Positions 1-64,000 of a DNA stretch of 64,000 nt are shown in pieces. The notes beneath the pieces were generated by a model. It saw nothing but the letters and a program-made list of their open reading frames with translations. It searched no databases and had not been told where the DNA came from. The stretch spans positions 62,001 to 126,000 of the forward strand of contig NZ_BDBF01000004.1 of the NCBI RefSeq assembly GCF_001612845.1. The letters are read 5' to 3'. Both the position numbers and the translations under genes were made by a program. How positions within the stretch are numbered: the stretch's first letter is position 1; each line of letters opens with the position of its first letter. The stretch is from Nocardia elegans NBRC 108235. GTDB taxonomy: Bacteria; Actinomycetota; Actinomycetes; Mycobacteriales; Mycobacteriaceae.

Positions 1-1
1 C

Positions 2-712
2 GAGTCCCGTCAGTTTGCCGATGTATTGCTGGAAATGATGAAATCGCTGGCCGGTGAAGGCTGGATCATGGTGGCGCCCAATCTGTTCCACCGTTTCGCC
101 TGTCCGGAGGGGCGCGGTGAAGGCGCCGGATCGGTCAACGACCGCGATCTGGCCGCCGTCGGCGCACGGGTGTCCGACGGGCCGGGTGCGGTCGCCACCG
201 CCGTCGCGGGGGGCGCCGAGATCGAGCAGGTGTTCGGTGCGGATCTCTTCGCCGACTTCGACGCTTGCTTCGACTGGCTGGTCGGCCGGGGAGTCTTCCC
301 CGACACCGTGGGCGTACTCGGCTTCGACAACGCCGGCACCGCCGCACTGCTGGTCGCCACGAACCGGCCCATCGGGGCCGCCGTGAGCGTCGCGGCACCC
401 GGCATCGTGGAGCCGCTGACCACGGAGGCGGTGGCACTGGTCGACGCCGCACCGCAGCTGCAGGCTCCCTGGCTCGGCCTCTACGGCAACGACGATCCGG
501 TCAACCCGGCCGCCCACGTCGAACGCCTCCGTGATGCTGCGGCGCGAGCTTCGGTGGCCACGCTGGTCGTGAGCTATCCGGGTCTGCATCACCGCCCGGA
601 CCATCCCGGCTTCGATATGGCCGACTTCGAGCAGCTTCCCGAGGAGGAAAAGCGGCAGTTGATCGACGCGCAGACCAGAATCTTCGATTGGTTCGACAGC
701 CACCTGCGTTGA
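2..712 (+). CDS. Dienelactone-hydrolase-like protein, 5' partial
   Basis: The reading frame is open to the left edge, so the N-terminus is missing. What remains is the second beta strand of an alpha/beta hydrolase (APNLFHR) through to the C-terminus. The layout is that of the dienelactone hydrolase family: nucleophile elbow, then an Asp loop (GNDDP), then a His region (GLHHRPDHPGFD). The elbow reads GFDNAG where active members have G-x-C-x-G-G, so the Cys nucleophile appears to be replaced by Asp. That is read directly from the sequence. Loss of the usual activity is inference. It stops 87 bp before a tRNA gene and is probably unrelated to it. A TTG at 26 could serve as a start but would delete the first strand, so I treat the gene as truncated by the window. 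Confidence 0.75.
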   Translation, partial: ESRQFADVLLEMMKSLAGEGWIMVAPNLFHRFACPEGRGEGAGSVNDRDLAAVGARVSDGPGAVATAVAGGAEIEQVFGADLFADFDACFDWLVGRGVFPDTVGVLGFDNAGTAALLVATNRPIGAAVSVAAPGIVEPLTTEAVALVDAAPQLQAPWLGLYGNDDPVNPAAHVERLRDAAARASVATLVVSYPGLHHRPDHPGFDMADFEQLPEEEKRQLIDAQTRIFDWFDSHLR

Positions 713-798
713 CCAGCCGTTTTGCGTCCTGACCGGTTGCTCTGTACTCTTGCCTCTCGGCGGTTCGAAAGGACCGGCGCCCTCGAAAGAAGGCTCCA

Positions 799-885
799 GG
801 AGGCGTGCCAGAGCGGCCGAATGGGACTCACTGCTAATGAGTTGTCCCTTCACGGGGACCGGAGGTTCAAATCCTCTCGCCTCCG
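799..885 (+). tRNA. tRNA-Ser(GCT)
   Basis: Acceptor arms GGAGGCG and CGCCTCC pair perfectly. The anticodon loop CTGCTAA gives anticodon GCT. A long variable arm (TCCCTTCACGGGGA) and a T arm with GGTTCAAAT follow. Class II tRNA architecture fits serine. CCA is encoded at 886-888. Confidence 0.96.
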
Positions 886-924
886 CCACGCCCGGGTAAC
901 CGGGCACACAACTGAACAGGACCT

Positions 925-997
925 GCGCCCGTAGCTCAACGGATAGAGCATCTGACTACGGATCAGAAGGTTGGGAGTTCGAGTCTCTCCGGGCGCG
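925..997 (+). tRNA. tRNA-Arg(ACG)
   Basis: Acceptor arms GCGCCCG and CGGGCGC pair. The anticodon stem TCTGA/TCAGA encloses loop CTACGGA, giving anticodon ACG. The T arm has GAGTTCGAGTCTC. CCA is not encoded. The wobble A of this tRNA is the known substrate of TadA, whose gene lies at 14378-14848. Confidence 0.96.
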
Positions 998-1004
998 CAG
1001 AAGG

Positions 1005-1037
1005 AAGGCCCCGTCGCATTACGGCGGGGCCTTCTTC
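1005..1037 (+). terminator. Rho-independent terminator after the tRNA pair
   Basis: Nine-base arms AAGGCCCCG and CGGGGCCTT flank an 11-nt loop and are followed by CTTC. The hairpin sits 7 bp after tRNA-Arg, so it probably ends the tRNA transcript. Confidence 0.8.
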
Positions 1038-1071
1038 GTCTCTCGTTGCGGATCCGATCTACCCTGGCCGG

Positions 1072-1917
1072 GTGGGAGATCGCGCGTGGGAGATCGTGCG
1101 CCCGCGCGAGGCCGCGGACGGGCTTGCGATGCTCGGGTATCGCGATCGTGCCGGTGCCGGGTTGGAGCTTCGGGTGGCGGTGATTCCGGCGGTGACCGTG
1201 GCGGTCGACTTCGGCGGGGGTGGGCTGGTCGTCGAGACGACGGAGGCGAGTCGGGCGAGCGGTGGGATGGTGGCGGGTTTCTCCGGGGGGTTGATGGCGA
1301 TTCGGGCCGAACGTGCGGCGTGCGTCGAGGTGCGGATGTCTCCGCTGCGGGCGTATTCGGTGCTCGGGGTCGGGCCGGGTGAGTTGGGTGCTGCCGTGGG
1401 TCTGGACGAGGTGTGGGGCGCCTCGGCGGAGCGGTTGCGTGCGCAGCTCGCGGAGGCGGCGAATTGGGAGGAGCGGTTCGCGCTCACGAGAACGTTTCTG
1501 ACGCAACACTTCCGGCCCGAGCGCACACCGGATGCGGGAGTCGTGGCCGGGTGGAACCGTATCGTCGCGGACCGCGGGCAGGTCCGGGTCGCCGAACTGG
1601 CCGAATCCTGCGGCTGGAGTCGCAAACGGCTGTGGACGAGGTTCGAATCGCAGATCGGACTCACGCCCAAACGCGCCGCGATGCTGGTTCGGTTCCGGCA
1701 TGCGGTCGAGGGGCTGGTGGCGGGCCGGCCGGCCGCCGATGTCGCGGCCTCCTGCGGTTACAGCGATCAGGCCCATATGTCCCGGGAGATCGCGAGTTTC
1801 GCCGGTCGCACGCCGAACACGCTGGCACGGGAACCGCACACGCCGATCGGGCAGCACCGATACCGGGCCTGGGGAACATTTTTTCAAGACCCGGCGGGGG
1901 TGGTCGGCCGAGGGTGA
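1072..1917 (+). CDS. AraC-family transcriptional regulator
   Basis: 281 residues. The C-terminal half carries two helix-turn-helix units typical of AraC/XylS proteins: VRVAELAESCGWSRKRLWTRF (about residues 174-194) and the second unit with AADVAASCGYSDQAHMSREI. The N-terminal 130 residues form the divergent sensor domain, and its ligand cannot be read. The neighbouring hydrolase starts 26 bp downstream on the same strand, so the two are probably cotranscribed and the hydrolase is a plausible target. A GTG start is used, and the promoter must lie between the tRNA terminator and the gene. Confidence 0.88.
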   Translation: MGDRAWEIVRPREAADGLAMLGYRDRAGAGLELRVAVIPAVTVAVDFGGGGLVVETTEASRASGGMVAGFSGGLMAIRAERAACVEVRMSPLRAYSVLGVGPGELGAAVGLDEVWGASAERLRAQLAEAANWEERFALTRTFLTQHFRPERTPDAGVVAGWNRIVADRGQVRVAELAESCGWSRKRLWTRFESQIGLTPKRAAMLVRFRHAVEGLVAGRPAADVAASCGYSDQAHMSREIASFAGRTPNTLAREPHTPIGQHRYRAWGTFFQDPAGVVGRG

Positions 1918-1942
1918 AGGCCCGAACGAGAAAGGGCCGGCC

Positions 1943-2776
1943 ATGGCAGACGACGATCTTCACGATTTCGAACACGCGACCTTCACCCATGAGGGCAAGT
2001 CCCGCACGATCTTTCGGCAGGGCAGCGGGCCCGCGGTGATCGTCATGGCGGAATTTCCCGGCATCTCGCCGGACGTCTTCGACTTCGCCCGGCGGGTAGC
2101 GCGCATCGGCTGTACGGCGGTGGTGCCGCATCTGTACGGCAATCCGGGGCGGGACCCGGATCCGGCCGCGCATGGCACTCTTGCCGCGCTGGCGAATGTC
2201 GCCGGCCAGTTCGGGCCGATCTGTGTCAGCCGGGAGTTCGTGGTGCTGGCGACCGGCCGCACGTCCCCGGTGGTGCGGTGGCTGCGGGCGCTGGCCGCCG
2301 ATGAGCATCGGCGGTGCGGCGGACCGGGAGTCGGTGCCGTCGGAATGTGTTTCACCGGAGGTTTCGCGCTGGGGATGGCTGTGGACGACCGATTGGTCGC
2401 ACCCGTGCTCTCACAGCCCGGCCTGCCGCTGGGGTTCACCACCCGGCAGAAATGCTCGGTCGACCTCTCACCCGACGATCTGGAGCGCGTCAAACAGCGT
2501 TGCGGCGAGGGTCTTTCGGTGATGGGGCTGCGATTCCGCGGTGACCGGCGCTCACCCGCGCAACGTTTCGAATTCCTGCGCCGGGAACTCGGCGACGCCT
2601 TCATCGCCATCGAACTCGACGATGCCGCCGCCAATCCGGAGGGCGTGCTGAGCGCGCATTCGGTACTCACCGAACATCTCATCGACGAACCGGGCGAACC
2701 GACTCAGGCCGCGCTGCACCGCGTCCTGGATTTCCTCGCCGAACGGCTCGAGGTGCCGGGACGGACGGACCGCTGA
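1943..2776 (+). CDS. Dienelactone hydrolase family protein
   Basis: 277 residues, close to family length. The nucleophile elbow VGAVGMCFTGG has the Cys of the G-x-C-x-G-G signature. An Asp (FRGDRRSPAQRF) and a His near the end (SAHSVLTEH) complete a likely triad. Members hydrolyse dienelactones or related small esters, and the substrate here is unknown. I chose ATG 1943 because an upstream extension in this frame overlaps the AraC gene and reads as shadow sequence. It lies 26 bp after the AraC regulator. It is a second DLH-type gene within 1.3 kb of the truncated one at the left edge, but unlike that one it keeps the Cys. Confidence 0.88.
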   Translation: MADDDLHDFEHATFTHEGKSRTIFRQGSGPAVIVMAEFPGISPDVFDFARRVARIGCTAVVPHLYGNPGRDPDPAAHGTLAALANVAGQFGPICVSREFVVLATGRTSPVVRWLRALAADEHRRCGGPGVGAVGMCFTGGFALGMAVDDRLVAPVLSQPGLPLGFTTRQKCSVDLSPDDLERVKQRCGEGLSVMGLRFRGDRRSPAQRFEFLRRELGDAFIAIELDDAAANPEGVLSAHSVLTEHLIDEPGEPTQAALHRVLDFLAERLEVPGRTDR

Positions 2777-2786
2777 ACCCGGCGCC

Positions 2787-3563
2787 TCACAACCACGCGG
2801 GCAGATTCGGCAGATGTCCGGTGAGCCCCACGCCCTCGCTGCGGCCGATCAACCACGCCAGCAGCTCCGCTGCCGGCCCGGAGATGGTGTCGGAAGGGTC
2901 GGGGCCCACCTTGGCGGTGAAATCGGTGTCGGTGGCGACGAGGGTGAAACTCGGCGGCGGTGGCTGATCCGGGTCGGAGGTCATCGGCTTGGCATCGGCG
3001 GGGCGATGTGCGGAGGCCGCGTGGTCGAATCCGGCGGACACCTCCGGCAGCATCCGGGCCACGAAGGCGGCCGGCCAGTCCGCGGGCCGGTAGCCGATGT
3101 TCAGATCGACGCGGTGAATCTCGATCTCGCGCAGGCGCAACCACGGCACCACCGCGGCGGCCAGCTCCTTACCCGTGCGAGCCCGCACCCGGTACTGCCA
3201 GCGTTCCGGCGGCATGGCCCGAGCCAGGCCGAGGAAGCGATCGGCGGAGGCGCGCAGATCGCTCAGCTGCTCGGCGAGCGGGCGCGGCGCACCGGCCTCG
3301 ATATCGGAATCGCGCAGCAGTTGGCTTGCGTACTGCGGGGTTTCGATGCCGGTGCGGGCCCACAGCAGCAGGTTCACCAGGCCGTCGGCATTGCGGGAGA
3401 GGTGGGCCAGCAGGTGGCCGCGCGTCCAGCCCGGCAGCAGTGACGGTTCGGCGATATCGCTGTCGTGCAAGGCTTCCACCGCACCGACCAGCGACTCGGT
3501 CGCCGAATGCACGGCTTCGAGCAGGTCGACGGGAACGGCTGATTCCGGCGCTTCGCTGGTCAC
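2787..3563 (-). CDS. Maleylpyruvate isomerase family mycothiol-dependent enzyme
   Basis: 258 residues. The N-terminal four-helix DinB-like domain contains LLPGWTRGHLLAHLSRNADGL, typical of mycothiol-dependent maleylpyruvate isomerases and the wider MDMPI_N family. His and Asp/Glu positions in such bundles bind the metal. A C-terminal MDMPI-type domain with a GPAAELLAWLIGR motif follows. The family links mycothiol to thiol-dependent isomerisation or detoxification, and the substrate is unknown. GTG 3563 is the only good start at the family N-terminus; the frame further upstream overlaps the next gene. It converges on the hydrolase at 1943-2776 with only 10 bp between them. Confidence 0.87.
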   Translation of the reverse strand: MTSEAPESAVPVDLLEAVHSATESLVGAVEALHDSDIAEPSLLPGWTRGHLLAHLSRNADGLVNLLLWARTGIETPQYASQLLRDSDIEAGAPRPLAEQLSDLRASADRFLGLARAMPPERWQYRVRARTGKELAAAVVPWLRLREIEIHRVDLNIGYRPADWPAAFVARMLPEVSAGFDHAASAHRPADAKPMTSDPDQPPPPSFTLVATDTDFTAKVGPDPSDTISGPAAELLAWLIGRSEGVGLTGHLPNLPAWL

Positions 3564-3676
3564 CTGGGTGACCCTACCCAGCGCTGGGAACGCGCGCTGG
3601 GCGAACTCGATTGCCGTCGGATAACTGTTCAGGTGCCCGACAGCTGATCGTCGACTCGGCAGGATAGGTATCACCG

Positions 3677-5236
3677 GTGGGAACCAGTCACATGCTCCGA
3701 TTCGCCCTCGCCGGCGTCGTACTCTGCGCGGCCGCCGCCTGTTCGTCCGGCGATGGCGAACCGCAATGGCACACCGACCGGGACCGGCCGCTGACCGTGT
3801 CGCTCGACGATCTGTCCGCCCGCACCGGCGGCGGTGCGGCGGTCGCCTTCGGCACCCCGGCCCACGGCCGCCTGGACCGCACCGCCGACGGTTCCCTGCG
3901 CTACACGCCGGAGCCCGGATACCAGGGTGAGGACACATTCACGGTGACCACCTCCGATGCGGTTCACCTCTACACCACCGATATCGCGCCGCTCGGCGAG
4001 TTCGGTGGAACCACGGTGCAGGGCAGCGGATTCGGGTCCGCGTGGACGCCGGTGCCGGGGTCGGCCGACGAGTTCTACGGACTCACCGACCGCGGCCCGA
4101 ACGTCGATGGCCCCGGCAAGAACGAAAAGCTCGTTCCCATCCCGAGTTTCGTGCCGAAGATCGGAAAATTCCGGTTGACCGGAACGCGTGCGGTGCTGGA
4201 ATCCTCCATCGACCTGAAGAACCGTGCGGGCGTCGGCTTCAACGGACTCGTCGACACCGCGGCGTCGACCGGGGAGACCATGCGCGATCTCGACGGCCAC
4301 CCCTTGCCGCCCATCGACCACGGCCTGGACCCGGAAGGATTGGTCGCGCTGCCCGACGGCACCTTCTGGGTCTCCGACGAATACGGTCCGTTCCTCGTGC
4401 ACTTCGACGCGTCCGGCACCGAAATCGACCGCCTCGCACCCGGTTCCGGGTTGCCGCGCGAATTGTCGCTGCGGACGCCGAATCAAGGCATGGAAGGCCT
4501 GACTGTCACGCCGGACGGGCGCCGATTGGTCGGTGTGATTCAAAGCGGTTTGCAGACACCGGGATTGGATTCCGCGCGGGAGGTGCCGATGACCCGAATC
4601 GTCACGGTCGACTTGCAGACCCGCGCCGCAGCCGAATTCGTGTACCCGCTCGAGGATCCGAAGCGCAAACTGGCCGTCTCCGAAATCACCGCACTCGACG
4701 ACCACACCTTTCTGGTGGACGAACGCGACGGCGAACTCGCGCCGAAGGCGAACAAGAAACTGTGGACGATCGATCTGAACGGCGCCACCGATATCGGACC
4801 GCGAGCCGCCGTTCCCGGCACCCGATACGACCCGAATCTCGGCCTGCTGGTCGGCGACAAACCGCTGGAAACCTACGTCGGCAAGGTATCGACCGCCGAG
4901 GGGATCGCCGCGCTCGGCAAGGCGGGTATCACCCCGGTCGCGAAGAAGTCGAACCTGGATCTCGCCGGATTGGTCGCGGGGCTGAATCCGGCCGGCGCAT
5001 TCTTCGGCCACGACAAAATCGAGGGCGTCGCCACCACCGACGGCGGCCGCACGCTCTATATCTCCGACGACAGTGATTTCGGATTGGGGGGAAGCACCGG
5101 TAGCGAGCCGCCCTTCGGCCTGAAACCGAAGATCTTGCCGGACGGCCGCCAGGACACCGGCGAAATCCTGCGCGTCGATACCGGGGCGCTTCCGGCACGC
5201 ACCACGACGCACACCGTCACCGTCTCGGTCGGCTAG
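3677..5236 (+). CDS. Esterase-like/phytase-like lipoprotein
   Basis: 519 residues. The N-terminus has a signal peptide ending in a lipobox (CAAAACSS), so it is probably a lipoprotein at the outer face of the membrane. Residues ~35-100 resemble a cadherin/Ig-like repeat (AHGRLDRTADGSLRYTPEPGYQGEDTFTV). The rest matches the 'esterase-like activity of phytase' family: LTDRGPNVDG, GLDPEGLVALPDGTFWVSDEYGPF, NQGMEGL and a C-terminal KIEGVATTD...ISDDSDFG, consistent with a beta-propeller. The substrate is unknown. GTG 3677 and ATG 3692 are both possible starts; the shorter one still leaves a complete signal peptide. Confidence 0.88.
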   Translation: MGTSHMLRFALAGVVLCAAAACSSGDGEPQWHTDRDRPLTVSLDDLSARTGGGAAVAFGTPAHGRLDRTADGSLRYTPEPGYQGEDTFTVTTSDAVHLYTTDIAPLGEFGGTTVQGSGFGSAWTPVPGSADEFYGLTDRGPNVDGPGKNEKLVPIPSFVPKIGKFRLTGTRAVLESSIDLKNRAGVGFNGLVDTAASTGETMRDLDGHPLPPIDHGLDPEGLVALPDGTFWVSDEYGPFLVHFDASGTEIDRLAPGSGLPRELSLRTPNQGMEGLTVTPDGRRLVGVIQSGLQTPGLDSAREVPMTRIVTVDLQTRAAAEFVYPLEDPKRKLAVSEITALDDHTFLVDERDGELAPKANKKLWTIDLNGATDIGPRAAVPGTRYDPNLGLLVGDKPLETYVGKVSTAEGIAALGKAGITPVAKKSNLDLAGLVAGLNPAGAFFGHDKIEGVATTDGGRTLYISDDSDFGLGGSTGSEPPFGLKPKILPDGRQDTGEILRVDTGALPARTTTHTVTVSVG

Positions 5237-5304
5237 CCGGCATTCTCAGGTTTTACCCATGTTCCGCACAAATGCATGCCAGTCGCCGCTGTCACCGTGG
5301 GTAT

Positions 5305-5457
5305 ATGAACACAGTTGTCGAGGTACTGGTAATGGGCGTCATACTGGCCACCTTCGCGGCCATGGCGATCGCGGGCGCGGTGGCGGAATCGGCGCCCCGC
5401 TCACTGGTCATGCTGCGGAACGACGAGCCCGTGCGCGCTTCCGCCCGTCGCCGTTGA
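5305..5457 (+). CDS. Possible 50-residue membrane peptide
   Basis: This short ORF begins MNTVVEVLVMGVILATFAAM, a single hydrophobic helix followed by a basic tail (RASARRR). Its 3' end overlaps the 3' end of the convergent DUF998 gene by 50 bp. No strong ribosome-binding site is visible. It could be a real small membrane protein or chance coding; I recognise no family. Confidence 0.3.
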   Translation: MNTVVEVLVMGVILATFAAMAIAGAVAESAPRSLVMLRNDEPVRASARRR

Positions 5458-6190
5458 TCACGCGCTGCGCGACCCAGATCTGCACCGCGAGCGCGATCAG
5501 CCACAGCGACATGGATCCGACCTGGATGCGCTGGGCGATGCCCAGTGCGTAATTGCCCGGCAGATTGTCGGCGATCAGCATCCAGGCCGTAGCGGTCGAG
5601 CCGATGATGAGGATCCACAATCCGGAATGCCGCAGAATCGGCCAGCGCCGATAGCGGAAGGCGGCGACGCTGAAGGCGATCATCGCCACGAATATCGACG
5701 TGACCGCGAGCGTGCTGGTCAGCGCGTGAATCTGGTGCAATTGCGGAAACATGCCGCTGTCCGACGGCGGGCACGGCGCCGAGCAGGTGTGCAACGGCCA
5801 TTGCGCATCGGCGATCGTGGACGCGCCGAAACAGCCCAGCGCCACCCAGCCGACGGTCGACAAACGCCGCCGCGAGAAGACGAACATCGCCGTAATCGCG
5901 GAAATCAAGGTGAGCGAACCGGCGATGGTGTCGCCCAGATCGAACACCCAGCGAAAGGGACGGCCCTCGGCGTCCAATTCGCTCAGGAACGACCTGATCG
6001 GATTCAGATGGATCGGCAGGACGAATTCCAGGACCCACGACGAATAGCAGACCCCCGCGACGGCGATAGCGGCCGCGATCAGTAAGCGGACCAGGCGGAA
6101 CCGCACGCGCGCGGGTGCGTGGTCTCGCTCCAGTACGGCGACCGCACCGGATTGGTCCGCCGCACGATCATGCGGCTCGCTCGGCGTCAT
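5408..6190 (-). CDS. DUF998 integral membrane protein
   Basis: 260 residues with about six hydrophobic segments after a polar N-terminus of about 30 residues. The region HLNPIRSFLSELDAEGRPFRWVFDLGD and the later QLHQIHALTSTLAVTSIFVAM are typical of the DUF998 family. Function is unknown. A pair of Cys (TCSAPCPP) in an extracytoplasmic loop could form a disulfide; that is inference. The ATG start at 6190 is followed by a charged leader, and a shorter start is possible. Confidence 0.82.
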   Translation of the reverse strand: MTPSEPHDRAADQSGAVAVLERDHAPARVRFRLVRLLIAAAIAVAGVCYSSWVLEFVLPIHLNPIRSFLSELDAEGRPFRWVFDLGDTIAGSLTLISAITAMFVFSRRRLSTVGWVALGCFGASTIADAQWPLHTCSAPCPPSDSGMFPQLHQIHALTSTLAVTSIFVAMIAFSVAAFRYRRWPILRHSGLWILIIGSTATAWMLIADNLPGNYALGIAQRIQVGSMSLWLIALAVQIWVAQRVINGDGRKRARARRSAA

Positions 6191-6268
6191 TGCCCTCGTT
6201 TCACGTCATCGCCCACGTCCGGAATATGCCGAATTCCGCTGCAATGTCGGCTGCACTTCCATCATGGT

Positions 6269-6685
6269 CTATCGATCCGACAAAGCCGACTGCACCCGAT
6301 CCGCGGCGGCCATCGAATCCTCGTGTTCCCAGACCCGAACCACCAGCCAGCCCGCGGCGGCGAGCCGCGCATCGGTATCGCGGTCGCGGGCCACGTTGCC
6401 GGCCAATTTCTCGGCCCACCACTCGGCGTTGTTCTTCGGGTAGGTGGCGTGTTCGGGGCAGCAGTGCCAGAAACACCCGTCCACGTACACCGCCACCTTG
6501 CGGCGCGGGAAAACCAGGTCGGCGCGGCGGCGCAAACCCGGAAGTGGGGCGCGGTCCACGAAGTAGCGCAGACCTCGCCGATGCAGTTCGGTGCGCAACG
6601 CGGTCTCCGGGGCGGTACCCGCCCGCCGCTGCCGAGCCATCCGGGCACTGGTCACCGCGTCGGTGACGGGACGGCCGGAACTCAT
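6269..6685 (-). CDS. vsr: Very short patch repair endonuclease Vsr
   Basis: 138 residues. The core RRADLVFPRRKVAVYVDGCF followed by WHCCPEH is the Vsr signature, with the catalytic Asp in ADLVF and the zinc/active-site Cys-His cluster. The downstream KNNAEWWAEKLAGNVARDRD and WLVVRVWEHE are also family blocks. Vsr nicks at T:G mismatches created by deamination of 5-methylcytosine, next to the T. It lies 70 bp downstream of a cytosine methyltransferase on the same strand, the expected partnership. ATG 6685 matches the family N-terminus; a TTG two codons upstream is less likely. Confidence 0.93.
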   Translation of the reverse strand: MSSGRPVTDAVTSARMARQRRAGTAPETALRTELHRRGLRYFVDRAPLPGLRRRADLVFPRRKVAVYVDGCFWHCCPEHATYPKNNAEWWAEKLAGNVARDRDTDARLAAAGWLVVRVWEHEDSMAAADRVQSALSDR

Positions 6686-6755
6686 GCACAACCCTTACAG
6701 CGTCCACCGGCGTGCCGGTGTTCCCGGGGTCGGATTCGGTGACCTATTCGACACC

Positions 6756-7913
6756 TCACGCCGCCTCCAGCGGCAGGCCTCCCATGCGGATCAGGTGGTT
6801 CTCCACATCGGCGAGGAAACCGGGCGGGAAGCGCAGCGTGCCGCGGGCGGCGCGGCGCAGGAAACCGGCGGTCGCGCGGGCCGACAGCAGGCGGGCGTCG
6901 TCGAGGAACCAGCGCAGATCCTCGTACGGCTCGTGCGCCGGCCACGTCGAGACCGGGACCCGATAGGCCGTGCCCGCATGGCCCCAGGCCGCCGTCGGCC
7001 AGCGATGCGCGGTCAGCGGCGTGTACTCCGCGACCACGCCGTCGGAGGGCGCGGCCAAGCGGGAGCCGATCCACGACGCCATCCGCACACTCACCGCATT
7101 GCCGACCAGTTTCCACCGATGTCCGGGGCGGACCCCGGCGGCGGAGAGCGCGGGCGCGGTCCAATCGTGGGAAAACCCTTGCAGCCGTTCGGCATCGGTG
7201 ATTCCGGGAGTGACGATCTCACCGGCCGGCAACCGGACCGCGGGCGGACTGGCGATCCCGAGCCCGGACCCGCCTTTCAGCGTCGGCACCGCATTCACCG
7301 CCCAGCCCAGCCCGCGCACCCCCTCGGTCCAGTAGAAGCCGCACGGATCCACCTCCGGATCGCCGATCGTGCGTGGCCCCGCATCGGTTCCGAACAGCAC
7401 CGGCCGCGGATCCTCCGACCGCGACGCCAGCATCAGCACCCGCTGCCGCCGCTGTGGCAGCCCGAAGGCGCGCGCGTCGACCACCCGGTAGGCCCAGGTG
7501 TAGCCCAGCTCCTCCAACGCGGCCGTGATGTGCCGCATCGCCTGTCCACGCCCCAGCTGCAACATGAACGGGACGTTCTCGATCAGCAGCCAGCGTGGGC
7601 CGCGTTTGCGCCGGACCAGCCGGAACACCTCGTCGACCAGACCGGAGCGCTCGCCGGTGATACCGGCCGTCCGTCCCGCCTGCGACAGGTCCTGACAGGG
7701 AAATCCGGCGGCGACCAGCTCTGTCCCGGCGGGCAGTCCGCGCAGGCGGGTGACATCGGCGTGGGTCTCGACATCGGGGAAGCGGGCGGAGAGGACGGCG
7801 CGTGCGCCCGGGTCGATCTCGCAGAGCAGCTCGGTACGCCAACCGTGTGCGTTGAGCCCGAGCTCCAAACCCCCGATTCCGGCGAACAACCCGACCATCC
7901 GCGTGTTGTTCAC
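6756..7913 (-). CDS. DNA (cytosine-5-)-methyltransferase
   Basis: 385 residues with the ordered m5C methyltransferase motifs: I (GLFAGIGGLELGL), IV (GFPCQDLSQAG with the catalytic Cys), VI (ENV), VIII (LPQRRQR) and X (GNAVSVRMASW). The variable target-recognition region lies between VIII and X, so the site cannot be predicted. A C-terminal extension of ~110 residues follows motif X. GTG 7913 has AAAGGA about 9 bases upstream. Vsr follows immediately. No restriction endonuclease is visible in the window, so this may be a solitary modification system or one whose partner has been lost. Confidence 0.93.
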   Translation of the reverse strand: MNNTRMVGLFAGIGGLELGLNAHGWRTELLCEIDPGARAVLSARFPDVETHADVTRLRGLPAGTELVAAGFPCQDLSQAGRTAGITGERSGLVDEVFRLVRRKRGPRWLLIENVPFMLQLGRGQAMRHITAALEELGYTWAYRVVDARAFGLPQRRQRVLMLASRSEDPRPVLFGTDAGPRTIGDPEVDPCGFYWTEGVRGLGWAVNAVPTLKGGSGLGIASPPAVRLPAGEIVTPGITDAERLQGFSHDWTAPALSAAGVRPGHRWKLVGNAVSVRMASWIGSRLAAPSDGVVAEYTPLTAHRWPTAAWGHAGTAYRVPVSTWPAHEPYEDLRWFLDDARLLSARATAGFLRRAARGTLRFPPGFLADVENHLIRMGGLPLEAA

Positions 7914-8338
7914 AGCCGGTGGTCCTTTCGCCCGAATCCCCGTCGGGCACCGGCGCGGTCGCGAAGGGCCCGGGTGTGGAGGTTACTCGAGCAGGTCGAG
8001 GGCGTCAGCAATCAGTGGGTGGTGTTCTTCGGATGTGCACGGGCGCGTGGGGAAATGAGAGGCGGACCATCCGGTGAGGCACTGGCTGTATTTTCGGCCT
8101 CCGCTTCGCTCCGGCGGGGTCACGTGCACAGTTGCCGAAGGTGCAGTAGGGGCGAGCCCAGTATGTCGGTTCACAGCTGTGCGGTTGGGAGTGGTCGGGC
8201 GGCCCAGCGGCCGAAAATCGGTTGGCGGCCGGGGGCGGCGCTGGCAATCTGGAAGGTCGTACGCGCGCTCGGTCGGGGGCCGGGGCGGTGCGGTAGTGAG
8301 CGATTCGGCGAAAGACGACCTGGCGAAGGGGGATTGTT
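7914..8338. other. 425-bp intergenic region between dcm-like gene and ABC operon
   Basis: It should hold the divergent promoters of the methyltransferase and the ABC exporter. I see no convincing gene. A GC-rich hairpin (CCTCCGCTTCGCTCCGGCGG, about 8098-8117) lies in the middle. AAGGGGG just before 8339 is the ribosome-binding site of the ABC gene. Confidence 0.5.
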
Positions 8339-10210
8339 GTGTCCGTCGCTACGACGGAGACCGTATCCGATTCGGAGGACGACAGAACCGGAACGGTCGA
8401 CGAAAATTACACCACCCGAGTGACGGGTGCGGGTTCATTGCGGCGTCTGTGGCCGGAGATCCGGCCCTATCGGGCGGCGCTGTTCGGGAGCGCCGTGCTG
8501 TCGGGGCTCGGCATGCTGTGCGATATCGCGTTGCCGTTCGTCACCGCGCGGATCGTCGACGGGCCGGTCGCGCAGCGGGATTTCGGCGGCATCTGGGTGC
8601 CGATCGGCCTGGTGGTAGGGCTGGCGGTGCTCAGCACGGTCACCTCGTGGTGGCGGCGGTGGATCATCGCGGCGCCCGCGAGCCGGCTCGAGGTGTCGTT
8701 GCGCGGCAAGCTTTTCCAGCGATTGCAGGTGCTGTCGGTCGGCGTGCACGACGGGATGGAGTCCGGGCAGCTCACCTCGCGGGCGATCACCGACATGTCC
8801 ACCCTGCGGCGCTTTTTCGCCTTCGTCGCGCCGTCGCTGCTGTCGCTGAGTGCGACGCTCGGCGTGGGTGTGGCGCTGCTGTTCGTCTTGAGCTGGCAGA
8901 TCGGGTTGATCGAACTGCTCATCGCGGTTCCGCTCGTCCTGCTCGCACTGCAATTCGAACAGGGCTACGGTCGCGCGTCCCGTCGCGCGCAGGACCAGTC
9001 CGGCCATCTCGCCACCACGGTCGAGGAATCCGCACAGGGCATTCGCGTCCTCAAGGCGTTCGGCCGCGGCCCGTGGTTCGGCCGCCGGTTCCGGGCCGAG
9101 GCGCGCGAACTGCAAACCCTCGAGCTGGCCAAAGTGCGGTTGGCGGCGCGGTTGTGGACCGCGCTGAACACGCTGTCCGCGTTGGGCATCGCGGCCGCAC
9201 TCGCCATCGGCGGATATCTGCTCACCGAACAGGCGATGACGGTCGGCGCCCTGGTCGCCGGCATCACCCTGACCACCTATCTGCAGTGGCCGATCATGGG
9301 CTTCGGCTTCCTGCTGGCCGAGATGAACCACGCCCGCACCGCGGCGCAACGGTTCTGGGAGGTGATCGACACCCCCGTCGAGATCACCGATCCCGAGCAT
9401 CCCGTGCCCGCGCCGCAGCCGCTGCGTGGTGAATTGCGGTTCGAGCGGGTGCGTTTCCGCTTCCCGGACGCCGAACGTGATCTGCTGCACGATATTTCGC
9501 TGCACGTGCGTCCCGGGGAGACCGTCGCGGTGGTCGGCGCCACCGGCAGTGGTAAGTCGGCGTTGCTGGGCCTGGTGCCGCGACTGTTCGACGTCGCGGC
9601 CGGTGCGGTGACCATCGACGGTATCGACGTGCGCTCGCTGCGACTGTCGGATCTGCGGTCACAGGTCTCGGTGGCCTTCGAGGATCCGGTGCTGTTCTCG
9701 GCCAGCGTGCGCGAGAACATCACCCTCGGCTACCCCGACGCCGGCGAGGACCGGATCCGCGCCGCACTGAACGTGGCCTGCGCCGCGCAGTTCGTCGACG
9801 AATTGCCGTGGGGTCTGCGCACCCGGATCGGGGAACAGGGCCTGAGCCTTTCCGGCGGTCAACGGCAGCGGCTGGCGCTGGCGCGAGCCGTCCTGGACCG
9901 GCAGAAACATGCCGGCGGGCACGTCGTGGTTCTGGACGACCCGCTCTCCGCTCTGGATGTGAGCACCGAAGAACAGGTCCAGAAGCGACTGCGAGAGGCG
10001 CTGGCCGGTGCCACCGTGCTGCTGGTGGCCCACCGCCCGTCGACCGCGGCCTGGGCGGATCGGGTCGCCGTCCTCGACGGGGGCCGCATCATCGCCGACG
10101 GACCTCATGAACGACTACTCGAAACCTGTTCGCGCTACCGGGAATTGATGGGAGGTGATCTCGATGCCGGAGAACCCGAACGAGGACGCAGCTTCGCGCA
10201 CGAACACTGA
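8339..10210 (+). CDS. ABC exporter half-transporter, first subunit (degenerate-site type)
   Basis: 623 residues: an exporter-type six-helix domain (about 40-325) fused to an ATPase. Walker A is GATGSGKSAL (~400), the signature is LSGGQRQRLALARA, and Walker B is VVVLDDPLSALD. The residue after the Walker B Asp is Asp, not the catalytic Glu. In heterodimeric exporters that marks one degenerate ATP site, with the partner supplying the canonical one. The partner gene overlaps by 47 bp, which supports a heterodimer. GTG 8339 has a strong purine-rich site upstream. The substrate is unknown; drugs or lipids are usual for the family. Confidence 0.92.
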   Translation: MSVATTETVSDSEDDRTGTVDENYTTRVTGAGSLRRLWPEIRPYRAALFGSAVLSGLGMLCDIALPFVTARIVDGPVAQRDFGGIWVPIGLVVGLAVLSTVTSWWRRWIIAAPASRLEVSLRGKLFQRLQVLSVGVHDGMESGQLTSRAITDMSTLRRFFAFVAPSLLSLSATLGVGVALLFVLSWQIGLIELLIAVPLVLLALQFEQGYGRASRRAQDQSGHLATTVEESAQGIRVLKAFGRGPWFGRRFRAEARELQTLELAKVRLAARLWTALNTLSALGIAAALAIGGYLLTEQAMTVGALVAGITLTTYLQWPIMGFGFLLAEMNHARTAAQRFWEVIDTPVEITDPEHPVPAPQPLRGELRFERVRFRFPDAERDLLHDISLHVRPGETVAVVGATGSGKSALLGLVPRLFDVAAGAVTIDGIDVRSLRLSDLRSQVSVAFEDPVLFSASVRENITLGYPDAGEDRIRAALNVACAAQFVDELPWGLRTRIGEQGLSLSGGQRQRLALARAVLDRQKHAGGHVVVLDDPLSALDVSTEEQVQKRLREALAGATVLLVAHRPSTAAWADRVAVLDGGRIIADGPHERLLETCSRYRELMGGDLDAGEPERGRSFAHEH

Positions 10211-12137
10211 CCGGGCGGGCACGAACAGCGGCCGCCCGGAAGCCGCGGCCCACGACGAGGCTGCCGGCGCCGTGGCCCTCCGCGTCGACGCCGATTCCGA
10301 GGCCGACTGGCGGGGCGTGGCCGCCGAGGAAGGGGAGCAGACCGAGGCGGTCAACCTCGCCCTGGCGGCACGGTCGCGCCGCCTGCTGTGGTCGCTGATC
10401 CGCCCCTACCGCCGGTGGGCGGCCGCCGCGCTGGTGTTGATCGTGATCGACAATGCCGCCCTGGTGGCGACGCCGCTGTTCGTCGCACACGGAGTCGACA
10501 CCGGTGTCGCACGCGCGCTCGACGGCGACTGGTTGCCGCTGGCGCTGGCCGTGGGCGGCATCCTCGGCTGCACCGCGCTCGGTGGCGTGACGACCTTCCT
10601 CTTCCTCCGCGTCTCCGGCAGGTTGAGCCAGCAGGTGCTGTTCGATCTGCGGCTACGGGTCTTCACGCACGTGCAGCGGCTCTCGATCGATTTCCACGAG
10701 AACTACACCTCCGGCAAGATCGTCGCGCGGCTCACCAGCGATCTGGAATCGCTCGAGGATCTGCTCGAGCGCGCGCTCAACGACGCGCTGAGCGCCGTGC
10801 TGTCGGTGGTGACGATCGCGGGAATTCTGCTGTGGCTGGATATTCCGCTCGCCGCGGTGGTGCTGCTCGGTTTCGTCCCGCTGGTCTTCGTGACCCGCTG
10901 GGCACAGCGGCGTCAGCGCGCCGGCTACCGCCGCACCCGAGGCGCGATCGCGAAGGTGGTCGTGCATTTCGTCGAGACCATGGGCGGAATCCGTGCGGTG
11001 CAGGCCTTTCGGCGCGAGGAGCGCAACGAGGCCATTCTGGTCGACTCCGATGCCGAGTACCGCTCGGCCAATATCAGTGCGCTGCACGGGATGGCGGCCT
11101 ACATCGGCCTGGTGCGGTTGATCAGCAATGTGACCAACGTCGTCATCCTGGTCGTCGGTGCGTGGCGAGTGATTCACGGCCACACCGAAATCGGTGTGCT
11201 CGCGGCCTTCCTGCTGTACCTGCGGCAGTTCTACGGTCCGTTGGACGAATTGGCCCAGGTGTTCAACTCCTATCAGTCCGCGGCGGCCGCGCTGGAGCGG
11301 ATCTCGGGCGTGCTGGAGGAGCGGCCGAGCGTGGCCGAACCCGATGCCCCGCATCCACTCGCGCGTGCGCGAGGTGAACTGCGCCTGAGCGATGTCGTCT
11401 TCGGCTACCCGAGCCGGGACGACGTGTCCGGCACCGCGGATCGGCCGGTGCGGTCGGTGCTGCCACGCTTCTCGCTCACCGTCGCGGCCGGCCAGGTCGT
11501 CGCGCTGGTCGGTGCCACCGGTGCCGGCAAGTCGACCCTGGCCAAGCTGATCGCGCGGTTCTACGATCCCTCGTCGGGCACGGTGTCGCTGGACGGTATC
11601 GATCTGCGCACGATCGCCGACGCGGATCTGCGCCGCGCGGTCGCGATGGTGACGCAGGAGTCGTACCTGTTCTCCGGTTCGGTCGCCGACAACATCCGGC
11701 TCGGCAGACCCGAGGCCACCGATGCCGAGGTGTTCGCGGCGGCCCGCGCGGTCGGGTTGTACGACTTCGTGATGTCGCTGCCGGACGGATTCGACACCGA
11801 TGTGCGCAAGCGCGGCGGGCGATTGTCGGCCGGCCAGCGCCAGCTCGTCGCCTTCGCGCGCGTCTTTTTGGCCGATCCCGCGGTGATCGTGCTGGACGAG
11901 GCCACCTCGAGCCTGGACATCCCGGGTGAGCGGCAGGTACAGCGGGCGCTCGAGACCGTGCTGCGCGGGCGCACCGCGGTGATCATCGCGCATCGCCTGT
12001 CGACCGTCGCCATCGCCGACCGGGTGCTGGTGATGGATTCCGGGCGCATCGTCGAGGACGGGACGCCCGCGGATCTGATCGCATCGACCGGACGTTTCGC
12101 CGCTCTGCACACCGCGTGGCGCGAATCGCTGGTGTAG
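10164..12137 (+). CDS. ABC exporter half-transporter, second subunit (canonical site)
   Basis: 657 residues. A polar N-terminal extension of ~65 residues precedes the transmembrane domain. The ATPase has Walker A GATGAGKSTL, signature LSAGQRQLVAFARV, Walker B VIVLDEATSSLD with the catalytic Glu, and the H-loop IIAHRLSTV. The start ATG 10164 is set by GGAGGT at 10151-10156 inside the previous gene, so translation is probably coupled. With the 8339-10210 product it should form one heterodimeric exporter in the inner membrane. Confidence 0.92.
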   Translation: MPENPNEDAASRTNTDRAGTNSGRPEAAAHDEAAGAVALRVDADSEADWRGVAAEEGEQTEAVNLALAARSRRLLWSLIRPYRRWAAAALVLIVIDNAALVATPLFVAHGVDTGVARALDGDWLPLALAVGGILGCTALGGVTTFLFLRVSGRLSQQVLFDLRLRVFTHVQRLSIDFHENYTSGKIVARLTSDLESLEDLLERALNDALSAVLSVVTIAGILLWLDIPLAAVVLLGFVPLVFVTRWAQRRQRAGYRRTRGAIAKVVVHFVETMGGIRAVQAFRREERNEAILVDSDAEYRSANISALHGMAAYIGLVRLISNVTNVVILVVGAWRVIHGHTEIGVLAAFLLYLRQFYGPLDELAQVFNSYQSAAAALERISGVLEERPSVAEPDAPHPLARARGELRLSDVVFGYPSRDDVSGTADRPVRSVLPRFSLTVAAGQVVALVGATGAGKSTLAKLIARFYDPSSGTVSLDGIDLRTIADADLRRAVAMVTQESYLFSGSVADNIRLGRPEATDAEVFAAARAVGLYDFVMSLPDGFDTDVRKRGGRLSAGQRQLVAFARVFLADPAVIVLDEATSSLDIPGERQVQRALETVLRGRTAVIIAHRLSTVAIADRVLVMDSGRIVEDGTPADLIASTGRFAALHTAWRESLV

Positions 12138-12201
12138 CGCAGGTGAACAACTCGCGTGCCGCGACCACACCGCAGGCCCGGTTGTCACATACGGTAGAGG
12201 G

Positions 12202-12822
12202 GTGAGTAAGCCAGCCCAGGGCAATTCCGAGACCGCCCAGGCGAGCGAGGCCGCAGCGCCCCGCTGGCCGGCGGTGCTCACCTGGCGCGCGCACGACGGA
12301 TCACGGATGGAATCGGTGCGCGTGGTCCTCACCGGCAACCGGATCCGCGCGTCCGGGCGCATCATCGCCGGCGGCTGCGGTGAACATCCCGCGTTCAGCG
12401 CGTCCTACGACCTCGTCACCGACGAGGTGGGACGCACCAAGCGGCTGTCGCTGCGCAGTACGGTCGCCTCGGGCGAACGCCATGCCTCGATCGCCCGGGA
12501 CGAGGAGAACTACTGGCTCGTCGATGCCGGCGGCACCCACGTGCGGTCCATGTTCGGTGGCGCGCTGGATGTGGATGTGGTGCTGAGCCCGTTCTTCAAC
12601 ACCCTGCCGATTCGCCGTTTCGGGCTGGCGCATGCCACCGAGGACGTGCAGGTTCCGGTGGTCTACGTGCGGGTTCCGGATCTGCTCGTGCAGGAGGCGA
12701 TCCTCACCTACAGCAGCGGCGCCGACGGGATCCACGTGCTCTCGCCGGTGTCGAGCGCGACCGTCACCGTCGACGACGACGGATTCGTCCTCGACTATCC
12801 GGGCCTGGCCGAGCGGGTCTGA
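12202..12822 (+). CDS. Putative glycolipid-binding protein (DUF1089)
   Basis: 206 residues. After a ~25-residue variable leader, the sequence follows the DUF1089 'putative glycolipid-binding' family: LTWRAHDGSRMESVRVVL, then ASGRIIAG, SASYDLVTDE, WLVDAGGTHV, DVDVVLSPFFNTLPIRRFGL and YVRVPDLLVQ. The fold is related to lipoprotein lipid-carrier barrels, but there is no signal peptide here. Function is unproven. GTG 12202 is used. The gene lies 64 bp after the ABC exporter and may be read from the same promoter. Confidence 0.85.
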   Translation: MSKPAQGNSETAQASEAAAPRWPAVLTWRAHDGSRMESVRVVLTGNRIRASGRIIAGGCGEHPAFSASYDLVTDEVGRTKRLSLRSTVASGERHASIARDEENYWLVDAGGTHVRSMFGGALDVDVVLSPFFNTLPIRRFGLAHATEDVQVPVVYVRVPDLLVQEAILTYSSGADGIHVLSPVSSATVTVDDDGFVLDYPGLAERV

Positions 12823-12835
12823 CGCCGCGCGGGGC

Positions 12836-13786
12836 TCAGTCCAGCGAGCGGATCACCCCGCCCTGCCGTCCCGCATCGCGCAACCGTTCCAGCCAATCCT
12901 GATCGCCCGGGCGGATATCGGTGATGTCCCAGCGGCGCAGGGTGTCGTAGCGGTCGCGTTCGCTGTAGCCCGCGTCGATCAGTTCGCCGAGGGTGCCCTC
13001 GTCACGCAGGCTGTCGCGCGCGGCCGCGAGCAGGCGCAGCGCGTCGTCGATCGCCTCGGTGAGCGCGGCCGCGTTCGGTTCGCAGATCGCGCGTACCAAA
13101 TCGGGTGCGGTCGCCGCGACCCGGGTGCCGTCGCGAAACGATCCGGCGGCCAGGCCCAGTGCCAGATCGCCGCCCGCGGCCCCCGCGACCGCCAGCGCCT
13201 CGGCCAGCACGTGCGGCAGATGCGAGATCCGTGCCACCGCACGGTCGTGTTCGTCCGCCAGGACCGGCACCACGATCGCACCGCAGTCCAGCGCCAGCCG
13301 CGCGACACGGTTCCACGGCTCGGCGCGGGTGCCCGGATCCACGCCGACCGCCCAGGCCGCGTCGCGAAACAGGTCGGGAGACGATGCGGCCCAGCCGGAT
13401 TCGGCCGTCCCCGCCATCGGATGCCCGCCGACGTAGTACGCGCCCAGTTCCTGCCGGTGCACCTCGACGCGCACCGGTTCCTTCACGCTCACCACATCGG
13501 TGAGCGTGCAGTCGGGCGCGAACGTCTTCACATCCGCGAGAACCGTATCGATGGCCGGCATCGGCACCGCCAGCACGATCAGCGCATCGTCGGCGGCGGC
13601 CCGGGACAGCACCGCCGCGATGTCGGATTCGACGTCGAATCCGTCGGCCCGGGCGGCCTGCGCACCCGGGGCCGACCGGTTGTAACCCCAGGCCCGGTAG
13701 CCGGCCGCGGTCGCCGCGCGCAGCAGCGAACCACCGATCAAACCCGTACCCAGTACGCACACCGAGGAATTCCGATCGCCCGTCAT
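12836..13786 (-). CDS. tyrA: Prephenate dehydrogenase
   Basis: 316 residues. It catalyses NAD-dependent oxidative decarboxylation of prephenate in tyrosine synthesis. The N-terminal dinucleotide fold starts at VLGTGLIGGSLL. The catalytic-region motif is YYVGGHPMAGTAESGW with its His, and ISHLPHVLAEALA is a family block in the helical dimer domain. No chorismate mutase or ACT domain is present. ATG 13786 begins right before the Rossmann strand; a longer frame would overlap the divergent gene at 13845. In mycobacteria tyrA also sits beside the deaminase-associated gene and tadA. Confidence 0.93.
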   Translation of the reverse strand: MTGDRNSSVCVLGTGLIGGSLLRAATAAGYRAWGYNRSAPGAQAARADGFDVESDIAAVLSRAAADDALIVLAVPMPAIDTVLADVKTFAPDCTLTDVVSVKEPVRVEVHRQELGAYYVGGHPMAGTAESGWAASSPDLFRDAAWAVGVDPGTRAEPWNRVARLALDCGAIVVPVLADEHDRAVARISHLPHVLAEALAVAGAAGGDLALGLAAGSFRDGTRVAATAPDLVRAICEPNAAALTEAIDDALRLLAAARDSLRDEGTLGELIDAGYSERDRYDTLRRWDITDIRPGDQDWLERLRDAGRQGGVIRSLD

Positions 13787-13844
13787 CGGATCAGATTCGC
13801 ATACGACTTCAACATTTCCGCCGAAGCCGACTACCGTTGCGGCC

Positions 13845-14381
13845 ATGGCACAGCGCTCGAGCACGAACAGGGCCGCGTCGGACGATTACGACGATGTGGA
13901 AGGGTTCGCCGTGGCGGTCGTCCGCGAAGACAGCACGTGGCGCTGCAGCCCGCTCAGTGCCGCGGCACTGTCGAGTCTGTCCGCGGCCGAGAACGAACTG
14001 CGCGCGCTGCGCAGTACCGGTGCGGTGTTCGGACTGCTGGACGTCGACGACGAATTCTTCATCGTCCTGCGGCCGGGGCCGACCGGTAGCCGGTTGCTGA
14101 TCTCGGACGCCACCGCCGCGATCGATTACGACATCGCCGTCGAGGTGCTCGACGCGCTGAATGTCGAAGTCCCCGATATCGATCCGGACGAACTGGACGA
14201 GATCGATCCGTGGGAGGAAGGCGATCTGGGCGTGCTGGCGGACCTCGGCCTGCCCGAGCCCGTGCTCAGCGTCATCCTCGCCGAAACCGATCTCTATCCG
14301 GACGAGCAGCTGGGCATGGTCGCACAGCGGCTGGGCTTCGCCGACGAGTTCTCCGCGGTCCTGGACAAGCTGCACCGTTGA
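13845..14381 (+). CDS. tRNA adenosine deaminase-associated protein
   Basis: 178 residues, acidic. It matches the actinobacterial family always found next to tadA: FAVAVVREDSTWRCSPLS, LSAAENELRALRSTGAVFGL, DEFFIVLRPGP, LLISDATAAIDYD and the C-terminal FADEFSAVLDKL. No catalytic motif is evident. A role assisting TadA is inferred from context only. Its stop codon overlaps the TTG start of tadA by four bases, so translation is coupled. Confidence 0.9.
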   Translation: MAQRSSTNRAASDDYDDVEGFAVAVVREDSTWRCSPLSAAALSSLSAAENELRALRSTGAVFGLLDVDDEFFIVLRPGPTGSRLLISDATAAIDYDIAVEVLDALNVEVPDIDPDELDEIDPWEEGDLGVLADLGLPEPVLSVILAETDLYPDEQLGMVAQRLGFADEFSAVLDKLHR

Positions 14382-14848
14382 GCCCGGCGTCACCGCGCGC
14401 AGACGAGGACCTCGTCCGGGCCGCCCTCGCCGCGGCGGCGGAGACCGATCCGCGAGACGTCCCGGTCGGCGCGGTCGTCTTCGACGCGGACGGTCGGGAG
14501 CTGGCTCGTGCCGGCAATGCGCGAGAGGCGCTCGGGGACCCGACCGCGCATGCCGAGATCCTGGCGCTGCGCCGCGCGGCACAGGTCCACGGTGACGGTT
14601 GGCGGCTGGAGGGCACAACGCTGGCCGTGACGTTGGAACCCTGCACGATGTGTGCCGGGGCCCTGGTCTTGGCCCGGGTCCGCCGCGTGGTCTTCGGCGC
14701 GTGGGAACCCAAGACCGGTGCGGTCGGCTCGCTGTGGGATGTGGTGCGTGACCGTCGCCTCAACCATCGTCCCGAAGTTCGCGGGGGTGTACTCGAGGCC
14801 GAATGCGCGGCCGTGCTGGACGCCTTCTTCCGCACTCAGCGCCCCTGA
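14378..14848 (+). CDS. tadA: tRNA adenosine(34) deaminase
   Basis: 156 residues. It converts A34 of tRNA-Arg(ACG) to inosine so that CGU, CGC and CGA can be read. The zinc-deaminase motif is complete: HAEI with the metal His and catalytic Glu, and PCTMCAGAL with the two metal Cys. GAWEPKTGAVGSLWDVVRD is a TadA block. The TTG start overlaps the preceding stop (TTGA) and gives the usual length. A longer in-frame extension runs back into the previous gene and looks like shadow coding. The substrate tRNA gene lies in this window at 925-997. Confidence 0.95.
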   Translation: MSPASPRADEDLVRAALAAAAETDPRDVPVGAVVFDADGRELARAGNAREALGDPTAHAEILALRRAAQVHGDGWRLEGTTLAVTLEPCTMCAGALVLARVRRVVFGAWEPKTGAVGSLWDVVRDRRLNHRPEVRGGVLEAECAAVLDAFFRTQRP

Positions 14849-14894
14849 CCACCCGATTTCGGATTCGCTCCGCCCGTCCGGTAAAGTCACCTGC

Positions 14895-14982
14895 GGTGGC
14901 GTGTCCGAGCGGCCTAAGGAGCACGCCTCGAAAGCGTGTGTGGGGTAACCCCCCACCGAGGGTTCAAATCCCTCCGCCACCG
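14895..14982 (+). tRNA. tRNA-Ser(CGA)
   Basis: Acceptor arms GGTGGCG and CGCCACC pair. The anticodon stem CACGC/GCGTG encloses CTCGAAA, giving CGA. A long variable arm (GTGGGGTAACCCCCCAC) and a T arm with GGTTCAAAT follow. CCA is encoded at 14983-14985. Confidence 0.96.
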
Positions 14983-14986
14983 CCAC

Positions 14987-15021
14987 AGCCCCCACCCGGA
15001 TTTTCGGGTGGGGGCTTCTTT
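14987..15021 (+). terminator. Rho-independent terminator after tRNA-Ser(CGA)
   Basis: Perfect 12-bp arms AGCCCCCACCCG and CGGGTGGGGGCT with loop GATTTT and tail TCTTT. It lies between the tRNA and the convergent secreted-protein gene and could serve both strands. Confidence 0.92.
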
Positions 15022-15039
15022 GTCATCACCGTGCCGCAA

Positions 15040-15447
15040 TCACCCGGCCGAACCGGTGCGAACCTTCGGCGCGTCCGGATCGTGGTGGACGGCCTTGAAG
15101 AAGCTGATCCGGGTCGGCTCGGTCCGCAGCACCGTGGTGCCCGTACCGCCGATGGTGTCGGGCCGCTCGATCACCAGCGGCGGGCACTCCACACCTTTCA
15201 CCGGCACCTTCTCGTGCGCTCGCACGACCATGTTGAACGGGGTTTCGGTCTCCGCGGTCCCGCCGACGACCCGGCAGTGCTGCCATGCCTCGATCAGGTA
15301 GGTGTCGTCCGTGTCGTTGGTGCATGTCGTCTCCGAGCACGCCACCCCGGCGGGAAACGGCTGGGCGGATGCCGAGGGAGCGATGGCGGCGACCGCGGCG
15401 CACACCGCGCCCGAAACGATGCCGGCGGCCAGAATCCGTGTATTCAA
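15040..15447 (-). CDS. Small secreted protein of unknown function
   Basis: 135 residues. The first ~28 form a classical signal peptide (MNTRILAAGIVSG, then AAVAAIAPSASAQ), with likely cleavage after ASA. The mature part of ~107 residues has four Cys (ACSETTC, WQHC, VECPP), which suggests two disulfides. I recognise no named family. It is transcribed towards the tRNA-Ser terminator. Confidence 0.72.
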   Translation of the reverse strand: MNTRILAAGIVSGAVCAAVAAIAPSASAQPFPAGVACSETTCTNDTDDTYLIEAWQHCRVVGGTAETETPFNMVVRAHEKVPVKGVECPPLVIERPDTIGGTGTTVLRTEPTRISFFKAVHHDPDAPKVRTGSAG

Positions 15448-15927
15448 GTTTCCGGTTCCTTTCGACCTCCACGCGGCGATCGCGGTCGAGGCCCAGATTC
15501 GTAGCGGTGACGGCGAACTCGCCGTCCTCCCGATTGTCCAGATTGCCGCGGGGCCGGATGTCCCGATTTACCGCCACCGGTAAATCGCGAGGCGAGTGCG
15601 GCCGCGCGGGCGGTCGCCGCGATGGTTTGCCGGTATATCGCTGTGCGACCGAGGTTCGTGCGGGGATCGGTCACCGTGCGCGGTGTGAACTGTCGACCCC
15701 GCCGTGTATTTCCTTGCGGAAGGACGTGTTTCACATCAGCTGCCCGGCGATAGCCCGGTGTCGAGGACTGTGGATAGTCATAGCGTCGTGTCGTACCCAC
15801 GTGTTCTACTGCACATTACCGACTAGTAGGAAGTGTGGCGGGCTGAGGTAATCTAGCGTCCAGTTGCTTGCCGGACGTCCCGCCGACGTAGTCGGGCAGT
15901 GCGCAGATCATGTGAGGGACAACAGCT
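15448..15927. other. 480-bp intergenic region
   Basis: It separates the divergent secreted-protein gene and the acetyltransferase, so it should hold both promoters. I find no convincing ORF or RNA structure. A less GC-rich patch around 15770-15860 is a likely promoter zone for the acetyltransferase. GAGGGAC near 15913 serves as its ribosome-binding site. Confidence 0.4.
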
Positions 15928-16548
15928 TTGAACAAACCGGAGAGTCCGGTCGTGCGGACCGCGACGCGCGACGACATCACCGGAATGGTGCGGGTACTGG
16001 CCGCGGCCTTCGCCCACGACGATCCGATCGAGGAATACGTCTTTCCGGACGAAGCTGTCCGGCACCGTCGGTCGCCGCGCATGTTGCGGACGATGATCAC
16101 GCATCGCTTCCTGCCGGCCGGCGGCGCCGAGGTCGCGGAGCTGGACGGCCGGATCGTCGGCGTCCTGCTCTGGTACCCGGACGGTTACCGGCCCGGCGGG
16201 CTGCGCGAATTCCTCGCCGGCCCGCTGTTTCTCGCGGGAATGGGCACCGCCGTGGGACGGGGAACCGAGGTCGATCGCACCATGGATCGGGCGGCGCCGC
16301 CCGAACCCCACTTCTTCCACGTTTACCTCGGCACCGATCCGGAAATGCAGCGCCGCGGCATCGGCCGGGCGTTGTACGCGTCGTTCACCGACAAGGCCGA
16401 CCGGCAGGGCGTACTCCTGTGCGGAATCTGCAAGGACGAGAACGTCGGGTACTACGAGGCCCTGGGTAACGAACGCACCGGGTCCGTCCGGCTGGGCCGG
16501 ACGGGGCCGGAATTGAACATCATCATTCGCCGACCGCGTCCGCTCTGA
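15928..16548 (+). CDS. GNAT family N-acetyltransferase
   Basis: 206 residues. The fold signature is clear: RTATRDDITGMVRVLAAAF at the start, VYLGTDPEMQRRGIGRALYA as motif A (Q/RxxGxG/A acetyl-CoA loop), then ICKDENVGYYEALGNERTG. The substrate is unknown. It starts at TTG 15928. It lies 119 bp upstream of the PKS on the same strand. If it belongs to that cluster, it could N-acylate the amine predicted from the PKS plus oxoamine synthase; that is speculative. Confidence 0.87.
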   Translation: MNKPESPVVRTATRDDITGMVRVLAAAFAHDDPIEEYVFPDEAVRHRRSPRMLRTMITHRFLPAGGAEVAELDGRIVGVLLWYPDGYRPGGLREFLAGPLFLAGMGTAVGRGTEVDRTMDRAAPPEPHFFHVYLGTDPEMQRRGIGRALYASFTDKADRQGVLLCGICKDENVGYYEALGNERTGSVRLGRTGPELNIIIRRPRPL

Positions 16549-16667
16549 TCGGCGGGGCGAAGGCCGCCGCGGAGGGGTCGCCGGTTTCCGGCGAACGCGG
16601 ACCAAGCCGATCGCCCGAACCGCTCCGGGGGAGCGAGAAGTATTTCCGAGTCGGCCGAGGAGTCGCT

Positions 16668-19600
16668 GTGTCTGACATTGCCATCGTCGGAATCGGATGC
16701 CGGTATGCCGGCGGCATCGATTCGCCGGAGTCTTTCTGGGACTTCGTGATCAACAAACGGGACGGGGTCACCGAGATCCCCGCCGACCGCTGGGACTGGC
16801 GGCGCTATTACGACGCCGACCGCCGCACCCCGGGCCGTATGTACACCAAGCGCGCCGCCTTCATGACCGGCGATCCGTGGGAGTTCGATCCCGACTTCTT
16901 CGGCATCTCCCCGCGCGAGGCCGCCGCCATGGACCCGCAGCAGCGACTCGTCCTGGAAGTGGTGTGGGAGGCGCTCGACGACGCGGGCGTCGCGGGACGC
17001 AGCGCGGGCTCGGGGCTCGGCGTCTACATCGGCGCCTTCACCCTCGATCAGCTGGCGGTATCGGTCGGCGGACCGGCGCTGCCGCATGTCGACATGCACA
17101 CCGCCGCCGGCGCGTCGTACACGATGCTCTCCAACCGGATCGCCTACGCGCTCAACCTCACCGGTCCGGCGGTTACCGTCGACACCGCCTGTTCCTCGTC
17201 GCTGGTCGCGCTGCATCTGGCCTGCCAGGCCATCGAGAGCGGGGACTGCGAATACGCCCTCGCCGGCGGTGTGACCGTGATGGCGCAGCCGGAGCCGTTC
17301 GTCTCCATGTGCAAGGGCGGATTCCTCGCCGCCGACGGCCGCAGCAAACCGTTCGACGCCGCCGCCGACGGTTACGGCCGCGGTGAGGGCGCCGGCATCG
17401 TGGTGCTGAAGAAGCTGGCCGATGCCGAACGCGACGGCGACCGCATCTACGCGGTCGTCAAGGCCACCGGATCGAATCAGGACGGCCGCACCACGGCCAT
17501 CACCGTCCCGAACGCGGATTCCCAGGAAGCACTGGCCAAGACCGTGATCGAGCGTTCCGGAGTTCCGGCGCACGAGGTCACCTACGTCGAGGCGCACGGC
17601 ACCGGAACGCCGGTGGGCGACCCGCTGGAACTGCGAGCCATCGGCCGGGCCTACGGCACTGCCACCGGGCGGCCCGGTCCGGTCGGTGTCGGCTCGGTGA
17701 AGGCGACGCTGGGGCACACCGAGGCCGCGTCGGGTATCGCGAGTGTCATCAAATCGGCGCTGGCCATCACGCATCGCACCATCGCGCCGCAGGGCTGGCT
17801 GGACACCCCGAATCCCGATATCCCGTTCGAGGAACTGGGAATCCGCCTGCAGACCGAGGCCGAACCGGTCGGCCCCGAGGTCGAGCGGATGACGGTGGCC
17901 GTCAACGGTTTCGGATACGGCGGCACCAATGCGCACGCGATTCTGCAGGAGTACCGGGGCGGGTCCGAAAACGACCGGGCGCCACAGCATTTCGGCGTCC
18001 TGCCGCTCTCCGCGCGGAGCGAGACCGCGGTTCGGCAATTGGCTCGCGGCGTCGCCGAACTGATCGCCGAGGGCGCCGATCCCGGCCGGCTGGCAGAAGC
18101 CGCGTGGCGGCGCCGCCACCACCACAACCATCGCGCCGCGATCACTTTCGGCGACGACACCGAACTGGTCCGCGGCCTGGTGGATCTGGCGAGCGGGGAG
18201 GGCCGGGTCGGTCGCACCGTCGCCAAGCGCACCGCCGAGCCGGTGTACGTCTTCACCGGTATGGGTCCGCAGTGGTGGGGCATGGCACGCGAGCTGCTCA
18301 GTTCCGAAGGCCCGTTCGCCGACGAGGCGCGCCGCATCGATGCCGTGTTCACCGACATCGCCGGCTGGTCCGTCGTCGAGGAGTTGCTGCGGCCCGAGGA
18401 GGAGTCGCGGGTCACCTCGACCGCCATCGCGCAACCGGCGAACTTCCTGGTGCAGGTCGCGCTGTACGCGGCGTTGCGGGAGTACGGAATCGAACCCGCC
18501 GTCGTCGTCGGCCACAGCGTCGGCGAGGTATCGGCCGCCTATGTGACCGGAATGTTGTCGCTCCACGACGCGCTGCTGGTCAGCTATCACCGCGCCCGGT
18601 TGCAGGCCACGACGGCCGGGACGGGTGGCATGCTGGCGATCGGATTGCCGGCCGAGGCCGCTCGCGAGGTCATCGCCGCCGACAGTTCGGTCGATATCGC
18701 GGCGATCAACTCACCCTCGGCCGTCACGCTGGCCGGTGCGGTCGACCGTCTCGACGAGATCGCCGAAAAGCTCATCGCCGACGGCATTTTCGCACGCCGG
18801 CTGCAGGTCGAGGTGCCGTACCACAGTCATCTGATGGACCCGATCCTGGATGAACTGCGCGCGGTGCTGGCCGGGCTCACCGTCGCCGAACCGCGTATCC
18901 CGCTGTACTCCACGGTCACCGGCGAACAGGTCACCGCGGCCGACTGGAATGCCGAGTACTGGTGTGCCAACGTCCGGCAACCGGTGCGGTTCGCCGATGC
19001 CGTCACCGCGCTGGTCCGGGCCGGCAACCGGGTGTTCGTCGAGGTCGGTCCGCATCCGGTACTCGGCGCCAACATTCGCGAAATCCTCATCGGCGCAGGC
19101 GAAACCGGTACGACGGTGGCCACCCTGCACCGCAAACAGCAGGACGCGGACAGCCTGCGCCAGACCCTGTCGGGTCTGTACGCGGCCGGAGTTCTCGACA
19201 TCGACGCGCTGTTCGCGGGCGTGCCGGACCCGACGCCGCATATCGATCTGCCGCGCTATCCGTGGCAGCGCACCCGGCTGCGCAACGAACTGCCCGAATT
19301 CCGGCTGCTGCGGCACGGCACGCCCGACGCGCATCCGATGCTCGGTGATCAGAATCCCGACGACTCCAACGCCTGGCGGGTGGAACTGTCGCTCGCCGCG
19401 CTGCCCTGGCTGGCCGATCACGTCGTGGGCGGCACCCGGATCCTGCCGGGCGCGGGATATCTGGATGCCGCGCTGAGCGCCGCCGCGGTCCGCACAGAAT
19501 CGGATCAGGTCGCCGTGGAGGGCGTGCGGTTCGTCGCGCCCCTGGTCGTCGAGGAGGGCGAGGCGCCGATCGTCGAACTCCACGTGGAGGATTCGACCGG

Positions 19601-22600
19601 GCGCTTCACCATCCGCTCCCGGGGTGCGGCCGGGACCATCTGGACCGTTCACGCGATGGGCCGCCTGGTCGAAGGCAGCTACGCGCCGATCACCGCGGAC
19701 GTGCCCGATACCGAGCAGATGCTCGCGGTCGAGCCCGCCGAGTTCTACGCCGGATTGGCCGCGCGCGGACTGGAATACGGGCCGGCCTTCCAGCGCGCCA
19801 CTTCGATCCGCATCTCGCCGGACACCGTGGTCGCGCGACTCGACGGCGCCATCGGCCAGGGCGAGAGGTATCTCGCGCATCCCGCGATCGTCGATGCGGC
19901 GCTGCAGAGTGTGGCCGCCCTGCTCGCCGGCCGCGGTGGTGCCCAGGAGGGCGCGATGGTGCCGGTCGGCGTGCGCACCGTCCGCCGCCTCGCGCCCCTG
20001 CCGGAGGAGGTCACGGCCGTGGCCCGGTTCACCGAGGGCGACCGGCCGCTGGCCGATATCGATCTGCTCGATGCCGAGCGCACCGTGGTCATGCAGATCA
20101 GGGGGATGGAATTCGGTTCCCTGACCCCCGGCCGCGGCCCGCTGCAGCGCATGACCGACATGTTCTACGAGGAACGGTGGGAGCTGCGCGATCCGGTCGA
20201 CACATCCGCGCTTCCCGGCAACGACGGCCTGTACACCCTGGTCCTCGGCTACGGCGAGAACATCGACTCGCGGATCGAGCGGGTGCGCGATGCCGTCGCG
20301 GGCGGTGCCGGATCGGAAGTCCTCCGCCTCGATCCCAGCGACGCCGAGCTGGAACCGGAACTGGCACAACGGCTTCGCGACATCTTCGGCACCGAGGGTG
20401 TGCAACGGCTGCACGTATGCGTGGTCCCCGGACATTCGCCCGACGGTGATGTGGCGGCGCTGTGGACGCTGCGCCGGATCGCGGTGACGCTGGACGGTTA
20501 CCTCGAGGAACGGGTCACCGAGCACGAGATCGAAATTCCGCTTACCGGCGACGGATCGATATACGTGACCGTGGTCAGCGCCCACGCGTATGCCCACCCC
20601 GCGGATGTGACGGCACCGGACCCCAGCCAGGCGGCCATCGCCGGTGCACGTCGGGTGCTGCTCAACGAGCAGTCCCGGCTGCGGTGGCGACTGGTGGATA
20701 TCGATGCCGACACAACGGTCGCGGACCTGTCCGCCGAACTGGCGATCCCCGGCGGCTTCCAGTACGACCTGGTCGACGAGGCTGTCCTGCGCAACGGCCT
20801 GCGCTGGACCACGGTCGTGACCCGGACGCTGCCGGAGCGGCTCGACGCCCTCGACACCGCCGAACCGCTCACCGATCCCGAGGCCAATTTCGAACTGGAA
20901 CTACCTCGTTCGCGCACCTTCGCGCGGCTGGGCTGGCGGCGCTGCGATCGGCGCGAACCCGGCCCGGGTGAGGTCGAGGTCCGGATGCGTGCGGTGGGCC
21001 TCAACTACAAGGACGCGCTGAAGGTGATCGGCGTCCTCGGCGAACGCGAACTGTCGAAGACCTTCTTCGGCTTGGTGCCGGGTATGGAAGGTGGCGGCGA
21101 GGTGGTCCGGGTCGGCCCCGGCGTCACCGACTACGCGGTCGGCGACGCGGTGAGCCTGACCTCCAAGGGCATGGTCGCGCGCTATCACACCACGTCGACC
21201 GATTCGCTCACCCACGTGCATCCCGACACCGATGCCGGCCGGTGCAGCAGCGTTACCGCGTTCACCACCGCCGAGTACTCGTTGCTCGAACTGGCACGGA
21301 TCCGTGCCGGTGAGACCGTGCTGGTGCACGGTGCGGCGGGCGGTGTCGGCAGCGCGGCGGTACAGATCGCGAAGTTGCACGGCGCCACCGTGATCGGCAC
21401 CGCGAGCAGCGAACAGCGACGCGCCTATGTCCTGGCCGAGGGCGCCGATCACGTGGTCGGCTCGCGGTCGCTGAACTTCGTCGACGAGGTACTCGCCCTT
21501 ACCGGCGGACGCGGTGTGGACGTGATCATCAGCTCGGCGCCCGGTGAGATCCTGCGCCAGAACTTCGCGGTGATCGCCGAATTCGGCCGCATCGTGGAGA
21601 TCGGCAAGGCCGACATCTACACCGGCGGCATGCTGGATCTGTCGGCGTTCGACAAGAATGTCTCCTACTTTTCCTTCGATCTGGACCGGATGCTGCGGTT
21701 GCGGCACACCGAGGTGATGGAGCTGGGCCGCAAGGTCAACGCCAGCTTCGACGACGGCACCTATCGGCCGCTGCCGTTCCAGAAGTACGGCACGGCGGAG
21801 GTGGCCCAGGCCTTCGAGGAGGTGGCCCGCTCGACCCGGATCGGCCGGGTCGCGCTGGATCTGACCGAGGAAGCACCGCTGGTCCGCCCGCAGCTGCCGG
21901 ACATCGAGATCGACCCGGCGGCGCAATACCTGATCACCGGTGGTTTCGGCGCCTTCGGCCTGGCCACCGGACGGTGGCTGGTGGGCCACGGCGCCCGCCG
22001 GCTGACCCTGCTCGGCCGCGGCGGTGCCACCACCGAGGCCGCCGTCGCGCAGCTCGCCGCCTGGGAGGCGCAGGGCATCGAGGTCACCGTCGAGCGGGTC
22101 GACATCACCGATGCCGATGCCGTCGCGGCGGTCGTCGCTCGCGCCCACCGGCCCGAACATCCGCTGCGCGGGGTGTTCCACACAGCCGGCGCCATCGACG
22201 ACAAGCGCATCACCGTCATGGATGCCGAGAGTCTGGCCAAGGTGTTCCGCGCGAAGGCCGACGGTGCGCGCGCACTCGTCGCCGGCATCCAGGCGGCCGG
22301 GGCGCGACTGGACCAGTTCGCGCTGTGGTCCTCCGGCAGTGCGATGTTCGGCGGTGTCGGCCAATACGCCTATACCGCGGCCAATATCGCGCTCCAGGCC
22401 ATCGGGGATACGGTGGTCCGCGCGGGCGGTACCGCCCTGGTCGTCGGCTGGGGGCATATGTCCGGCGGCGGTATGGCCGACGACGAACACATCGCGCGGT
22501 ATCTGCGCAACACCGGCTTCGATTCGATCACCATGGACGAGGGGACCGAATATCTGGAGCAGGCGCTGCGATTGGGCGTCACGCAGGTCTCGATCATTCC

Positions 22601-22994
22601 GGTCGACTGGGCCAAGGTGAACGCCACCGCGCCGTTCTTCGCCCAGACCGGACGCACCAAGGAGCTGATCGCCGCTGCGGCACAGGATGATTCGGCCGCC
22701 GCGCGGCTGCGCGTTCAGCTCGCCGAACTCGACGAGGGTAAGCGCAACGAGGTGGTCGCCTTCATGCTGGCCGAGCAACTCGCGCAGGTCATGGGCGTTT
22801 CGGCGGATTCGATCGACCTGACGGTTCCGGTGCCCGAACTCGGATTGGACTCGTTGATGGCGGTCGAATTCGGCGCCCTGGTGACGAAATCGCTGGGCGT
22901 GGAACTGATGTCGATGAAGATGGGCCGCTCGTTCAGCCTCGAACAGGCGGGTGCGCGGGTGGCCGAGGCGATCGTGCAGGGGGCGGCGGGATGA
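16668..22994 (+). CDS. Type I polyketide synthase, KS-AT-DH-ER-KR-ACP
   Basis: 2108 residues. KS spans ~1-425, with Cys175 in VDTACSSS and the two His in EAHGTGTP and GHTEAASG. AT spans ~525-830, with Ser617 in GHSVGEVS and a YHSH block near 717. DH spans ~875-1150, with HVVGGTRILP (His918) and Asp1076 in HPAIVDAALQ. A structural region ~1165-1400 follows. ER spans ~1415-1735 (HGAAGGVGSAAVQ near 1552). KR spans ~1750-2000 (TGGFGAFG near 1756, Tyr1902 in YTAAN). ACP Ser2062 is in LGLDSL. All domains look active, giving a fully reduced chain. There is no thioesterase, reductase or methyltransferase domain. GTG 16668 has GAGGAG six bases upstream. The next gene, an alpha-oxoamine synthase 40 bp downstream, is a likely chain-release enzyme. 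AT specificity (malonyl or methylmalonyl) is not clear. Confidence 0.96.
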   Translation: MSDIAIVGIGCRYAGGIDSPESFWDFVINKRDGVTEIPADRWDWRRYYDADRRTPGRMYTKRAAFMTGDPWEFDPDFFGISPREAAAMDPQQRLVLEVVWEALDDAGVAGRSAGSGLGVYIGAFTLDQLAVSVGGPALPHVDMHTAAGASYTMLSNRIAYALNLTGPAVTVDTACSSSLVALHLACQAIESGDCEYALAGGVTVMAQPEPFVSMCKGGFLAADGRSKPFDAAADGYGRGEGAGIVVLKKLADAERDGDRIYAVVKATGSNQDGRTTAITVPNADSQEALAKTVIERSGVPAHEVTYVEAHGTGTPVGDPLELRAIGRAYGTATGRPGPVGVGSVKATLGHTEAASGIASVIKSALAITHRTIAPQGWLDTPNPDIPFEELGIRLQTEAEPVGPEVERMTVAVNGFGYGGTNAHAILQEYRGGSENDRAPQHFGVLPLSARSETAVRQLARGVAELIAEGADPGRLAEAAWRRRHHHNHRAAITFGDDTELVRGLVDLASGEGRVGRTVAKRTAEPVYVFTGMGPQWWGMARELLSSEGPFADEARRIDAVFTDIAGWSVVEELLRPEEESRVTSTAIAQPANFLVQVALYAALREYGIEPAVVVGHSVGEVSAAYVTGMLSLHDALLVSYHRARLQATTAGTGGMLAIGLPAEAAREVIAADSSVDIAAINSPSAVTLAGAVDRLDEIAEKLIADGIFARRLQVEVPYHSHLMDPILDELRAVLAGLTVAEPRIPLYSTVTGEQVTAADWNAEYWCANVRQPVRFADAVTALVRAGNRVFVEVGPHPVLGANIREILIGAGETGTTVATLHRKQQDADSLRQTLSGLYAAGVLDIDALFAGVPDPTPHIDLPRYPWQRTRLRNELPEFRLLRHGTPDAHPMLGDQNPDDSNAWRVELSLAALPWLADHVVGGTRILPGAGYLDAALSAAAVRTESDQVAVEGVRFVAPLVVEEGEAPIVELHVEDSTGRFTIRSRGAAGTIWTVHAMGRLVEGSYAPITADVPDTEQMLAVEPAEFYAGLAARGLEYGPAFQRATSIRISPDTVVARLDGAIGQGERYLAHPAIVDAALQSVAALLAGRGGAQEGAMVPVGVRTVRRLAPLPEEVTAVARFTEGDRPLADIDLLDAERTVVMQIRGMEFGSLTPGRGPLQRMTDMFYEERWELRDPVDTSALPGNDGLYTLVLGYGENIDSRIERVRDAVAGGAGSEVLRLDPSDAELEPELAQRLRDIFGTEGVQRLHVCVVPGHSPDGDVAALWTLRRIAVTLDGYLEERVTEHEIEIPLTGDGSIYVTVVSAHAYAHPADVTAPDPSQAAIAGARRVLLNEQSRLRWRLVDIDADTTVADLSAELAIPGGFQYDLVDEAVLRNGLRWTTVVTRTLPERLDALDTAEPLTDPEANFELELPRSRTFARLGWRRCDRREPGPGEVEVRMRAVGLNYKDALKVIGVLGERELSKTFFGLVPGMEGGGEVVRVGPGVTDYAVGDAVSLTSKGMVARYHTTSTDSLTHVHPDTDAGRCSSVTAFTTAEYSLLELARIRAGETVLVHGAAGGVGSAAVQIAKLHGATVIGTASSEQRRAYVLAEGADHVVGSRSLNFVDEVLALTGGRGVDVIISSAPGEILRQNFAVIAEFGRIVEIGKADIYTGGMLDLSAFDKNVSYFSFDLDRMLRLRHTEVMELGRKVNASFDDGTYRPLPFQKYGTAEVAQAFEEVARSTRIGRVALDLTEEAPLVRPQLPDIEIDPAAQYLITGGFGAFGLATGRWLVGHGARRLTLLGRGGATTEAAVAQLAAWEAQGIEVTVERVDITDADAVAAVVARAHRPEHPLRGVFHTAGAIDDKRITVMDAESLAKVFRAKADGARALVAGIQAAGARLDQFALWSSGSAMFGGVGQYAYTAANIALQAIGDTVVRAGGTALVVGWGHMSGGGMADDEHIARYLRNTGFDSITMDEGTEYLEQALRLGVTQVSIIPVDWAKVNATAPFFAQTGRTKELIAAAAQDDSAAARLRVQLAELDEGKRNEVVAFMLAEQLAQVMGVSADSIDLTVPVPELGLDSLMAVEFGALVTKSLGVELMSMKMGRSFSLEQAGARVAEAIVQGAAG

Positions 22995-23034
22995 GAAGGC
23001 CGCAGCTGCCTGCTGCGCCGGGAAAGGATGCGGG

Positions 23035-24432
23035 ATGAGTGAGTCGGCGCGGGATCTGGCGCGGAAGTTGTTGTCCGGAACGGCATCTGGTGCCTCCCCG
23101 GCGGCCGCACCCACCGCTGCGACGTCCGGTAGCTCGCGCGGTGCGTTCACCGGCGGCCACAGTAAACCGGCCCGCCCGCGCCGGGGTCCCGGACGCCAAT
23201 TCGCCGACCACCCCGAGGTCGCGGCGATGGTGCAGAAACGCGCGGCGATCGCGGCAGTGCACGAGCACAGCGGCACGCCGAATCCGATGTTCCTCGTGCG
23301 GGAGAGCCCGAACGACACCGTCATCCGGTGGCAGGGCCGGGATCTGGTGAATTTCAGCGCCTACAACTATCTCGGCCTGGGCAACCATCCGAAGGTGGTG
23401 CAGGCCGCCAAGGACGCGCTGGACACCTACGGCGCGTCCGCCTCGGCCAGCCGCATCGTCGCCGGGGAGATCCCGATCTACGCCGAACTCGAACAGCGCC
23501 TGGCGGCGATGTACGACGTCGGCGACGCGATGGTCACCACCAGTGGTTATCTCACCAATGCCGGGGTGATCGGCTTCCTGCTGGGCGCAGACGACGTCGC
23601 GATCTGCGATTCGCTCATCCACGGCAGCGTGGTCTCCGGGGTGCAGTGGTCGGGAGCGCGGCGGCTCAACTTCCGCCACAACGATCCGGAGTCGCTGCGT
23701 TCGGTGTTGCGCATGTCGCGCGGGAACTTCGATCGGGCGCTGGTCGTGGTCGAAGGGCATTACAGCATGGACGGCACGGTCGGCCGGGTGAGCGAAATAG
23801 CCTCCATCGCAAGGGAATTCGACTGCGCGGTCATGGTCGACGAGGCGCATTCGCTCGGCGTCTTCGGCGAACGCGGCCACGGCATCCGCGAGCACTACGG
23901 CATGGCAGGCGACGATGTCGACATCTGGATGGGCACCCTGTCGAAGGCGTTGGGCAGCTGCGGCGGTTTCATCGCCGCCGACGCGGACCTGATCGCCGCG
24001 ATGAAGGCCGCCGCACCGGGTGTGGCCATGCTGACCGGCGGCCCGGCGCCCTCGACCATCGGCGCCGCGCTGGCCGCACTCGACGTCCTCGAGGCGGAAC
24101 CGCAGCGACTGCGCCGGCTGTGGTCCAACGCCGAGCACTTCCGCACCCTGCTCGGCGAGCGCGGCATCGACCTCGGCATCTCCGAAGGCACCCCGATCTG
24201 CCCGGTCATCGTCCCCGGTGAACTGCGCGCCGGCTACGTCGCCACCACACTGCTGCAGAACGGCGTCTACGCGGGCGCGATCTCCTCTCCGGCGGTACCG
24301 GCGGGTCAGGAACGACTGCGCTTCTTCCTGACCTCCGAACACGAACCGGCGCAACTGGAGGCCGCCGCCGATCTGCTGTCCGAGGCCGTCACCGCCGCCG
24401 CGCAGTTGCCGGACCTGGGCGTCACCGGCTGA
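23035..24432 (+). CDS. PLP-dependent alpha-oxoamine synthase (AONS/SPT-like)
   Basis: 465 residues. Family enzymes join an acyl thioester to an amino acid with loss of CO2, giving a 2-amino ketone. A low-complexity Ala/Ser/Pro leader (~1-60) precedes the fold-type I core: NFSAYNYLGLGNHP, YGASASASRIVAGE, the His of SLIHGSVVSG, GHYSMDGTVG, VDEAHSLGVFGERGHG, and the PLP Lys304 in TLSKALGSCGG. ATG 23035 has AAAGGA upstream and lies 40 bp after the PKS stop, so the two form an operon. No biotin genes are nearby, which argues against BioF. The pairing suggests that it offloads the PKS chain from the ACP, as Fum8 does for fumonisin or the oxoamine synthase domain of SxtA for saxitoxin. The amino acid used is unknown. 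Confidence 0.93.
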   Translation: MSESARDLARKLLSGTASGASPAAAPTAATSGSSRGAFTGGHSKPARPRRGPGRQFADHPEVAAMVQKRAAIAAVHEHSGTPNPMFLVRESPNDTVIRWQGRDLVNFSAYNYLGLGNHPKVVQAAKDALDTYGASASASRIVAGEIPIYAELEQRLAAMYDVGDAMVTTSGYLTNAGVIGFLLGADDVAICDSLIHGSVVSGVQWSGARRLNFRHNDPESLRSVLRMSRGNFDRALVVVEGHYSMDGTVGRVSEIASIAREFDCAVMVDEAHSLGVFGERGHGIREHYGMAGDDVDIWMGTLSKALGSCGGFIAADADLIAAMKAAAPGVAMLTGGPAPSTIGAALAALDVLEAEPQRLRRLWSNAEHFRTLLGERGIDLGISEGTPICPVIVPGELRAGYVATTLLQNGVYAGAISSPAVPAGQERLRFFLTSEHEPAQLEAAADLLSEAVTAAAQLPDLGVTG

Positions 24433-24452
24433 CATGCGCGGCCGACCGCCAC

Positions 24453-24490
24453 GCGAGAGGGCCGTGCCACGACGTGTCCGGTCCTCTCGC
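24453..24490 (+). terminator. Hairpin terminator after the PKS operon
   Basis: Eleven-base arms GCGAGAGGGCC and GGTCCTCTCGC pair with one G-T wobble across a 16-nt loop. No T-run follows, which is common in actinomycetes. It separates the PKS-oxoamine synthase operon from the oxidoreductase at 24620. Confidence 0.65.
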
Positions 24491-24619
24491 CGGGCGGTTC
24501 GGAAGGTTCCGACGGGTGGCGCAGCCGGCGGTCTCGTGGCTGGAGGCCGAGCGTGGGCAGGCTCCGGAGCCCGGGCGTGCCGGTGAATCGGCATGTCGCG
24601 GCCCGGTACGTTGGTGCTC

Positions 24620-25555
24620 GTGGAACTACGAATCTTCACCGAGCCCCAGCAAGGGGCTACCTACGACGATCTGCTCCGGGTTGCGAAGGTGACCGAGGAG
24701 ACGGGGTTCGACGCATTCTTCCGGTCGGATCACTATCTGAAGATGGGCGGGGTCTCCGGCCTGCCCGGGCCCACCGACGCGTGGATCACGCTGGCCGGGC
24801 TCGCGCGCGAGACCTCCCGGATCCGCCTGGGCACATTGGTCACCGCCGCGACATTCCGGCATCCGTCGGTGCTGGCGATCTCGGTCGCGCAGGTCGACCA
24901 GATGTCGGGCGGCCGGGTCGAACTCGGACTCGGTTCGGGGTGGTTCGCCGATGAGCATCGCGCCTACGGCATCGATCTGCCAGAGCTCGGCGAGCGCTTC
25001 GACCGCTACGCCGAGCAACTGGCCGTCATCACCGGCCTGTGGCAGACCCCGGTGGGCGAGACCTTCGATTTCACGGGCAAACACTATGTGCTGCAGGGCA
25101 GTCCGGCACTGCCGAAGCCGGTGCAGCAGCCCGGCCCGCCCGTGATCATCGGTGGCGCGGGCAAGAAGCGCACACCGGCCCTGGCCGCGCGGTACGCCCA
25201 CGAGTTCAATCTGCCGTTCACGGATGCGGAAACGGCTGCGGCGCAATTCGATCGGGTTGCCGCGGCCGCGCGCGACATCGGCCGCGATCCCGGTGAGATC
25301 GTCCGCTCGGCCGCCCAGGTGCTGTGCGTGGGCCGCGACGAGGCCGAGATCGCCCGCCGCGCCGCGGCGATCGGCCGCGAGGTGGACGAACTGCGCACCA
25401 ACGGCCTGGCAGGCACCCCGGCCGAGGTGGTCGACAAGATCGGCCGCTACCGCGAGACCACCGGCATCACCCGCCTCTACCTGCAGGTCTTGGATCTGTC
25501 CGACCTCGACCACGTGGAATTGGTCGCCGGCGAGGTCGCCGCCCAGCTGGGCTGA
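24620..25555 (+). CDS. LLM class F420-dependent oxidoreductase
   Basis: 311 residues, a luciferase-like TIM barrel. The blocks ELRIFTEPQQGATYDDLL, GFDAFFRSDHYLKMGG, TSRIRLGTLVTAATFRHP, GGRVELGLGSGWFADEH and PPVIIGGAGKKRTPALAARYA are those of actinobacterial F420-type members. The substrate is unknown. I chose GTG 24620 because close homologues begin at (M)ELRIFTEPQQG; two or three upstream starts are possible. A terminator lies between it and the PKS operon, so it is probably an independent gene. Confidence 0.9.
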   Translation: MELRIFTEPQQGATYDDLLRVAKVTEETGFDAFFRSDHYLKMGGVSGLPGPTDAWITLAGLARETSRIRLGTLVTAATFRHPSVLAISVAQVDQMSGGRVELGLGSGWFADEHRAYGIDLPELGERFDRYAEQLAVITGLWQTPVGETFDFTGKHYVLQGSPALPKPVQQPGPPVIIGGAGKKRTPALAARYAHEFNLPFTDAETAAAQFDRVAAAARDIGRDPGEIVRSAAQVLCVGRDEAEIARRAAAIGREVDELRTNGLAGTPAEVVDKIGRYRETTGITRLYLQVLDLSDLDHVELVAGEVAAQLG

Positions 25556-25577
25556 ACCATCCGGTGCCAGCGTCGGC

Positions 25578-27887
25578 TCAGCCGACCTTCACCGGACTCC
25601 TGGGCTCGTCCGGATTGTCGACGTGGAGCTCGTGCAACCGCGCACCCTCCACGTCGATATCCGGCACGATCCGGCTGAGCCATCCCGGAATCCACCAGGC
25701 CGCCTTACCCATCAGCACCAGCAGCGACGGGATCAGGACCATCCGCACCAGGAAGGCGTCGAACAGGACGCCCGCGGCGAGCGCGAAACCCATCGATTTG
25801 GCGGTCGCATCCGATTCCAGCAGGAACGAACCGAAGACCGAGATCATGATGACGGCGGCCGAGGTCACCACGCGTGCGCCGTGGTGGTAGCCGGAGATCA
25901 TCGCCTCGGTGGGTGGTTTCCCGTGCACGTATTCCTCGCGCATGCGGGTGACGAGGAAGACCTGGTAGTCCATGGCGAGGCCGAAGACCAAGCCGATCAA
26001 CATGATCGGCAGGAAGCTCACGATCGGCCGGGGTTCGGAAATGAGGCCGAGGGCGCCCTTCTGGAAGATCAGCACGGTGGCGCCGAACGTCGCCGCCATG
26101 GAGAGCAGGAATCCCAGTGCGGCGGTGAAAGGCACCAGCAGCGAACGGAACACCGCGATCAGCAACAGGAATGCCGCACCCGCCACGATGGCCAGATAGG
26201 GCAGGATCTTGCTGAGCAGCGCATGGTCGACATCGGCGTAAATGGCTGTGGTGCCGGTGATTCCGTAGTCGATGCCGTATCTGTCGTGCAGTGCGGCTTC
26301 GGCATTGCGCGCGTTGCGCACCAGATCCTTGGTGGCCTGATCGTTGGGCCCGGTGGCGGGTACCGCGGTCATCAACGCGCCGCCGCCGTCCCTGCTCAGC
26401 TGCGGTCGGGTCACATAGTCCATACCCGGATACGCGGCCAGTTCGTCGTGTAGCGCGGTCAGCGCCGCCTGCCGCTGATCGGCGGGCACCTGCGACAGAT
26501 CGGCGACGACTTGCAGCTTGCCGTTACTGCCGGCACCGAATCCCTCGGTGCGCAGGTCGTAGGCCTTGCGAATGGTGGTGGTCCTGGGCTGGCTGTCCTC
26601 ACCGGGCAGGCCCAGATTCAAGCTCAGCGCGGGCGCGGCCAGCAGACCCAGCACGATGATGCTCGCGATCAGCGTCAGCCACGGCATCTGCCCGATCACC
26701 CGCGCCACCCGCATACCGTTGGTGACCACCGAATCGTCCTCGGGATCGTGTTGCGCGATCACCGGCAGCTTCGGCTCGAACAGATACTTGCCGAAGGCGC
26801 CGAGCAGTGCCGGCATCAGGGTGATGGCGGTGAGCACCGCGAACGCCGCCGCGATCGCCCCGCCCAGCCCCATGAAGGTCAGGAAGCGGATGTTGACGAT
26901 GGCCAGGGCGACGAGCGCGATAATCACCGTCGCGCCCGCGAACACGACCGCCGAACCGGCCGTCCCCAGGGCCGTGCCCGCGGCGATCTCCGGCGAATTC
27001 TGCACCGCGCGTTCGTGTTTGTAGCGCGAGACGATGAACAGCGCGTAGTCGATCGAGAGCGCGATGCCGATCATCGAGGCCAGGAAGGTGGTGAAGCTCG
27101 GTACCGACATGAACGATGTGCCGAGGAAGATCACCGACGTCGCCAGTCCGAGTCCGACGATCGCGGTGATGATCGGCACGAAGGCGGCCACGATCGCGCC
27201 GAAGGCCACCACCATCACCACCAGCGCCACGGCCATGCCGATCATCTCGGCCCGACCACTGGGCTGTTGTTGTTCCATCGCCAGCGACCCGCTCATCTCC
27301 ACCTGAAGTCCGGCGGCCCGCGCCTCGTCACCGACCGCGTAGGCGGCCGCGCGATCGGCGGCGGTGATATCGGTGAACTTCTGGATCGTGAACGGAACGG
27401 TCAGCACCGCAACGGTATCGGGGTTCTCCTTGTTCAACACGTTGACCGGCGCGGCACTGCAGCGCGAGACGAATTCCGGCGAACTGCGATCGGTCGCGAA
27501 GCAGCCCATCTGTTCGGTGGCGGTGATCGGATCCACCAGCGGGGTCTTGTGATCGACGATGTTCAGATCGTTCAGCTTCGAAACCACACCACCGACGGCC
27601 GCGCGCTGGGATGCGTCGGTGAGTTTCTGCCCCGGTGCCGCCCCGAAGACATAGGTGCCGGTGACCGCCTCGAAACTGAACGCCTGCGACATCCCCGGGA
27701 AGTGTTTGTCCATGATCTCGGTGGCGCGTTCCGACGGCAGATTCGGGATCGTGAAGTCGTCGTTCATCGGCTTCTTCAACTGCGTGCCGAGACTGCCGAT
27801 GATCAGGAACAGGATCAGCCAGACCGGGAGCACGATCCACTTGTGCCGAAAGGCGAACCTTCCCCACCGATACAGATACACGGACAC
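25578..27887 (-). CDS. MMPL family RND transporter (copy 1)
   Basis: 769 residues. The layout is that of MmpL: an N-terminal helix (KWIVLPVWLILFLIIGSLG), an extracytoplasmic loop, a five-helix block containing IGIALSIDYALFIVSRYKHE, a second loop (LPGEDSQPRTTTIRKAYDL), and a last block with MDYQVFLVTRMREEYVHGK. The Asp-Tyr pairs in both blocks are the proton-relay signature. These proteins export lipids or siderophores, and the cargo is unknown. GTG 27887 has AGGAG upstream. It is paralogous, in the same orientation, to the gene at 28144-30528. It converges on the oxidoreductase with a 22-bp gap. Confidence 0.94.
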   Translation of the reverse strand: MSVYLYRWGRFAFRHKWIVLPVWLILFLIIGSLGTQLKKPMNDDFTIPNLPSERATEIMDKHFPGMSQAFSFEAVTGTYVFGAAPGQKLTDASQRAAVGGVVSKLNDLNIVDHKTPLVDPITATEQMGCFATDRSSPEFVSRCSAAPVNVLNKENPDTVAVLTVPFTIQKFTDITAADRAAAYAVGDEARAAGLQVEMSGSLAMEQQQPSGRAEMIGMAVALVVMVVAFGAIVAAFVPIITAIVGLGLATSVIFLGTSFMSVPSFTTFLASMIGIALSIDYALFIVSRYKHERAVQNSPEIAAGTALGTAGSAVVFAGATVIIALVALAIVNIRFLTFMGLGGAIAAAFAVLTAITLMPALLGAFGKYLFEPKLPVIAQHDPEDDSVVTNGMRVARVIGQMPWLTLIASIIVLGLLAAPALSLNLGLPGEDSQPRTTTIRKAYDLRTEGFGAGSNGKLQVVADLSQVPADQRQAALTALHDELAAYPGMDYVTRPQLSRDGGGALMTAVPATGPNDQATKDLVRNARNAEAALHDRYGIDYGITGTTAIYADVDHALLSKILPYLAIVAGAAFLLLIAVFRSLLVPFTAALGFLLSMAATFGATVLIFQKGALGLISEPRPIVSFLPIMLIGLVFGLAMDYQVFLVTRMREEYVHGKPPTEAMISGYHHGARVVTSAAVIMISVFGSFLLESDATAKSMGFALAAGVLFDAFLVRMVLIPSLLVLMGKAAWWIPGWLSRIVPDIDVEGARLHELHVDNPDEPRSPVKVG

Positions 27888-28090
27888 GAGGCGCTCCTAG
27901 TGGTCGCGGGCCTCGATTGGCGCTGACTGCGAACCGGGGCCGGTCGCTGATCGAGCTGTGCGGTTGCCGACACACTCGCCGGTACCGTCGGTCCGCCGAG
28001 TGGCCGAGCTGGAGAGCATTAGGTTCGAGTCTGCTGTGTCGTTGCTGCAAGATCAAGATCTGTGCGGTCCGAGATCCCCCGGACCGGATA

Positions 28091-28132
28091 CGGCACGAGC
28101 CCCCATCCCTGTTCGGATGAGGGCTCGTGCCG
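28091..28132 (-). terminator. Hairpin terminator downstream of MMPL copy 2
   Basis: Twelve-base perfect arms CGGCACGAGCCC and GGGCTCGTGCCG with an 18-nt loop, 11 bp past the stop of the 28144-30528 gene. It suggests that the two MMPL genes are not one simple transcript and that copy 1 has its own promoter in 27888-28090. Confidence 0.75.
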
Positions 28133-28143
28133 TGGTTCGCGGA

Positions 28144-30528
28144 TCAGCCGACCGGGACCGGCTCCTTCTCCGCCGCCGCGGTGTCGCGGTCACGCTGCTG
28201 CAGCTCGCGCAGCTTGGTGCCCTCGACATCGATATCGGGCAGGATCCGGTCCAGCCACTTCGGCATCCACCAGGCCCATTCGCCCAGCAGCACCAGCAGC
28301 GACGGGATCAGCACCATCCGGACCAGGAAGGCGTCGAACAGCACGCCGGCCGCCAGCGCGAAGCCCATCGACTTGGCGGTCACATCGGACTCCAACATGA
28401 ATCCGCCGAAGACCGAGATCATGATGATGGCCGCGGAGGTGACCACGCGAGCACCGTGGTGATAACCGGATACCATGGCCTCCTTCGGGGATTTGCCATG
28501 CACGTATTCCTCTCGCATCCGCGTCACCAGGAACACCTGGTAGTCCATCGCGAGACCGAATACCAAGCCGATCAACATGATCGGCAGGAAGCTCACTATC
28601 GGATGCTGATCGCCGATCAGGCCGAGTTTGTCCTGCTGGAAGATCAGCACCGTGGCGCCGAAGGTGGCCGCCATCGACAACAGGAATCCCAATGCGGCGG
28701 TCAGCGGCACCAGAACCGAGCGGAACACGAGCGCCAGCAGGATGAACGCCGCGATCGCCACGATCGTCATGTACGGGACGATCTTGCCGAGCAGGGCGTT
28801 GGACACATCGGCGTAGATCGCGGTCGAGCCGGTGATGCCGTACTCCATGCCATATTTCGCTTGCAGGTCCGACTCCGCGTCCCGGGCATGTTTCACCAGG
28901 TCCTGGGTTTCGGAGTTGTTCGGGCCGTGATCGGGCACCGCGGTCAACTGGGCGCCGGTGCTGTTCACATAGTCCGGAGTCTTCTGCGGCGTGAGCTTGT
29001 TCGTCGACGGCATGGTCACGAAGTCCATGCCCTGGTAGCCGGCCAGCTTGTCGTGCAGGGCCATGACGGCCTCCTGACGCTGCTCCGGCTTGACCTTGGT
29101 CAGATCCGCGACCACCAGCAGGGTGCCGTTGCTGCCCTCGCCGAACCCTTCGGTACGCAGGTCGTAGGCCTTACGAACCGTGGTGGTCTTGGGCTGGCTG
29201 TCCTCGCCGGGGAGGCCGAGGCTCAGATTCACCGCGGGTGCGGCGAGCAGGCCGAGCACGATCACGCTCGCGCCGAGGGTCACCCACGGCGCCTTGGCGA
29301 TCAGTTGGGCGAAACGCTTGCCGTTGGTGACGGCGTTGTCGTCCTCGGTATCGGTGCGCGCGACCAGCGGCAGCTTCGGCTTGAACAGGAAGCGGCCGAA
29401 GGCGCCCATCATCGCGGGCAGCAGGGTCAGCGCGACCAGGATCGCGAACAGCGCGGCCAGCGCGCCACCCAGACCCATCCAGGTGAGGAAGCTGACGCCG
29501 ACGATGCTGAGGCCACACAGCGCGATGATGACCGTCATACCGGCGAAGACCACCGCGGAACCGGCGGTGCCGATGGCGACGCCCGCAGCCTCTTCCGGCG
29601 AATCCTGCACGGCGAGTTCATGTTTGTAGCGCGAGACGATGAACAGCGCGTAGTCGATCGACAGCGCGATACCGATCATCGCCGCCAGCACGGTGGTGAA
29701 GTTCGGGATGTTGGCGATCGAGGTGCCGGCCATGATCAGCGAGGACGCCATGCCGACACCCACGATGCCGGTCAGAATCGGCACGAACGCCGCGATCAGC
29801 GCGCCGAAGGCGATCATCATCACGATGAAGGCGACGGCGTAACCGATCATTTCCGACTGTCCACCCGGCGGCGCCTGCTCGGTGGCGATGGTGCCGCTGA
29901 TTTCCACATCCAGTCCGGCCGCGCGCGCTTCATCGGCGACCTTGTAGGCCTGGTCCCGATCGGCCTTGGTGATATCGGAGAACGACTTTATCTTGAACGG
30001 CACGCTGAAGTAGGCGACGGTATCGGCATTGTTGTTCTTGCCGAGCACGTTCAGCGGCGCCAGACCACATTTCGCGACGAAGTTCGGGTCGGTGCGATCA
30101 CCGGAGGTGCAGCCGATCGCCGTCGTCGCGGCGACCGGATCGGTCAGCACGCCCCGACGTTGCGGGTCGGGGTCCTGCGCATTGATCTTGGACTTGTCGA
30201 CGATGTCGAGGTTGTTGATCTTCTCGACAAGCGCGCTGAGCGCCTTGTGATTGTCCGGATCGGTGAGCTTGCCGTGGGTTGCCGCGGCGACATAAGTGCC
30301 GGTCACCGCGTCGAATTTGAAGGCTGCCGATTGTCCAGGAAATTCCCTGTCCAGGATGTCGGTGGCCTTCTGCGAGGGCAGATCGGGCATGTTGAAGTCG
30401 TCCTGGCTCTGCTTCTTCAGCCCGACGCCGACGGCGCCCACGATCACGAAGATCAGCAACCAGACCGGTAGCACGATCCATTTTCGGCGGAAGGCGAACT
30501 TCCCCCACCGATAGAGGTACACGGACAC
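28144..30528 (-). CDS. MMPL family RND transporter (copy 2)
   Basis: 794 residues, very similar to copy 1 through the membrane blocks (IGIALSIDYALFIVSRYKHE and MDYQVFLVTRMREEYVHGKS are shared) and more divergent in the loops. This copy has insertions in the second loop (STNKLTPQKTPDYVNSTGAQ) and a longer C-terminal tail. The GTG start at 30528 has AGGAG nine bases upstream. A perfect palindromic operator lies ~105 bp upstream, and a TetR gene is divergent, so this copy is probably the one that regulator controls. Tandem duplication with loop divergence suggests different cargo. Confidence 0.94.
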   Translation of the reverse strand: MSVYLYRWGKFAFRRKWIVLPVWLLIFVIVGAVGVGLKKQSQDDFNMPDLPSQKATDILDREFPGQSAAFKFDAVTGTYVAAATHGKLTDPDNHKALSALVEKINNLDIVDKSKINAQDPDPQRRGVLTDPVAATTAIGCTSGDRTDPNFVAKCGLAPLNVLGKNNNADTVAYFSVPFKIKSFSDITKADRDQAYKVADEARAAGLDVEISGTIATEQAPPGGQSEMIGYAVAFIVMMIAFGALIAAFVPILTGIVGVGMASSLIMAGTSIANIPNFTTVLAAMIGIALSIDYALFIVSRYKHELAVQDSPEEAAGVAIGTAGSAVVFAGMTVIIALCGLSIVGVSFLTWMGLGGALAALFAILVALTLLPAMMGAFGRFLFKPKLPLVARTDTEDDNAVTNGKRFAQLIAKAPWVTLGASVIVLGLLAAPAVNLSLGLPGEDSQPKTTTVRKAYDLRTEGFGEGSNGTLLVVADLTKVKPEQRQEAVMALHDKLAGYQGMDFVTMPSTNKLTPQKTPDYVNSTGAQLTAVPDHGPNNSETQDLVKHARDAESDLQAKYGMEYGITGSTAIYADVSNALLGKIVPYMTIVAIAAFILLALVFRSVLVPLTAALGFLLSMAATFGATVLIFQQDKLGLIGDQHPIVSFLPIMLIGLVFGLAMDYQVFLVTRMREEYVHGKSPKEAMVSGYHHGARVVTSAAIIMISVFGGFMLESDVTAKSMGFALAAGVLFDAFLVRMVLIPSLLVLLGEWAWWMPKWLDRILPDIDVEGTKLRELQQRDRDTAAAEKEPVPVG

Positions 30529-30632
30529 GCGGTATCTCCTAGCGATAGCTGATTTGCGGTGCTGAGTTCAGGCCCCGTAGACAGCACTACTGCGGACGCC
30601 GCACTGCGATCCGCCTCCATCGACGCTTTCTG

Positions 30633-30648
30633 CCTACCGTGCGGTAGG
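30633..30648. promoter_or_regulatory. Likely TetR operator
   Basis: Perfect inverted repeat CCTACCG-TG-CGGTAGG between the divergent MMPL copy 2 and TetR genes. The TACCG...CGGTA core and its position are typical of TetR-family operators in actinomycetes. That the adjacent TetR binds it is inference. Confidence 0.75.
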
Positions 30649-30734
30649 TAGACTACCCAATCGCTAAGCGGAGGAACAACCTCGATTTTCGGGGCGTGCC
30701 CTCCGCTTCGATCGGTTGATGAGAGGATCATCGC

Positions 30735-31331
30735 ATGAGCGCCCGAAGTACCTCAGGAATCGTTGTCGCAGGTCAGAGCACCAAAGACGCGATTCGTGAG
30801 GCGGCGATCCGGCTTTTTTCGAACAAGGGTTTCGAGCAGACGAGCCTGCGCGAGGTCGCGGATGCGGTGGGAATCACAAAGGCGTCGCTCTACTATCACT
30901 ACGCGTCGAAGCTCGATCTGCTGCTCGCGATCATCGAACCGATCTTCGACGACATGAAGCTCGTGGTCGACGAACTCGACGGTGTGCCGTACAGCCCGGC
31001 GGGCGCTCGGGCGGTGCTGAATCGCCAGCTCCGGACCCTGTTACGACATCGCACCGCGGGCGCGATGTGCGTGCGCGACACCGTGGCCATCCTCAACGCG
31101 ATCGGAGATCGGCATCCGGACATGTTCGATATGCACCGGCGACTGTGTGTCTGGCTGGCCGGACCCGACCCCTCGCACGAGGCGCAATTGCGTGCCAGTG
31201 CCGCCCTGGAGGTGCTGGGCACGGCGCTGTGGTCGAACGAGCTCGTGCCCGATGCGGGTGACGAGGTGATCGAGCGGGTTTTGATCGAGGCCGCTCTCGG
31301 TGTGCTGAACGGACCGGGTGGACAGCGCTAG
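30735..31331 (+). CDS. TetR family transcriptional regulator
   Basis: 198 residues. The N-terminal domain has the complete TetR helix-turn-helix: AIREAAIRLFSNKGFEQTSL, then REVADAVGITKASLYYHYAS. The C-terminal ligand domain is variable. It is divergent from MMPL copy 2, with a palindromic operator at 30633-30648 between them, so it probably represses the transporter and itself until a ligand is bound. The stop codon shares one base with the GTG of the Rrf2 gene, so the two are coupled. Confidence 0.92.
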   Translation: MSARSTSGIVVAGQSTKDAIREAAIRLFSNKGFEQTSLREVADAVGITKASLYYHYASKLDLLLAIIEPIFDDMKLVVDELDGVPYSPAGARAVLNRQLRTLLRHRTAGAMCVRDTVAILNAIGDRHPDMFDMHRRLCVWLAGPDPSHEAQLRASAALEVLGTALWSNELVPDAGDEVIERVLIEAALGVLNGPGGQR

Positions 31332-31816
31332 TGCACATCTCGGCGAGGATCGACTACGCGGTCCGCATCCTGTTGGAAATCGCTCGCGCGCAACCGAATT
31401 CGGTGAAGGCGGAGACGATCGCCACGGCACAGGACATTTCCCCGAAGATTCTGGAATCCATTGCGGCGCAACTGCGCCGGGCCGATCTGGTGGTCAGCCG
31501 GCGCGGCCCCGACGGCGGGTACCGGCTGGCCCGTGCGGCCGGTGAGATCAGCATCGCCGACGTGATCCGCGCGGTCGAGGGGCCGCTCGCCTCGGTGCGC
31601 GGGCAGCGTCCCGAGGACGTGGTGTATTCGGGGGTTGCCGAACCACTGCAGCGGGTGTGGATCGCGCTGCGGGTCAATATCCGCGCGGTGCTGGAACAGG
31701 TCTCGATCGCGGATATCGCCACCGACGAACTGCCGGATTTCATCGCGAACCTGGTGTCCGATCCCGGTGCCTGGACGCGGCGGCCCGCGCCCGTCCCGCC
31801 CGGCGTCGACGCCTAG
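31331..31816 (+). CDS. Rrf2 family regulator lacking the Fe-S cysteines
   Basis: 161 residues. The winged-helix domain is clear: ISARIDYAVRILLEIA, AETIATAQDISPKILESIAAQLRRADLVVSRRGPDGGYRL. NsrR and IscR carry three Cys after the wing for an Fe-S cluster, but this protein has no Cys at all. It therefore cannot use that sensing mode and may respond to another signal. GTG 31331 overlaps the TetR stop by one base, so the two are cotranscribed. Its target may be the ABC exporter 115 bp downstream; that is inference. Confidence 0.88.
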   Translation: MHISARIDYAVRILLEIARAQPNSVKAETIATAQDISPKILESIAAQLRRADLVVSRRGPDGGYRLARAAGEISIADVIRAVEGPLASVRGQRPEDVVYSGVAEPLQRVWIALRVNIRAVLEQVSIADIATDELPDFIANLVSDPGAWTRRPAPVPPGVDA

Positions 31817-31930
31817 CCCGGAGATGAGGACTGTGCCGGTCGAGCCGGTTTCGCGAGTGTGCGGGCCGGCTTTCGCCGAGCGAAAAATCTTGCCGCCACC
31901 GCCCCGGAATGACGGTAGCCTGCACCCATC

Positions 31931-33667
31931 ATGTTGATCAGGTTGCTGCGCGCCTTTCTCGCCCCCTACCGCACCCAGTTGGTGGGGGTTGTTGTGTTGC
32001 AGCTCATCTCCGTCATCGCGATGCTCTATCTGCCCAGCCTGAACGCCGACATCATCGACAACGGCGTCACCAAGGGTGATATCGGCTACATCTGGACCAC
32101 CGGTCTGTGGATGCTGCTGGTGTCGGGCGTGCAGATCATCGCCTCGGCGAGTTCGGTCTATCTGGGCGCACAGGCCGCGATGGGTGCGGGGCGGGAAATG
32201 CGCGCGGCGCTGCTGCACCGGGTGGGCACCTTCTCCGCCCGTGAGGTGGGCATCTTCGGCGCGCCGTCGCTGATCACCCGCAACACCAATGATGTGCAGC
32301 AGGTGCAGCTGCTGGTCGTGATGAGCGTGACCATCCTGGTGATGGCGCCGATCATGTGCATCGGCGGCATCGTGATGGCGCTGCGCCAGGACCTCGGACT
32401 ATCCTGGATCCTGCTGGTCGCGGTGCCGGTGCTCGGCCTGACGATGGCGCTGATCATCTCCCGGATGGTGCCCGGATTCCGGCGCGTGCAGGAGCGCATC
32501 GACTCGGTGAACCGAGTGCTGCGCGAGCAGATCACAGGTATCCGCGTGGTGCGGGCGTTCGTGCGCGAGCGCTACGAATCGCAGCGCTTCGGCGTGGCCA
32601 ACGACGAGCTGACCTCGGCCTCGCTGTTCGTGGGCCGGTTGGCCGCGCTGATGTTCCCGGCCGTGATGCTGATCAGCAACGTGACCACGGTCGCGGTGAT
32701 CTGGTTCGGCGGGCATGCCATCGACTCCGGCAGTATGCAGATCGGTTCGCTGACCGCGCTGCTGTCCTACATCATGCAGATCCTGATGGCGGTCATGATG
32801 GCCTCCTTCCTGGCGATGATCGCCCCGCGTGCGGCGGTCTCGGCCGAACGCATCGCCGAGGTCCTGGAAACCGACTCCTCGGTGCTGCCGCCGGCACAGC
32901 CGCAGACCTTCGTCGCCGATCCGGGAACGGTCGAGCTGGCCGGCGCCGAATTCGCGTTTCCGGGCGCCGCGGAACCGGTGCTGCGCGATATCAGCTTCCG
33001 GGTCTCGCCCGGGCAGACCACCGCGATCGTCGGTTCCACGGGATCCGGTAAAACCACGCTGATCAATCTGATTCCGCGGCTGATCGACGTCACCTCCGGC
33101 GTGGTGCGGGTCGGCGGCACCGATGTGCGGCAGGTGGATATGGATCTGCTGCGCTCGCAGATCGGGCTGGTGCCGCAGAAGGCCTATCTGTTTTCCGGGA
33201 CCATCGCGGAGAACCTGCGTTACGGCGATCCCGAGGCGACCGACGAACAGCTGTGGCACGCACTGGAAATCGCGCAGGCCGCCGATTTCGTGCGGGCCAT
33301 GCCCGAAGGGTTGCGGACCCCGGTCGCCCAGGGTGGCACCACCGTCTCGGGCGGCCAGCGGCAGCGGCTCGCCATCGCGCGCGCCCTGGTGAAGAAGCCC
33401 AAGATCTATCTGTTCGACGACTGCTTCTCCGCACTCGACGTCGCTACCGACGCCCGGGTGCGCGACGCGCTGCGGCCGGAGACGCGCGAATCCGCGGTGA
33501 TCACCGTGGCCCAGCGCGTGTCGACCATCCGCGACGCCGACCAGATCGTCGTCCTCGAGGACGGTGCCATGGTCGGCCTCGGCACCCACGAACAGCTGTT
33601 GCGCGAATGCGAGGAGTACCGGGAGATCGTGGAATCGCAGTTCAGTCCGGAAGAGGCGGCGCGATGA
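31931..33667 (+). CDS. ABC exporter half-transporter, first subunit (degenerate-site type)
   Basis: 578 residues, with six transmembrane helices followed by the ATPase. Walker A is GSTGSGKTTL, the signature is VSGGQRQRLAIARA, and Walker B is IYLFDDCFSALD, again with Asp in place of the catalytic Glu. The His-loop residue is also replaced: VITVAQRVSTI has Gln where IIAHR is usual. This subunit should therefore be the non-hydrolysing half. The partner is the gene starting at 33693. Its stop overlaps the start of a 10-codon minicistron. The substrate is unknown. Confidence 0.93.
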   Translation: MLIRLLRAFLAPYRTQLVGVVVLQLISVIAMLYLPSLNADIIDNGVTKGDIGYIWTTGLWMLLVSGVQIIASASSVYLGAQAAMGAGREMRAALLHRVGTFSAREVGIFGAPSLITRNTNDVQQVQLLVVMSVTILVMAPIMCIGGIVMALRQDLGLSWILLVAVPVLGLTMALIISRMVPGFRRVQERIDSVNRVLREQITGIRVVRAFVRERYESQRFGVANDELTSASLFVGRLAALMFPAVMLISNVTTVAVIWFGGHAIDSGSMQIGSLTALLSYIMQILMAVMMASFLAMIAPRAAVSAERIAEVLETDSSVLPPAQPQTFVADPGTVELAGAEFAFPGAAEPVLRDISFRVSPGQTTAIVGSTGSGKTTLINLIPRLIDVTSGVVRVGGTDVRQVDMDLLRSQIGLVPQKAYLFSGTIAENLRYGDPEATDEQLWHALEIAQAADFVRAMPEGLRTPVAQGGTTVSGGQRQRLAIARALVKKPKIYLFDDCFSALDVATDARVRDALRPETRESAVITVAQRVSTIRDADQIVVLEDGAMVGLGTHEQLLRECEEYREIVESQFSPEEAAR

Positions 33668-33697
33668 GCCGCAAGACACAGGAGGCGGCGCGATGAG
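33653..33697 (+). repeat. Direct repeat of a start region creating a 10-codon minicistron
   Basis: GAGGCGGCGCGATGAG occurs at 33653-33668 and again at 33682-33697, 29 bp apart. The first copy holds the stop of the upstream ABC gene and an ATG at 33664. That ATG opens a 10-codon frame, MSRKTQEAAR, which stops at 33694-33696. The second copy holds this stop and the ATG of the downstream ABC gene. Both junctions are ATGA overlaps. The minicistron may couple translation of the two subunits, or it may be a by-product of a 29-bp tandem duplication. Confidence 0.6.
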
Positions 33698-35639
33698 GCC
33701 CGGGGCGCCGATGCCGGGTGCTCCCGGGCAGAAAGCGAGATCGTTCGGCCCGACGTTGAAGCGGTTGTTGCGCCGCCTGGCTCCGGACCGGACGGCCGTC
33801 GTGGCCATCCTGGTGCTGGCCGTCGCCTCGGTCGTCATGAACACCCTGGGGCCGCAGATCCTCGGTAAGGCGACCAACCTCATCTTCGACGGCGTCGTCA
33901 GCAAGCAGTTGCCGGCGGGGCTGACCAAGGATCAGGCGGTGGCGTCCCTGCGTGCGCAGGGCCAGGACCGGCTCGCGGACATGATGTCCTCGATGAACAT
34001 CAACCCCGGCCACGGCGTCGACTTCGGCGCGGTGGGTCAGGTGCTGACCCTGGTTCTGGTGCTCTACGTGCTGGCCGCGCTGTTCAACTGGTTGCAGGCG
34101 TATCTGCTGGCCACGGTGATCAACCGCGCGGTGCAGCGGCTGCGCAGCGAAGTAGAGGACAAGATCCACCGGCTGCCGCTGAGCTATTTCGACACCAACG
34201 CCCGCGGCGATGTGCTCTCCCGCGTGACCAACGACGTCGACAATGTGGCGCAGAGCCTGCAGCAGACCATGAGCCAGCTGGTCATGTCGGTGCTGTCGGT
34301 GATCGGCATCCTGATCATGATGTTCTGGATCTCGCCGCTGCTGGCGGTGATCGCGCTGCTCACGGTCCCGGCCGCCGTGGTCGTCACGGCCCAGATCGCG
34401 AAGCGGTCGAAACCGCATTTCGTCGATCAGTGGAAGTACACCGGCCTGGTCAACGCGCAGGTCGAGGAGGCCTTCACCGGCCACGAGGTGGTCACGGCGT
34501 TCGGCCGCATCCGCGAGGTCGGCGAGGAATTCGACAAGCGCAACGACAAGCTCTATCAGGCCAGCTTCAAGGCGCAGTTCATCTCCGGGCTGATCATGCC
34601 GGTGATGATGTTCATCGGAAACCTGAATTACGTGCTGATCGCCGTGGTCGGTGGTCTGCGCGTGGCCTCGGGCAGCCTGTCGCTGGGTGAGGTGCAGGCC
34701 TTCATCCAGTACTCGCGCCAGTTCAGCCAGCCGCTCACCCAGATCGGTTCGATGATCAATCTGCTGCAGTCGGGCGTCGCGTCGGCCGAGCGGATCTTCG
34801 AAATCCTCGATGCCGACGAGCAGGTTCCTGATCCGCGCGAGGAGGATCCGCGCCCGATCGATCGCGGCCGGGTCGAATTCGACGCGGTGTCGTTCCGCTA
34901 CGAGCCCGACAAGCCGGTGATCGACGATCTCTCGCTGGTCGCCGAGCCCGGCCACGTGGTCGCCATCGTGGGCCCGACGGGTGCCGGTAAGACGACGCTG
35001 GTCAATCTGCTCGAGCGGTTCTACGAGCTGGATTCCGGCGCGATCACCATCGACGGGGTCGACATCACCGGCATCGGCCGCGACCGGCTGCGCTCGCGGA
35101 TCGGCATGGTGCTGCAGGACACCTGGTTGTTCGGCGGCACGATCCGGGAGAACATCGCCTACGGCAACCCGGAGGCGAGCGAAGAGGAGATCCTCGCGGC
35201 CGCCCGCGCCGCCTACGTGGACCGCTTCGTCCATTCGCTGCCGCTGGGTTACGACACGGTGATCGACGAGGAGGGCTCCGGAGTCAGCGCCGGTGAGAAG
35301 CAGCTGATCACCATCGCCCGCGCCTTCCTGGCCAAGCCGACCATCCTGATCCTCGACGAGGCCACCAGTTCGGTCGATACCCGCACCGAGTTGCTGGTGC
35401 AGCAGGCGATGGCCGCGCTGCGCCGTGACCGCACCAGTTTCGTTATCGCGCACCGTCTTTCGACGATCCGCGATGCCGATCTGATCGTGGTGATGGAGGG
35501 TGGCCACATCGTCGAGCAGGGCACCCACGAGCGGCTGCTGGCCGTCCGCGGCGCCTACTTCCGCCTCTACAACGCGCAGTTCACCGGCGCGGCGGTCGAT
35601 CAGGATCTGGTCGACGAGGAGACGCTGGACGTGGTGTAA
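33693..35639 (+). CDS. ABC exporter half-transporter, second subunit (canonical site)
   Basis: 648 residues from ATG 33693. The transmembrane domain contains a long extracytoplasmic insertion between the first two helices (DGVVSKQLPAGLTKDQ to MNINPGHGVDFGAVG). The ATPase has Walker A GPTGAGKTTL, signature VSAGEKQLITIARA, Walker B LILDEATSSVD with the catalytic Glu, and H-loop VIAHRLSTI. With the preceding subunit it forms a heterodimeric exporter. The start is supported by GGAGGC nearby and by the overlap with the minicistron stop. Confidence 0.93.
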   Translation: MRPGAPMPGAPGQKARSFGPTLKRLLRRLAPDRTAVVAILVLAVASVVMNTLGPQILGKATNLIFDGVVSKQLPAGLTKDQAVASLRAQGQDRLADMMSSMNINPGHGVDFGAVGQVLTLVLVLYVLAALFNWLQAYLLATVINRAVQRLRSEVEDKIHRLPLSYFDTNARGDVLSRVTNDVDNVAQSLQQTMSQLVMSVLSVIGILIMMFWISPLLAVIALLTVPAAVVVTAQIAKRSKPHFVDQWKYTGLVNAQVEEAFTGHEVVTAFGRIREVGEEFDKRNDKLYQASFKAQFISGLIMPVMMFIGNLNYVLIAVVGGLRVASGSLSLGEVQAFIQYSRQFSQPLTQIGSMINLLQSGVASAERIFEILDADEQVPDPREEDPRPIDRGRVEFDAVSFRYEPDKPVIDDLSLVAEPGHVVAIVGPTGAGKTTLVNLLERFYELDSGAITIDGVDITGIGRDRLRSRIGMVLQDTWLFGGTIRENIAYGNPEASEEEILAAARAAYVDRFVHSLPLGYDTVIDEEGSGVSAGEKQLITIARAFLAKPTILILDEATSSVDTRTELLVQQAMAALRRDRTSFVIAHRLSTIRDADLIVVMEGGHIVEQGTHERLLAVRGAYFRLYNAQFTGAAVDQDLVDEETLDVV

Positions 35640-36917
<1,278 letters not shown>

Positions 36918-36950
36918 ACGAAACGGCCCCGCCTCGCGCCCGGTTCCGCG

Positions 36951-37724
36951 TCAGCTGTAGAGCGCCGGCTTGTCCAGCGGTGCGTAGCTGGGTTCGTGCT
37001 TCTTCAGATAGGCGATGCAGCGGTAGCTGATCGGCATGATCAGCACCTCGCACAGCGTCTTCCACACGAAGCCGACGATCACGTAGTTGATGAACGCGCC
37101 CCACGTGTTGATCCCGATGGCCGTCGCCGCGATCGAGCAGAACACCAGCGTGTCACCGAATTCACCGGCGACGGTCGAGCCCAGCAGCCGCGCCCACAGA
37201 TGCTTCTCCTTGGTGCGCTCCTTGATCAGCACCAGCGTCATCGAGTTCAGGAACTGGCCCACCACATAACCGGCGAGCCCGGCCGCGACGAGTTGCGGCG
37301 TGGTCCCGGCGACGGTGCGGAACGCGTCCTGATTGTCGTAGAACCCGGCCGCCGGTAGACCGATCGCGATCCAGAAGCAGACCACCATCAGAATCAGCAT
37401 GCCGAAGCCGTAGTAGATGGTGCGGCGGGCGGCCTTGAAGCCGTACACCTCGCTCAGCACGTCGCCGATCACATAGGCGAGGGGGAACAGGAAAAATGCT
37501 CCGTCGGTGGTGATCGGCAGGATTTCGATGGGTCCGAGGGACACCTCGTGGCCGGTGAAGAACTGCACGCCCTTGGTCGCGCAGATGTTGGAAATCATCA
37601 GCGTCGCCGTGAACAAGGTCACGATCAACGTGAAGGGACCCCCCGCGGCCTGCGCGAATGCTGCGTGTTCGACCGCGGGGCGTCCAGACTCCCCGGTCGG
37701 TGTCGTTTCTTGTGTCTCACTCAC
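36951..37724 (-). CDS. yhhQ: Queuosine precursor transporter (YhhQ family)
   Basis: 257 residues with about six transmembrane helices after a polar leader of ~30. The family blocks are TATLMISNICATKGVQFF, FPLAYVIGDVLSEVYGFKAARR, LAGYVVGQFLNSM and GSTVAGEFGDTLVFCSIA. YhhQ proteins import queuosine precursors for use by Tgt. GTG 37724 is the first start compatible with the family; sequence upstream overlaps the divergent DUF4190 gene's promoter. It is convergent with tgt, with a 33-bp gap. Confidence 0.92.
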   Translation of the reverse strand: MSETQETTPTGESGRPAVEHAAFAQAAGGPFTLIVTLFTATLMISNICATKGVQFFTGHEVSLGPIEILPITTDGAFFLFPLAYVIGDVLSEVYGFKAARRTIYYGFGMLILMVVCFWIAIGLPAAGFYDNQDAFRTVAGTTPQLVAAGLAGYVVGQFLNSMTLVLIKERTKEKHLWARLLGSTVAGEFGDTLVFCSIAATAIGINTWGAFINYVIVGFVWKTLCEVLIMPISYRCIAYLKKHEPSYAPLDKPALYS

Positions 37725-37773
37725 GACCTGTGCACGATACCGGCAACCCGGCCCGGTGGAATAGGCTGGACCG

Positions 37774-38310
37774 ATGACGAATCCCGGCGATTCCGACGAA
37801 TGGTGGAAACAGTACGGCGGCGAAGGTGTCTCGTCCGATTCGGGCGGCCACCAGTCGGTTCCGCCGACCCCGCCGCAGCAGCCCACCCCGCCGCCCAATC
37901 CGCAGGCGGGATACTCCTCGGCCCCGCATCAGCAGTCGTCTCCGTACCAGCAGCCGACCCCGCCGCCGCAACAGCAGCAGTCCTATCCGAGCTATCCGCA
38001 GCAGCAGCCCTACGGTCAGCCCGGTTACGGCTATCCGGCCGCGACGCCGTATCAGCCCTACGGCTACGCGGCGCCGCAACAGGGCACCAACGGCCTGGCG
38101 ATCGGTTCGCTGATCGCGTCGATCCTGGGGCTGTGCACCTGTATCGGATCGATCGTCGGGATCATCCTGGGTGTGATCGCGCTGAACCAGATCAAGGAGC
38201 GCGGCGGCCAGGGCCGCGGTATGGCGCTCGGCGGGATCTGGGTCGGCGCCGTCGGCATCGTGCTCACCATCGTGTGGGTGATCGTCAACATCGCGGCGGC
38301 GAACTGGTAG
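37774..38310 (+). CDS. DUF4190 membrane protein with Pro/Gln-rich N-terminus
   Basis: 178 residues. The first ~100 are low complexity and rich in Pro, Gln, Tyr and Ser (PPTPPQQPTPPP, QQQQSYPSYPQQQPYGQPGY), probably disordered and cytoplasmic. The C-terminal part is the DUF4190 unit of two helices: GLAIGSLIASILGLCTCIGS and GMALGGIWVGAVGIVLTIVW, with the conserved ALNQIKERGGQGRG between them. Function is unknown. It lies inside the queuosine cluster, but nothing links it to that pathway. Confidence 0.85.
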   Translation: MTNPGDSDEWWKQYGGEGVSSDSGGHQSVPPTPPQQPTPPPNPQAGYSSAPHQQSSPYQQPTPPPQQQQSYPSYPQQQPYGQPGYGYPAATPYQPYGYAAPQQGTNGLAIGSLIASILGLCTCIGSIVGIILGVIALNQIKERGGQGRGMALGGIWVGAVGIVLTIVWVIVNIAAANW

Positions 38311-38327
38311 GAGCCGGTCGGGAGCAG

Positions 38328-38355
38328 CAGTGCGTCCGGATCGCCGGACGCACTG
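38328..38355. terminator. Bidirectional terminator
   Basis: Perfect 12-bp arms CAGTGCGTCCGG and CCGGACGCACTG with tetraloop ATCG, between the convergent DUF4190 and GluQ-RS genes. Confidence 0.85.
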
Positions 38356-38363
38356 TAGCCGGA

Positions 38364-39284
38364 TCAGCTGTGGCGCAGCGGATCCGGATGTTCGGGGTCC
38401 AGAATCCACGGTTCGCGCGGCACCGTCGCCGGAGTGAACTGATCCAGTAGCGCGCGCGGTGTCTCACCCCGCAGGCCGAGCGAGGCCGCGAGCAAGGTGA
38501 AAACCTGACGCGGCGTCTCACCGAGAGCGGTTCTGTCGCGCAGGGTTACGGCACCGTCGCGCTTGGCCAGCCGCGCGCCCTCGGTGTTGAGCACCAGCGG
38601 GACGTGCGCGTAGGAGGGTACGGCGAGTCCGAGGACCGTGGCCAGGTAGGCCTGCCGCGGTGTCGAGGGCAGCAGATCGTCACCGCGAACGACCTGGTCG
38701 AAGCCCTGGGCCGCATCGTCCACCACAACCGCGAGGTTGTAGGCCGCCGTTCCGTCGCCGCGACGCAGCACGAAATCGTCGACCAGCCCGCGATACCGGC
38801 CGTGGATTTCGTCGACGATCTCGAATTCCGTGGTCTGCGAGCGCAGGCGCAGTGCGGCGGGGCGACCCTCGGCGCGCTTGGCCGCCCGCTGCGCCTCGCT
38901 CAGGTCGCGGCAGGTCCCCGGATAGGCGCCCATCGGGCCGTGCGGTGCGGAGACGGCCTTCTGAATCTCCCTTCGCGTGCAGTAACACTCGTAGGTCATG
39001 CCGGCCACGCCGAGCCGCTCGATCGCCGCCGCATACTGCGGGGTGCGATCCGATTGCCGGACCACCTCGCCGTCCCAGTCCAGCCCGATCGCGGCCAAAT
39101 CCTCCAGCTGACGCCGCTCCGCACCCGGCCGCACCCGGTCCAGGTCCTCGATCCGCAGCCGGAAATTGCGTGCGGTGCTGCGGGCGAACAACCACGCCAG
39201 CAGGGCGGTGCGGAGATTGCCCAGGTGCAGGTCACCGGAGGGGCTGGGGGCGAAGCGACCCGCCCCGGCGGTATGCGGGATCAT
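38364..39284 (-). CDS. gluQRS: Glutamyl-queuosine tRNA(Asp) synthetase
   Basis: 306 residues, a truncated GluRS-like protein without the anticodon-binding domain. It attaches glutamate to the queuosine base of tRNA-Asp. HLGN within FAPSPSGDLHLGNLRTALLA is the class I HIGH motif, and LAKRDGAV is the KMSKS-like loop. The zinc site is YCTRREI with upstream Cys and the later TCRDL. Reading WDGEVVRQSDRTPQYAAAI also fits the family. ATG 39284 overlaps the DUF309 stop by four bases. With tgt and yhhQ it forms a coherent queuosine locus. Confidence 0.94.
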   Translation of the reverse strand: MIPHTAGAGRFAPSPSGDLHLGNLRTALLAWLFARSTARNFRLRIEDLDRVRPGAERRQLEDLAAIGLDWDGEVVRQSDRTPQYAAAIERLGVAGMTYECYCTRREIQKAVSAPHGPMGAYPGTCRDLSEAQRAAKRAEGRPAALRLRSQTTEFEIVDEIHGRYRGLVDDFVLRRGDGTAAYNLAVVVDDAAQGFDQVVRGDDLLPSTPRQAYLATVLGLAVPSYAHVPLVLNTEGARLAKRDGAVTLRDRTALGETPRQVFTLLAASLGLRGETPRALLDQFTPATVPREPWILDPEHPDPLRHS

Positions 39285-39748
39285 CCGCGCAGCCGGGGGC
39301 ACAGCGCGTCCTCCGGAATGTCGCGGCCGGCATCCAGATCCGCCAGCAGACCCTCGGCATGTGCGACGAGCCCGGTCGAATCGATGCCGTACGGCGGGGA
39401 CGGCGCGGCCGACAACCGGCCGATCGCCCGCTCGAGCAGGGTGCGAGCACCCTTCGGATTGCCGCGCTGGATGTGGGTGATGCCGACGGCGTACTGCGCC
39501 AGCCCCTGCCACAGCATCCTTTCCGCGAACGGTCCGTTCTTCCATGCGGCCTCCAGCACCTCGTGTGCGTTGAAGGCCAGTCCCTCGTTCAGGAGGCGCT
39601 GGGCATAGTCCAGGGTTTCGTCCGGTGGGAGGTCGAGATCATCCGGAATCCGGGCGACGCCGACGCTACCGGGCGGTAGTGGTCGCCCGAACCGGTCTCG
39701 AGGACGGGCATTTCGGGCGTGTCCGGCATCGTCGCGATCTCGTTCCAC
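39281..39748 (-). CDS. DUF309 domain protein
   Basis: 155 residues from GTG 39748. The core is the helical DUF309 unit: FNAHEVLEAAWKNGPFAERMLWQGLAQYAVGITHIQRGNPKGARTLL, given here in part as HEVLEAAWK and GLAQYAVGITHIQRGN. His and Glu in HEVLE could bind a metal, but the function is unknown. The leader VERDRDDAGHARNARPRD matches the actinobacterial N-terminus. GGAGGA just upstream favours one of two adjacent GTG starts over ATG 39766. The stop overlaps the GluQ-RS start by four bases, so they form an operon. Confidence 0.85.
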   Translation of the reverse strand: MERDRDDAGHARNARPRDRFGRPLPPGSVGVARIPDDLDLPPDETLDYAQRLLNEGLAFNAHEVLEAAWKNGPFAERMLWQGLAQYAVGITHIQRGNPKGARTLLERAIGRLSAAPSPPYGIDSTGLVAHAEGLLADLDAGRDIPEDALCPRLRG

Positions 39749-39766
39749 CACTCCTCCATGATCCAT

Positions 39767-40148
39767 ACCGAGCAACCGCACGGTTTATCCGGGGCGTAGT
39801 GCAGCCGTGCCCGAGCGAATTTCGCGGCCCGGTTTTGTTTAGCGGATCATTCTCCTGTCATTTGGCAATTCCCCCGCTATTAGTGAACGGGAATTATTTA
39901 TCGCAATTCGAGTGGTTGAAAGTGAAAAGACGCGGGACATGGATTGTGGGTGCTGCTAGGGTGCTCTCCCGGGGTCAACGCGAGCGCGCACCATGGCGGT
40001 GTGTACCTCGTGGCCCATTCCGTTCATCGAGTAGTTCGTGCGCTATGACCAGGCGCATCGTGGAGCCGTCGAGTCTCGAGAAACCCGGGTCCGGCGACGA
40101 GGGAAGCATGATTGTCGCGTTATCTACGGTGGTAAAGGAGAGGTTGAG
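39767..40148. other. 382-bp region upstream of DUF397 gene, with a possible coupled short ORF
   Basis: The region 39838-39930 is less GC-rich than its surroundings and probably holds promoters. A 35-residue frame from ATG 40045 (MTRRIVEPSSLEKPG to VVKERLR) ends in a TGA at 40150-40152 that overlaps the DUF397 start (GTGA). It could be a coupled leader or the remnant of the helix-turn-helix gene that usually precedes DUF397 genes. I cannot decide which. Confidence 0.35.
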
Positions 40149-40358
40149 GTGAAGGTTGATTCGGCCGGTGCGGTGTGGCGCAAGAGTAAATACAGCGGCC
40201 CCGACGGAAACTGTGTCGAGGTCGCTTTTCTGAGTGACGGCAATGTCGGGGTTCGCGATACCAAAGACTGCGGCAGCGGGCCGATTCTGGCTTTCACACC
40301 CGGCGAGTGGGATGCGTTCGTCTCGGGCGTGACCGACGGGAAGTTACGTCCCGCCTGA
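40149..40358 (+). CDS. DUF397 domain protein
   Basis: 69 residues. The family pattern is clear: WRKSKYSGPDGNCVEVAFL, GVRDTKDCGSGPILAFTPGEWDAFVSGV. DUF397 proteins are small actinomycete proteins normally encoded next to an XRE-type regulator and thought to act with it. GTG 40149 has AAGGAG eight bases upstream. No intact XRE gene is adjacent, so this copy is an orphan. Confidence 0.9.
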   Translation: MKVDSAGAVWRKSKYSGPDGNCVEVAFLSDGNVGVRDTKDCGSGPILAFTPGEWDAFVSGVTDGKLRPA

Positions 40359-40378
40359 CCCCGGGCGATCAGGTGATG

Positions 40379-40410
40379 GGCCCCGAGTCGATGCGACTCG
40401 GGGCCTTGTT
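40379..40410 (+). terminator. Rho-independent terminator after DUF397 gene
   Basis: Perfect 12-bp arms GGCCCCGAGTCG and CGACTCGGGGCC with a 3-nt loop and tail TTGTT. Confidence 0.88.
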
Positions 40411-40530
40411 GTGCCGGTCGGTGCGGCCGATCGCGGGCCCAGCCGGTTGATCTTCCCCGCCACCGAAATACCGTGTCGATGGATCTCGGTCGGTGCGGGA
40501 TATGTGGACGGTTGTGGATATCGTCGGCGG

Positions 40531-41958
40531 GTGGATCTACTGACCCCGCAGGATGCCACCAGGTTCTGGCTGTCGCGCCGGGCCTGCAACGACCTGTTCC
40601 TGCTCTACTGCTTCGACGACGCCGGATGGTCCGCCGACGCGCTGCGGGCGGCGGTGATCGCGCGCAGCGCCGAAATCCCGGAGTTGAACGTCCGTATCCG
40701 GGAGCACCGTTTCGCTTATCCGGCCTGGGAGCCTGCGGATTTCGACGAGGCGCAGGTCGTCGTCCACACGTCCGAGGAGCCGCTGTGGACGACTGTGGAA
40801 GCCTCGCTGGGGGAGATTCTGGCGCACTCGGTACCGGCGCGGCGATACACCTGGCGGATCCATCTGTATCGCGGCGTCCCGGACGCGCCGGGCGGATCGG
40901 GGCCCGCACTCGTTGTGGTGCTGCAGCTTTCGCATGCGCTGGCGGACGGAAAACGGGCCGCGCATATCGCGCGCGAGTTGTTGCGAGGCTTGGACGCGGC
41001 AGCTCGCAGGGTCGCCGAACCGGGTGACGGTTCGGATCGCGTCGGATCGTCCACCGGCGCGATGGTCGATCGGCATCACGGCCGCCGGGCGCGAGCCCGG
41101 TTCGCGTCATCTGTGGAAACTCTTGCGGTCGAAGCCCTAGCGCTTCTTTCATTCCTGCCCGGCGTGGCCCGCACGGTGCGGCGCGGATTCGTCGCGGCAC
41201 ATGCGGACAAGGAATTGAACAGCCTCGCCGAGGCGGGTGAGATTCCCCCCGCGGCAACGAATTTCGCGCCGACCCGGCTGAACCGCCCGCCGGCGCCGGA
41301 GCATCGGGCCGTCCGCGTGATCGCGGGGGAGAGCCTGCACGTTCCCGGCTATACGGTCACGGTCGTCGCGCTGACCGCGATCTCCGTCGCGATGAGTCGA
41401 TATCTCGCCGCCCACGGCGAATCCGCCGACCCGTTGGGTGCGCAGGTCTCGATGGCCCTGCCTGTGGTGACCGATCGAAAAGCTGTCCCGCACAACAACT
41501 ATCGCGACCTCGGTGTCGATCTGTGCGTCGCGGAACCGGACCTGCGGCTGCGGGCGCGCCGCATCGCCGGGGCGCTGGCCGAACGACGGATCCGCGCCAC
41601 CCATCCGCTGCAGTGCGCGCGTGACCGCGTCACCGACGCGATCCCGGCCCCGGTTCTCCGTCGCGATATCGCCGGCTATCCCTTGGATCTGGTTCCCGAC
41701 CGAATCTCGGGCCACACCGTGGTCTCCAGCGTCCACCGCGGCGAGGCGGATCTGTCGATCGCCGGCGGCGCGGTCCGCTTCACCGCCGGTTTCCCCGCCC
41801 TCGGCGCGGTGATGCATCTGACCCACGGCCTGCACGGACTCGGAACGACGGTGACCCTGTCGGTCCACGCCGATCCCCAGGTGGTGGATGTGGACGATTA
41901 CGCCCGCCGCTTGCGTGGCGCGGTCCGTGAGGTCGGTGCGCGGCTGACCGCCGACTGA
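40531..41958 (+). CDS. WS/DGAT-like acyltransferase domain protein
   Basis: 475 residues. The start VDLLTPQDATRFWL and the motif QLSHALADGKRA match wax ester synthase/diacylglycerol acyltransferase proteins. The active-site HHxxxDG motif reads SHALADG here: the catalytic second His and the DG are kept, and the first His is Ser. The C-terminal half has ALPVVTDRKAVPHNNYRDLGVDL, equivalent to the conserved N-N-x-x region. It may acylate an alcohol or act in surface-lipid synthesis; the substrate is unknown. GTG 40531 is chosen from the family N-terminus, and longer starts are possible. Confidence 0.8.
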   Translation: MDLLTPQDATRFWLSRRACNDLFLLYCFDDAGWSADALRAAVIARSAEIPELNVRIREHRFAYPAWEPADFDEAQVVVHTSEEPLWTTVEASLGEILAHSVPARRYTWRIHLYRGVPDAPGGSGPALVVVLQLSHALADGKRAAHIARELLRGLDAAARRVAEPGDGSDRVGSSTGAMVDRHHGRRARARFASSVETLAVEALALLSFLPGVARTVRRGFVAAHADKELNSLAEAGEIPPAATNFAPTRLNRPPAPEHRAVRVIAGESLHVPGYTVTVVALTAISVAMSRYLAAHGESADPLGAQVSMALPVVTDRKAVPHNNYRDLGVDLCVAEPDLRLRARRIAGALAERRIRATHPLQCARDRVTDAIPAPVLRRDIAGYPLDLVPDRISGHTVVSSVHRGEADLSIAGGAVRFTAGFPALGAVMHLTHGLHGLGTTVTLSVHADPQVVDVDDYARRLRGAVREVGARLTAD

Positions 41959-42010
41959 TCGCGGAAGAGGTTGGTGCACCTCTTTCCATATTCAATATAT
42001 AGCGGAGTGG

Positions 42011-42030
42011 GGGGCTTGCGGCAAGGCCCC
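42011..42030 (+). promoter_or_regulatory. Rifamycin-associated element (RAE)
   Basis: GGGGCTTGCGGCAAGGCCCC, an imperfect inverted repeat 121 bp before the helR start and just after an AT-rich TTCAATATATAG. It matches the RAE described upstream of rifamycin-inactivating and helR genes in actinomycetes, as I recall it. It is expected to mediate induction by rifamycins. Confidence 0.88.
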
Positions 42031-42151
42031 GGTCGTGCCGCACAATGGCCCGCCGAGGCCGTGTACCTGCGAAAACGGGAGGAGAAGCGCAGCGGCCGAG
42101 ACGGACACGGGTGTCCACATGAACCATGTCGAGCCAGGGAATGAGGGACAC

Positions 42152-44353
42152 ATGTCGGAACCGGGGTATCAGGACGAGTTGCGGGCTGAACAGGACTACG
42201 TGTCCGGGCTCTACGCACGCCTCGACGGCGAGCGCGGCGAGGCGAAGGGCCGCTACAGCGCGGCGTTGCGCGGCAACGGCGGTGCGCTGGTGGACCGCGA
42301 TGTGGAGGTGCGCACGCTGGCGCGTGAGGTGAAGCGCTTGGACGTGGCCGACAACGGCCTGTGTTTCGGCCGATTGGACAGCGATTCCGGCGAGCGGTCC
42401 TATATCGGCCGGATCGGGCTGTTCGACCGGAGCAACGACTTCGAGCCGTTGCTGCTGGACTGGCGGGCTCCGGCGGCACGGGCCTTCTACACCGCCACCG
42501 CCGCCAGCCCGGAGCGGATGCGGCGGCGCCGGCAGTTCCATTCCCGCGGCCGCCGCGTCGTCGACTACACCGACGAGATCTTCGGCCGTCCGGGCGCCGG
42601 GGAACGCGGGGATGCGGCGCTGCTCGCGGCCGTCGACGCGCCTCGTGGCGAGGGCATGCGCGACATCGTGGCCACCATCCAGGCCGAACAGGACGAGATC
42701 ATCCGGCTCGATCATCCCGGCGTGCTGGTGATCGAGGGCGGACCCGGTACCGGCAAGACGGTGGTGGCGCTGCATCGTGTCGCCTATCTGCTCTACACCC
42801 AGCGCGAGCAGATGGAGCGCCACGGCGTTCTCGTGGTCGGACCCAATCCGGCCTTTCTGCGTCATATCGACCGGGTGCTGCCGTCGCTCGGCGAAACCAA
42901 CGTCGTCTTCACCACCACGGGCGATCTGGTGCCGGGCCTGCACGTGACCACCGAGGACACTCCGGATGCGGTGCGCATCAAGGGTTCGCTGCGCATGCTG
43001 GATGTGCTCGCCGCCGCGGTCGCGGACCGGCAGTGCTTGCCGGCGGAACCGCTGACCATCGAATTGACCGATGTCACCGCGCGTATCGATGCGGCGACCG
43101 CGGAATGGGCGCGCGAGGAGGCGCGCACGAGCGGTCTGCCGCACAACGAGGCGCGTGCGGTGTTCCGCGAGATCGTCACCTACGTGATCACCGAGCGCGC
43201 GATTGCGCGGATCGGCAAGGGCTGGATCACCCGCGACGACCGGGAGGCGTGGGAGAACCTGCGGGCCGACCTCGTCGCCGAACTCGCCGAGAGTGAGCAG
43301 TTCGCTGCCGCGCTCGACCAGCTCTGGCCCGTGCTCACCCCGGAAACGCTGCTCGCCGAGCTGTATTCGTCGCCCGAGCGGTTGCGAGCGGCAGGCGCCG
43401 ACCCGGCCCTCCGGCGTGCCGACGGCGCGGCGTGGACGGTGTCGGACGTACCGCTGCTCGACGAACTGGTCGATCTGCTGGGCCGGGAGAAGCCGGCGGA
43501 GCACACCGCGGAACGCGAACGTGCGGCCGAAGCCCGATATGCCGCAGGCGTTTTGGAGCTCATGACGGGCCGCGAGGATTCGATGGACGACGAGGACCAC
43601 CTCTTCGCCACCGACCTGCTCTACGCCGAGGACCTCGCCGACCGATTCGCCGATCGCGATACCCGTGATCTGGCCGAACGCGCCGCCGCCGACCGGGATT
43701 GGACCTATCGCCATATCGTGGTCGACGAGGCGCAGGAGCTCTCCGAGATGGATTGGCGGGTGCTGATGCGGCGGTGTCCGGGCCGCTCCTTCACCGTGGT
43801 CGGCGACCTCGCCCAGCGTCGTTCGACCGCCGGCGCGACTTCGTGGGACGCCATGCTCGAGCCCTATGTTCCCGGCCGGTGGCGCTATCGCTCCCTGACG
43901 GTGAACTACCGTACGCCGGCCGAGATCATGGCGGTCGCGGCGGCGGTGCTCGCCGAATTCGCGCCGGATGTGCGGCCACCCGAGTCGGTGCGTGCGTGTG
44001 GCGTACCGCCGTGGTCGCGCCGGGTCGACGAGAGCGAATTGGCCTCCGCCATCGCGGATTTCGTTCGTGACGAGGAGGGTCGCGAGGGCACCGCCGTCGT
44101 GATCGGTCCGCCCGGCGTGCCCGGCACGGTTCCGGCATCGGAAACGAAGGGCCTCGAGTTCGATGCCGTACTCGTCGTCGAACCGGAGCACATCCTCGCC
44201 GACGGGCCGCGTGGCGCGGCCGAACTCTACGTGGCCCTCACCCGCGCCACCCAGCGCCTCGGAGTTCTGCACCGAGCCCCGCTGCCCGCGGCACTCACCG
44301 GTCTGGTCCCGGTCGCCGAGCCCGCGGCGGCCGGAAATCGCCGCTCCGCGTAG
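42152..44353 (+). CDS. helR: RNA polymerase recycling motor ATPase HelR
   Basis: 733 residues, an SF1 helicase-like protein of the HelD class. HelR binds RNA polymerase, displaces rifamycin and gives tolerance to it. The order is: N-terminal coiled coil (DELRAEQDYVSGLYARLDGE), IGRIGLFD...LLLDWRAPAARAFY, Walker A GGPGTGKTVVALHR near residue 200, helical PCh-like insert ~300-500, Walker B VVDEAQELSEMDW, then VVGDLAQRR, YRTPAEIM and ETKGLEFDAVLVVEPE. ATG 42152 has GAGGGAC upstream; ATG 42119 is an alternative. The RAE upstream supports the assignment as HelR rather than another HelD. Confidence 0.95.
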   Translation: MSEPGYQDELRAEQDYVSGLYARLDGERGEAKGRYSAALRGNGGALVDRDVEVRTLAREVKRLDVADNGLCFGRLDSDSGERSYIGRIGLFDRSNDFEPLLLDWRAPAARAFYTATAASPERMRRRRQFHSRGRRVVDYTDEIFGRPGAGERGDAALLAAVDAPRGEGMRDIVATIQAEQDEIIRLDHPGVLVIEGGPGTGKTVVALHRVAYLLYTQREQMERHGVLVVGPNPAFLRHIDRVLPSLGETNVVFTTTGDLVPGLHVTTEDTPDAVRIKGSLRMLDVLAAAVADRQCLPAEPLTIELTDVTARIDAATAEWAREEARTSGLPHNEARAVFREIVTYVITERAIARIGKGWITRDDREAWENLRADLVAELAESEQFAAALDQLWPVLTPETLLAELYSSPERLRAAGADPALRRADGAAWTVSDVPLLDELVDLLGREKPAEHTAERERAAEARYAAGVLELMTGREDSMDDEDHLFATDLLYAEDLADRFADRDTRDLAERAAADRDWTYRHIVVDEAQELSEMDWRVLMRRCPGRSFTVVGDLAQRRSTAGATSWDAMLEPYVPGRWRYRSLTVNYRTPAEIMAVAAAVLAEFAPDVRPPESVRACGVPPWSRRVDESELASAIADFVRDEEGREGTAVVIGPPGVPGTVPASETKGLEFDAVLVVEPEHILADGPRGAAELYVALTRATQRLGVLHRAPLPAALTGLVPVAEPAAAGNRRSA

Positions 44354-44368
44354 CGATGTGGCGGGCCG

Positions 44369-44734
44369 CTAATCGGGCGGCCCGCATCCGCCGCGCATGA
44401 TCAACGCATGTGCCGGACACCACTGGGTCACCGGCAGGCGACTGCGTCCGTTCCCGGTGCGCAACTCGAATTCCACCAGCCCCAGCCACGTTCCGTCCGC
44501 CGCCCGCGCCCAGACGTGCAATCGCCCCGGAATTCGCCCGGTGATCTCGAGCCCGCCCGCCCGCACCTGCCCCGCCACCGCTTCGTGATCGGCCATCCGT
44601 GGATACGTGGGGATAGCGGCAGCCACGTCCACCAGCACCGGCATCGGCGGAACCACCACCCGATGCAGCGCGAACTCCCCCTTCTCCGGCCAATGTTCGA
44701 ACATGTGTTCGATCATAAACCGAAGCGCCGACAA
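44369..44734 (-). CDS. Hypothetical protein
   Basis: 121 residues, no signal peptide or membrane segment. It contains PVLVDVAAAIPTYPRM and GRLHVWARAADGTWLGLVEF, compatible with a small beta-rich domain. I recognise no family. It is the last gene of a minus-strand run with the methyltransferase, 33 bp downstream of it, and ends 15 bp from helR tail to tail. Confidence 0.6.
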   Translation of the reverse strand: MSALRFMIEHMFEHWPEKGEFALHRVVVPPMPVLVDVAAAIPTYPRMADHEAVAGQVRAGGLEITGRIPGRLHVWARAADGTWLGLVEFELRTGNGRSRLPVTQWCPAHALIMRGGCGPPD

Positions 44735-44767
44735 ATAGCTCGCGGATTCGCCGGCCGCGTCGCAGTG

Positions 44768-45772
44768 TCATCGACTCCGGAACTCCAGTGCGGTCCGCCC
44801 GTCCGCCACCGGTCTCACGGCACGCAGCATCAGACCGCATGTCTCACCCAGCGCCCCCAACTCGGTCACCGTCCGCTCCCGCCCGCCGAAGCACATCGAC
44901 ATGAACAGGTCGATCGCCGTATCGGCCCCCCGCCCCCGAATCGGCTCGATCACCACAACCGCCCCGTAAGCCCCTGCGGCGCGGGCGCATTCGGCGAGGA
45001 TGGCTGCGGCGAGTTCGTCGTCCCAGTCGTGCAGGATGTCGGACAGAAGGTAGGCATCGGCCCCGGTGGGGAGCGGATCGAAGAAGCTGCCCGCAACGGC
45101 GGACGCTCGGTGCCTCAGTCCGGACGCCGTGAATCGCTCGGTGGCAGCGGCGGCCGTGGGCGCCAGGTCCAGCACTCGTCCGCGCACGCCGGGATGCGCG
45201 CGGAGGATCGCCGTCAGTAGGGTGCCGTCGCCCCCGCCGACGTCGAGAAAGTCGGGGAAGCGACTCCAGTCGAACCGCGCCGCGATCTGGTCCGCGTAAA
45301 CCCCGAAGCGGCAATTCATCTGGGCGTCGAAGGACGTGCGCAGCGCGGGCTCGGCTTCCAGATCGGCCCAGAAATCACGTCCGTACCTGCGCGGATAGGC
45401 GGGCAGGCCGGAAGTGATCGTGCTCAGCAGTTCCACGAAGGCCAGTTCGGCGCGCCCGCCCGCGCTGCCGATATCGAGCAGCAGCAGCGCGAACGGGTCG
45501 GGGGAGTCCGCGCTCATCTGGTTGCCGAGGCTGGTGGGCCGGTAGCGGCCGGACGTCGCTTCGTCGTCGAAGACGCCGACGGTGACCAGATGGTCGAGCA
45601 GTCGACGGAGCGCGGGAGCGGAGGTGCCGGTGCGAGCCGCCAGTTCGTCGGCGGTCGCGCCCGTGCCGCCCGCATGGTCCACCAGCCGCAGCGTCGCGGC
45701 CACGCGGACGGCCATCGGTGTGGCCAGATCGGCCAGGGCGAGGATCGAGGCGGGTTGCTCCAGCGAATTCAC
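44768..45772 (-). CDS. Class I SAM-dependent O-methyltransferase (Methyltransf_2 type)
   Basis: 334 residues. The N-terminal winged-helix dimerisation domain (LADLATPMAVRVAATLRLVD, DELAARTGTSAPALRRLLDHLVTVGVF) is followed by the Rossmann domain with DVGGGDGTLLTAILRAHP (SAM site). The catalytic-base region is LLSDILHDWDDE, with the His seen in acetylserotonin- and antibiotic-type O-methyltransferases. A hydroxylated natural product or cofactor is the expected substrate; none is identified. It lies 73 bp downstream of the sigma factor on the same strand. Confidence 0.9.
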   Translation of the reverse strand: MNSLEQPASILALADLATPMAVRVAATLRLVDHAGGTGATADELAARTGTSAPALRRLLDHLVTVGVFDDEATSGRYRPTSLGNQMSADSPDPFALLLLDIGSAGGRAELAFVELLSTITSGLPAYPRRYGRDFWADLEAEPALRTSFDAQMNCRFGVYADQIAARFDWSRFPDFLDVGGGDGTLLTAILRAHPGVRGRVLDLAPTAAAATERFTASGLRHRASAVAGSFFDPLPTGADAYLLSDILHDWDDELAAAILAECARAAGAYGAVVVIEPIRGRGADTAIDLFMSMCFGGRERTVTELGALGETCGLMLRAVRPVADGRTALEFRSR

Positions 45773-45845
45773 CGGCCCAGACTATCCGGCACGCCTACAG
45801 CGGCATCGAATATTGTTGTGGCGCAGTGGTTGTGGGCCTCGTCGT

Positions 45846-46736
45846 TCAGCGGCTGACGGTGGTCTGCCGTTCGACGCGGGAGAGTTTCTCCGGGTTGCGG
45901 ACCACGTAGAGGCCGGTGATCAGGCCGTCGTCCAGGCGCATTGCCACCACGTCGTCGATTCGTCCGTCGATCCGGACGATCAGTGCGGGGCAGCCGTTGA
46001 TCTGGACCGCTTCGACCGTTGCCTCGGTGCGCAGTCGGGGCAGACCGGTACGCAGGGCGCGGGCGACCCGGTCGGCGCCCGCGATCGGCCGCAGGACCGC
46101 CTGGACCACACCGCCGCCGTCGCCGAGCAGCACCACGTCGGGAGCCAGCATGTCGACCAGATGCTGCAGGTCGCCGGTTTCGATGGCTTGCTGGAAGGCT
46201 TCGACGGCGCGGCGGGATTCGTCGGCGGACACCACGCCGCGGGGTCGGCGCGCGGCGACGTGAGCCCGTGCGCGATGGGCGATCTGGCGTACCGCGGCGG
46301 GCGTCTTGTCGACGGCCGCGGCGATCTCGTCGTAGCTCAGGTCGAACACCTCGCGCAGCACGAATACCGCTCGTTCCGTCGGTGCGAGCGTTTCCAGCAC
46401 CAGGAGCATCGCCATCGATACGCTGTCGGCCAGTTCGACGTCCTCGGCCACATCGGGCGCGGTCAGCAGCGGTTCCGGCAGCCACGGACCGACGTAGGAC
46501 TCCTTGCGGCGGCCGAGTGTGCGGAGCCGGGTCAGCGCCTGGCGGGTGACGATCCGGACCAGGTAGGCGCGCTGATCACGGACGTCGTCGAGGTCCACGT
46601 CCACCCAGCGCAACCAGGTCTCCTGCAGGACGTCCTCGGCGTCGGCGGCCGAACCGAGCATCTCGTAGGCAACCGTGAACAGCAGATTGCGATGGGTGAC
46701 GAACGCTTCGGTGGCGCCGTCGATGCGCTCGCTCAT
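45846..46736 (-). CDS. sigJ: ECF sigma factor, ECF41/SigJ type
   Basis: 296 residues. Sigma region 2 is AYEMLGSAADAEDVLQETWLRW and region 4 is LAPTERAVFVLREVFDLSYDEIAAAVDKTPAAVRQ, in part. The linker carries WLPEPLL and the C-terminal SnoaL-like domain carries DGGG. Both are the hallmarks of ECF41 factors, in which the fused C-terminal domain replaces an anti-sigma factor. ATG 46736 has AGGAG five bases upstream. Known ECF41 genes often sit next to a carboxymuconolactone decarboxylase or oxidoreductase gene. Here the neighbours are a methyltransferase and a TetR, so the target is unclear. The symbol follows similarity to mycobacterial SigJ. Confidence 0.88.
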   Translation of the reverse strand: MSERIDGATEAFVTHRNLLFTVAYEMLGSAADAEDVLQETWLRWVDVDLDDVRDQRAYLVRIVTRQALTRLRTLGRRKESYVGPWLPEPLLTAPDVAEDVELADSVSMAMLLVLETLAPTERAVFVLREVFDLSYDEIAAAVDKTPAAVRQIAHRARAHVAARRPRGVVSADESRRAVEAFQQAIETGDLQHLVDMLAPDVVLLGDGGGVVQAVLRPIAGADRVARALRTGLPRLRTEATVEAVQINGCPALIVRIDGRIDDVVAMRLDDGLITGLYVVRNPEKLSRVERQTTVSR

Positions 46737-46824
46737 GGGGGCTCCTGTCCGTGCTGTCTCGACTCCGGCACACACGAGACGCTCGCCGGATCCGCCGTGT
46801 GACACCTCCTGCAAGTGATACGCG

Positions 46825-47433
46825 TCACTGCAGCGGTGATCTCGCGGCGATGGCCGGCGCGACCCACGCCGTGAGGTAGCGGCGCAGTTCCGGGCCACGC
46901 CGAGGCGGACGGCCCGGATCGACGACGAACGATTGCACGATGCGAAGCATATGTTCGACGAGTTCGTCCAGATCGGCGCCGGACAATCCGGCCGCGGTCC
47001 AGTCGACGGCGAAGCGTTGCAGGATCGATCGTCCGAATGCCAGTGCGGTGTCGGAGGTTACGCCGGCGGAGAAGGCCCCGGCCCGCCCCGAAGTGAGCAG
47101 TAGGTTGAGGTACCGCTCGTGCGGCAGCCGCTCGAGGGTGTAAGCGATGCCCTCGACGACCGCCGTGGCGGGGTCGCGGATCCCGCTCAGATGTTCGGCC
47201 AGAACGTCGAGGAACTGCCCGGTCTGCGCGACGGCGGTCGCGGTCAGCAGGCTCTCGGCACTGGGAAAGTAGCGGTACACGGTCTGACGGGTGACGCCGA
47301 GGTCCCGGGCGACCTCGGCGATGCTGAAATCGCTGCCGGACCGGTCGATCGCGGTGCGGGCGGCGGCGAGAATCCGCGCGACGGCTTCCTCGTCATCCGC
47401 GGGCGTCGCCCCCGCCCAGCCATGCGTGCGCAC
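46825..47433 (-). CDS. TetR family transcriptional regulator
   Basis: 202 residues from GTG 47433. The helix-turn-helix domain runs ARILAAARTAIDRSGSDFSI, then AEVARDLGVTRQTVYRYFPS. GTG 47493 would give 20 more residues. An inverted repeat in the gap to the divergent Ddn-like gene is the likely operator. It probably controls that gene and perhaps the downstream sigma factor, which begins 88 bp after its stop. Confidence 0.88.
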   Translation of the reverse strand: MRTHGWAGATPADDEEAVARILAAARTAIDRSGSDFSIAEVARDLGVTRQTVYRYFPSAESLLTATAVAQTGQFLDVLAEHLSGIRDPATAVVEGIAYTLERLPHERYLNLLLTSGRAGAFSAGVTSDTALAFGRSILQRFAVDWTAAGLSGADLDELVEHMLRIVQSFVVDPGRPPRRGPELRRYLTAWVAPAIAARSPLQ

Positions 47434-47503
47434 CGAATGCCCAATCCCTTCCTCGAAGCGTCGACGGTACCGATCCTGCCGAGAGGGCAGCACTCGGTCT
47501 CTT

Positions 47504-47533
47504 GACCATACATATGTAACCAACTGTATGGTC
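47504..47533. promoter_or_regulatory. Likely TetR operator
   Basis: GACCATAC at 47504-47511 and GTATGGTC at 47526-47533 form a perfect 8-bp inverted repeat with a 14-nt spacer. A 10-bp palindrome TACATATGTA overlaps it at 47509-47518. It lies between the TetR and the Ddn-like gene, in an unusually AT-rich stretch. Confidence 0.65.
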
Positions 47534-47562
47534 GACCGGAAGTACCGGAGAGAAGGAAGACC

Positions 47563-48060
47563 ATGCCAGCCACGACGCCGCCCCGTCCGAAACAACTCGA
47601 TTCCCCGCTGCTGCCCAAGATCTTCAAGATCGTGGGCCGTGCGCAGGTGTGGACCTATCGGCGCACCGGCGGCCGCGTCGGCGGTAAGTGGCGCATCGGG
47701 GCCGGCTTCCGCAAACCGGTGCCGACCCTGCTGCTCGAACATCGCGGCCGGAAGTCGGGTGTGGTCTACACGACGCCGCTGCTCTACATCACCGACGGTC
47801 CGAACACGGTCATCGTCGCCTCGCAGGGCGGCCTTCCCAGACATCCGCAGTGGTATCTCAATCTGCGCGCCGAGCCCGACACGCACATCCAGATCGGGCG
47901 GGACCGCCGTCCGGTTCACGCCGTCACCGCAGACCCGCAGGAACGGGCCCGCCTGTGGCCGTTGCTCGTCGACGCCTATGCCGACTTCGACACCTATCAA
48001 GCGTGGACCGAACGCGAAATCCCCGTGGTCGTCCTGCGTCCCCGCCCGGACGGCCGCTGA
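47563..48060 (+). CDS. Nitroreductase-family deazaflavin-dependent oxidoreductase (Ddn-like)
   Basis: 165 residues. The split-barrel Ddn family pattern is clear: RAQVWTYRRTGGRVGGKWRI, PTLLLEHRGRKSGVVYTTPLLY, VIVASQGGLPRHPQWYLNL and the C-terminal YQAWTEREIPVVVLRP. Members use F420H2 to reduce quinones or nitro compounds. ATG 47563 has AGAAGGAAG upstream. It is divergent from a TetR with an operator-like repeat, so it is probably inducible. Confidence 0.9.
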   Translation: MPATTPPRPKQLDSPLLPKIFKIVGRAQVWTYRRTGGRVGGKWRIGAGFRKPVPTLLLEHRGRKSGVVYTTPLLYITDGPNTVIVASQGGLPRHPQWYLNLRAEPDTHIQIGRDRRPVHAVTADPQERARLWPLLVDAYADFDTYQAWTEREIPVVVLRPRPDGR

Positions 48061-48083
48061 CGAGAAGTACGACGGACGAACAG

Positions 48084-48116
48084 AAACGCCCGCTACCACT
48101 GGGGTAGCGGGCGTTT
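48084..48116. terminator. Bidirectional terminator
   Basis: Perfect 14-bp arms AAACGCCCGCTACC and GGTAGCGGGCGTTT, with A and T runs on the flanks. It lies between the Ddn-like gene and the convergent tRNA-Ser. Confidence 0.92.
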
Positions 48117-48121
48117 CGCGG

Positions 48122-48206
48122 CGGAGGATAGGGGATTTGAACCCCTGAGGGCGTTAACCCAACCCGCGTTCCAGGCGAGCGCCATAGGCCACTAGGCGAA
48201 TCCTCC
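48122..48206 (-). tRNA. tRNA-Ser(GGA)
   Basis: On the minus strand the acceptor arms GGAGGAT and ATCCTCC pair. The anticodon loop CTGGAAC gives GGA. A long variable arm and GGTTCAAATC T arm follow. CCA is not encoded. Confidence 0.95.
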
Positions 48207-48250
48207 GCAGAGCAATATACCGGGTGGACCCCCCGGAACGGCAAACCGGG

Positions 48251-49222
48251 CTATTTGTGCAGGCCGGCGAGGGCCTTCTTCAATTGGTCCTTGCAGGTGG
48301 TGCCGACGTCGGCGCTGTCGATGCTGCCCTCGGCCTGGATCCGCAGTTCCACCTTCACCGAGACGTTGGAGTCCAGGGCCGCGCAGGTGTAGTCGAGGGT
48401 CACGAAGCTCGAGTAGTTCTGCTGGTAGGCGGCGTAGTAGGCCTGGCTGCCGATGCCCGCGATATCGCCGGAGGTACGGCCGCTGCCGGTGGTCTTGGTG
48501 TCGTAGTTCTTCCAGCTGTTGAACTGCGGATCGCTGTACTTGCTCTGGAAGTCGGCCTCGAGGTCGATATCGGAACCGTCGGTGCCGTACTTGCCGGCGC
48601 CGTCGTACCGGGCGCGGCAGGTCAGGTTGCCACCACCGAAGCTGGAGTCGGGTGCGCGTTCGGTGTGCTCGGGCGCGTCCTTGGGTGTGGGCGCCCACTT
48701 GCGCAGCACCGTGGCATCGATCAGCGAGCAGGCGTCGCTGACATTGGCCATCGAATAGTTGCCGTCGACACCCTTTTTGTCGCCGAGCGGTCCCTTACTT
48801 CCGCCCCCGCCACCGCCGGTGAGCGCGATCACGCCGATCACGATGCCGATCACCACGACCAGGCCGACCACACCGCCGACGATCCACGGTGTGTTGTTCT
48901 TCTTGGGCGGCTGTGGATAGGCCGGCTGTTGCGCATAAGGCGGCGGGAACTGCTGCTGTGGATAACTCGGCACGGACGGTGGTGGCTGCGGTGCGTAGGG
49001 CTGCTGTGGGGCGCCGCCGTGATAGGCGTCGAAACCCGCCCCCAGAACGGTCGGATCCGTGCCGGTCACCGGCCCGGGACGCCCACCCATGACGGTCGGA
49101 TCGGTACCGGTGAGCGGCTGCTCCGGAGCCGCCGGCGTCGACCACCAGTGCACGGTTTCGTTGGGCGGATTGCCTTGCCCCGGATACTCGGGCCCACCGT
49201 GCGGTGGATTACTGCCTGTCAC
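48251..49222 (-). CDS. Pro-rich membrane-anchored protein with extracytoplasmic domain
   Basis: 323 residues. The N-terminal ~110 are disordered and rich in Pro, Gln and Gly, with two near repeats GTDPTVMGGRPGPV and GTDPTVLGAG that could be phosphorylation or FHA-ligand sites (inference). One transmembrane helix follows (WIVGGVVGLVVVIGIVIGVIAL). The ~170-residue outer domain has Cys pairs (DACSLID, LTCRARYD, DYTCAALD, GTTCKDQL), likely disulfide-linked; it resembles the DUF3558-like ligand-binding domains of actinomycetes. GTG 49222 has GGAGGAAAG upstream. Function is unknown. Confidence 0.78.
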   Translation of the reverse strand: MTGSNPPHGGPEYPGQGNPPNETVHWWSTPAAPEQPLTGTDPTVMGGRPGPVTGTDPTVLGAGFDAYHGGAPQQPYAPQPPPSVPSYPQQQFPPPYAQQPAYPQPPKKNNTPWIVGGVVGLVVVIGIVIGVIALTGGGGGGSKGPLGDKKGVDGNYSMANVSDACSLIDATVLRKWAPTPKDAPEHTERAPDSSFGGGNLTCRARYDGAGKYGTDGSDIDLEADFQSKYSDPQFNSWKNYDTKTTGSGRTSGDIAGIGSQAYYAAYQQNYSSFVTLDYTCAALDSNVSVKVELRIQAEGSIDSADVGTTCKDQLKKALAGLHK

Positions 49223-49332
49223 GTCTTTCCTCCGGTCCTGGCGCGGAAGCCCCCTCGAAAAATGTCGCAGGTGATCGTATCGACTCCGCCCGGATTCCAC
49301 TCGAGTGGACAGTTGTGACTACACTGGCCGAC

Positions 49333-49420
49333 GGATCCCGCGCGGCGCGCATCCTGTGAACTCCCCCAGGGCCGGAAGGCAGCAAGGGTCAACGGGCTCT
49401 GCCGGGTGCGCGGGGTCCCC
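49333..49420 (+). ncRNA. ffs: Signal recognition particle RNA (4.5S type)
   Basis: The conserved apical region is intact: CTCCCCCAGGGCCGGAAGGC with the GGAA tetraloop, and AGCAAGGGTCAACGGGC with the A-rich symmetric loop that binds Ffh. The ends 49333-49343 and 49408-49418 pair (GGATCCCGCGC with GCGCGGGGTCC, one wobble). A T-rich CCTTTCTTT follows. Exact termini may differ by a few bases. A neighbouring Rv3722c-type aminotransferase gene matches mycobacterial gene order as I recall it. Confidence 0.9.
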
Positions 49421-49474
49421 TTTCTTTCCCGGGGGAAATATTCTTATCTGCCACGGGGCGCATCCGGCGAGTAA

Positions 49475-50836
<1,362 letters not shown>

Positions 50837-50863
50837 GGTCGGCGCGACCCGCCACGGATTCGA

Positions 50864-50908
50864 AAGACCGGTTCGCGGGCCCCTGTTCGGGGACCGCGAA
50901 CCGGTCTT
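50864..50908. terminator. Bidirectional terminator
   Basis: Fifteen-base arms AAGACCGGTTCGCGG and CCGCGAACCGGTCTT pair perfectly, with a secondary GCCCCTGTTCGGGG hairpin in the loop. It lies between convergent genes. Confidence 0.92.
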
Positions 50909-50936
50909 CGCCTCGCGGTTGTCCGGTCGGAACCGG

Positions 50937-51812
50937 TTACTGCGGCTTGTGCGCCAGTACCGCGAACATCGTCACCGAGAGGTGGATGTCACCCGTGCGC
51001 GCGCCGGCTTCCAGTTCCGCCAGCAACTCCCGCCGCTGCGCCTCGGTGATCGCCCCTCGTGCCTCCGCCATCTCGGCGATGCGGGCCACCAGCGCACCCG
51101 CGCCGGCGCTCGCGTCCTGGACCAGCGCATGCGAGCCGATATCGTCGACGACCAGTCCGGCCCCGGCGAGCAGGCCCGGCAGCCGCCGTCCCGAGAACGG
51201 GTTGGTGGTGTTGGTGATGAGGGTTTCGATCACCTCGTGCACGACCCGCCGGTCGCCGGGGTGCACGATGGCGGTGCCCCAGTCGCTGTCCATGACGACG
51301 ACGCGGCCGCCCGGTTTCAATACCCGGGCGATCTCCCGCGCGGCGCGCGCCGGGGCGGTCAAATGCTGAAAGACCCGCTCGCACAGCGCGACATCGAAGG
51401 TGTCGCCGCCGAACGGCAGTCCGTAGGCATCGCCGGGTACGAAGCGAGCCGGCGAATTGTGCTGGGCGGCACGGCGTTCCGCCCCGGCCAGCAGATTCGG
51501 ATCGGGTTCGACGCCGACCGCGTCACCGGTCGGGCCGACCGCGTCGGCGAAGACCAGCACCTCCGAGCCGGTGCCGGAGCCGATGTCGACCGCACTTTCG
51601 CCCGGAGCGACGGCCAGGGCGTCGTGCGCCCAGCGGCGTAGTCCGCGAATTCCGGGAAGTGCAGCCTGCAGATCGTTGACGTCGATGAGTTGGTCCCGGC
51701 CCGCGCGATCGAAACGGTCCGGCCTCAGCCCCGAGGCCGAGGAATTGTCTGCCGAGGAGCTGTGTGTGGGCGCCATATCTTCCACCGTGGGTGTTGCCAA
51801 AGTGTCGGGCAT
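50937..51812 (-). CDS. Class I SAM-dependent methyltransferase
   Basis: 291 residues. The SAM-binding motif is VDIGSGTGSEVLVFADAVG, with the acidic strand VGVEPDP, then GDAYGLPFGGDTFDVALCERVFQHL and RVLKPGGRVVVMDSDW. This pattern is close to UbiE/arsenite or small-molecule methyltransferases, but the substrate cannot be assigned. A ~30-residue polar leader precedes the domain (start ATG 51812; ATG 51776 would also serve). Confidence 0.88.
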   Translation of the reverse strand: MPDTLATPTVEDMAPTHSSSADNSSASGLRPDRFDRAGRDQLIDVNDLQAALPGIRGLRRWAHDALAVAPGESAVDIGSGTGSEVLVFADAVGPTGDAVGVEPDPNLLAGAERRAAQHNSPARFVPGDAYGLPFGGDTFDVALCERVFQHLTAPARAAREIARVLKPGGRVVVMDSDWGTAIVHPGDRRVVHEVIETLITNTTNPFSGRRLPGLLAGAGLVVDDIGSHALVQDASAGAGALVARIAEMAEARGAITEAQRRELLAELEAGARTGDIHLSVTMFAVLAHKPQ

Positions 51813-51916
51813 GAAGATTCACCCTACGCGCGCAGAAAAGCTACGGGTGGGTAGGCATGTGAGTCCGGTCACGTCGGTCGGTAGGCGGATATCCGGCCGT
51901 CTGCCATGATCGATAC

Positions 51917-52504
51917 ATGGTGAGCCGCAAAGTGTGCCTCGCGCAGGAACCGGAGGCGGACAAGCTGTTGTCGGAGGACGACTTCGCCCTCTTGACCGGG
52001 ATGCTGCTGGATCAGCAGTTTCCCCTCGAACACGCTTTCCGCGGTCCGAAGAAGATCGCCGACCGCATGAACGGTTTCGATATCCACCGGATCGCCGAGG
52101 CCGATCCGGAGGAATTCGAGGAATTGGGCGCGACCCCGCCCGCCATTCACCGCTACGGCCGGTCGATGGCCCGGCGCACCCAGGAACTGGCCCGATACGT
52201 CGTCGAACACTACGACGGCACCACCTCCGAGATCTGGACCCGCGACGATCCCGACGGCAAGGAAGTGCTGCGCCGGCTGAAGGAGCTGCCCGGCTACGGG
52301 GACCAGAAGGCACGCATTTTCCTGGCGTTGCTGGGCAAACAACTCGGTGTGCGCCCGGCCGGGTGGGAGAAGGCGGCCGGCGCCTACTCGGAGCCGAATT
52401 CGCGCCGCTCCGCCGCCGATATCGTCGACAACGAATCACTGCTCGAGGTGCGGGCCTTCAAGAAGCAGATGAAGGCCGCCACGAAGGAAGCCAAGGCGAA
52501 ATAG
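51917..52504 (+). CDS. HhH-GPD family base excision repair-like protein
   Basis: 195 residues. The helix-hairpin-helix is LKELPGYGDQKARIFLALLG. N-terminal FALLTGMLLDQQFPLEHAF matches an actinobacterial HhH-GPD family. In glycosylases of this fold the hairpin is followed by a catalytic Asp (V-D-T-H), but here that stretch reads GVRPAGW, and there is no Fe-S Cys cluster. Catalysis, if any, must use other residues. Start ATG 51917. Confidence 0.85.
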   Translation: MVSRKVCLAQEPEADKLLSEDDFALLTGMLLDQQFPLEHAFRGPKKIADRMNGFDIHRIAEADPEEFEELGATPPAIHRYGRSMARRTQELARYVVEHYDGTTSEIWTRDDPDGKEVLRRLKELPGYGDQKARIFLALLGKQLGVRPAGWEKAAGAYSEPNSRRSAADIVDNESLLEVRAFKKQMKAATKEAKAK

Positions 52505-52525
52505 CGCGGGCCTGCGGCGATCCGG

Positions 52526-53281
52526 CTACTGCGCGGTGTAGCCGCCGTCGACCAGGTGGTAGCTCCCGGTGATGAACGTGGCCGCATCGCTGGCCAGGAA
52601 TGCGACCAGCCCCGCGACCTCCTCGGGTGTACCGAGCCTGCCCAGAGCGTGTTTCTGGGCCAGGAAGGCCTGTGTTTCCTCGTCGAGGTTGGCGCCGAGC
52701 AGCGGAGTGTGGATGAAGCCGGGTCCCACGGCGGTGACCCGCACGCCCTGGGCCGCGTATTCCAGGGCCGCGTTCTGGGTGAGGCCGAGCAGGCCGTGTT
52801 TGGCCGTGACGTACGCCGAGGAATTTGCGAATCCCACGCTGCCGAGGATCGACGCCATATTCACGATGGCGCCGCCGCCGGCGGCCGCGACCGCCGGAAG
52901 CTGTTCGCGCAGTGCGTAGAACACGCCGTCGAGGTTCACCGACAAGACCTTGCGCCAGCCCTCCAGCGAATAGTCGCCGATCAGCGCGCTCTCCCCGCTG
53001 ATGCCGGCATTGTTGACCGCGATCCGCAGCGGTCCGAGTTCAGCGGCCGCCGCGACGCTGCGCTGGACGGTCTCCGGATCGGAGGCGTCGCCGGCGAAGG
53101 CGGCCGCCTGTCCGCCCGCCCCGCGAATTTCCTCGACCACCGTATTCGCGTTGTCCTCGTCGAGATCGAACACCAGGACCGCGGCGCCGCTGCGCGCGAG
53201 TTCGTGCGCGACCGCACGTCCGATCCCGGAACCGCCGCCGCTGACTATTGCCGCACGGTTGCTTACGTCATAAACGGCCAT
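52526..53281 (-). CDS. SDR family oxidoreductase
   Basis: 251 residues, classical short-chain dehydrogenase. The NAD(P) site is VSGGGSGIGRAVA, with an acidic residue at the end of strand 2 (VFDLDED), which favours NAD. NNAG, the Ser in NMASILGS and the YVTAKHG catalytic Tyr/Lys are present. C-terminal GSYHLVDGGYTAQ is typical. The substrate is unknown. ATG 53281 has AGAGGG upstream. Confidence 0.92.
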   Translation of the reverse strand: MAVYDVSNRAAIVSGGGSGIGRAVAHELARSGAAVLVFDLDEDNANTVVEEIRGAGGQAAAFAGDASDPETVQRSVAAAAELGPLRIAVNNAGISGESALIGDYSLEGWRKVLSVNLDGVFYALREQLPAVAAAGGGAIVNMASILGSVGFANSSAYVTAKHGLLGLTQNAALEYAAQGVRVTAVGPGFIHTPLLGANLDEETQAFLAQKHALGRLGTPEEVAGLVAFLASDAATFITGSYHLVDGGYTAQ

Positions 53282-53433
53282 GATCGACACCCTCTCCGAG
53301 ACATCGGTTAGGTCATTTACTGGGTCCTGATCGCTCGAAGCCGAGTGTAGCTGTGAGTTAGCGAATATGGGCGGGCGGTCCGAACCGGTGCTGTCCGCAC
53401 CGCGGCGGTGCGTACGCCGGACTGCGCGGCCGG

Positions 53434-54594
53434 TCAGCTGCTGCTCGCCGCCGCGGTGGCGAACGGCGTTGTGGTGACGCGGTTTTCGCGATGGGCGGGC
53501 GGCTGCCACAGTCCGCGACGCTGCAGGATCGGCAGGACTCCCTCACCGAACCAGTACGCCTCCTCCACATGCGGATAACCGGAGAGAATGAACTGCGTGA
53601 TGCCGAGGCGGGAGTATTCGATCAGCCGCTCGGCCACCTCTTCGTGCGAGCCGACCAGTGCCGTTCCCGCGCCGCCGCGCACCAGTCCGACACCCGCCCA
53701 CAGGTTGGGCGCGATCTCGAGCCGATCGGTGTTGCCGCCGTGCAGTTCCAGCATGCGCCGCTGGCCCTCGGATTCGCTCTGTGCCAGATTCGCCTGCACC
53801 CGTTCGATATCCGCCGGATCGACCGCCGACAGCAACCGGTCCGCCTCGGCCCAGGCCTGTTCGGAGGTGTCGCGGGAGATGACGTGGATGCGCAGGCCGT
53901 AGTCGAGAATCCGCCCCTGATCGACCGCGAGGCGGCGGATCCACTCCAGCTTCTTGCTCACCGCGAACAGCGGCTCGCCCCAGGTGAGATAGGTGTCGGC
54001 ATAGCTGGCGGCCACCGGTCCGGCGGCGGTCGAGGAGCCACCGAAGAACACCGGCGGAATCGGATCGGGCCGATTGTTCAGTTGCGCGTTGCGCACCCGC
54101 AGGTGCTTGCCCTCGAACGTCACCGGAGCCTCGGACGCCCACAGCTCCCGCACGATGTGCAGGAATTCGCCGGTGCGCTCGTACCGCTGTTCCTTGTCCA
54201 GGAAGTCGCCGTAGGCCTGCTGTTCGTGCGGTTCGCCGCCGGTCACGACGTTGAGGAGCAGACGTCCCCGCGAATGCCGCTGGAAGGTTCCGGCCATTTG
54301 CGCGGCGAGCGTGGGACTCACCACCCCGGGGCGGAACGCGACCAGGAATTTGAGGGTTTCGGTGGTCTCCACCAGCATCGCCGTCGTCAGCCAGGCGTCC
54401 TCACACCATGCCCCCGTCGGCGTCAGCACCGCCTCGAAGCCGTTCTCCTCCGCGGCACCCGCGATCTGATTCAGATAACGCAGCGACGCCGGACGGTCGC
54501 CCGACATCGAGGTGCCGTGACCGCCCGCGACCAGATTGCGGGAATCGCCATAGGTGGGAAGAAACCAGTGGAACGAAAGGCTCATTTCGGACAT
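53434..54594 (-). CDS. SsuD-like FMNH2-dependent monooxygenase
   Basis: 386 residues from ATG 54594. The luciferase-like fold shows the SsuD pattern: SFHWFLPTYGDSRNL, YLNQIAGAAEENGFEAVLTP, FLVAFRPGVVSPTLAAQMAG, RGRLLLNVVTGGEPHEQQAY, FFGGSSTAAGPVAA and the C-terminal FILSGYPHVEEAYWFGEGVLP. SsuD cleaves alkanesulfonates to sulfite using FMNH2. No ssuE reductase or ABC importer is adjacent. It belongs functionally with the sulfur block at 59.4-64 kb, though ~5 kb separates them. A GTG nine codons upstream is an alternative start. Confidence 0.88.
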   Translation of the reverse strand: MSEMSLSFHWFLPTYGDSRNLVAGGHGTSMSGDRPASLRYLNQIAGAAEENGFEAVLTPTGAWCEDAWLTTAMLVETTETLKFLVAFRPGVVSPTLAAQMAGTFQRHSRGRLLLNVVTGGEPHEQQAYGDFLDKEQRYERTGEFLHIVRELWASEAPVTFEGKHLRVRNAQLNNRPDPIPPVFFGGSSTAAGPVAASYADTYLTWGEPLFAVSKKLEWIRRLAVDQGRILDYGLRIHVISRDTSEQAWAEADRLLSAVDPADIERVQANLAQSESEGQRRMLELHGGNTDRLEIAPNLWAGVGLVRGGAGTALVGSHEEVAERLIEYSRLGITQFILSGYPHVEEAYWFGEGVLPILQRRGLWQPPAHRENRVTTTPFATAAASSS

Positions 54595-54759
54595 GATGGC
54601 CGACGGCCGGATGTGTGTCACCGGTTGTAATCGGGCTGGTTCTTAATCTGGCCCATCCGCATCGAACGCCCGCAAACTCCACCGATGCCGTGTGTCTGTG
54701 CCGGACACGGCAACCTGTGCTGCCGCGTGCCGGCAGTCGGAAAGTCGAGGAATCAAGCA

Positions 54760-55455
54760 GTGAAGATGAGGAAATTCGCCGTGCTCACGGCGCTGGTCGC
54801 GACGACGTTGGGTGCGCTGGCGGGGACGGTTCAGGCCGCTCCGGCCGCCGACGACGGTGTGGTGAACTACCAGGCGAGGTCCACCGAGAACGCGGCCGTC
54901 ATTTCGACCGATGCCGGGTCGATGGATGTCGAGGACGGCGTATTCAAGATCAAGGCCGCCGATGGGACCACCGTGGCCGGAACGCAATTGACGTTCCGGG
55001 TCGACGATTTCGAGTTCCCGATCGCCGCCGACATCTCCGGTCGTACCGCGACGCTGACTCCGCAGTTCGATCTGCAGCATGCGGTCTACAAGCCGGTCGC
55101 GCTCCCGTTCGAGGACAGCGCGCCGTGGAAGACCCCGTATGAGCGCGAGGTCGCCGCCTTCACTCGTCTCAAGGACACCATCGCTACCGGCGCTGCCATC
55201 GGCACCGCGGCCGGTGGTATCGGCGGTGCGGTCATCGGCTGCATCGCGGGCGCTGCCCTCGGTGTCGTCGCCACCGGCGCGCTGGCCACCCTGTTCGGCC
55301 TCGGCCCGCTCGGCGGCTGTGTCGCCGGTGCCGCCGCCGTCGGCTTCCTGGGCGTGCTCGCCGGCCAGATCTTCGTGACCGCTCCGGTCGCCATCGCCGC
55401 CGTGATCCAGTACTTCTCCACCATCAACGAGCCGTTCAAGGCCCCGGCCAAATGA
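54760..55455 (+). CDS. Secreted glycine-zipper protein, paralogue 1
   Basis: 231 residues from GTG 54760 (GAGGA nine bases upstream). A signal peptide (MRKFAVLTALVATTLGALAG, then TVQA|AP) is followed by a ~100-residue polar domain (DGVVNYQARSTENAAVISTD, FRVDDFEFPIAADISGRTAT) and a conserved bridge (PQFDLQHAVYKPVALPFED, then APWKTPYEREVAAFTRL). The C-terminal ~80 residues are rich in Gly and Ala with a glycine-zipper pattern and two Cys, likely membrane-inserting. I recognise no function. A close paralogue follows at 55681. Confidence 0.82.
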   Translation: MKMRKFAVLTALVATTLGALAGTVQAAPAADDGVVNYQARSTENAAVISTDAGSMDVEDGVFKIKAADGTTVAGTQLTFRVDDFEFPIAADISGRTATLTPQFDLQHAVYKPVALPFEDSAPWKTPYEREVAAFTRLKDTIATGAAIGTAAGGIGGAVIGCIAGAALGVVATGALATLFGLGPLGGCVAGAAAVGFLGVLAGQIFVTAPVAIAAVIQYFSTINEPFKAPAK

Positions 55456-55510
55456 AGCGGTTGCCGGCCCCACCCCTGAGCCGGTAATTATTCAGTGGTC
55501 GAATTGAAGG

Positions 55511-55544
55511 ACCCCCGCACTTTCGAGTGCGGGGGTTCTTTTTT
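55511..55544 (+). terminator. Strong rho-independent terminator
   Basis: Perfect 11-bp arms ACCCCCGCACT and AGTGCGGGGGT with a TTCG tetraloop and tail TCTTTTTT. It separates the two paralogues, so each has its own transcript. Confidence 0.95.
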
Positions 55545-55680
55545 AATTTGTGAGATTCGATTTATTTTCCCTTTGGCGCTATTCGAATCGACCTGGTTAT
55601 TAACCTCGTCGCTTTTTCGCATTCACCACAAACTGGATAAAGCCGATCCGGCCGAATGCAATGAGTGATGAGGAAAAGCA

Positions 55681-56400
55681 GTGAAGATGAGGAACTTTGC
55701 CGTGGTCGCGGCCACGGTGGCCGCCGCCGTCGGCGTGACGGCCGGCACCGTGAATGCCGCGCCCGACACACCCGACGAGGGTGTCGTCAATTATCGGGCA
55801 TCGACGAACGAGAAGTCGACGATCATATCCACCGATGCCGGTTCGCTGGGCGTGGAAAATGGTGTCTTCAAGATCAAGGCCGCCAGTGGGGCCACTCTCG
55901 CCGGAACCGAATTGACGTTCCGGGTCGACGATTTCGAATTCCCGATCGCGGCCGATATCGCAGGTCGCACCGCCACCCTGACGCCGCAGTTCGATCTGCA
56001 GCACGCGGTCTACAAGCCGGTCGCGCTCCCGTTCGAGGACCAGGCGCCGTGGAAGACGCCCTATGACCGGGAAGTAGCGGCGTGGACCCGCCTGACCAGC
56101 ACCATCACCGCGGGGGCCACGATCGGCACGCTGGTCGGTGGCATCACCGGCGGAGCCGTGGGCTGCTTGCTCGGCGGTATCGCGGGTGCGACCGTCGCCG
56201 CGGCCGCGATCGTCGGACTGTTCGGCGCCTTCCTGCCCGCGGCCGTGATCGGCTGCTTCGGCGGCATCATCGCGGTCGGTGCGCTGGGCACGCTGGCGGG
56301 CCAGTTGCTGGTCACCGCACCGGTGGCGATTCTGGCGGTCGCCCAGTACTTCACCACCGTCAATGCGCCGTTCAACCCTGCTCCGGCTCCGGCCAAGTAG
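55681..56400 (+). CDS. Secreted glycine-zipper protein, paralogue 2
   Basis: 239 residues from GTG 55681 (GAGGAAAAG upstream). Same plan as paralogue 1: signal peptide (MRNFAVVAATVAAAVGVTAG), polar domain (GVVNYRASTNEKSTIISTDA), the near-identical bridge FDLQHAVYKPVALPFED, then a Gly-rich hydrophobic tail with Cys (GCLLGG, IGCFGG). The polar domain and bridge are far better conserved than the tail, which suggests selection on that part. A low-GC stretch at 55545-55680 probably carries its promoter. Confidence 0.82.
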   Translation: MKMRNFAVVAATVAAAVGVTAGTVNAAPDTPDEGVVNYRASTNEKSTIISTDAGSLGVENGVFKIKAASGATLAGTELTFRVDDFEFPIAADIAGRTATLTPQFDLQHAVYKPVALPFEDQAPWKTPYDREVAAWTRLTSTITAGATIGTLVGGITGGAVGCLLGGIAGATVAAAAIVGLFGAFLPAAVIGCFGGIIAVGALGTLAGQLLVTAPVAILAVAQYFTTVNAPFNPAPAPAK

Positions 56401-56417
56401 GGCAGAGCGGTATCCCG

Positions 56418-56459
56418 CCGGGTACCCCGGGTCGATCGGCACCGACCCGGGGTACCCGG
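56418..56459. terminator. Bidirectional terminator
   Basis: Seventeen-base perfect arms (CCGGGTACCCCGGGTCG and CGACCCGGGGTACCCGG) with an 8-nt loop. It lies between paralogue 2 and the convergent beta-lactamase gene. Confidence 0.9.
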
Positions 56460-56500
56460 TTCTTGCGAACAACCTTGTAGTACAGGGTAATTCGGCACAA

Positions 56501-57454
56501 TCAGCGTGGAACAGGGGTGCCGTCCAAGGTGGCGATCGCGATCGTGGCGGCACGGGTGATCGCCGCATTGTCGTATTCGGCGTCCGGCCGGTCGCGGGTG
56601 GACAGGATCGTCAGCACGATCGGCGCACGTCCCGGCGGCCACGCCACGGCGATATCGTTGCGCGTTCCGTAGTCGCCCGCGCCGGTCTTGTCGCCGACCT
56701 GCCAGCCCGCCGGCACCCCGGCCCGGATCAGCGCACCGCCGGTGGTGTTGGCCCGCAGCAGTCCGGTGAGCACGTCGCGATCATCGGCGGCGACCGCCGG
56801 GTCGAGCACGTAGTGCCGCAGATCGGCGGCCAGCGCGCGCGGCGTACTGGTGTCGCGCTCGTCGCCGGGCAGGGCCTCGTTCAGCGTGGTCTCGGTGCGG
56901 TCCATCCGCGTGGTGGTATCGCCGATGGTGCGCAGCCGCTGCTGCAACCCCTGTGGGCCGCCGAGTTCGGCGAACATCAGATTGCCGGCGGTGTTGTCGC
57001 TGAACCGCACCGCGGCGTCCATGATCTCGCGCACGGTCAGGCCCTGGTCGACATGTTGTTCGGTGACCGGGGAATTGGGCACCAGATCGGCCCGGGTGTA
57101 GGTGATGCGACGGTCGAGTTCGGCGGGTGGGAGGGTGCTCAGCAGCGCTCCCGCGGCCAGCGCCTTGAACGTCGAGCAATACGGAAACCGCTCGTCCGAG
57201 CGGTATTCCACGACCCGTCCGGTGCCGGTGTCGAGCGCGTAGACGCCGAGCCGGCCGTGCAGGCGAGCCTCCAGATCGTGGAATTCGGCCAGCGATTCGG
57301 CGGCGAGCGGAACCGTCGATGTGGGCGCCGCGGTCGATAGGGGCGCGCTCGATACGGGCGCGGCGCTTCGATCGGCACCGCAGGCGCTCAGCGGGATGAG
57401 CGTGGCAGCGGCCGCGACCAGCACGGCCGAGCGGGTGAAGCGAGGGGGCATCAT
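56501..57454 (-). CDS. bla: Class A beta-lactamase (lipoprotein)
   Basis: 317 residues. It has all the class A elements: Ser94-x-x-Lys97 (STFK), Ser152-Asp-Asn (SDN), Glu188 with Asn192 (ETTLN) and Lys256-Thr-Gly (KTG). The signal peptide ends in the lipobox LSAC with Cys25, so it is probably membrane-anchored, followed by a Ser/Thr/Pro/Ala linker. It resembles the Nocardia FAR/AST group. ATG 57454 has AAGGA upstream. A LysR gene is divergent, with an inducible layout like the Streptomyces cacaoi blaL locus. Confidence 0.94.
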
Positions 57455-57513
57455 ATGCGTTCCTTGTGGATGGATGGCTGTGAGCGCTCGCAGCAAGAGT
57501 GGCAGCCCTCGCG

Positions 57514-57551
57514 CATGCTGTCCAAGACACCTGTGGCGGTATCCATGCTGT
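57514..57551. promoter_or_regulatory. Repeated motif between bla and LysR gene
   Basis: CATGCTGT occurs at 57514-57521 and 57544-57551, exactly 30 bp apart (about three helical turns), in the 118-bp gap between the divergent genes. A palindrome GAGCGCTC lies at 57482-57489. These are candidate sites for the AmpR-like regulator; binding is inference. Confidence 0.45.
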
Positions 57552-57572
57552 TTCGGCATAGACTGCGCGATC

Positions 57573-58475
57573 GTGGACATGGTCGCCGCCTGCAAGGCGT
57601 TCGTCGCGGTGAGCGGGCTCGGTAGCTTCACCGCGGGTGCGGCCGCCGCGCAGATCCCGCAGTCGGTCGCGAGTCGCCGGATCGCGGCGCTGGAACGGCA
57701 CTTCGGCGCGCGATTGCTCGAACGAACCTCGCGCACGGCCACATTGACCTCGTTCGGCCGCGATATGTTGCCGTCGGCGCGGCGGCTGGTCGAGGCCGCC
57801 GAGGCTCTGGCGGAACATGCCGAGCGGGCCCGGCAACGCCCGTTCCGGTTGGCGCTGCCCGCCACCTGCGGGCCGGTGCCGCTGGCCGCGCTGATCGCCG
57901 AATGCCGCGCTGCGCAACTTCGGCTCGAACCGGAGCCGGCCGATCCGGCGCGGCGCGCGGAACTCACCCGCACCCACGAGGTGCGTGCGGCGATCCTGGC
58001 TGTCCCCGCCGATCGCGGCGTCTGGCGCGTACCGTTGGGCCTGGCCGACATCACCGGCCCGCACAGCGCGCCGATCTTTCTGGAAACCCTTCGCGTACTG
58101 CGCCTTTCGGGGCAGCAACGTCGGCGCGGCGTCTGGATACAGCCGGAGGACGATGTGCCGCACATCCGCGATCGGATCACCCGGCTGCGCGATTCGCTCG
58201 GCTTGCGCCCGGCCCAGGTGGAGGTCGCGCCGTCGCTGGTCACCGCGGTCGCCGAGGTGCTCGACGGCACCGATCTGCTGTTGTGCTCGCCAGCCCAGGC
58301 CGCCGAACTGGGCCTGCACTGGCGGCCGATCGGGGAGGTGGAGCTCGCCCGGGGCTACGACATCGCGGCCGGATCGCGCGAGGACGCGGAACGCGTGCGC
58401 GCCCTGGGCGCCGAACCGATCGGCCGCTGTCTCGGCGTGCCGGACAACGACGTCGCACGCGACGAGCAGAGCTGA
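57573..58475 (+). CDS. LysR family regulator, BlaA/AmpR-like
   Basis: 300 residues. The winged helix-turn-helix is at the N-terminus: [20 protein letters not shown], then [34 protein letters not shown]. The C-terminal domain is a LysR effector fold. It is divergent from the beta-lactamase and only 2 bp ahead of a cytoplasmic serine hydrolase. In Streptomyces cacaoi the LysR protein BlaA with BlaB activates blaL, and this arrangement is the same. GTG 57573 and ATG 57579 are both possible starts. Confidence 0.88.
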
Positions 58476-58477
58476 AC

Positions 58478-59386
58478 ATGGGCGTTTCGACCGCACTGCG
58501 CCGCGCGCGCACGGAACTGCACGACGCCGGACTGGACGGCTCGATTCTGGTGCGCGATCTCGACACCGGCGACGAGCTGGGCCTCGACGCCGAACTGGAA
58601 TTGCCGATCGCTTCGCTGGTGAAGGTGCCGCTCGTACTGGCGACGATGGAACGGGTGATGCGCGGCGAGATCGATCCGGCGGCTCCGATCCGGGTGCTGC
58701 CCGGCCGCAGCACGGTGGCCGGCCCGACCGGGTTGAGCAGATTTCGCCATCCGGCCACGGTCGCGGTCGAGGATCTGATGTATCTGAGCATCGCGATCAG
58801 CGACGGCGGGGCCACCGACGCGCTGTTCGAGCTGACTCCGCCCGCCGCGGTGACCGCCGAATTGCGCCGCCTGGGCCACGAGGGCATCGCGGTGCGGCAT
58901 CTGGCCGACGATCTGGTGCGGACCCCGGCCGAGCAGTTCGCCCCGGCCGACGGCCACCTCGCCCATGCCCTGGCCATCGAGGCCGCCACGGCCGGCCGCG
59001 GGCATCCGGTCACGCAACTCGACATCAGCCATGCGAACACCGGCACCGCGCGAGCGTTCGTCGATCTGCTCGCCGAAATGTGGCGGCCGGTGCGGGCCCA
59101 CCGCGACGCCGCCGCGAGAGTGCGAGAGTTCCTGTCGGGCAACCTGTTACGTCAACGCCTCGCCCCCGATTTCAGCTCCGACGCCACCCGCTGGTCGTCG
59201 AAGACCGGCACGCTGCTGAATCTGCGGCACGAGGCGGGCGTAGCCGAACACGCCGACGGGCAAACCCTGGCCGTAGCCGTGCTGACCCGATCGCGGGTAC
59301 CCGCCGTGGTGCAGCCCGGCGCGGAGGCCGCGATGGCTACGGCCGCGCGGATCCTCCACGACGAACTGCGGATGCGACCCTCCTGA
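58478..59386 (+). CDS. Cytoplasmic serine beta-lactamase-like protein (BlaB-like)
   Basis: 302 residues, no signal peptide. It has the penicillin-interacting Ser46-x-x-Lys49 (SLVK) and Lys242-Thr-Gly (KTG). The second element is Ser108-Asp-Gly instead of SDN, and I see no E166-type ExxLN motif. A cytoplasmic enzyme lacking the deacylating Glu is unlikely to destroy beta-lactams in the periplasmic space. A sensing or regulatory role with the LysR protein fits the S. cacaoi BlaB model. ATG 58478 is 2 bp after the LysR stop, so they are coupled. Confidence 0.87.
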   Translation: MGVSTALRRARTELHDAGLDGSILVRDLDTGDELGLDAELELPIASLVKVPLVLATMERVMRGEIDPAAPIRVLPGRSTVAGPTGLSRFRHPATVAVEDLMYLSIAISDGGATDALFELTPPAAVTAELRRLGHEGIAVRHLADDLVRTPAEQFAPADGHLAHALAIEAATAGRGHPVTQLDISHANTGTARAFVDLLAEMWRPVRAHRDAAARVREFLSGNLLRQRLAPDFSSDATRWSSKTGTLLNLRHEAGVAEHADGQTLAVAVLTRSRVPAVVQPGAEAAMATAARILHDELRMRPS

Positions 59387-59459
59387 GCATGTGACGGATA
59401 GTTATGTTCCCGCTGCGTGTAATGGGTGAGCGAATCGCGCTGCCGGGTCATCGTCGGGT

Positions 59460-60680
59460 ATGGCCTCCACAGCACCGCAGCAGATCTCCGATCGCGACCT
59501 CGACGACATCTTCGGCCCCGTATTCGACCGCATCGCCGCCGGGGCGGTGGCGCGCGAGATCGATCGCCGCCTGGCCTACGAGGAGGTCGACTGGCTGCGG
59601 CAAGCCGGATTCGGGGCGCTCCGGGTGCCGGCCGAATACGGCGGCTTCGGCGTCAGCGTGCGACAGCTGTTCCGGCTGCTGATCGACCTCGCCGCCGCGG
59701 AATCCAATCTGCCGCAGGCACTTCGGGTGCACTTCTCGTTCGTCGAGGATCAGCTGCTGGCCGAGCCCGGTCCCGCGCGCGAGCACTGGCTGCGCGCGGC
59801 CGGCTCCGGTGTGCTGGTCGGTAACGCCATCACCGAACCGGGCGTCGGCGCGGTAGACCGCTACCGCACCCGGCTGACTCGTGGCACCGACAACGACTGG
59901 CTGCTGAACGGCACCAAGTACTACAGCACCGGTTCGCTGTACGCCGACCATATTCTGGTCGCGGCAGACCGTGACGGGGAACGGGTGTCGGTGCTGGTCG
60001 ACGCGAATGCCGACGGTGTGCGGCAGAGCGACGACTGGGACGGCTTCGGGCAGCGGCTGACCGCCAGCGGCACAACGGAATTCAACGATGTGCGGATCCC
60101 CGAAGAGCGAGTGCTCGGCCCGGGTTACGGAGCGCCCGGCCGTACCTACGCCACCTCGTATCTGCAGTTGGTGCAGTTGGCGGTGCTGGCCGGTATCGCC
60201 CAGCGGGCGGAATCCGACGTTCGGGCCTGGGTCGCCGACCGCACCCGCAGCTACAGCCATTCGGTCGCCGATCTACCCCGCCACGACCCGCTGGTACAGC
60301 ACGTGATCGGGAAGTTGTCGGCCGCGGCGTTCGGAGCGCGAGCCAGTGTGCTGGCCGTGGCCGACCTGCTGGACGGCGTGCTGGCCGCCGGAGCACAGGA
60401 CGAGGCCGCGCTGGACGCGGTCGAATTGGCCTCGGCCCAGGCGCAACTCGGTGTGATCGACACCGTCCTGACCGCCACCACTCAGCTGTTCGAGGTCGGT
60501 GGCGCCTCGATCACCTCCGAAGATCTGCGGCTGGACCGGCATTGGCGCAACGCCCGCACCATCTCGGTGCACAATCCCGCGGTTCAGAAGGCGCGAGCCA
60601 TCGGCGACCACCTGCTCAACGGATCCGAACTCCCGTACGCGTGGAGCGCGGGTAGCCGCGAGGGCCAGGTGCGGCGATGA
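59460..60680 (+). CDS. Acyl-CoA dehydrogenase-fold oxidoreductase, SfnB/DszC-like
   Basis: 406 residues. The fold of flavin monooxygenases related to acyl-CoA dehydrogenases: LRQAGFGALRVPAEYGGFGV, LAAAESNLPQALRVHFSFVE, GNAITEPGVGAVDRYRTRL, WLLNGTKYYSTGSLYADHIL and the C-terminal RHWRNARTISVHNPAVQKAR. The HFSFVE and NARTISVHNP blocks are those of sulfur-acquisition SfnB/DszC members rather than beta-oxidation enzymes. The stop overlaps the next start by four bases. Role: oxidation of an organosulfur or related compound, inferred from the neighbours. Confidence 0.88.
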   Translation: MASTAPQQISDRDLDDIFGPVFDRIAAGAVAREIDRRLAYEEVDWLRQAGFGALRVPAEYGGFGVSVRQLFRLLIDLAAAESNLPQALRVHFSFVEDQLLAEPGPAREHWLRAAGSGVLVGNAITEPGVGAVDRYRTRLTRGTDNDWLLNGTKYYSTGSLYADHILVAADRDGERVSVLVDANADGVRQSDDWDGFGQRLTASGTTEFNDVRIPEERVLGPGYGAPGRTYATSYLQLVQLAVLAGIAQRAESDVRAWVADRTRSYSHSVADLPRHDPLVQHVIGKLSAAAFGARASVLAVADLLDGVLAAGAQDEAALDAVELASAQAQLGVIDTVLTATTQLFEVGGASITSEDLRLDRHWRNARTISVHNPAVQKARAIGDHLLNGSELPYAWSAGSREGQVRR

Positions 60681-62107
60681 CCCGGCGCATCCGTTTCAAC
60701 GCCTTCGATATGAACTGTGTGGCGCACCAGTCCCCGGGGCTGTGGCGCCACCCCGAGGACCAGTCGCATCGCTACAAGGAGTTGAGCTACTGGACCGAAT
60801 TGGCGAAACTGCTGGAACGCGGCCGTTTCGACGGCATCTTCATCGCCGACGTGCTGGGTATCTACGACGTATACGGCGGCAACGACATCGCCGCGTTGCG
60901 GCAGGGCGCGCAGGTACCGGTCGCCGATCCGCTGCTGCTGGTCTCGGCGATGGCGGCGGTGACCGAACATCTGGGGTTCGGCATCACGACCGGCACCGGG
61001 TTCGAGCATCCCTTCCCGTTCGCCCGGCGGCTGTCGACCCTGGACCATCTGACCAACGGCCGGTTGGGCTGGAACGTGGTCACCGGATATCTACCGTCGG
61101 CCGCCGCCAATATGGGTGAGTCCGAGCACCTCGACCACGACGAACGCTACAACCACGCCGACGAATATCTCGAGGTGCTGTACAAGCTCTGGGAAGGTTC
61201 CTGGGAGGACGACGCGGTCGTGCGCGACCGGGCGCAGGGCATCTACGTCGATCCGGCGAAGGTGCATCACATCGGGCACGCCGGAAAGCACTTCACGGTG
61301 CCGGGTATCCACCTGTCGGAGCCCTCGCCGCAGCGGACCCCGGTGATCTACCAGGCGGGCGCCTCACCCCGCGGCGTGGCCTTCGCCGCCGAGAACGCCG
61401 AGGCGATTTTCGTCGCCGCGCCGTCGAAACGGGTTCTGGCACAGACGGTTACCCGGATCCGCGATGCGCTGGAGGCGGCCGGTCGCGACCGCTACGCCGC
61501 CCGAGTCTACGCGCTCGCCACCATCATCACCGACGCCACCGACGAAGCGGCGCAACGCAAATACGACGAATACCGCTCGTATGCCAGCGTCGAGGGCGGC
61601 CTGGTGTTCATGTCCGGCTGGATGGGTATCGACCTGTCCCGGTACGACCTCGACGACCCGATCGGCGAGGTGAACAGCAATGCGATCCTGTCCGCCGTGG
61701 CCGCGTTCCAGGAATTCGACGACGACGGCCGGGAATGGACCGTGCGGGATATCGCGGCCTGGGCCGGCATCGGCGGAATGGGGCCCGTATTCGTCGGATC
61801 GGGTACGTCGGTGGCGGACCGGCTCCAGGAATGGGTCGACGAGACCGATATCGACGGCTACAACCTGGCCTACGCGATTACCCCGGGAACATTCGAAGAT
61901 ATTGTGCGGCATGTGATTCCGGTGCTCACTGAGCGCGGCGCCTATCCGCGGGAGTATGTCCCGGGCACGCTGCGCAACGCGCTGTTCGGCGCGGGCGACC
62001 GGTTGCCGGCCGACCATCGCGGCGCCCGCTATCGGCTCGGCGGGCCGGGTTCGACGGCGCTGCCGGACGAACAGGTGCGACCGCAGGCGGGCATCACGGC
62101 GACGTGA
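60677..62107 (+). CDS. NtaA/SnaA/DszA-family FMN-dependent monooxygenase
   Basis: 476 residues. The family pattern is MNCVAHQSPGLWRHPEDQSH, YWTELAKLLERGRFDGIFIADVLG (in part), LGFGITTGTGFEHPFPFARR, RLGWNVVTGYLPSAAANMG and PVIYQAGASPRGVAFAAENAEA. DszA cleaves sulfones, NtaA oxidises nitrilotriacetate; the adjacent SfnB-like, StyA-like and SfnG genes favour a sulfur role. ATG 60677 overlaps the previous stop (ATGA). Confidence 0.9.
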   Translation: MTRRIRFNAFDMNCVAHQSPGLWRHPEDQSHRYKELSYWTELAKLLERGRFDGIFIADVLGIYDVYGGNDIAALRQGAQVPVADPLLLVSAMAAVTEHLGFGITTGTGFEHPFPFARRLSTLDHLTNGRLGWNVVTGYLPSAAANMGESEHLDHDERYNHADEYLEVLYKLWEGSWEDDAVVRDRAQGIYVDPAKVHHIGHAGKHFTVPGIHLSEPSPQRTPVIYQAGASPRGVAFAAENAEAIFVAAPSKRVLAQTVTRIRDALEAAGRDRYAARVYALATIITDATDEAAQRKYDEYRSYASVEGGLVFMSGWMGIDLSRYDLDDPIGEVNSNAILSAVAAFQEFDDDGREWTVRDIAAWAGIGGMGPVFVGSGTSVADRLQEWVDETDIDGYNLAYAITPGTFEDIVRHVIPVLTERGAYPREYVPGTLRNALFGAGDRLPADHRGARYRLGGPGSTALPDEQVRPQAGITAT

Positions 62108-62187
62108 CCGATCGGCGGTGCGGGTACATCGATTCCCGGTGATTGCAACTGTCAACGAAAGCCGCTGGCAAGCGCAGTATTTCGTCT

Positions 62188-63567
62188 ATGACGAACCAGA
62201 ATTCGAAACGCACCGCCGCCATCGTCGGCGCCGGCATCGCCGGTGTCACCGCCGCTCTCGGACTGCAGCAAGCCGGGTTCGACGTCACGATCCACAGCGA
62301 TCGCGACCAACGCGGGCTGCGTGACGACATCCCCGCCACCGGAACCGCGCTCATCTTCGGTGAGGCCCAGGCCGCCGAAACCGCCCTCGGACTCGACACC
62401 TATGTGAATCGGGCCCCGCAGCACACCGGACTCAGCGTGCGCATCGCGGGTCCCGGGCCGGAACGGCCCGAATTGATCGGATTCGACGGTGATTTCGACG
62501 GGTTCGTCGGCATCGCGGTCGACACCCGGCTCAAGGTCGACGAGCGACTGACAGCGTTCGTCGAGGCCGGTGGTCGCTTCGTGGTCGAGAAGGTGACCCC
62601 CGAGCGCCTGGACGCCATCGCCGCCGCGAACGATCTGGTACTGGTCGCGACCGGTAAGGCGGGTTTGGCGGAGCTGTTCCCGATCGACACCGAACGGACC
62701 GTCTACGACGCGCCGCAGCGCAGTCTGCTCACCGTCACCGTGACCGGATTGGGGTACGACCCCGAGGTTTTCGCGCACCGCAGCACCTCCGGCGGCCAGC
62801 ACAGCGGATTCTCCATCTTCGCCGAGCAGGGCGAGGCGTGGTGGGGTCCGTATCTGCACAAGGACGCCGGGCCGAGCTGGGCCTTCCTCGGCTGGGCGCG
62901 GCCGGGCAGTGAATGGGAGAGCCGGTTCGCCGCCGCGGATTCCGCCGAGTCGGCGCACCGCATCGTGACCGAGCTCTACCGCGACTACATCGACTGGGAT
63001 CTGCCGGAGGTGCTGGCCACCAAGGTAATCGCCGAGGACCCGCACTCCTGGCTGAAGGGCGCGGTGCGGCCGGTGGTTCGGCACGGTGTCGGCCGCACGG
63101 CGGGCGGGCACGTCGTGGCAGCGCTCGGGGACACCGCGGTCGCCTACGACCCGATCGCCGGCCAGGGCGCGCAGAGCGGACTCATTCAGGCGCAGCGGCT
63201 CGTCGCGGCCGCCTCCGCGCACGAGGGCCCCTTCGACGCCGAGTGGATCGAGGAGCAGTACACCGCGTTCCTGCTGGCCCGCTCCGATGCCGCCGCCAAG
63301 GTGACCCGCCTGTTCCTCGGCGATCCGGAGCTGGCCGAGATCGGCAACCGGTTCTTCGCCGCCGCGGCCGTCGACCAGCGCGTCGCCTCGGTGCTGGTGA
63401 GCACGCTGCACAAGCCACAACCCCTGCTGCAGATCAACTCGCTCGCCGATGCCGACGCGCTGCTCGAGCAGATCACCGGTGAGGGCGCCGACGAGTTGGT
63501 GGCGCGACTCCAGCCGGCGGGCCGGTTCGAACGCTCGCGGTACGGCTCGGCGGTCGCTCCGGCGTAA
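62188..63567 (+). CDS. StyA-like FAD-dependent monooxygenase
   Basis: 459 residues from ATG 62188. FAD-binding GxGxxG is IVGAGIAGVTAALGLQQAGF. The middle has AWWGPYLHKDAGPSW and the second FAD block is ALGDTAVAYDPIAGQGAQSG. This is the styrene/indole monooxygenase StyA family, which takes FADH2 from a separate reductase. No StyB-type reductase is adjacent. It probably acts in the same catabolic block as its neighbours. An in-frame ATG 45 bp upstream is less likely. Confidence 0.85.
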   Translation: MTNQNSKRTAAIVGAGIAGVTAALGLQQAGFDVTIHSDRDQRGLRDDIPATGTALIFGEAQAAETALGLDTYVNRAPQHTGLSVRIAGPGPERPELIGFDGDFDGFVGIAVDTRLKVDERLTAFVEAGGRFVVEKVTPERLDAIAAANDLVLVATGKAGLAELFPIDTERTVYDAPQRSLLTVTVTGLGYDPEVFAHRSTSGGQHSGFSIFAEQGEAWWGPYLHKDAGPSWAFLGWARPGSEWESRFAAADSAESAHRIVTELYRDYIDWDLPEVLATKVIAEDPHSWLKGAVRPVVRHGVGRTAGGHVVAALGDTAVAYDPIAGQGAQSGLIQAQRLVAAASAHEGPFDAEWIEEQYTAFLLARSDAAAKVTRLFLGDPELAEIGNRFFAAAAVDQRVASVLVSTLHKPQPLLQINSLADADALLEQITGEGADELVARLQPAGRFERSRYGSAVAPA

Positions 63568-63664
63568 CGGCGGGCCGTTGATCGGAGCACAGCGGCTGAT
63601 CCGATCCTGAGGATTCAAACCCTCGTCCGGGCGGTTCGGCGGTGTTGAAGTGGAGGTGCGTCGG

Positions 63665-63784
63665 GTGCACGGTTGCCGCACTCGGCGCACTGACCACGGT
63701 TGTACCGACCACGGTTCGCGCACCGAACAGCCCGGCCGTCGGCGCGACCGGGTGCGGATGTCCCCATCACAGGAGTGTCGATGA
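63665..63784 (+). CDS. Possible Cys-containing leader peptide upstream of sfnG
   Basis: A 39-residue frame from GTG 63665, with GGAGG eight bases upstream, ends in a TGA overlapping the sfnG ATG (ATGA). It has three Cys (HGCRT, HGCTD, QECR). Sulfur-gene uORFs in actinomycetes can sense cysteine through Cys codons, so this is a candidate. It is not poly-Cys, and another frame is also open here, so I hold it loosely. Confidence 0.3.
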   Translation: MHGCRTRRTDHGCTDHGSRTEQPGRRRDRVRMSPSQECR

Positions 63785-64000
63785 CCACCGAGAAGATCGC
63801 CGAGCAGACCCGGTTCGCCTACTGGGTGCCCAACGTCAGCGGCGGGCTGGTGACCAGCACGATCGATCAGCGCACCGGCTGGGATTTCGAATACAACAAG
63901 AAGCTGGCGCGCACGGCCGAGAACAACGGCTTCGACTACGCCCTCTCGCAGGTGCGCTACACAGCCTCCTACGGCGCGGAATACCAGCACGAGTCGACGT
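63781..64000 (+). CDS. sfnG: Dimethylsulfone monooxygenase SfnG, 3' partial
   Basis: 73 residues before the window ends. The start TRFAYWVPNVSGGLVTSTID, then WDFEYNKKLARTAENNGFDYALSQVRYTASYGAEYQHES is diagnostic of SfnG, which oxidises dimethylsulfone to methanesulfinate with FMNH2. ATG 63781 has CAGGAG upstream. It follows the StyA-like gene by 213 bp and continues the sulfur block. Confidence 0.88.
   Translation, partial: MTTEKIAEQTRFAYWVPNVSGGLVTSTIDQRTGWDFEYNKKLARTAENNGFDYALSQVRYTASYGAEYQHEST

Follow-up and report, generated by a model that had tools for sequence, protein, structure and literature searches.

The window analysed here is a stretch of 64,000 nucleotides from Nocardia elegans NBRC 108235. 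Within it, a reducing polyketide synthase (PKS) and an alpha-oxoamine synthase (AOS) form a cassette that also includes a GNAT N-acetyltransferase-like gene, and this cassette is found in many Nocardia and Rhodococcus genomes. The cassette is probably an actinobacterial variant of an SgaAB-kind pathway, in which the PKS chain would be released by the AOS and acetylated by the GNAT protein. The PKS domains with their intact motifs, the missing release domain, the linkage of the cassette, the mutual exclusion, in the loci read, of GNAT and a 3-ketosphinganine-reductase-like (KDSR-like) SDR, the AOS clade shared with Pseudomonas and the conserved helix on a variable linker can all be read from the sequences themselves.

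A reducing PKS that ends at its ACP

The type I PKS, which is MAS (mycocerosic acid synthase)-like, is encoded on the plus strand at 16668..22994 (2108 aa, GTG start). Pfam matches and motifs place along it a KS domain (approximately 16671..17957; Pfam residues 2-375), an AT domain (18243..19169; residues 526-834), a DH domain (19332..20129; residues 889-1154), an ER domain (approximately 20925..21860; residues ~1432-1730, with its motif), a KR domain (21921..22463; residues 1752-1932) and an ACP (22767..22913; residues 2034-2082). The catalytic motifs are intact in the KS (DTACSSS 172, EAHGTGT 308 and GHTEAASG 349), AT (GHSVGE 615), DH (HVVGGTRILP 918 and DAALQ 1076), ER (GAAGGVG 1555), KR (GGFGAFG 1758, SSGS 1888 and YTAAN) and ACP (GLDS 2059). 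An identical set is present in the aligned relatives, with one row, an unrelated large ORF of locus L063 admitted by its length, disregarded. Only 26 residues separate the ACP from the C-terminus at residue 2108, and Pfam detected no thioesterase, reductase or condensation domain there. The KS-AT-DH-ER-KR-ACP architecture without a release domain, as described in the first-pass annotation, was thus confirmed. In addition, the codon-position GC pattern of the PKS and AOS frames is typical of genes.

The PKS matches MAS (9d2y) over its full length with 883 bits, and it scores below the MAS/Pks2 family cut-off NF041183 (1080 bits vs 2400). Its AT domain carries the tetrad VPYH (18813-18824) and GHSVGE, whereas the methylmalonyl type, as in MAS, has VASH and GHSMGE. 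These AT motifs distinguish malonyl from methylmalonyl extender units. By this rule the AT is predicted to be malonyl-CoA specific and the chain would thus be straight; given the motif, a branched, methylmalonyl-derived chain of the MAS fashion is less likely.

Family placement and N-terminal helix of the AOS

The AOS gene (23035..24432, plus strand; 465 aa; Pfam Aminotran_1_2) starts 40 bp 3' of the PKS stop, and its PLP lysine, Lys304 (23944-23946), sits in TLSKALG; both the spacing and the lysine agree with the first-pass annotation. Family cut-offs and tree position ruled out that the enzyme is BioF or KBL. It fails the BioF cut-off TIGR00858 (316 bits vs 426) and is not grouped with the BioF rows of the tree; likewise, it fails the KBL cut-offs (300 vs 460, 298 vs 535 and 264 vs 493 bits) and lies outside the KBL rows, which make a separate clade. 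Membership in canonical SPT was also rejected, as those cut-offs were missed (306 vs 640, 282 vs 500 and 223 vs 670 bits), while a likeness to SPT is retained. In a tree that left out Fum8- and SxtA-type sequences, ALAS and the MYb115 SgaB itself, and in which the Pseudomonas loci were taken as SgaAB kin, the AOS and the PKS-paired AOSs of Pseudomonas form one clade (support 100/100), whose members are mostly PKS-paired. The Nocardia enzyme occupies a sub-clade of its own (support 100/99).

The disordered leader claimed for the AOS was borne out, although it begins with a helix that the first-pass annotation does not mention. Residues 15-43 (23077..23163, plus strand) have pLDDT below 50 in the AlphaFold model and form a linker that is variable in the alignment, but residues 5-14 (23047..23076, plus strand), a block with a pLDDT of only about 50, are a predicted helix conserved in relatives. 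A strict pattern count, which left out 6 proteins without the core pattern, found this helix in 69 of 112 AOS proteins. The helix on its variable linker resembles a docking element and probably docks the AOS to the PKS. It is a candidate for the short element through which a free-standing release enzyme might recognise its partner PKS.

Pairing of the PKS and AOS across genomes

A PKS lies upstream of the AOS in 33 of 35 Nocardia loci, and the remaining two begin at contig ends. Across 118 Nocardia genomes, at least 36 of the 40 AOS matches with at least 65% identity have a PKS directly upstream by coordinates; of the other four, one has a PKS piece that runs off the contig and three are AOS fragments at contig ends. 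When the ER-KR-ACP part of the PKS was used as the starting point, the AOS was found downstream in 36 of the 38 matches listed at 62% identity or more, and in all five listed at 60-61%. Among the matches listed for the sister PKS (54-59% identity), however, 81 of 83 were without an AOS (2 of 47 paired at 57-59%, none of 36 at 54-56%). Of the two results named as refuting in the first-pass annotation, firm placement of the AOS in BioF or KBL did not occur, whereas loss of the pairing in relatives with a PKS did occur, for this sister PKS. In two of three AOS-less sister loci that were read, a condensation-domain protein is found beside the PKS, and KS-AT-ACP-AOS fusions are present in the same genus.

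The GNAT gene, its SDR counterpart and other neighbours

The GNAT gene (15928..16548, plus strand; Pfam Acetyltransf_1, 29 bits) ends 119 bp 5' of the PKS and encodes 206 aa from the given start, the true start being possibly further in. Its best solved relative is puromycin N-acetyltransferase (56 bits, residues 6-203), which is also the sole match of a Rhodococcus copy. As the gene is linked to the PKS and AOS in most Nocardia, the strictly two-gene operon of the first-pass annotation had to be given up. Outside Nocardia, 13 of the 14 AOS-bearing genomes of the family (Rhodococcus-type loci) carry GNAT together with an MmpL exporter.

A sister Nocardia lineage harbors the KDSR-like SDR in place of GNAT in 24 of 26 loci; the PKS is present in 25 of the 26, and in the remaining one the AOS begins at base 44 of its contig. 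GNAT and SDR were found together in none of 80 actinobacterial loci. At 100 bits, no such SDR was present in 49 GNAT-bearing loci, nor was one found among the ten annotated neighbours of the present cassette. It is thus as if the two enzymes acted on the same amino ketone.

Downstream of the AOS lie a gene for an F420-dependent LLM-class oxidoreductase, a possible accessory (24593..25555, plus strand), and two for MmpL-family transporters (25578..27887 and 28144..30528, both on the minus strand). These are neighbours in the N. nova clade only, with high identity in only 8 of 35 Nocardia loci, and were therefore rejected as a genus-wide core. One MmpL gene is found in N. africana, and a distant one in locus L012.

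Proposed pathway and alternative explanations

According to the proposed pathway, the PKS likely builds a straight, fully reduced chain on its own ACP from malonyl-CoA. The AOS, which is probably held to the PKS through its N-terminal helix, would offload this chain by condensing it decarboxylatively with an amino acid, for which L-serine is the most likely candidate, and the result would be a long-chain 2-amino-3-ketone. Such release of an ACP-bound reduced chain, already put forward in the first-pass annotation, fits the anatomy of the locus, the placement of the AOS outside BioF and KBL, and the pairing. The GNAT protein is predicted to N-acetylate this intermediate, whereas in the sister lineage the SDR would reduce it instead. 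MmpL would move the lipid to the cell envelope, as suggested mainly by Rhodococcus, where MmpL is in the cassette. The predicted product is most likely an N-acetylated long-chain 2-amino-3-ketone.

A wider interpretation is offered more tentatively. Nocardia and Rhodococcus may produce undescribed envelope lipids, N-acetylated 3-keto-sphinganine-like bases, by means of GNAT-PKS-AOS(-MmpL) cassettes, and the AOS may be a detachable, helix-docked release module on a mycocerosic-type PKS. During evolution, AOS and condensation-domain protein might have replaced one another as release partners, and GNAT and ketosphinganine reductase as finishing enzymes, so that sister Nocardia lineages would make the acetylated ketone and the sphinganine, respectively.

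An alternative hypothesis is that the same AOS release uses alanine or glycine, yielding 2-amino ketones of the 1-deoxy type, in which the hydroxymethyl group is missing and which GNAT would then acetylate. The separate sub-clade of the AOS, with about 45% identity to the Sga-like AOSs and an altered loop, is in line with this, as are the KBL and ThAOS folds, which are almost as near as that of SPT. Against it, the AOS has the SxSASR motif in common with its Sga-like counterparts, a V taking that position in KBL and ThAOS, and a KDSR-like SDR occurs in the sister lineage. We consider alanine or glycine unlikely. Considerably less probable is a diffusible small molecule, either an alpha-amino ketone signal or a compound of the pyrazine or pyrrole type, with GNAT serving for self-protection like puromycin N-acetyltransferase. 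The GNAT protein is indeed similar to this resistance enzyme, and CqsA-like AOSs produce signals, but the match of the present AOS to CqsA is weak (93 bits), and a lipid with a long chain is the product suggested by the full-length MAS-like PKS, the MmpL genes in 13 of 14 Rhodococcus-type loci and the KDSR-like SDR found in the sister lineage.

We give the least credence to the explanation that the AOS uses acyl-CoA rather than the PKS chain, and that the PKS product exits via a different acyltransferase, on the model of the sister cluster that has a condensation-domain protein and no AOS. PfSgaB takes acyl-CoA according to the main text of PMC12134224, which would favor this explanation, as would the sister PKS that does without an AOS beside a condensation-domain protein in two of the three such loci read; the cassette, however, is without any other release gene, the PKS and AOS are adjacent in all lineages read, and both the fusions in the same genus and the conserved N-terminal helix speak against it.

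Sphingolipid bases are considered restricted to few bacterial phyla (main text of PMC12134224). If the AOS-release pathway holds true, numerous Nocardia species, including clinical ones, as well as many Rhodococcus would possess a pathway of their own to sphingoid-like lipids of the envelope, one that screening for canonical SPT would overlook. The genus would also represent a natural experiment, in which one PKS lineage is combined with swappable release and finishing enzymes, testable by single genes.

Comparison with known systems

To our knowledge, a single Pseudomonas strain is so far the only bacterium in which the PKS-AOS sphingoid route has been shown to operate. As published in 2025, the two-gene PKS-AOS cluster PfSgaAB of Pseudomonas fluorescens MYb115 makes C24-C28 sphinganines, PfSgaAB(C) consists of an iterative PKS, an AOS with SPT activity and a KDSR-like SDR, and 6101 homologous SgaAB-type clusters were counted in nr by the authors (main text of PMC12134224). 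The PKS-AOS logic thus has a bacterial precedent, and the earlier statement that no product had been described for it does not stand. Nocardia is mentioned nowhere in that main text. A search of the open-licence literature found no paper joining oxoamine synthase, polyketide synthase and Nocardia, and among the papers listed for Nocardia, sphingolipids and PKSs together none, judged by title, concerns this pathway.

The Nocardia cassette shares with PfSgaAB a reducing PKS that lacks a release domain and adjoins an AOS, with the AOSs in one strongly supported clade, and the KDSR-like SDR of PfSgaAB(C) recurs in the sister Nocardia lineage. It differs in the sub-clade of its AOS and in the N-terminal helix, in the PKS (2108 aa and MAS-like, vs about 2500 aa), and in that GNAT replaces the SDR in this lineage and MmpL joins the cassette in Rhodococcus. 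MAS and MAS-like PKSs resemble the Nocardia PKS in full-length domain order and in having MmpL transporters nearby, whereas the malonyl-predicted AT, the AOS partner and the missed family cut-off set it apart from MAS and Pks2. From the SPT of Sphingobacterium multivorum (3a2b), the AOS differs in missing the SPT cut-offs, in tree position, in its helix and linker, and in its PKS partner. In the fungal and cyanobacterial Fum8, AAL toxin, SphA and SxtA systems, an AOS releases the PKS chain. This mode of release is predicted here as well, with a match to SphA (9pep) of only 75 bits. The GNAT protein resembles puromycin N-acetyltransferase over its full length but is linked to a lipid-type PKS. 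Compared with these systems, the new features are the cassette organisation, the GNAT/SDR exclusion, the conserved helix on its linker and the AT motif that predicts malonyl-CoA.

Anatomy of the PKS and the alpha-oxoamine synthase

The first-pass annotation had proposed that a PKS lacking a release domain is paired with an alpha-oxoamine synthase (AOS), the chain being taken off by condensation with an amino acid. Its account of the two proteins, a KS-AT-DH-ER-KR-ACP PKS (16668-22994) and the AOS (23035-24432), was borne out in ORFs, domains and motifs. All catalytic motifs are intact in the translated PKS, and a domain search of the whole protein found no release domain 3' of the ACP, the chain stopping 26 residues after it; the AOS carries Lys304 and a DEAHSLG motif. 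The AOS is judged very likely to release the PKS chain, with serine as the somewhat favored amino acid. The window covers positions 62001-126000 of contig C4 in a 7.5-Mb genome. The AOS shares 93-97% identity with its counterparts in Nocardia nova, N. aobensis, N. mikamii, N. africana, N. kruczakiae and a few others, which places the genome in the N. nova group.

As DH, ER and KR are intact, full reduction of the chain is expected. In the alignment, the AT tetrad VPYH and the motif GHSVGE were present in all 22 actinobacterial PKSs read, versus VASH and GHSMGE in mycocerosic acid synthase, and the three proteobacterial PKSs read have YAFH or YPFH. A bulky aromatic residue in this tetrad goes with malonyl-CoA; VPYH therefore predicts a straight chain, and malonyl-CoA is the probable extender unit.

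The AOS leader was aligned across 50 AOSs (46-94% identity), picked from the longer ones among the 120 matches listed. Every sequence has Ala9 and Leu13, and almost every one Arg6 and Leu12; the majority fraction is 0.69 with gaps of 0.00 over residues 1-15, and 0.24 with gaps of 0.24 over the freely variable residues 16-52. The AlphaFold model of the window AOS has a low-confidence helix at 5-14, disorder to 43 and then a confident core. Among the matches listed, 99 of the 110 AOSs of at least 430 aa carry within residues 1-30 a loose helix pattern, composed after the sequences were inspected (0.21 in shuffled sequences); a stricter pattern occurred in 69 of 112, with no occurrence in shuffles, in catalytic parts or in seven reference AOSs. 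A helix followed by a variable linker is what one expects of a docking element, and it is rather likely that the AOS docks on the PKS through this helix.

Conservation of the cassette

Matches to the AOS, the PKS and the puromycin-N-acetyltransferase-like GNAT gene 5' of the PKS were joined by coordinates in 118 Nocardia genomes. In the window's lineage (AOS identity at least 65%), the proposed pairing held: 36 of the 40 AOS matches have the PKS 5' and 34 the GNAT, and the four without PKS comprise one with a PKS piece reaching the contig end and three AOS pieces at contig ends. PKS and GNAT accompany the AOS in 7/7 cases of a second lineage (55-61%). By GNAT identity, a PKS lies 3' in 36/37 cases at 50% or more, 7/9 at 44-49% and 0/6 at 36-39%. 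In two second-lineage loci (L063 and L066), product hydroxylation is suggested by a cytochrome P450 gene that directly precedes the GNAT and shares its strand.

Across 401 genomes of the wider family, 46 contain the AOS with an E value no higher than 1e-105, and 14 of these 46 belong to genera other than Nocardia. All 14 non-Nocardia loci were read: eleven have the order PKS-AOS-MmpL-GNAT (MmpL being a transporter family), two have MmpL-PKS-AOS-GNAT, and one has PKS and AOS only. The cassette genes lie on a single strand in each of the 13 fuller loci; in the three PKS-AOS-MmpL-GNAT loci annotated there, the stretch from AOS to MmpL contains a KASIII gene in reverse orientation. Two of these genomes match named Rhodococcus proteins (P0104 and P0118). 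As the gene set is kept together while its order varies, the four genes likely form a single pathway. Lipid export by MmpL would be about an even prospect for the window and a better one for Rhodococcus.

Puromycin N-acetyltransferase is the best solved relative of the window GNAT over its whole length and the sole match of a Rhodococcus copy, in which a Pfam search found no family. In puromycin the acetylated amine adjoins a carbonyl, as does the amine of a 2-amino ketone, and acetylation would block the dimerization of such ketones to pyrazines. N-acylation of the product by the GNAT is reasonably likely.

Alternation of GNAT and SDR

In the third Nocardia lineage (AOS 47-53%), GNAT was absent from all 26 loci read; 25 have the PKS and 24 an SDR gene about 4-5 kb 3' of the AOS. 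Of the two without SDR, one contig stops 3 kb after the AOS and the other (G116 C3) is a separate tree branch. The second-best solved relative of this SDR is the 3-ketodihydrosphingosine reductase TSC10 (80 bits), after a general SDR (92 bits); NCBIfam gave no curated call, and several close relatives are named 3-dehydrosphinganine reductase by their sources. AOSs of this lineage (L121-L146; L056) have SAAAVR instead of SASASR, and L056 carries an FG-GAP/UnbV-ASPIC protein together with an RnfD-like membrane protein between AOS and SDR. N. puris (L049) lies inside the GNAT lineage yet lacks GNAT, with a similar SDR (2248-3249) directly 5' of the PKS and divergent from it, the only genome of the window's lineage with this replacement.

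When 80 actinobacterial loci were counted together (35 from the window's lineage, 5 from the second, 14 from the wider family, 26 from the third), GNAT alone was found in 49 (one a displaced fragment, L021), SDR alone in 25, neither in six (three cut by contig ends) and both in none, at 70 and 100 bits alike; L010, another of the 49, has a weak general SDR (75 bits). The Fisher p of 2e-15 is not to be taken at face value, as loci within one lineage are non-independent, and about two exchanges, judged by eye, are needed on the tree. Even so, the simplest reading is that both would act on one shared 2-amino-3-ketone, the GNAT acylating its amine and the SDR reducing its ketone.

Sister PKSs and other arrangements

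The expected pairing failed in the sister PKSs: among the matches listed, 81 of 83 at 54-59% identity have no AOS. The window genome itself contains such a sister (L118, contig C35, 72000-90809; 61% over 2107 residues), with neither AOS nor GNAT; its neighbors are a condensation-domain protein, an MFS transporter and a divergent MmpL, the last 38% identical to that of Rhodococcus. Of the three AOS-less loci read, L120 likewise has an adjoining condensation-domain protein and L119 an AMP-ligase. Their PKSs share the AT motif of the window-side PKSs and group with them in quick trees; AOS-less PKSs, N. puris and the rest form an unresolved three-way fork in the KS-AT tree, and the ER-KR tree joins the AOS-less PKSs with N. 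puris (support 99). These observations would fit an exchange of release partner between AOS and condensation-domain protein, gain and loss of the AOS being indistinguishable on these unrooted trees.

In three other Nocardia loci (L059, L060 and L061), KS-AT-ACP-AOS are fused into one chain of 1464-1537 aa (Pfam domains for L060 only); an AOS match of at most 42% lies inside such a long frame in 34/118 Nocardia genomes. In L060 an AMP-ligase, which a DIP2-type C-terminal domain marks as FAAL-like, lies 5', and a thioesterase and MmpL lie 3'. On a Shinella plasmid (L072), a PKS-AOS-SDR-methyltransferase set within a capsule export cluster perhaps makes a sphingoid anchor for surface polysaccharide. 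On a Streptomyces plasmid (L073), a 1345-aa protein, by annotation an SDR joined to a PLP enzyme, shortly follows a ketosynthase-bearing protein, and its AOS end branches immediately outside the PKS-paired set. In the window, two overlapping MsbA-like ABC exporter half-transporters precede a glycolipid-binding family protein (12202-12822) within 8339-12822.

Comparison with SgaAB

The published study of the PKS-AOS pair SgaAB of Pseudomonas fluorescens MYb115 (PMC12134224) describes C24, C26 and C28 sphinganines, abolished by deletion of either PfSgaA or PfSgaB; PfSgaB condenses L-serine with acyl-CoA and scarcely uses alanine or glycine. It also describes SgaC as an SDR resembling 3-ketosphinganine reductase, and counts 6101 homologous clusters, Burkholderia foremost. 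By sequence comparison, the window cassette would work in the same way; unlike SgaAB, it has its own AOS sub-clade, another PKS type, a GNAT in place of the SDR, an MmpL and a different helix. The GNAT cassette is a variant of the already known SgaAB-type logic.
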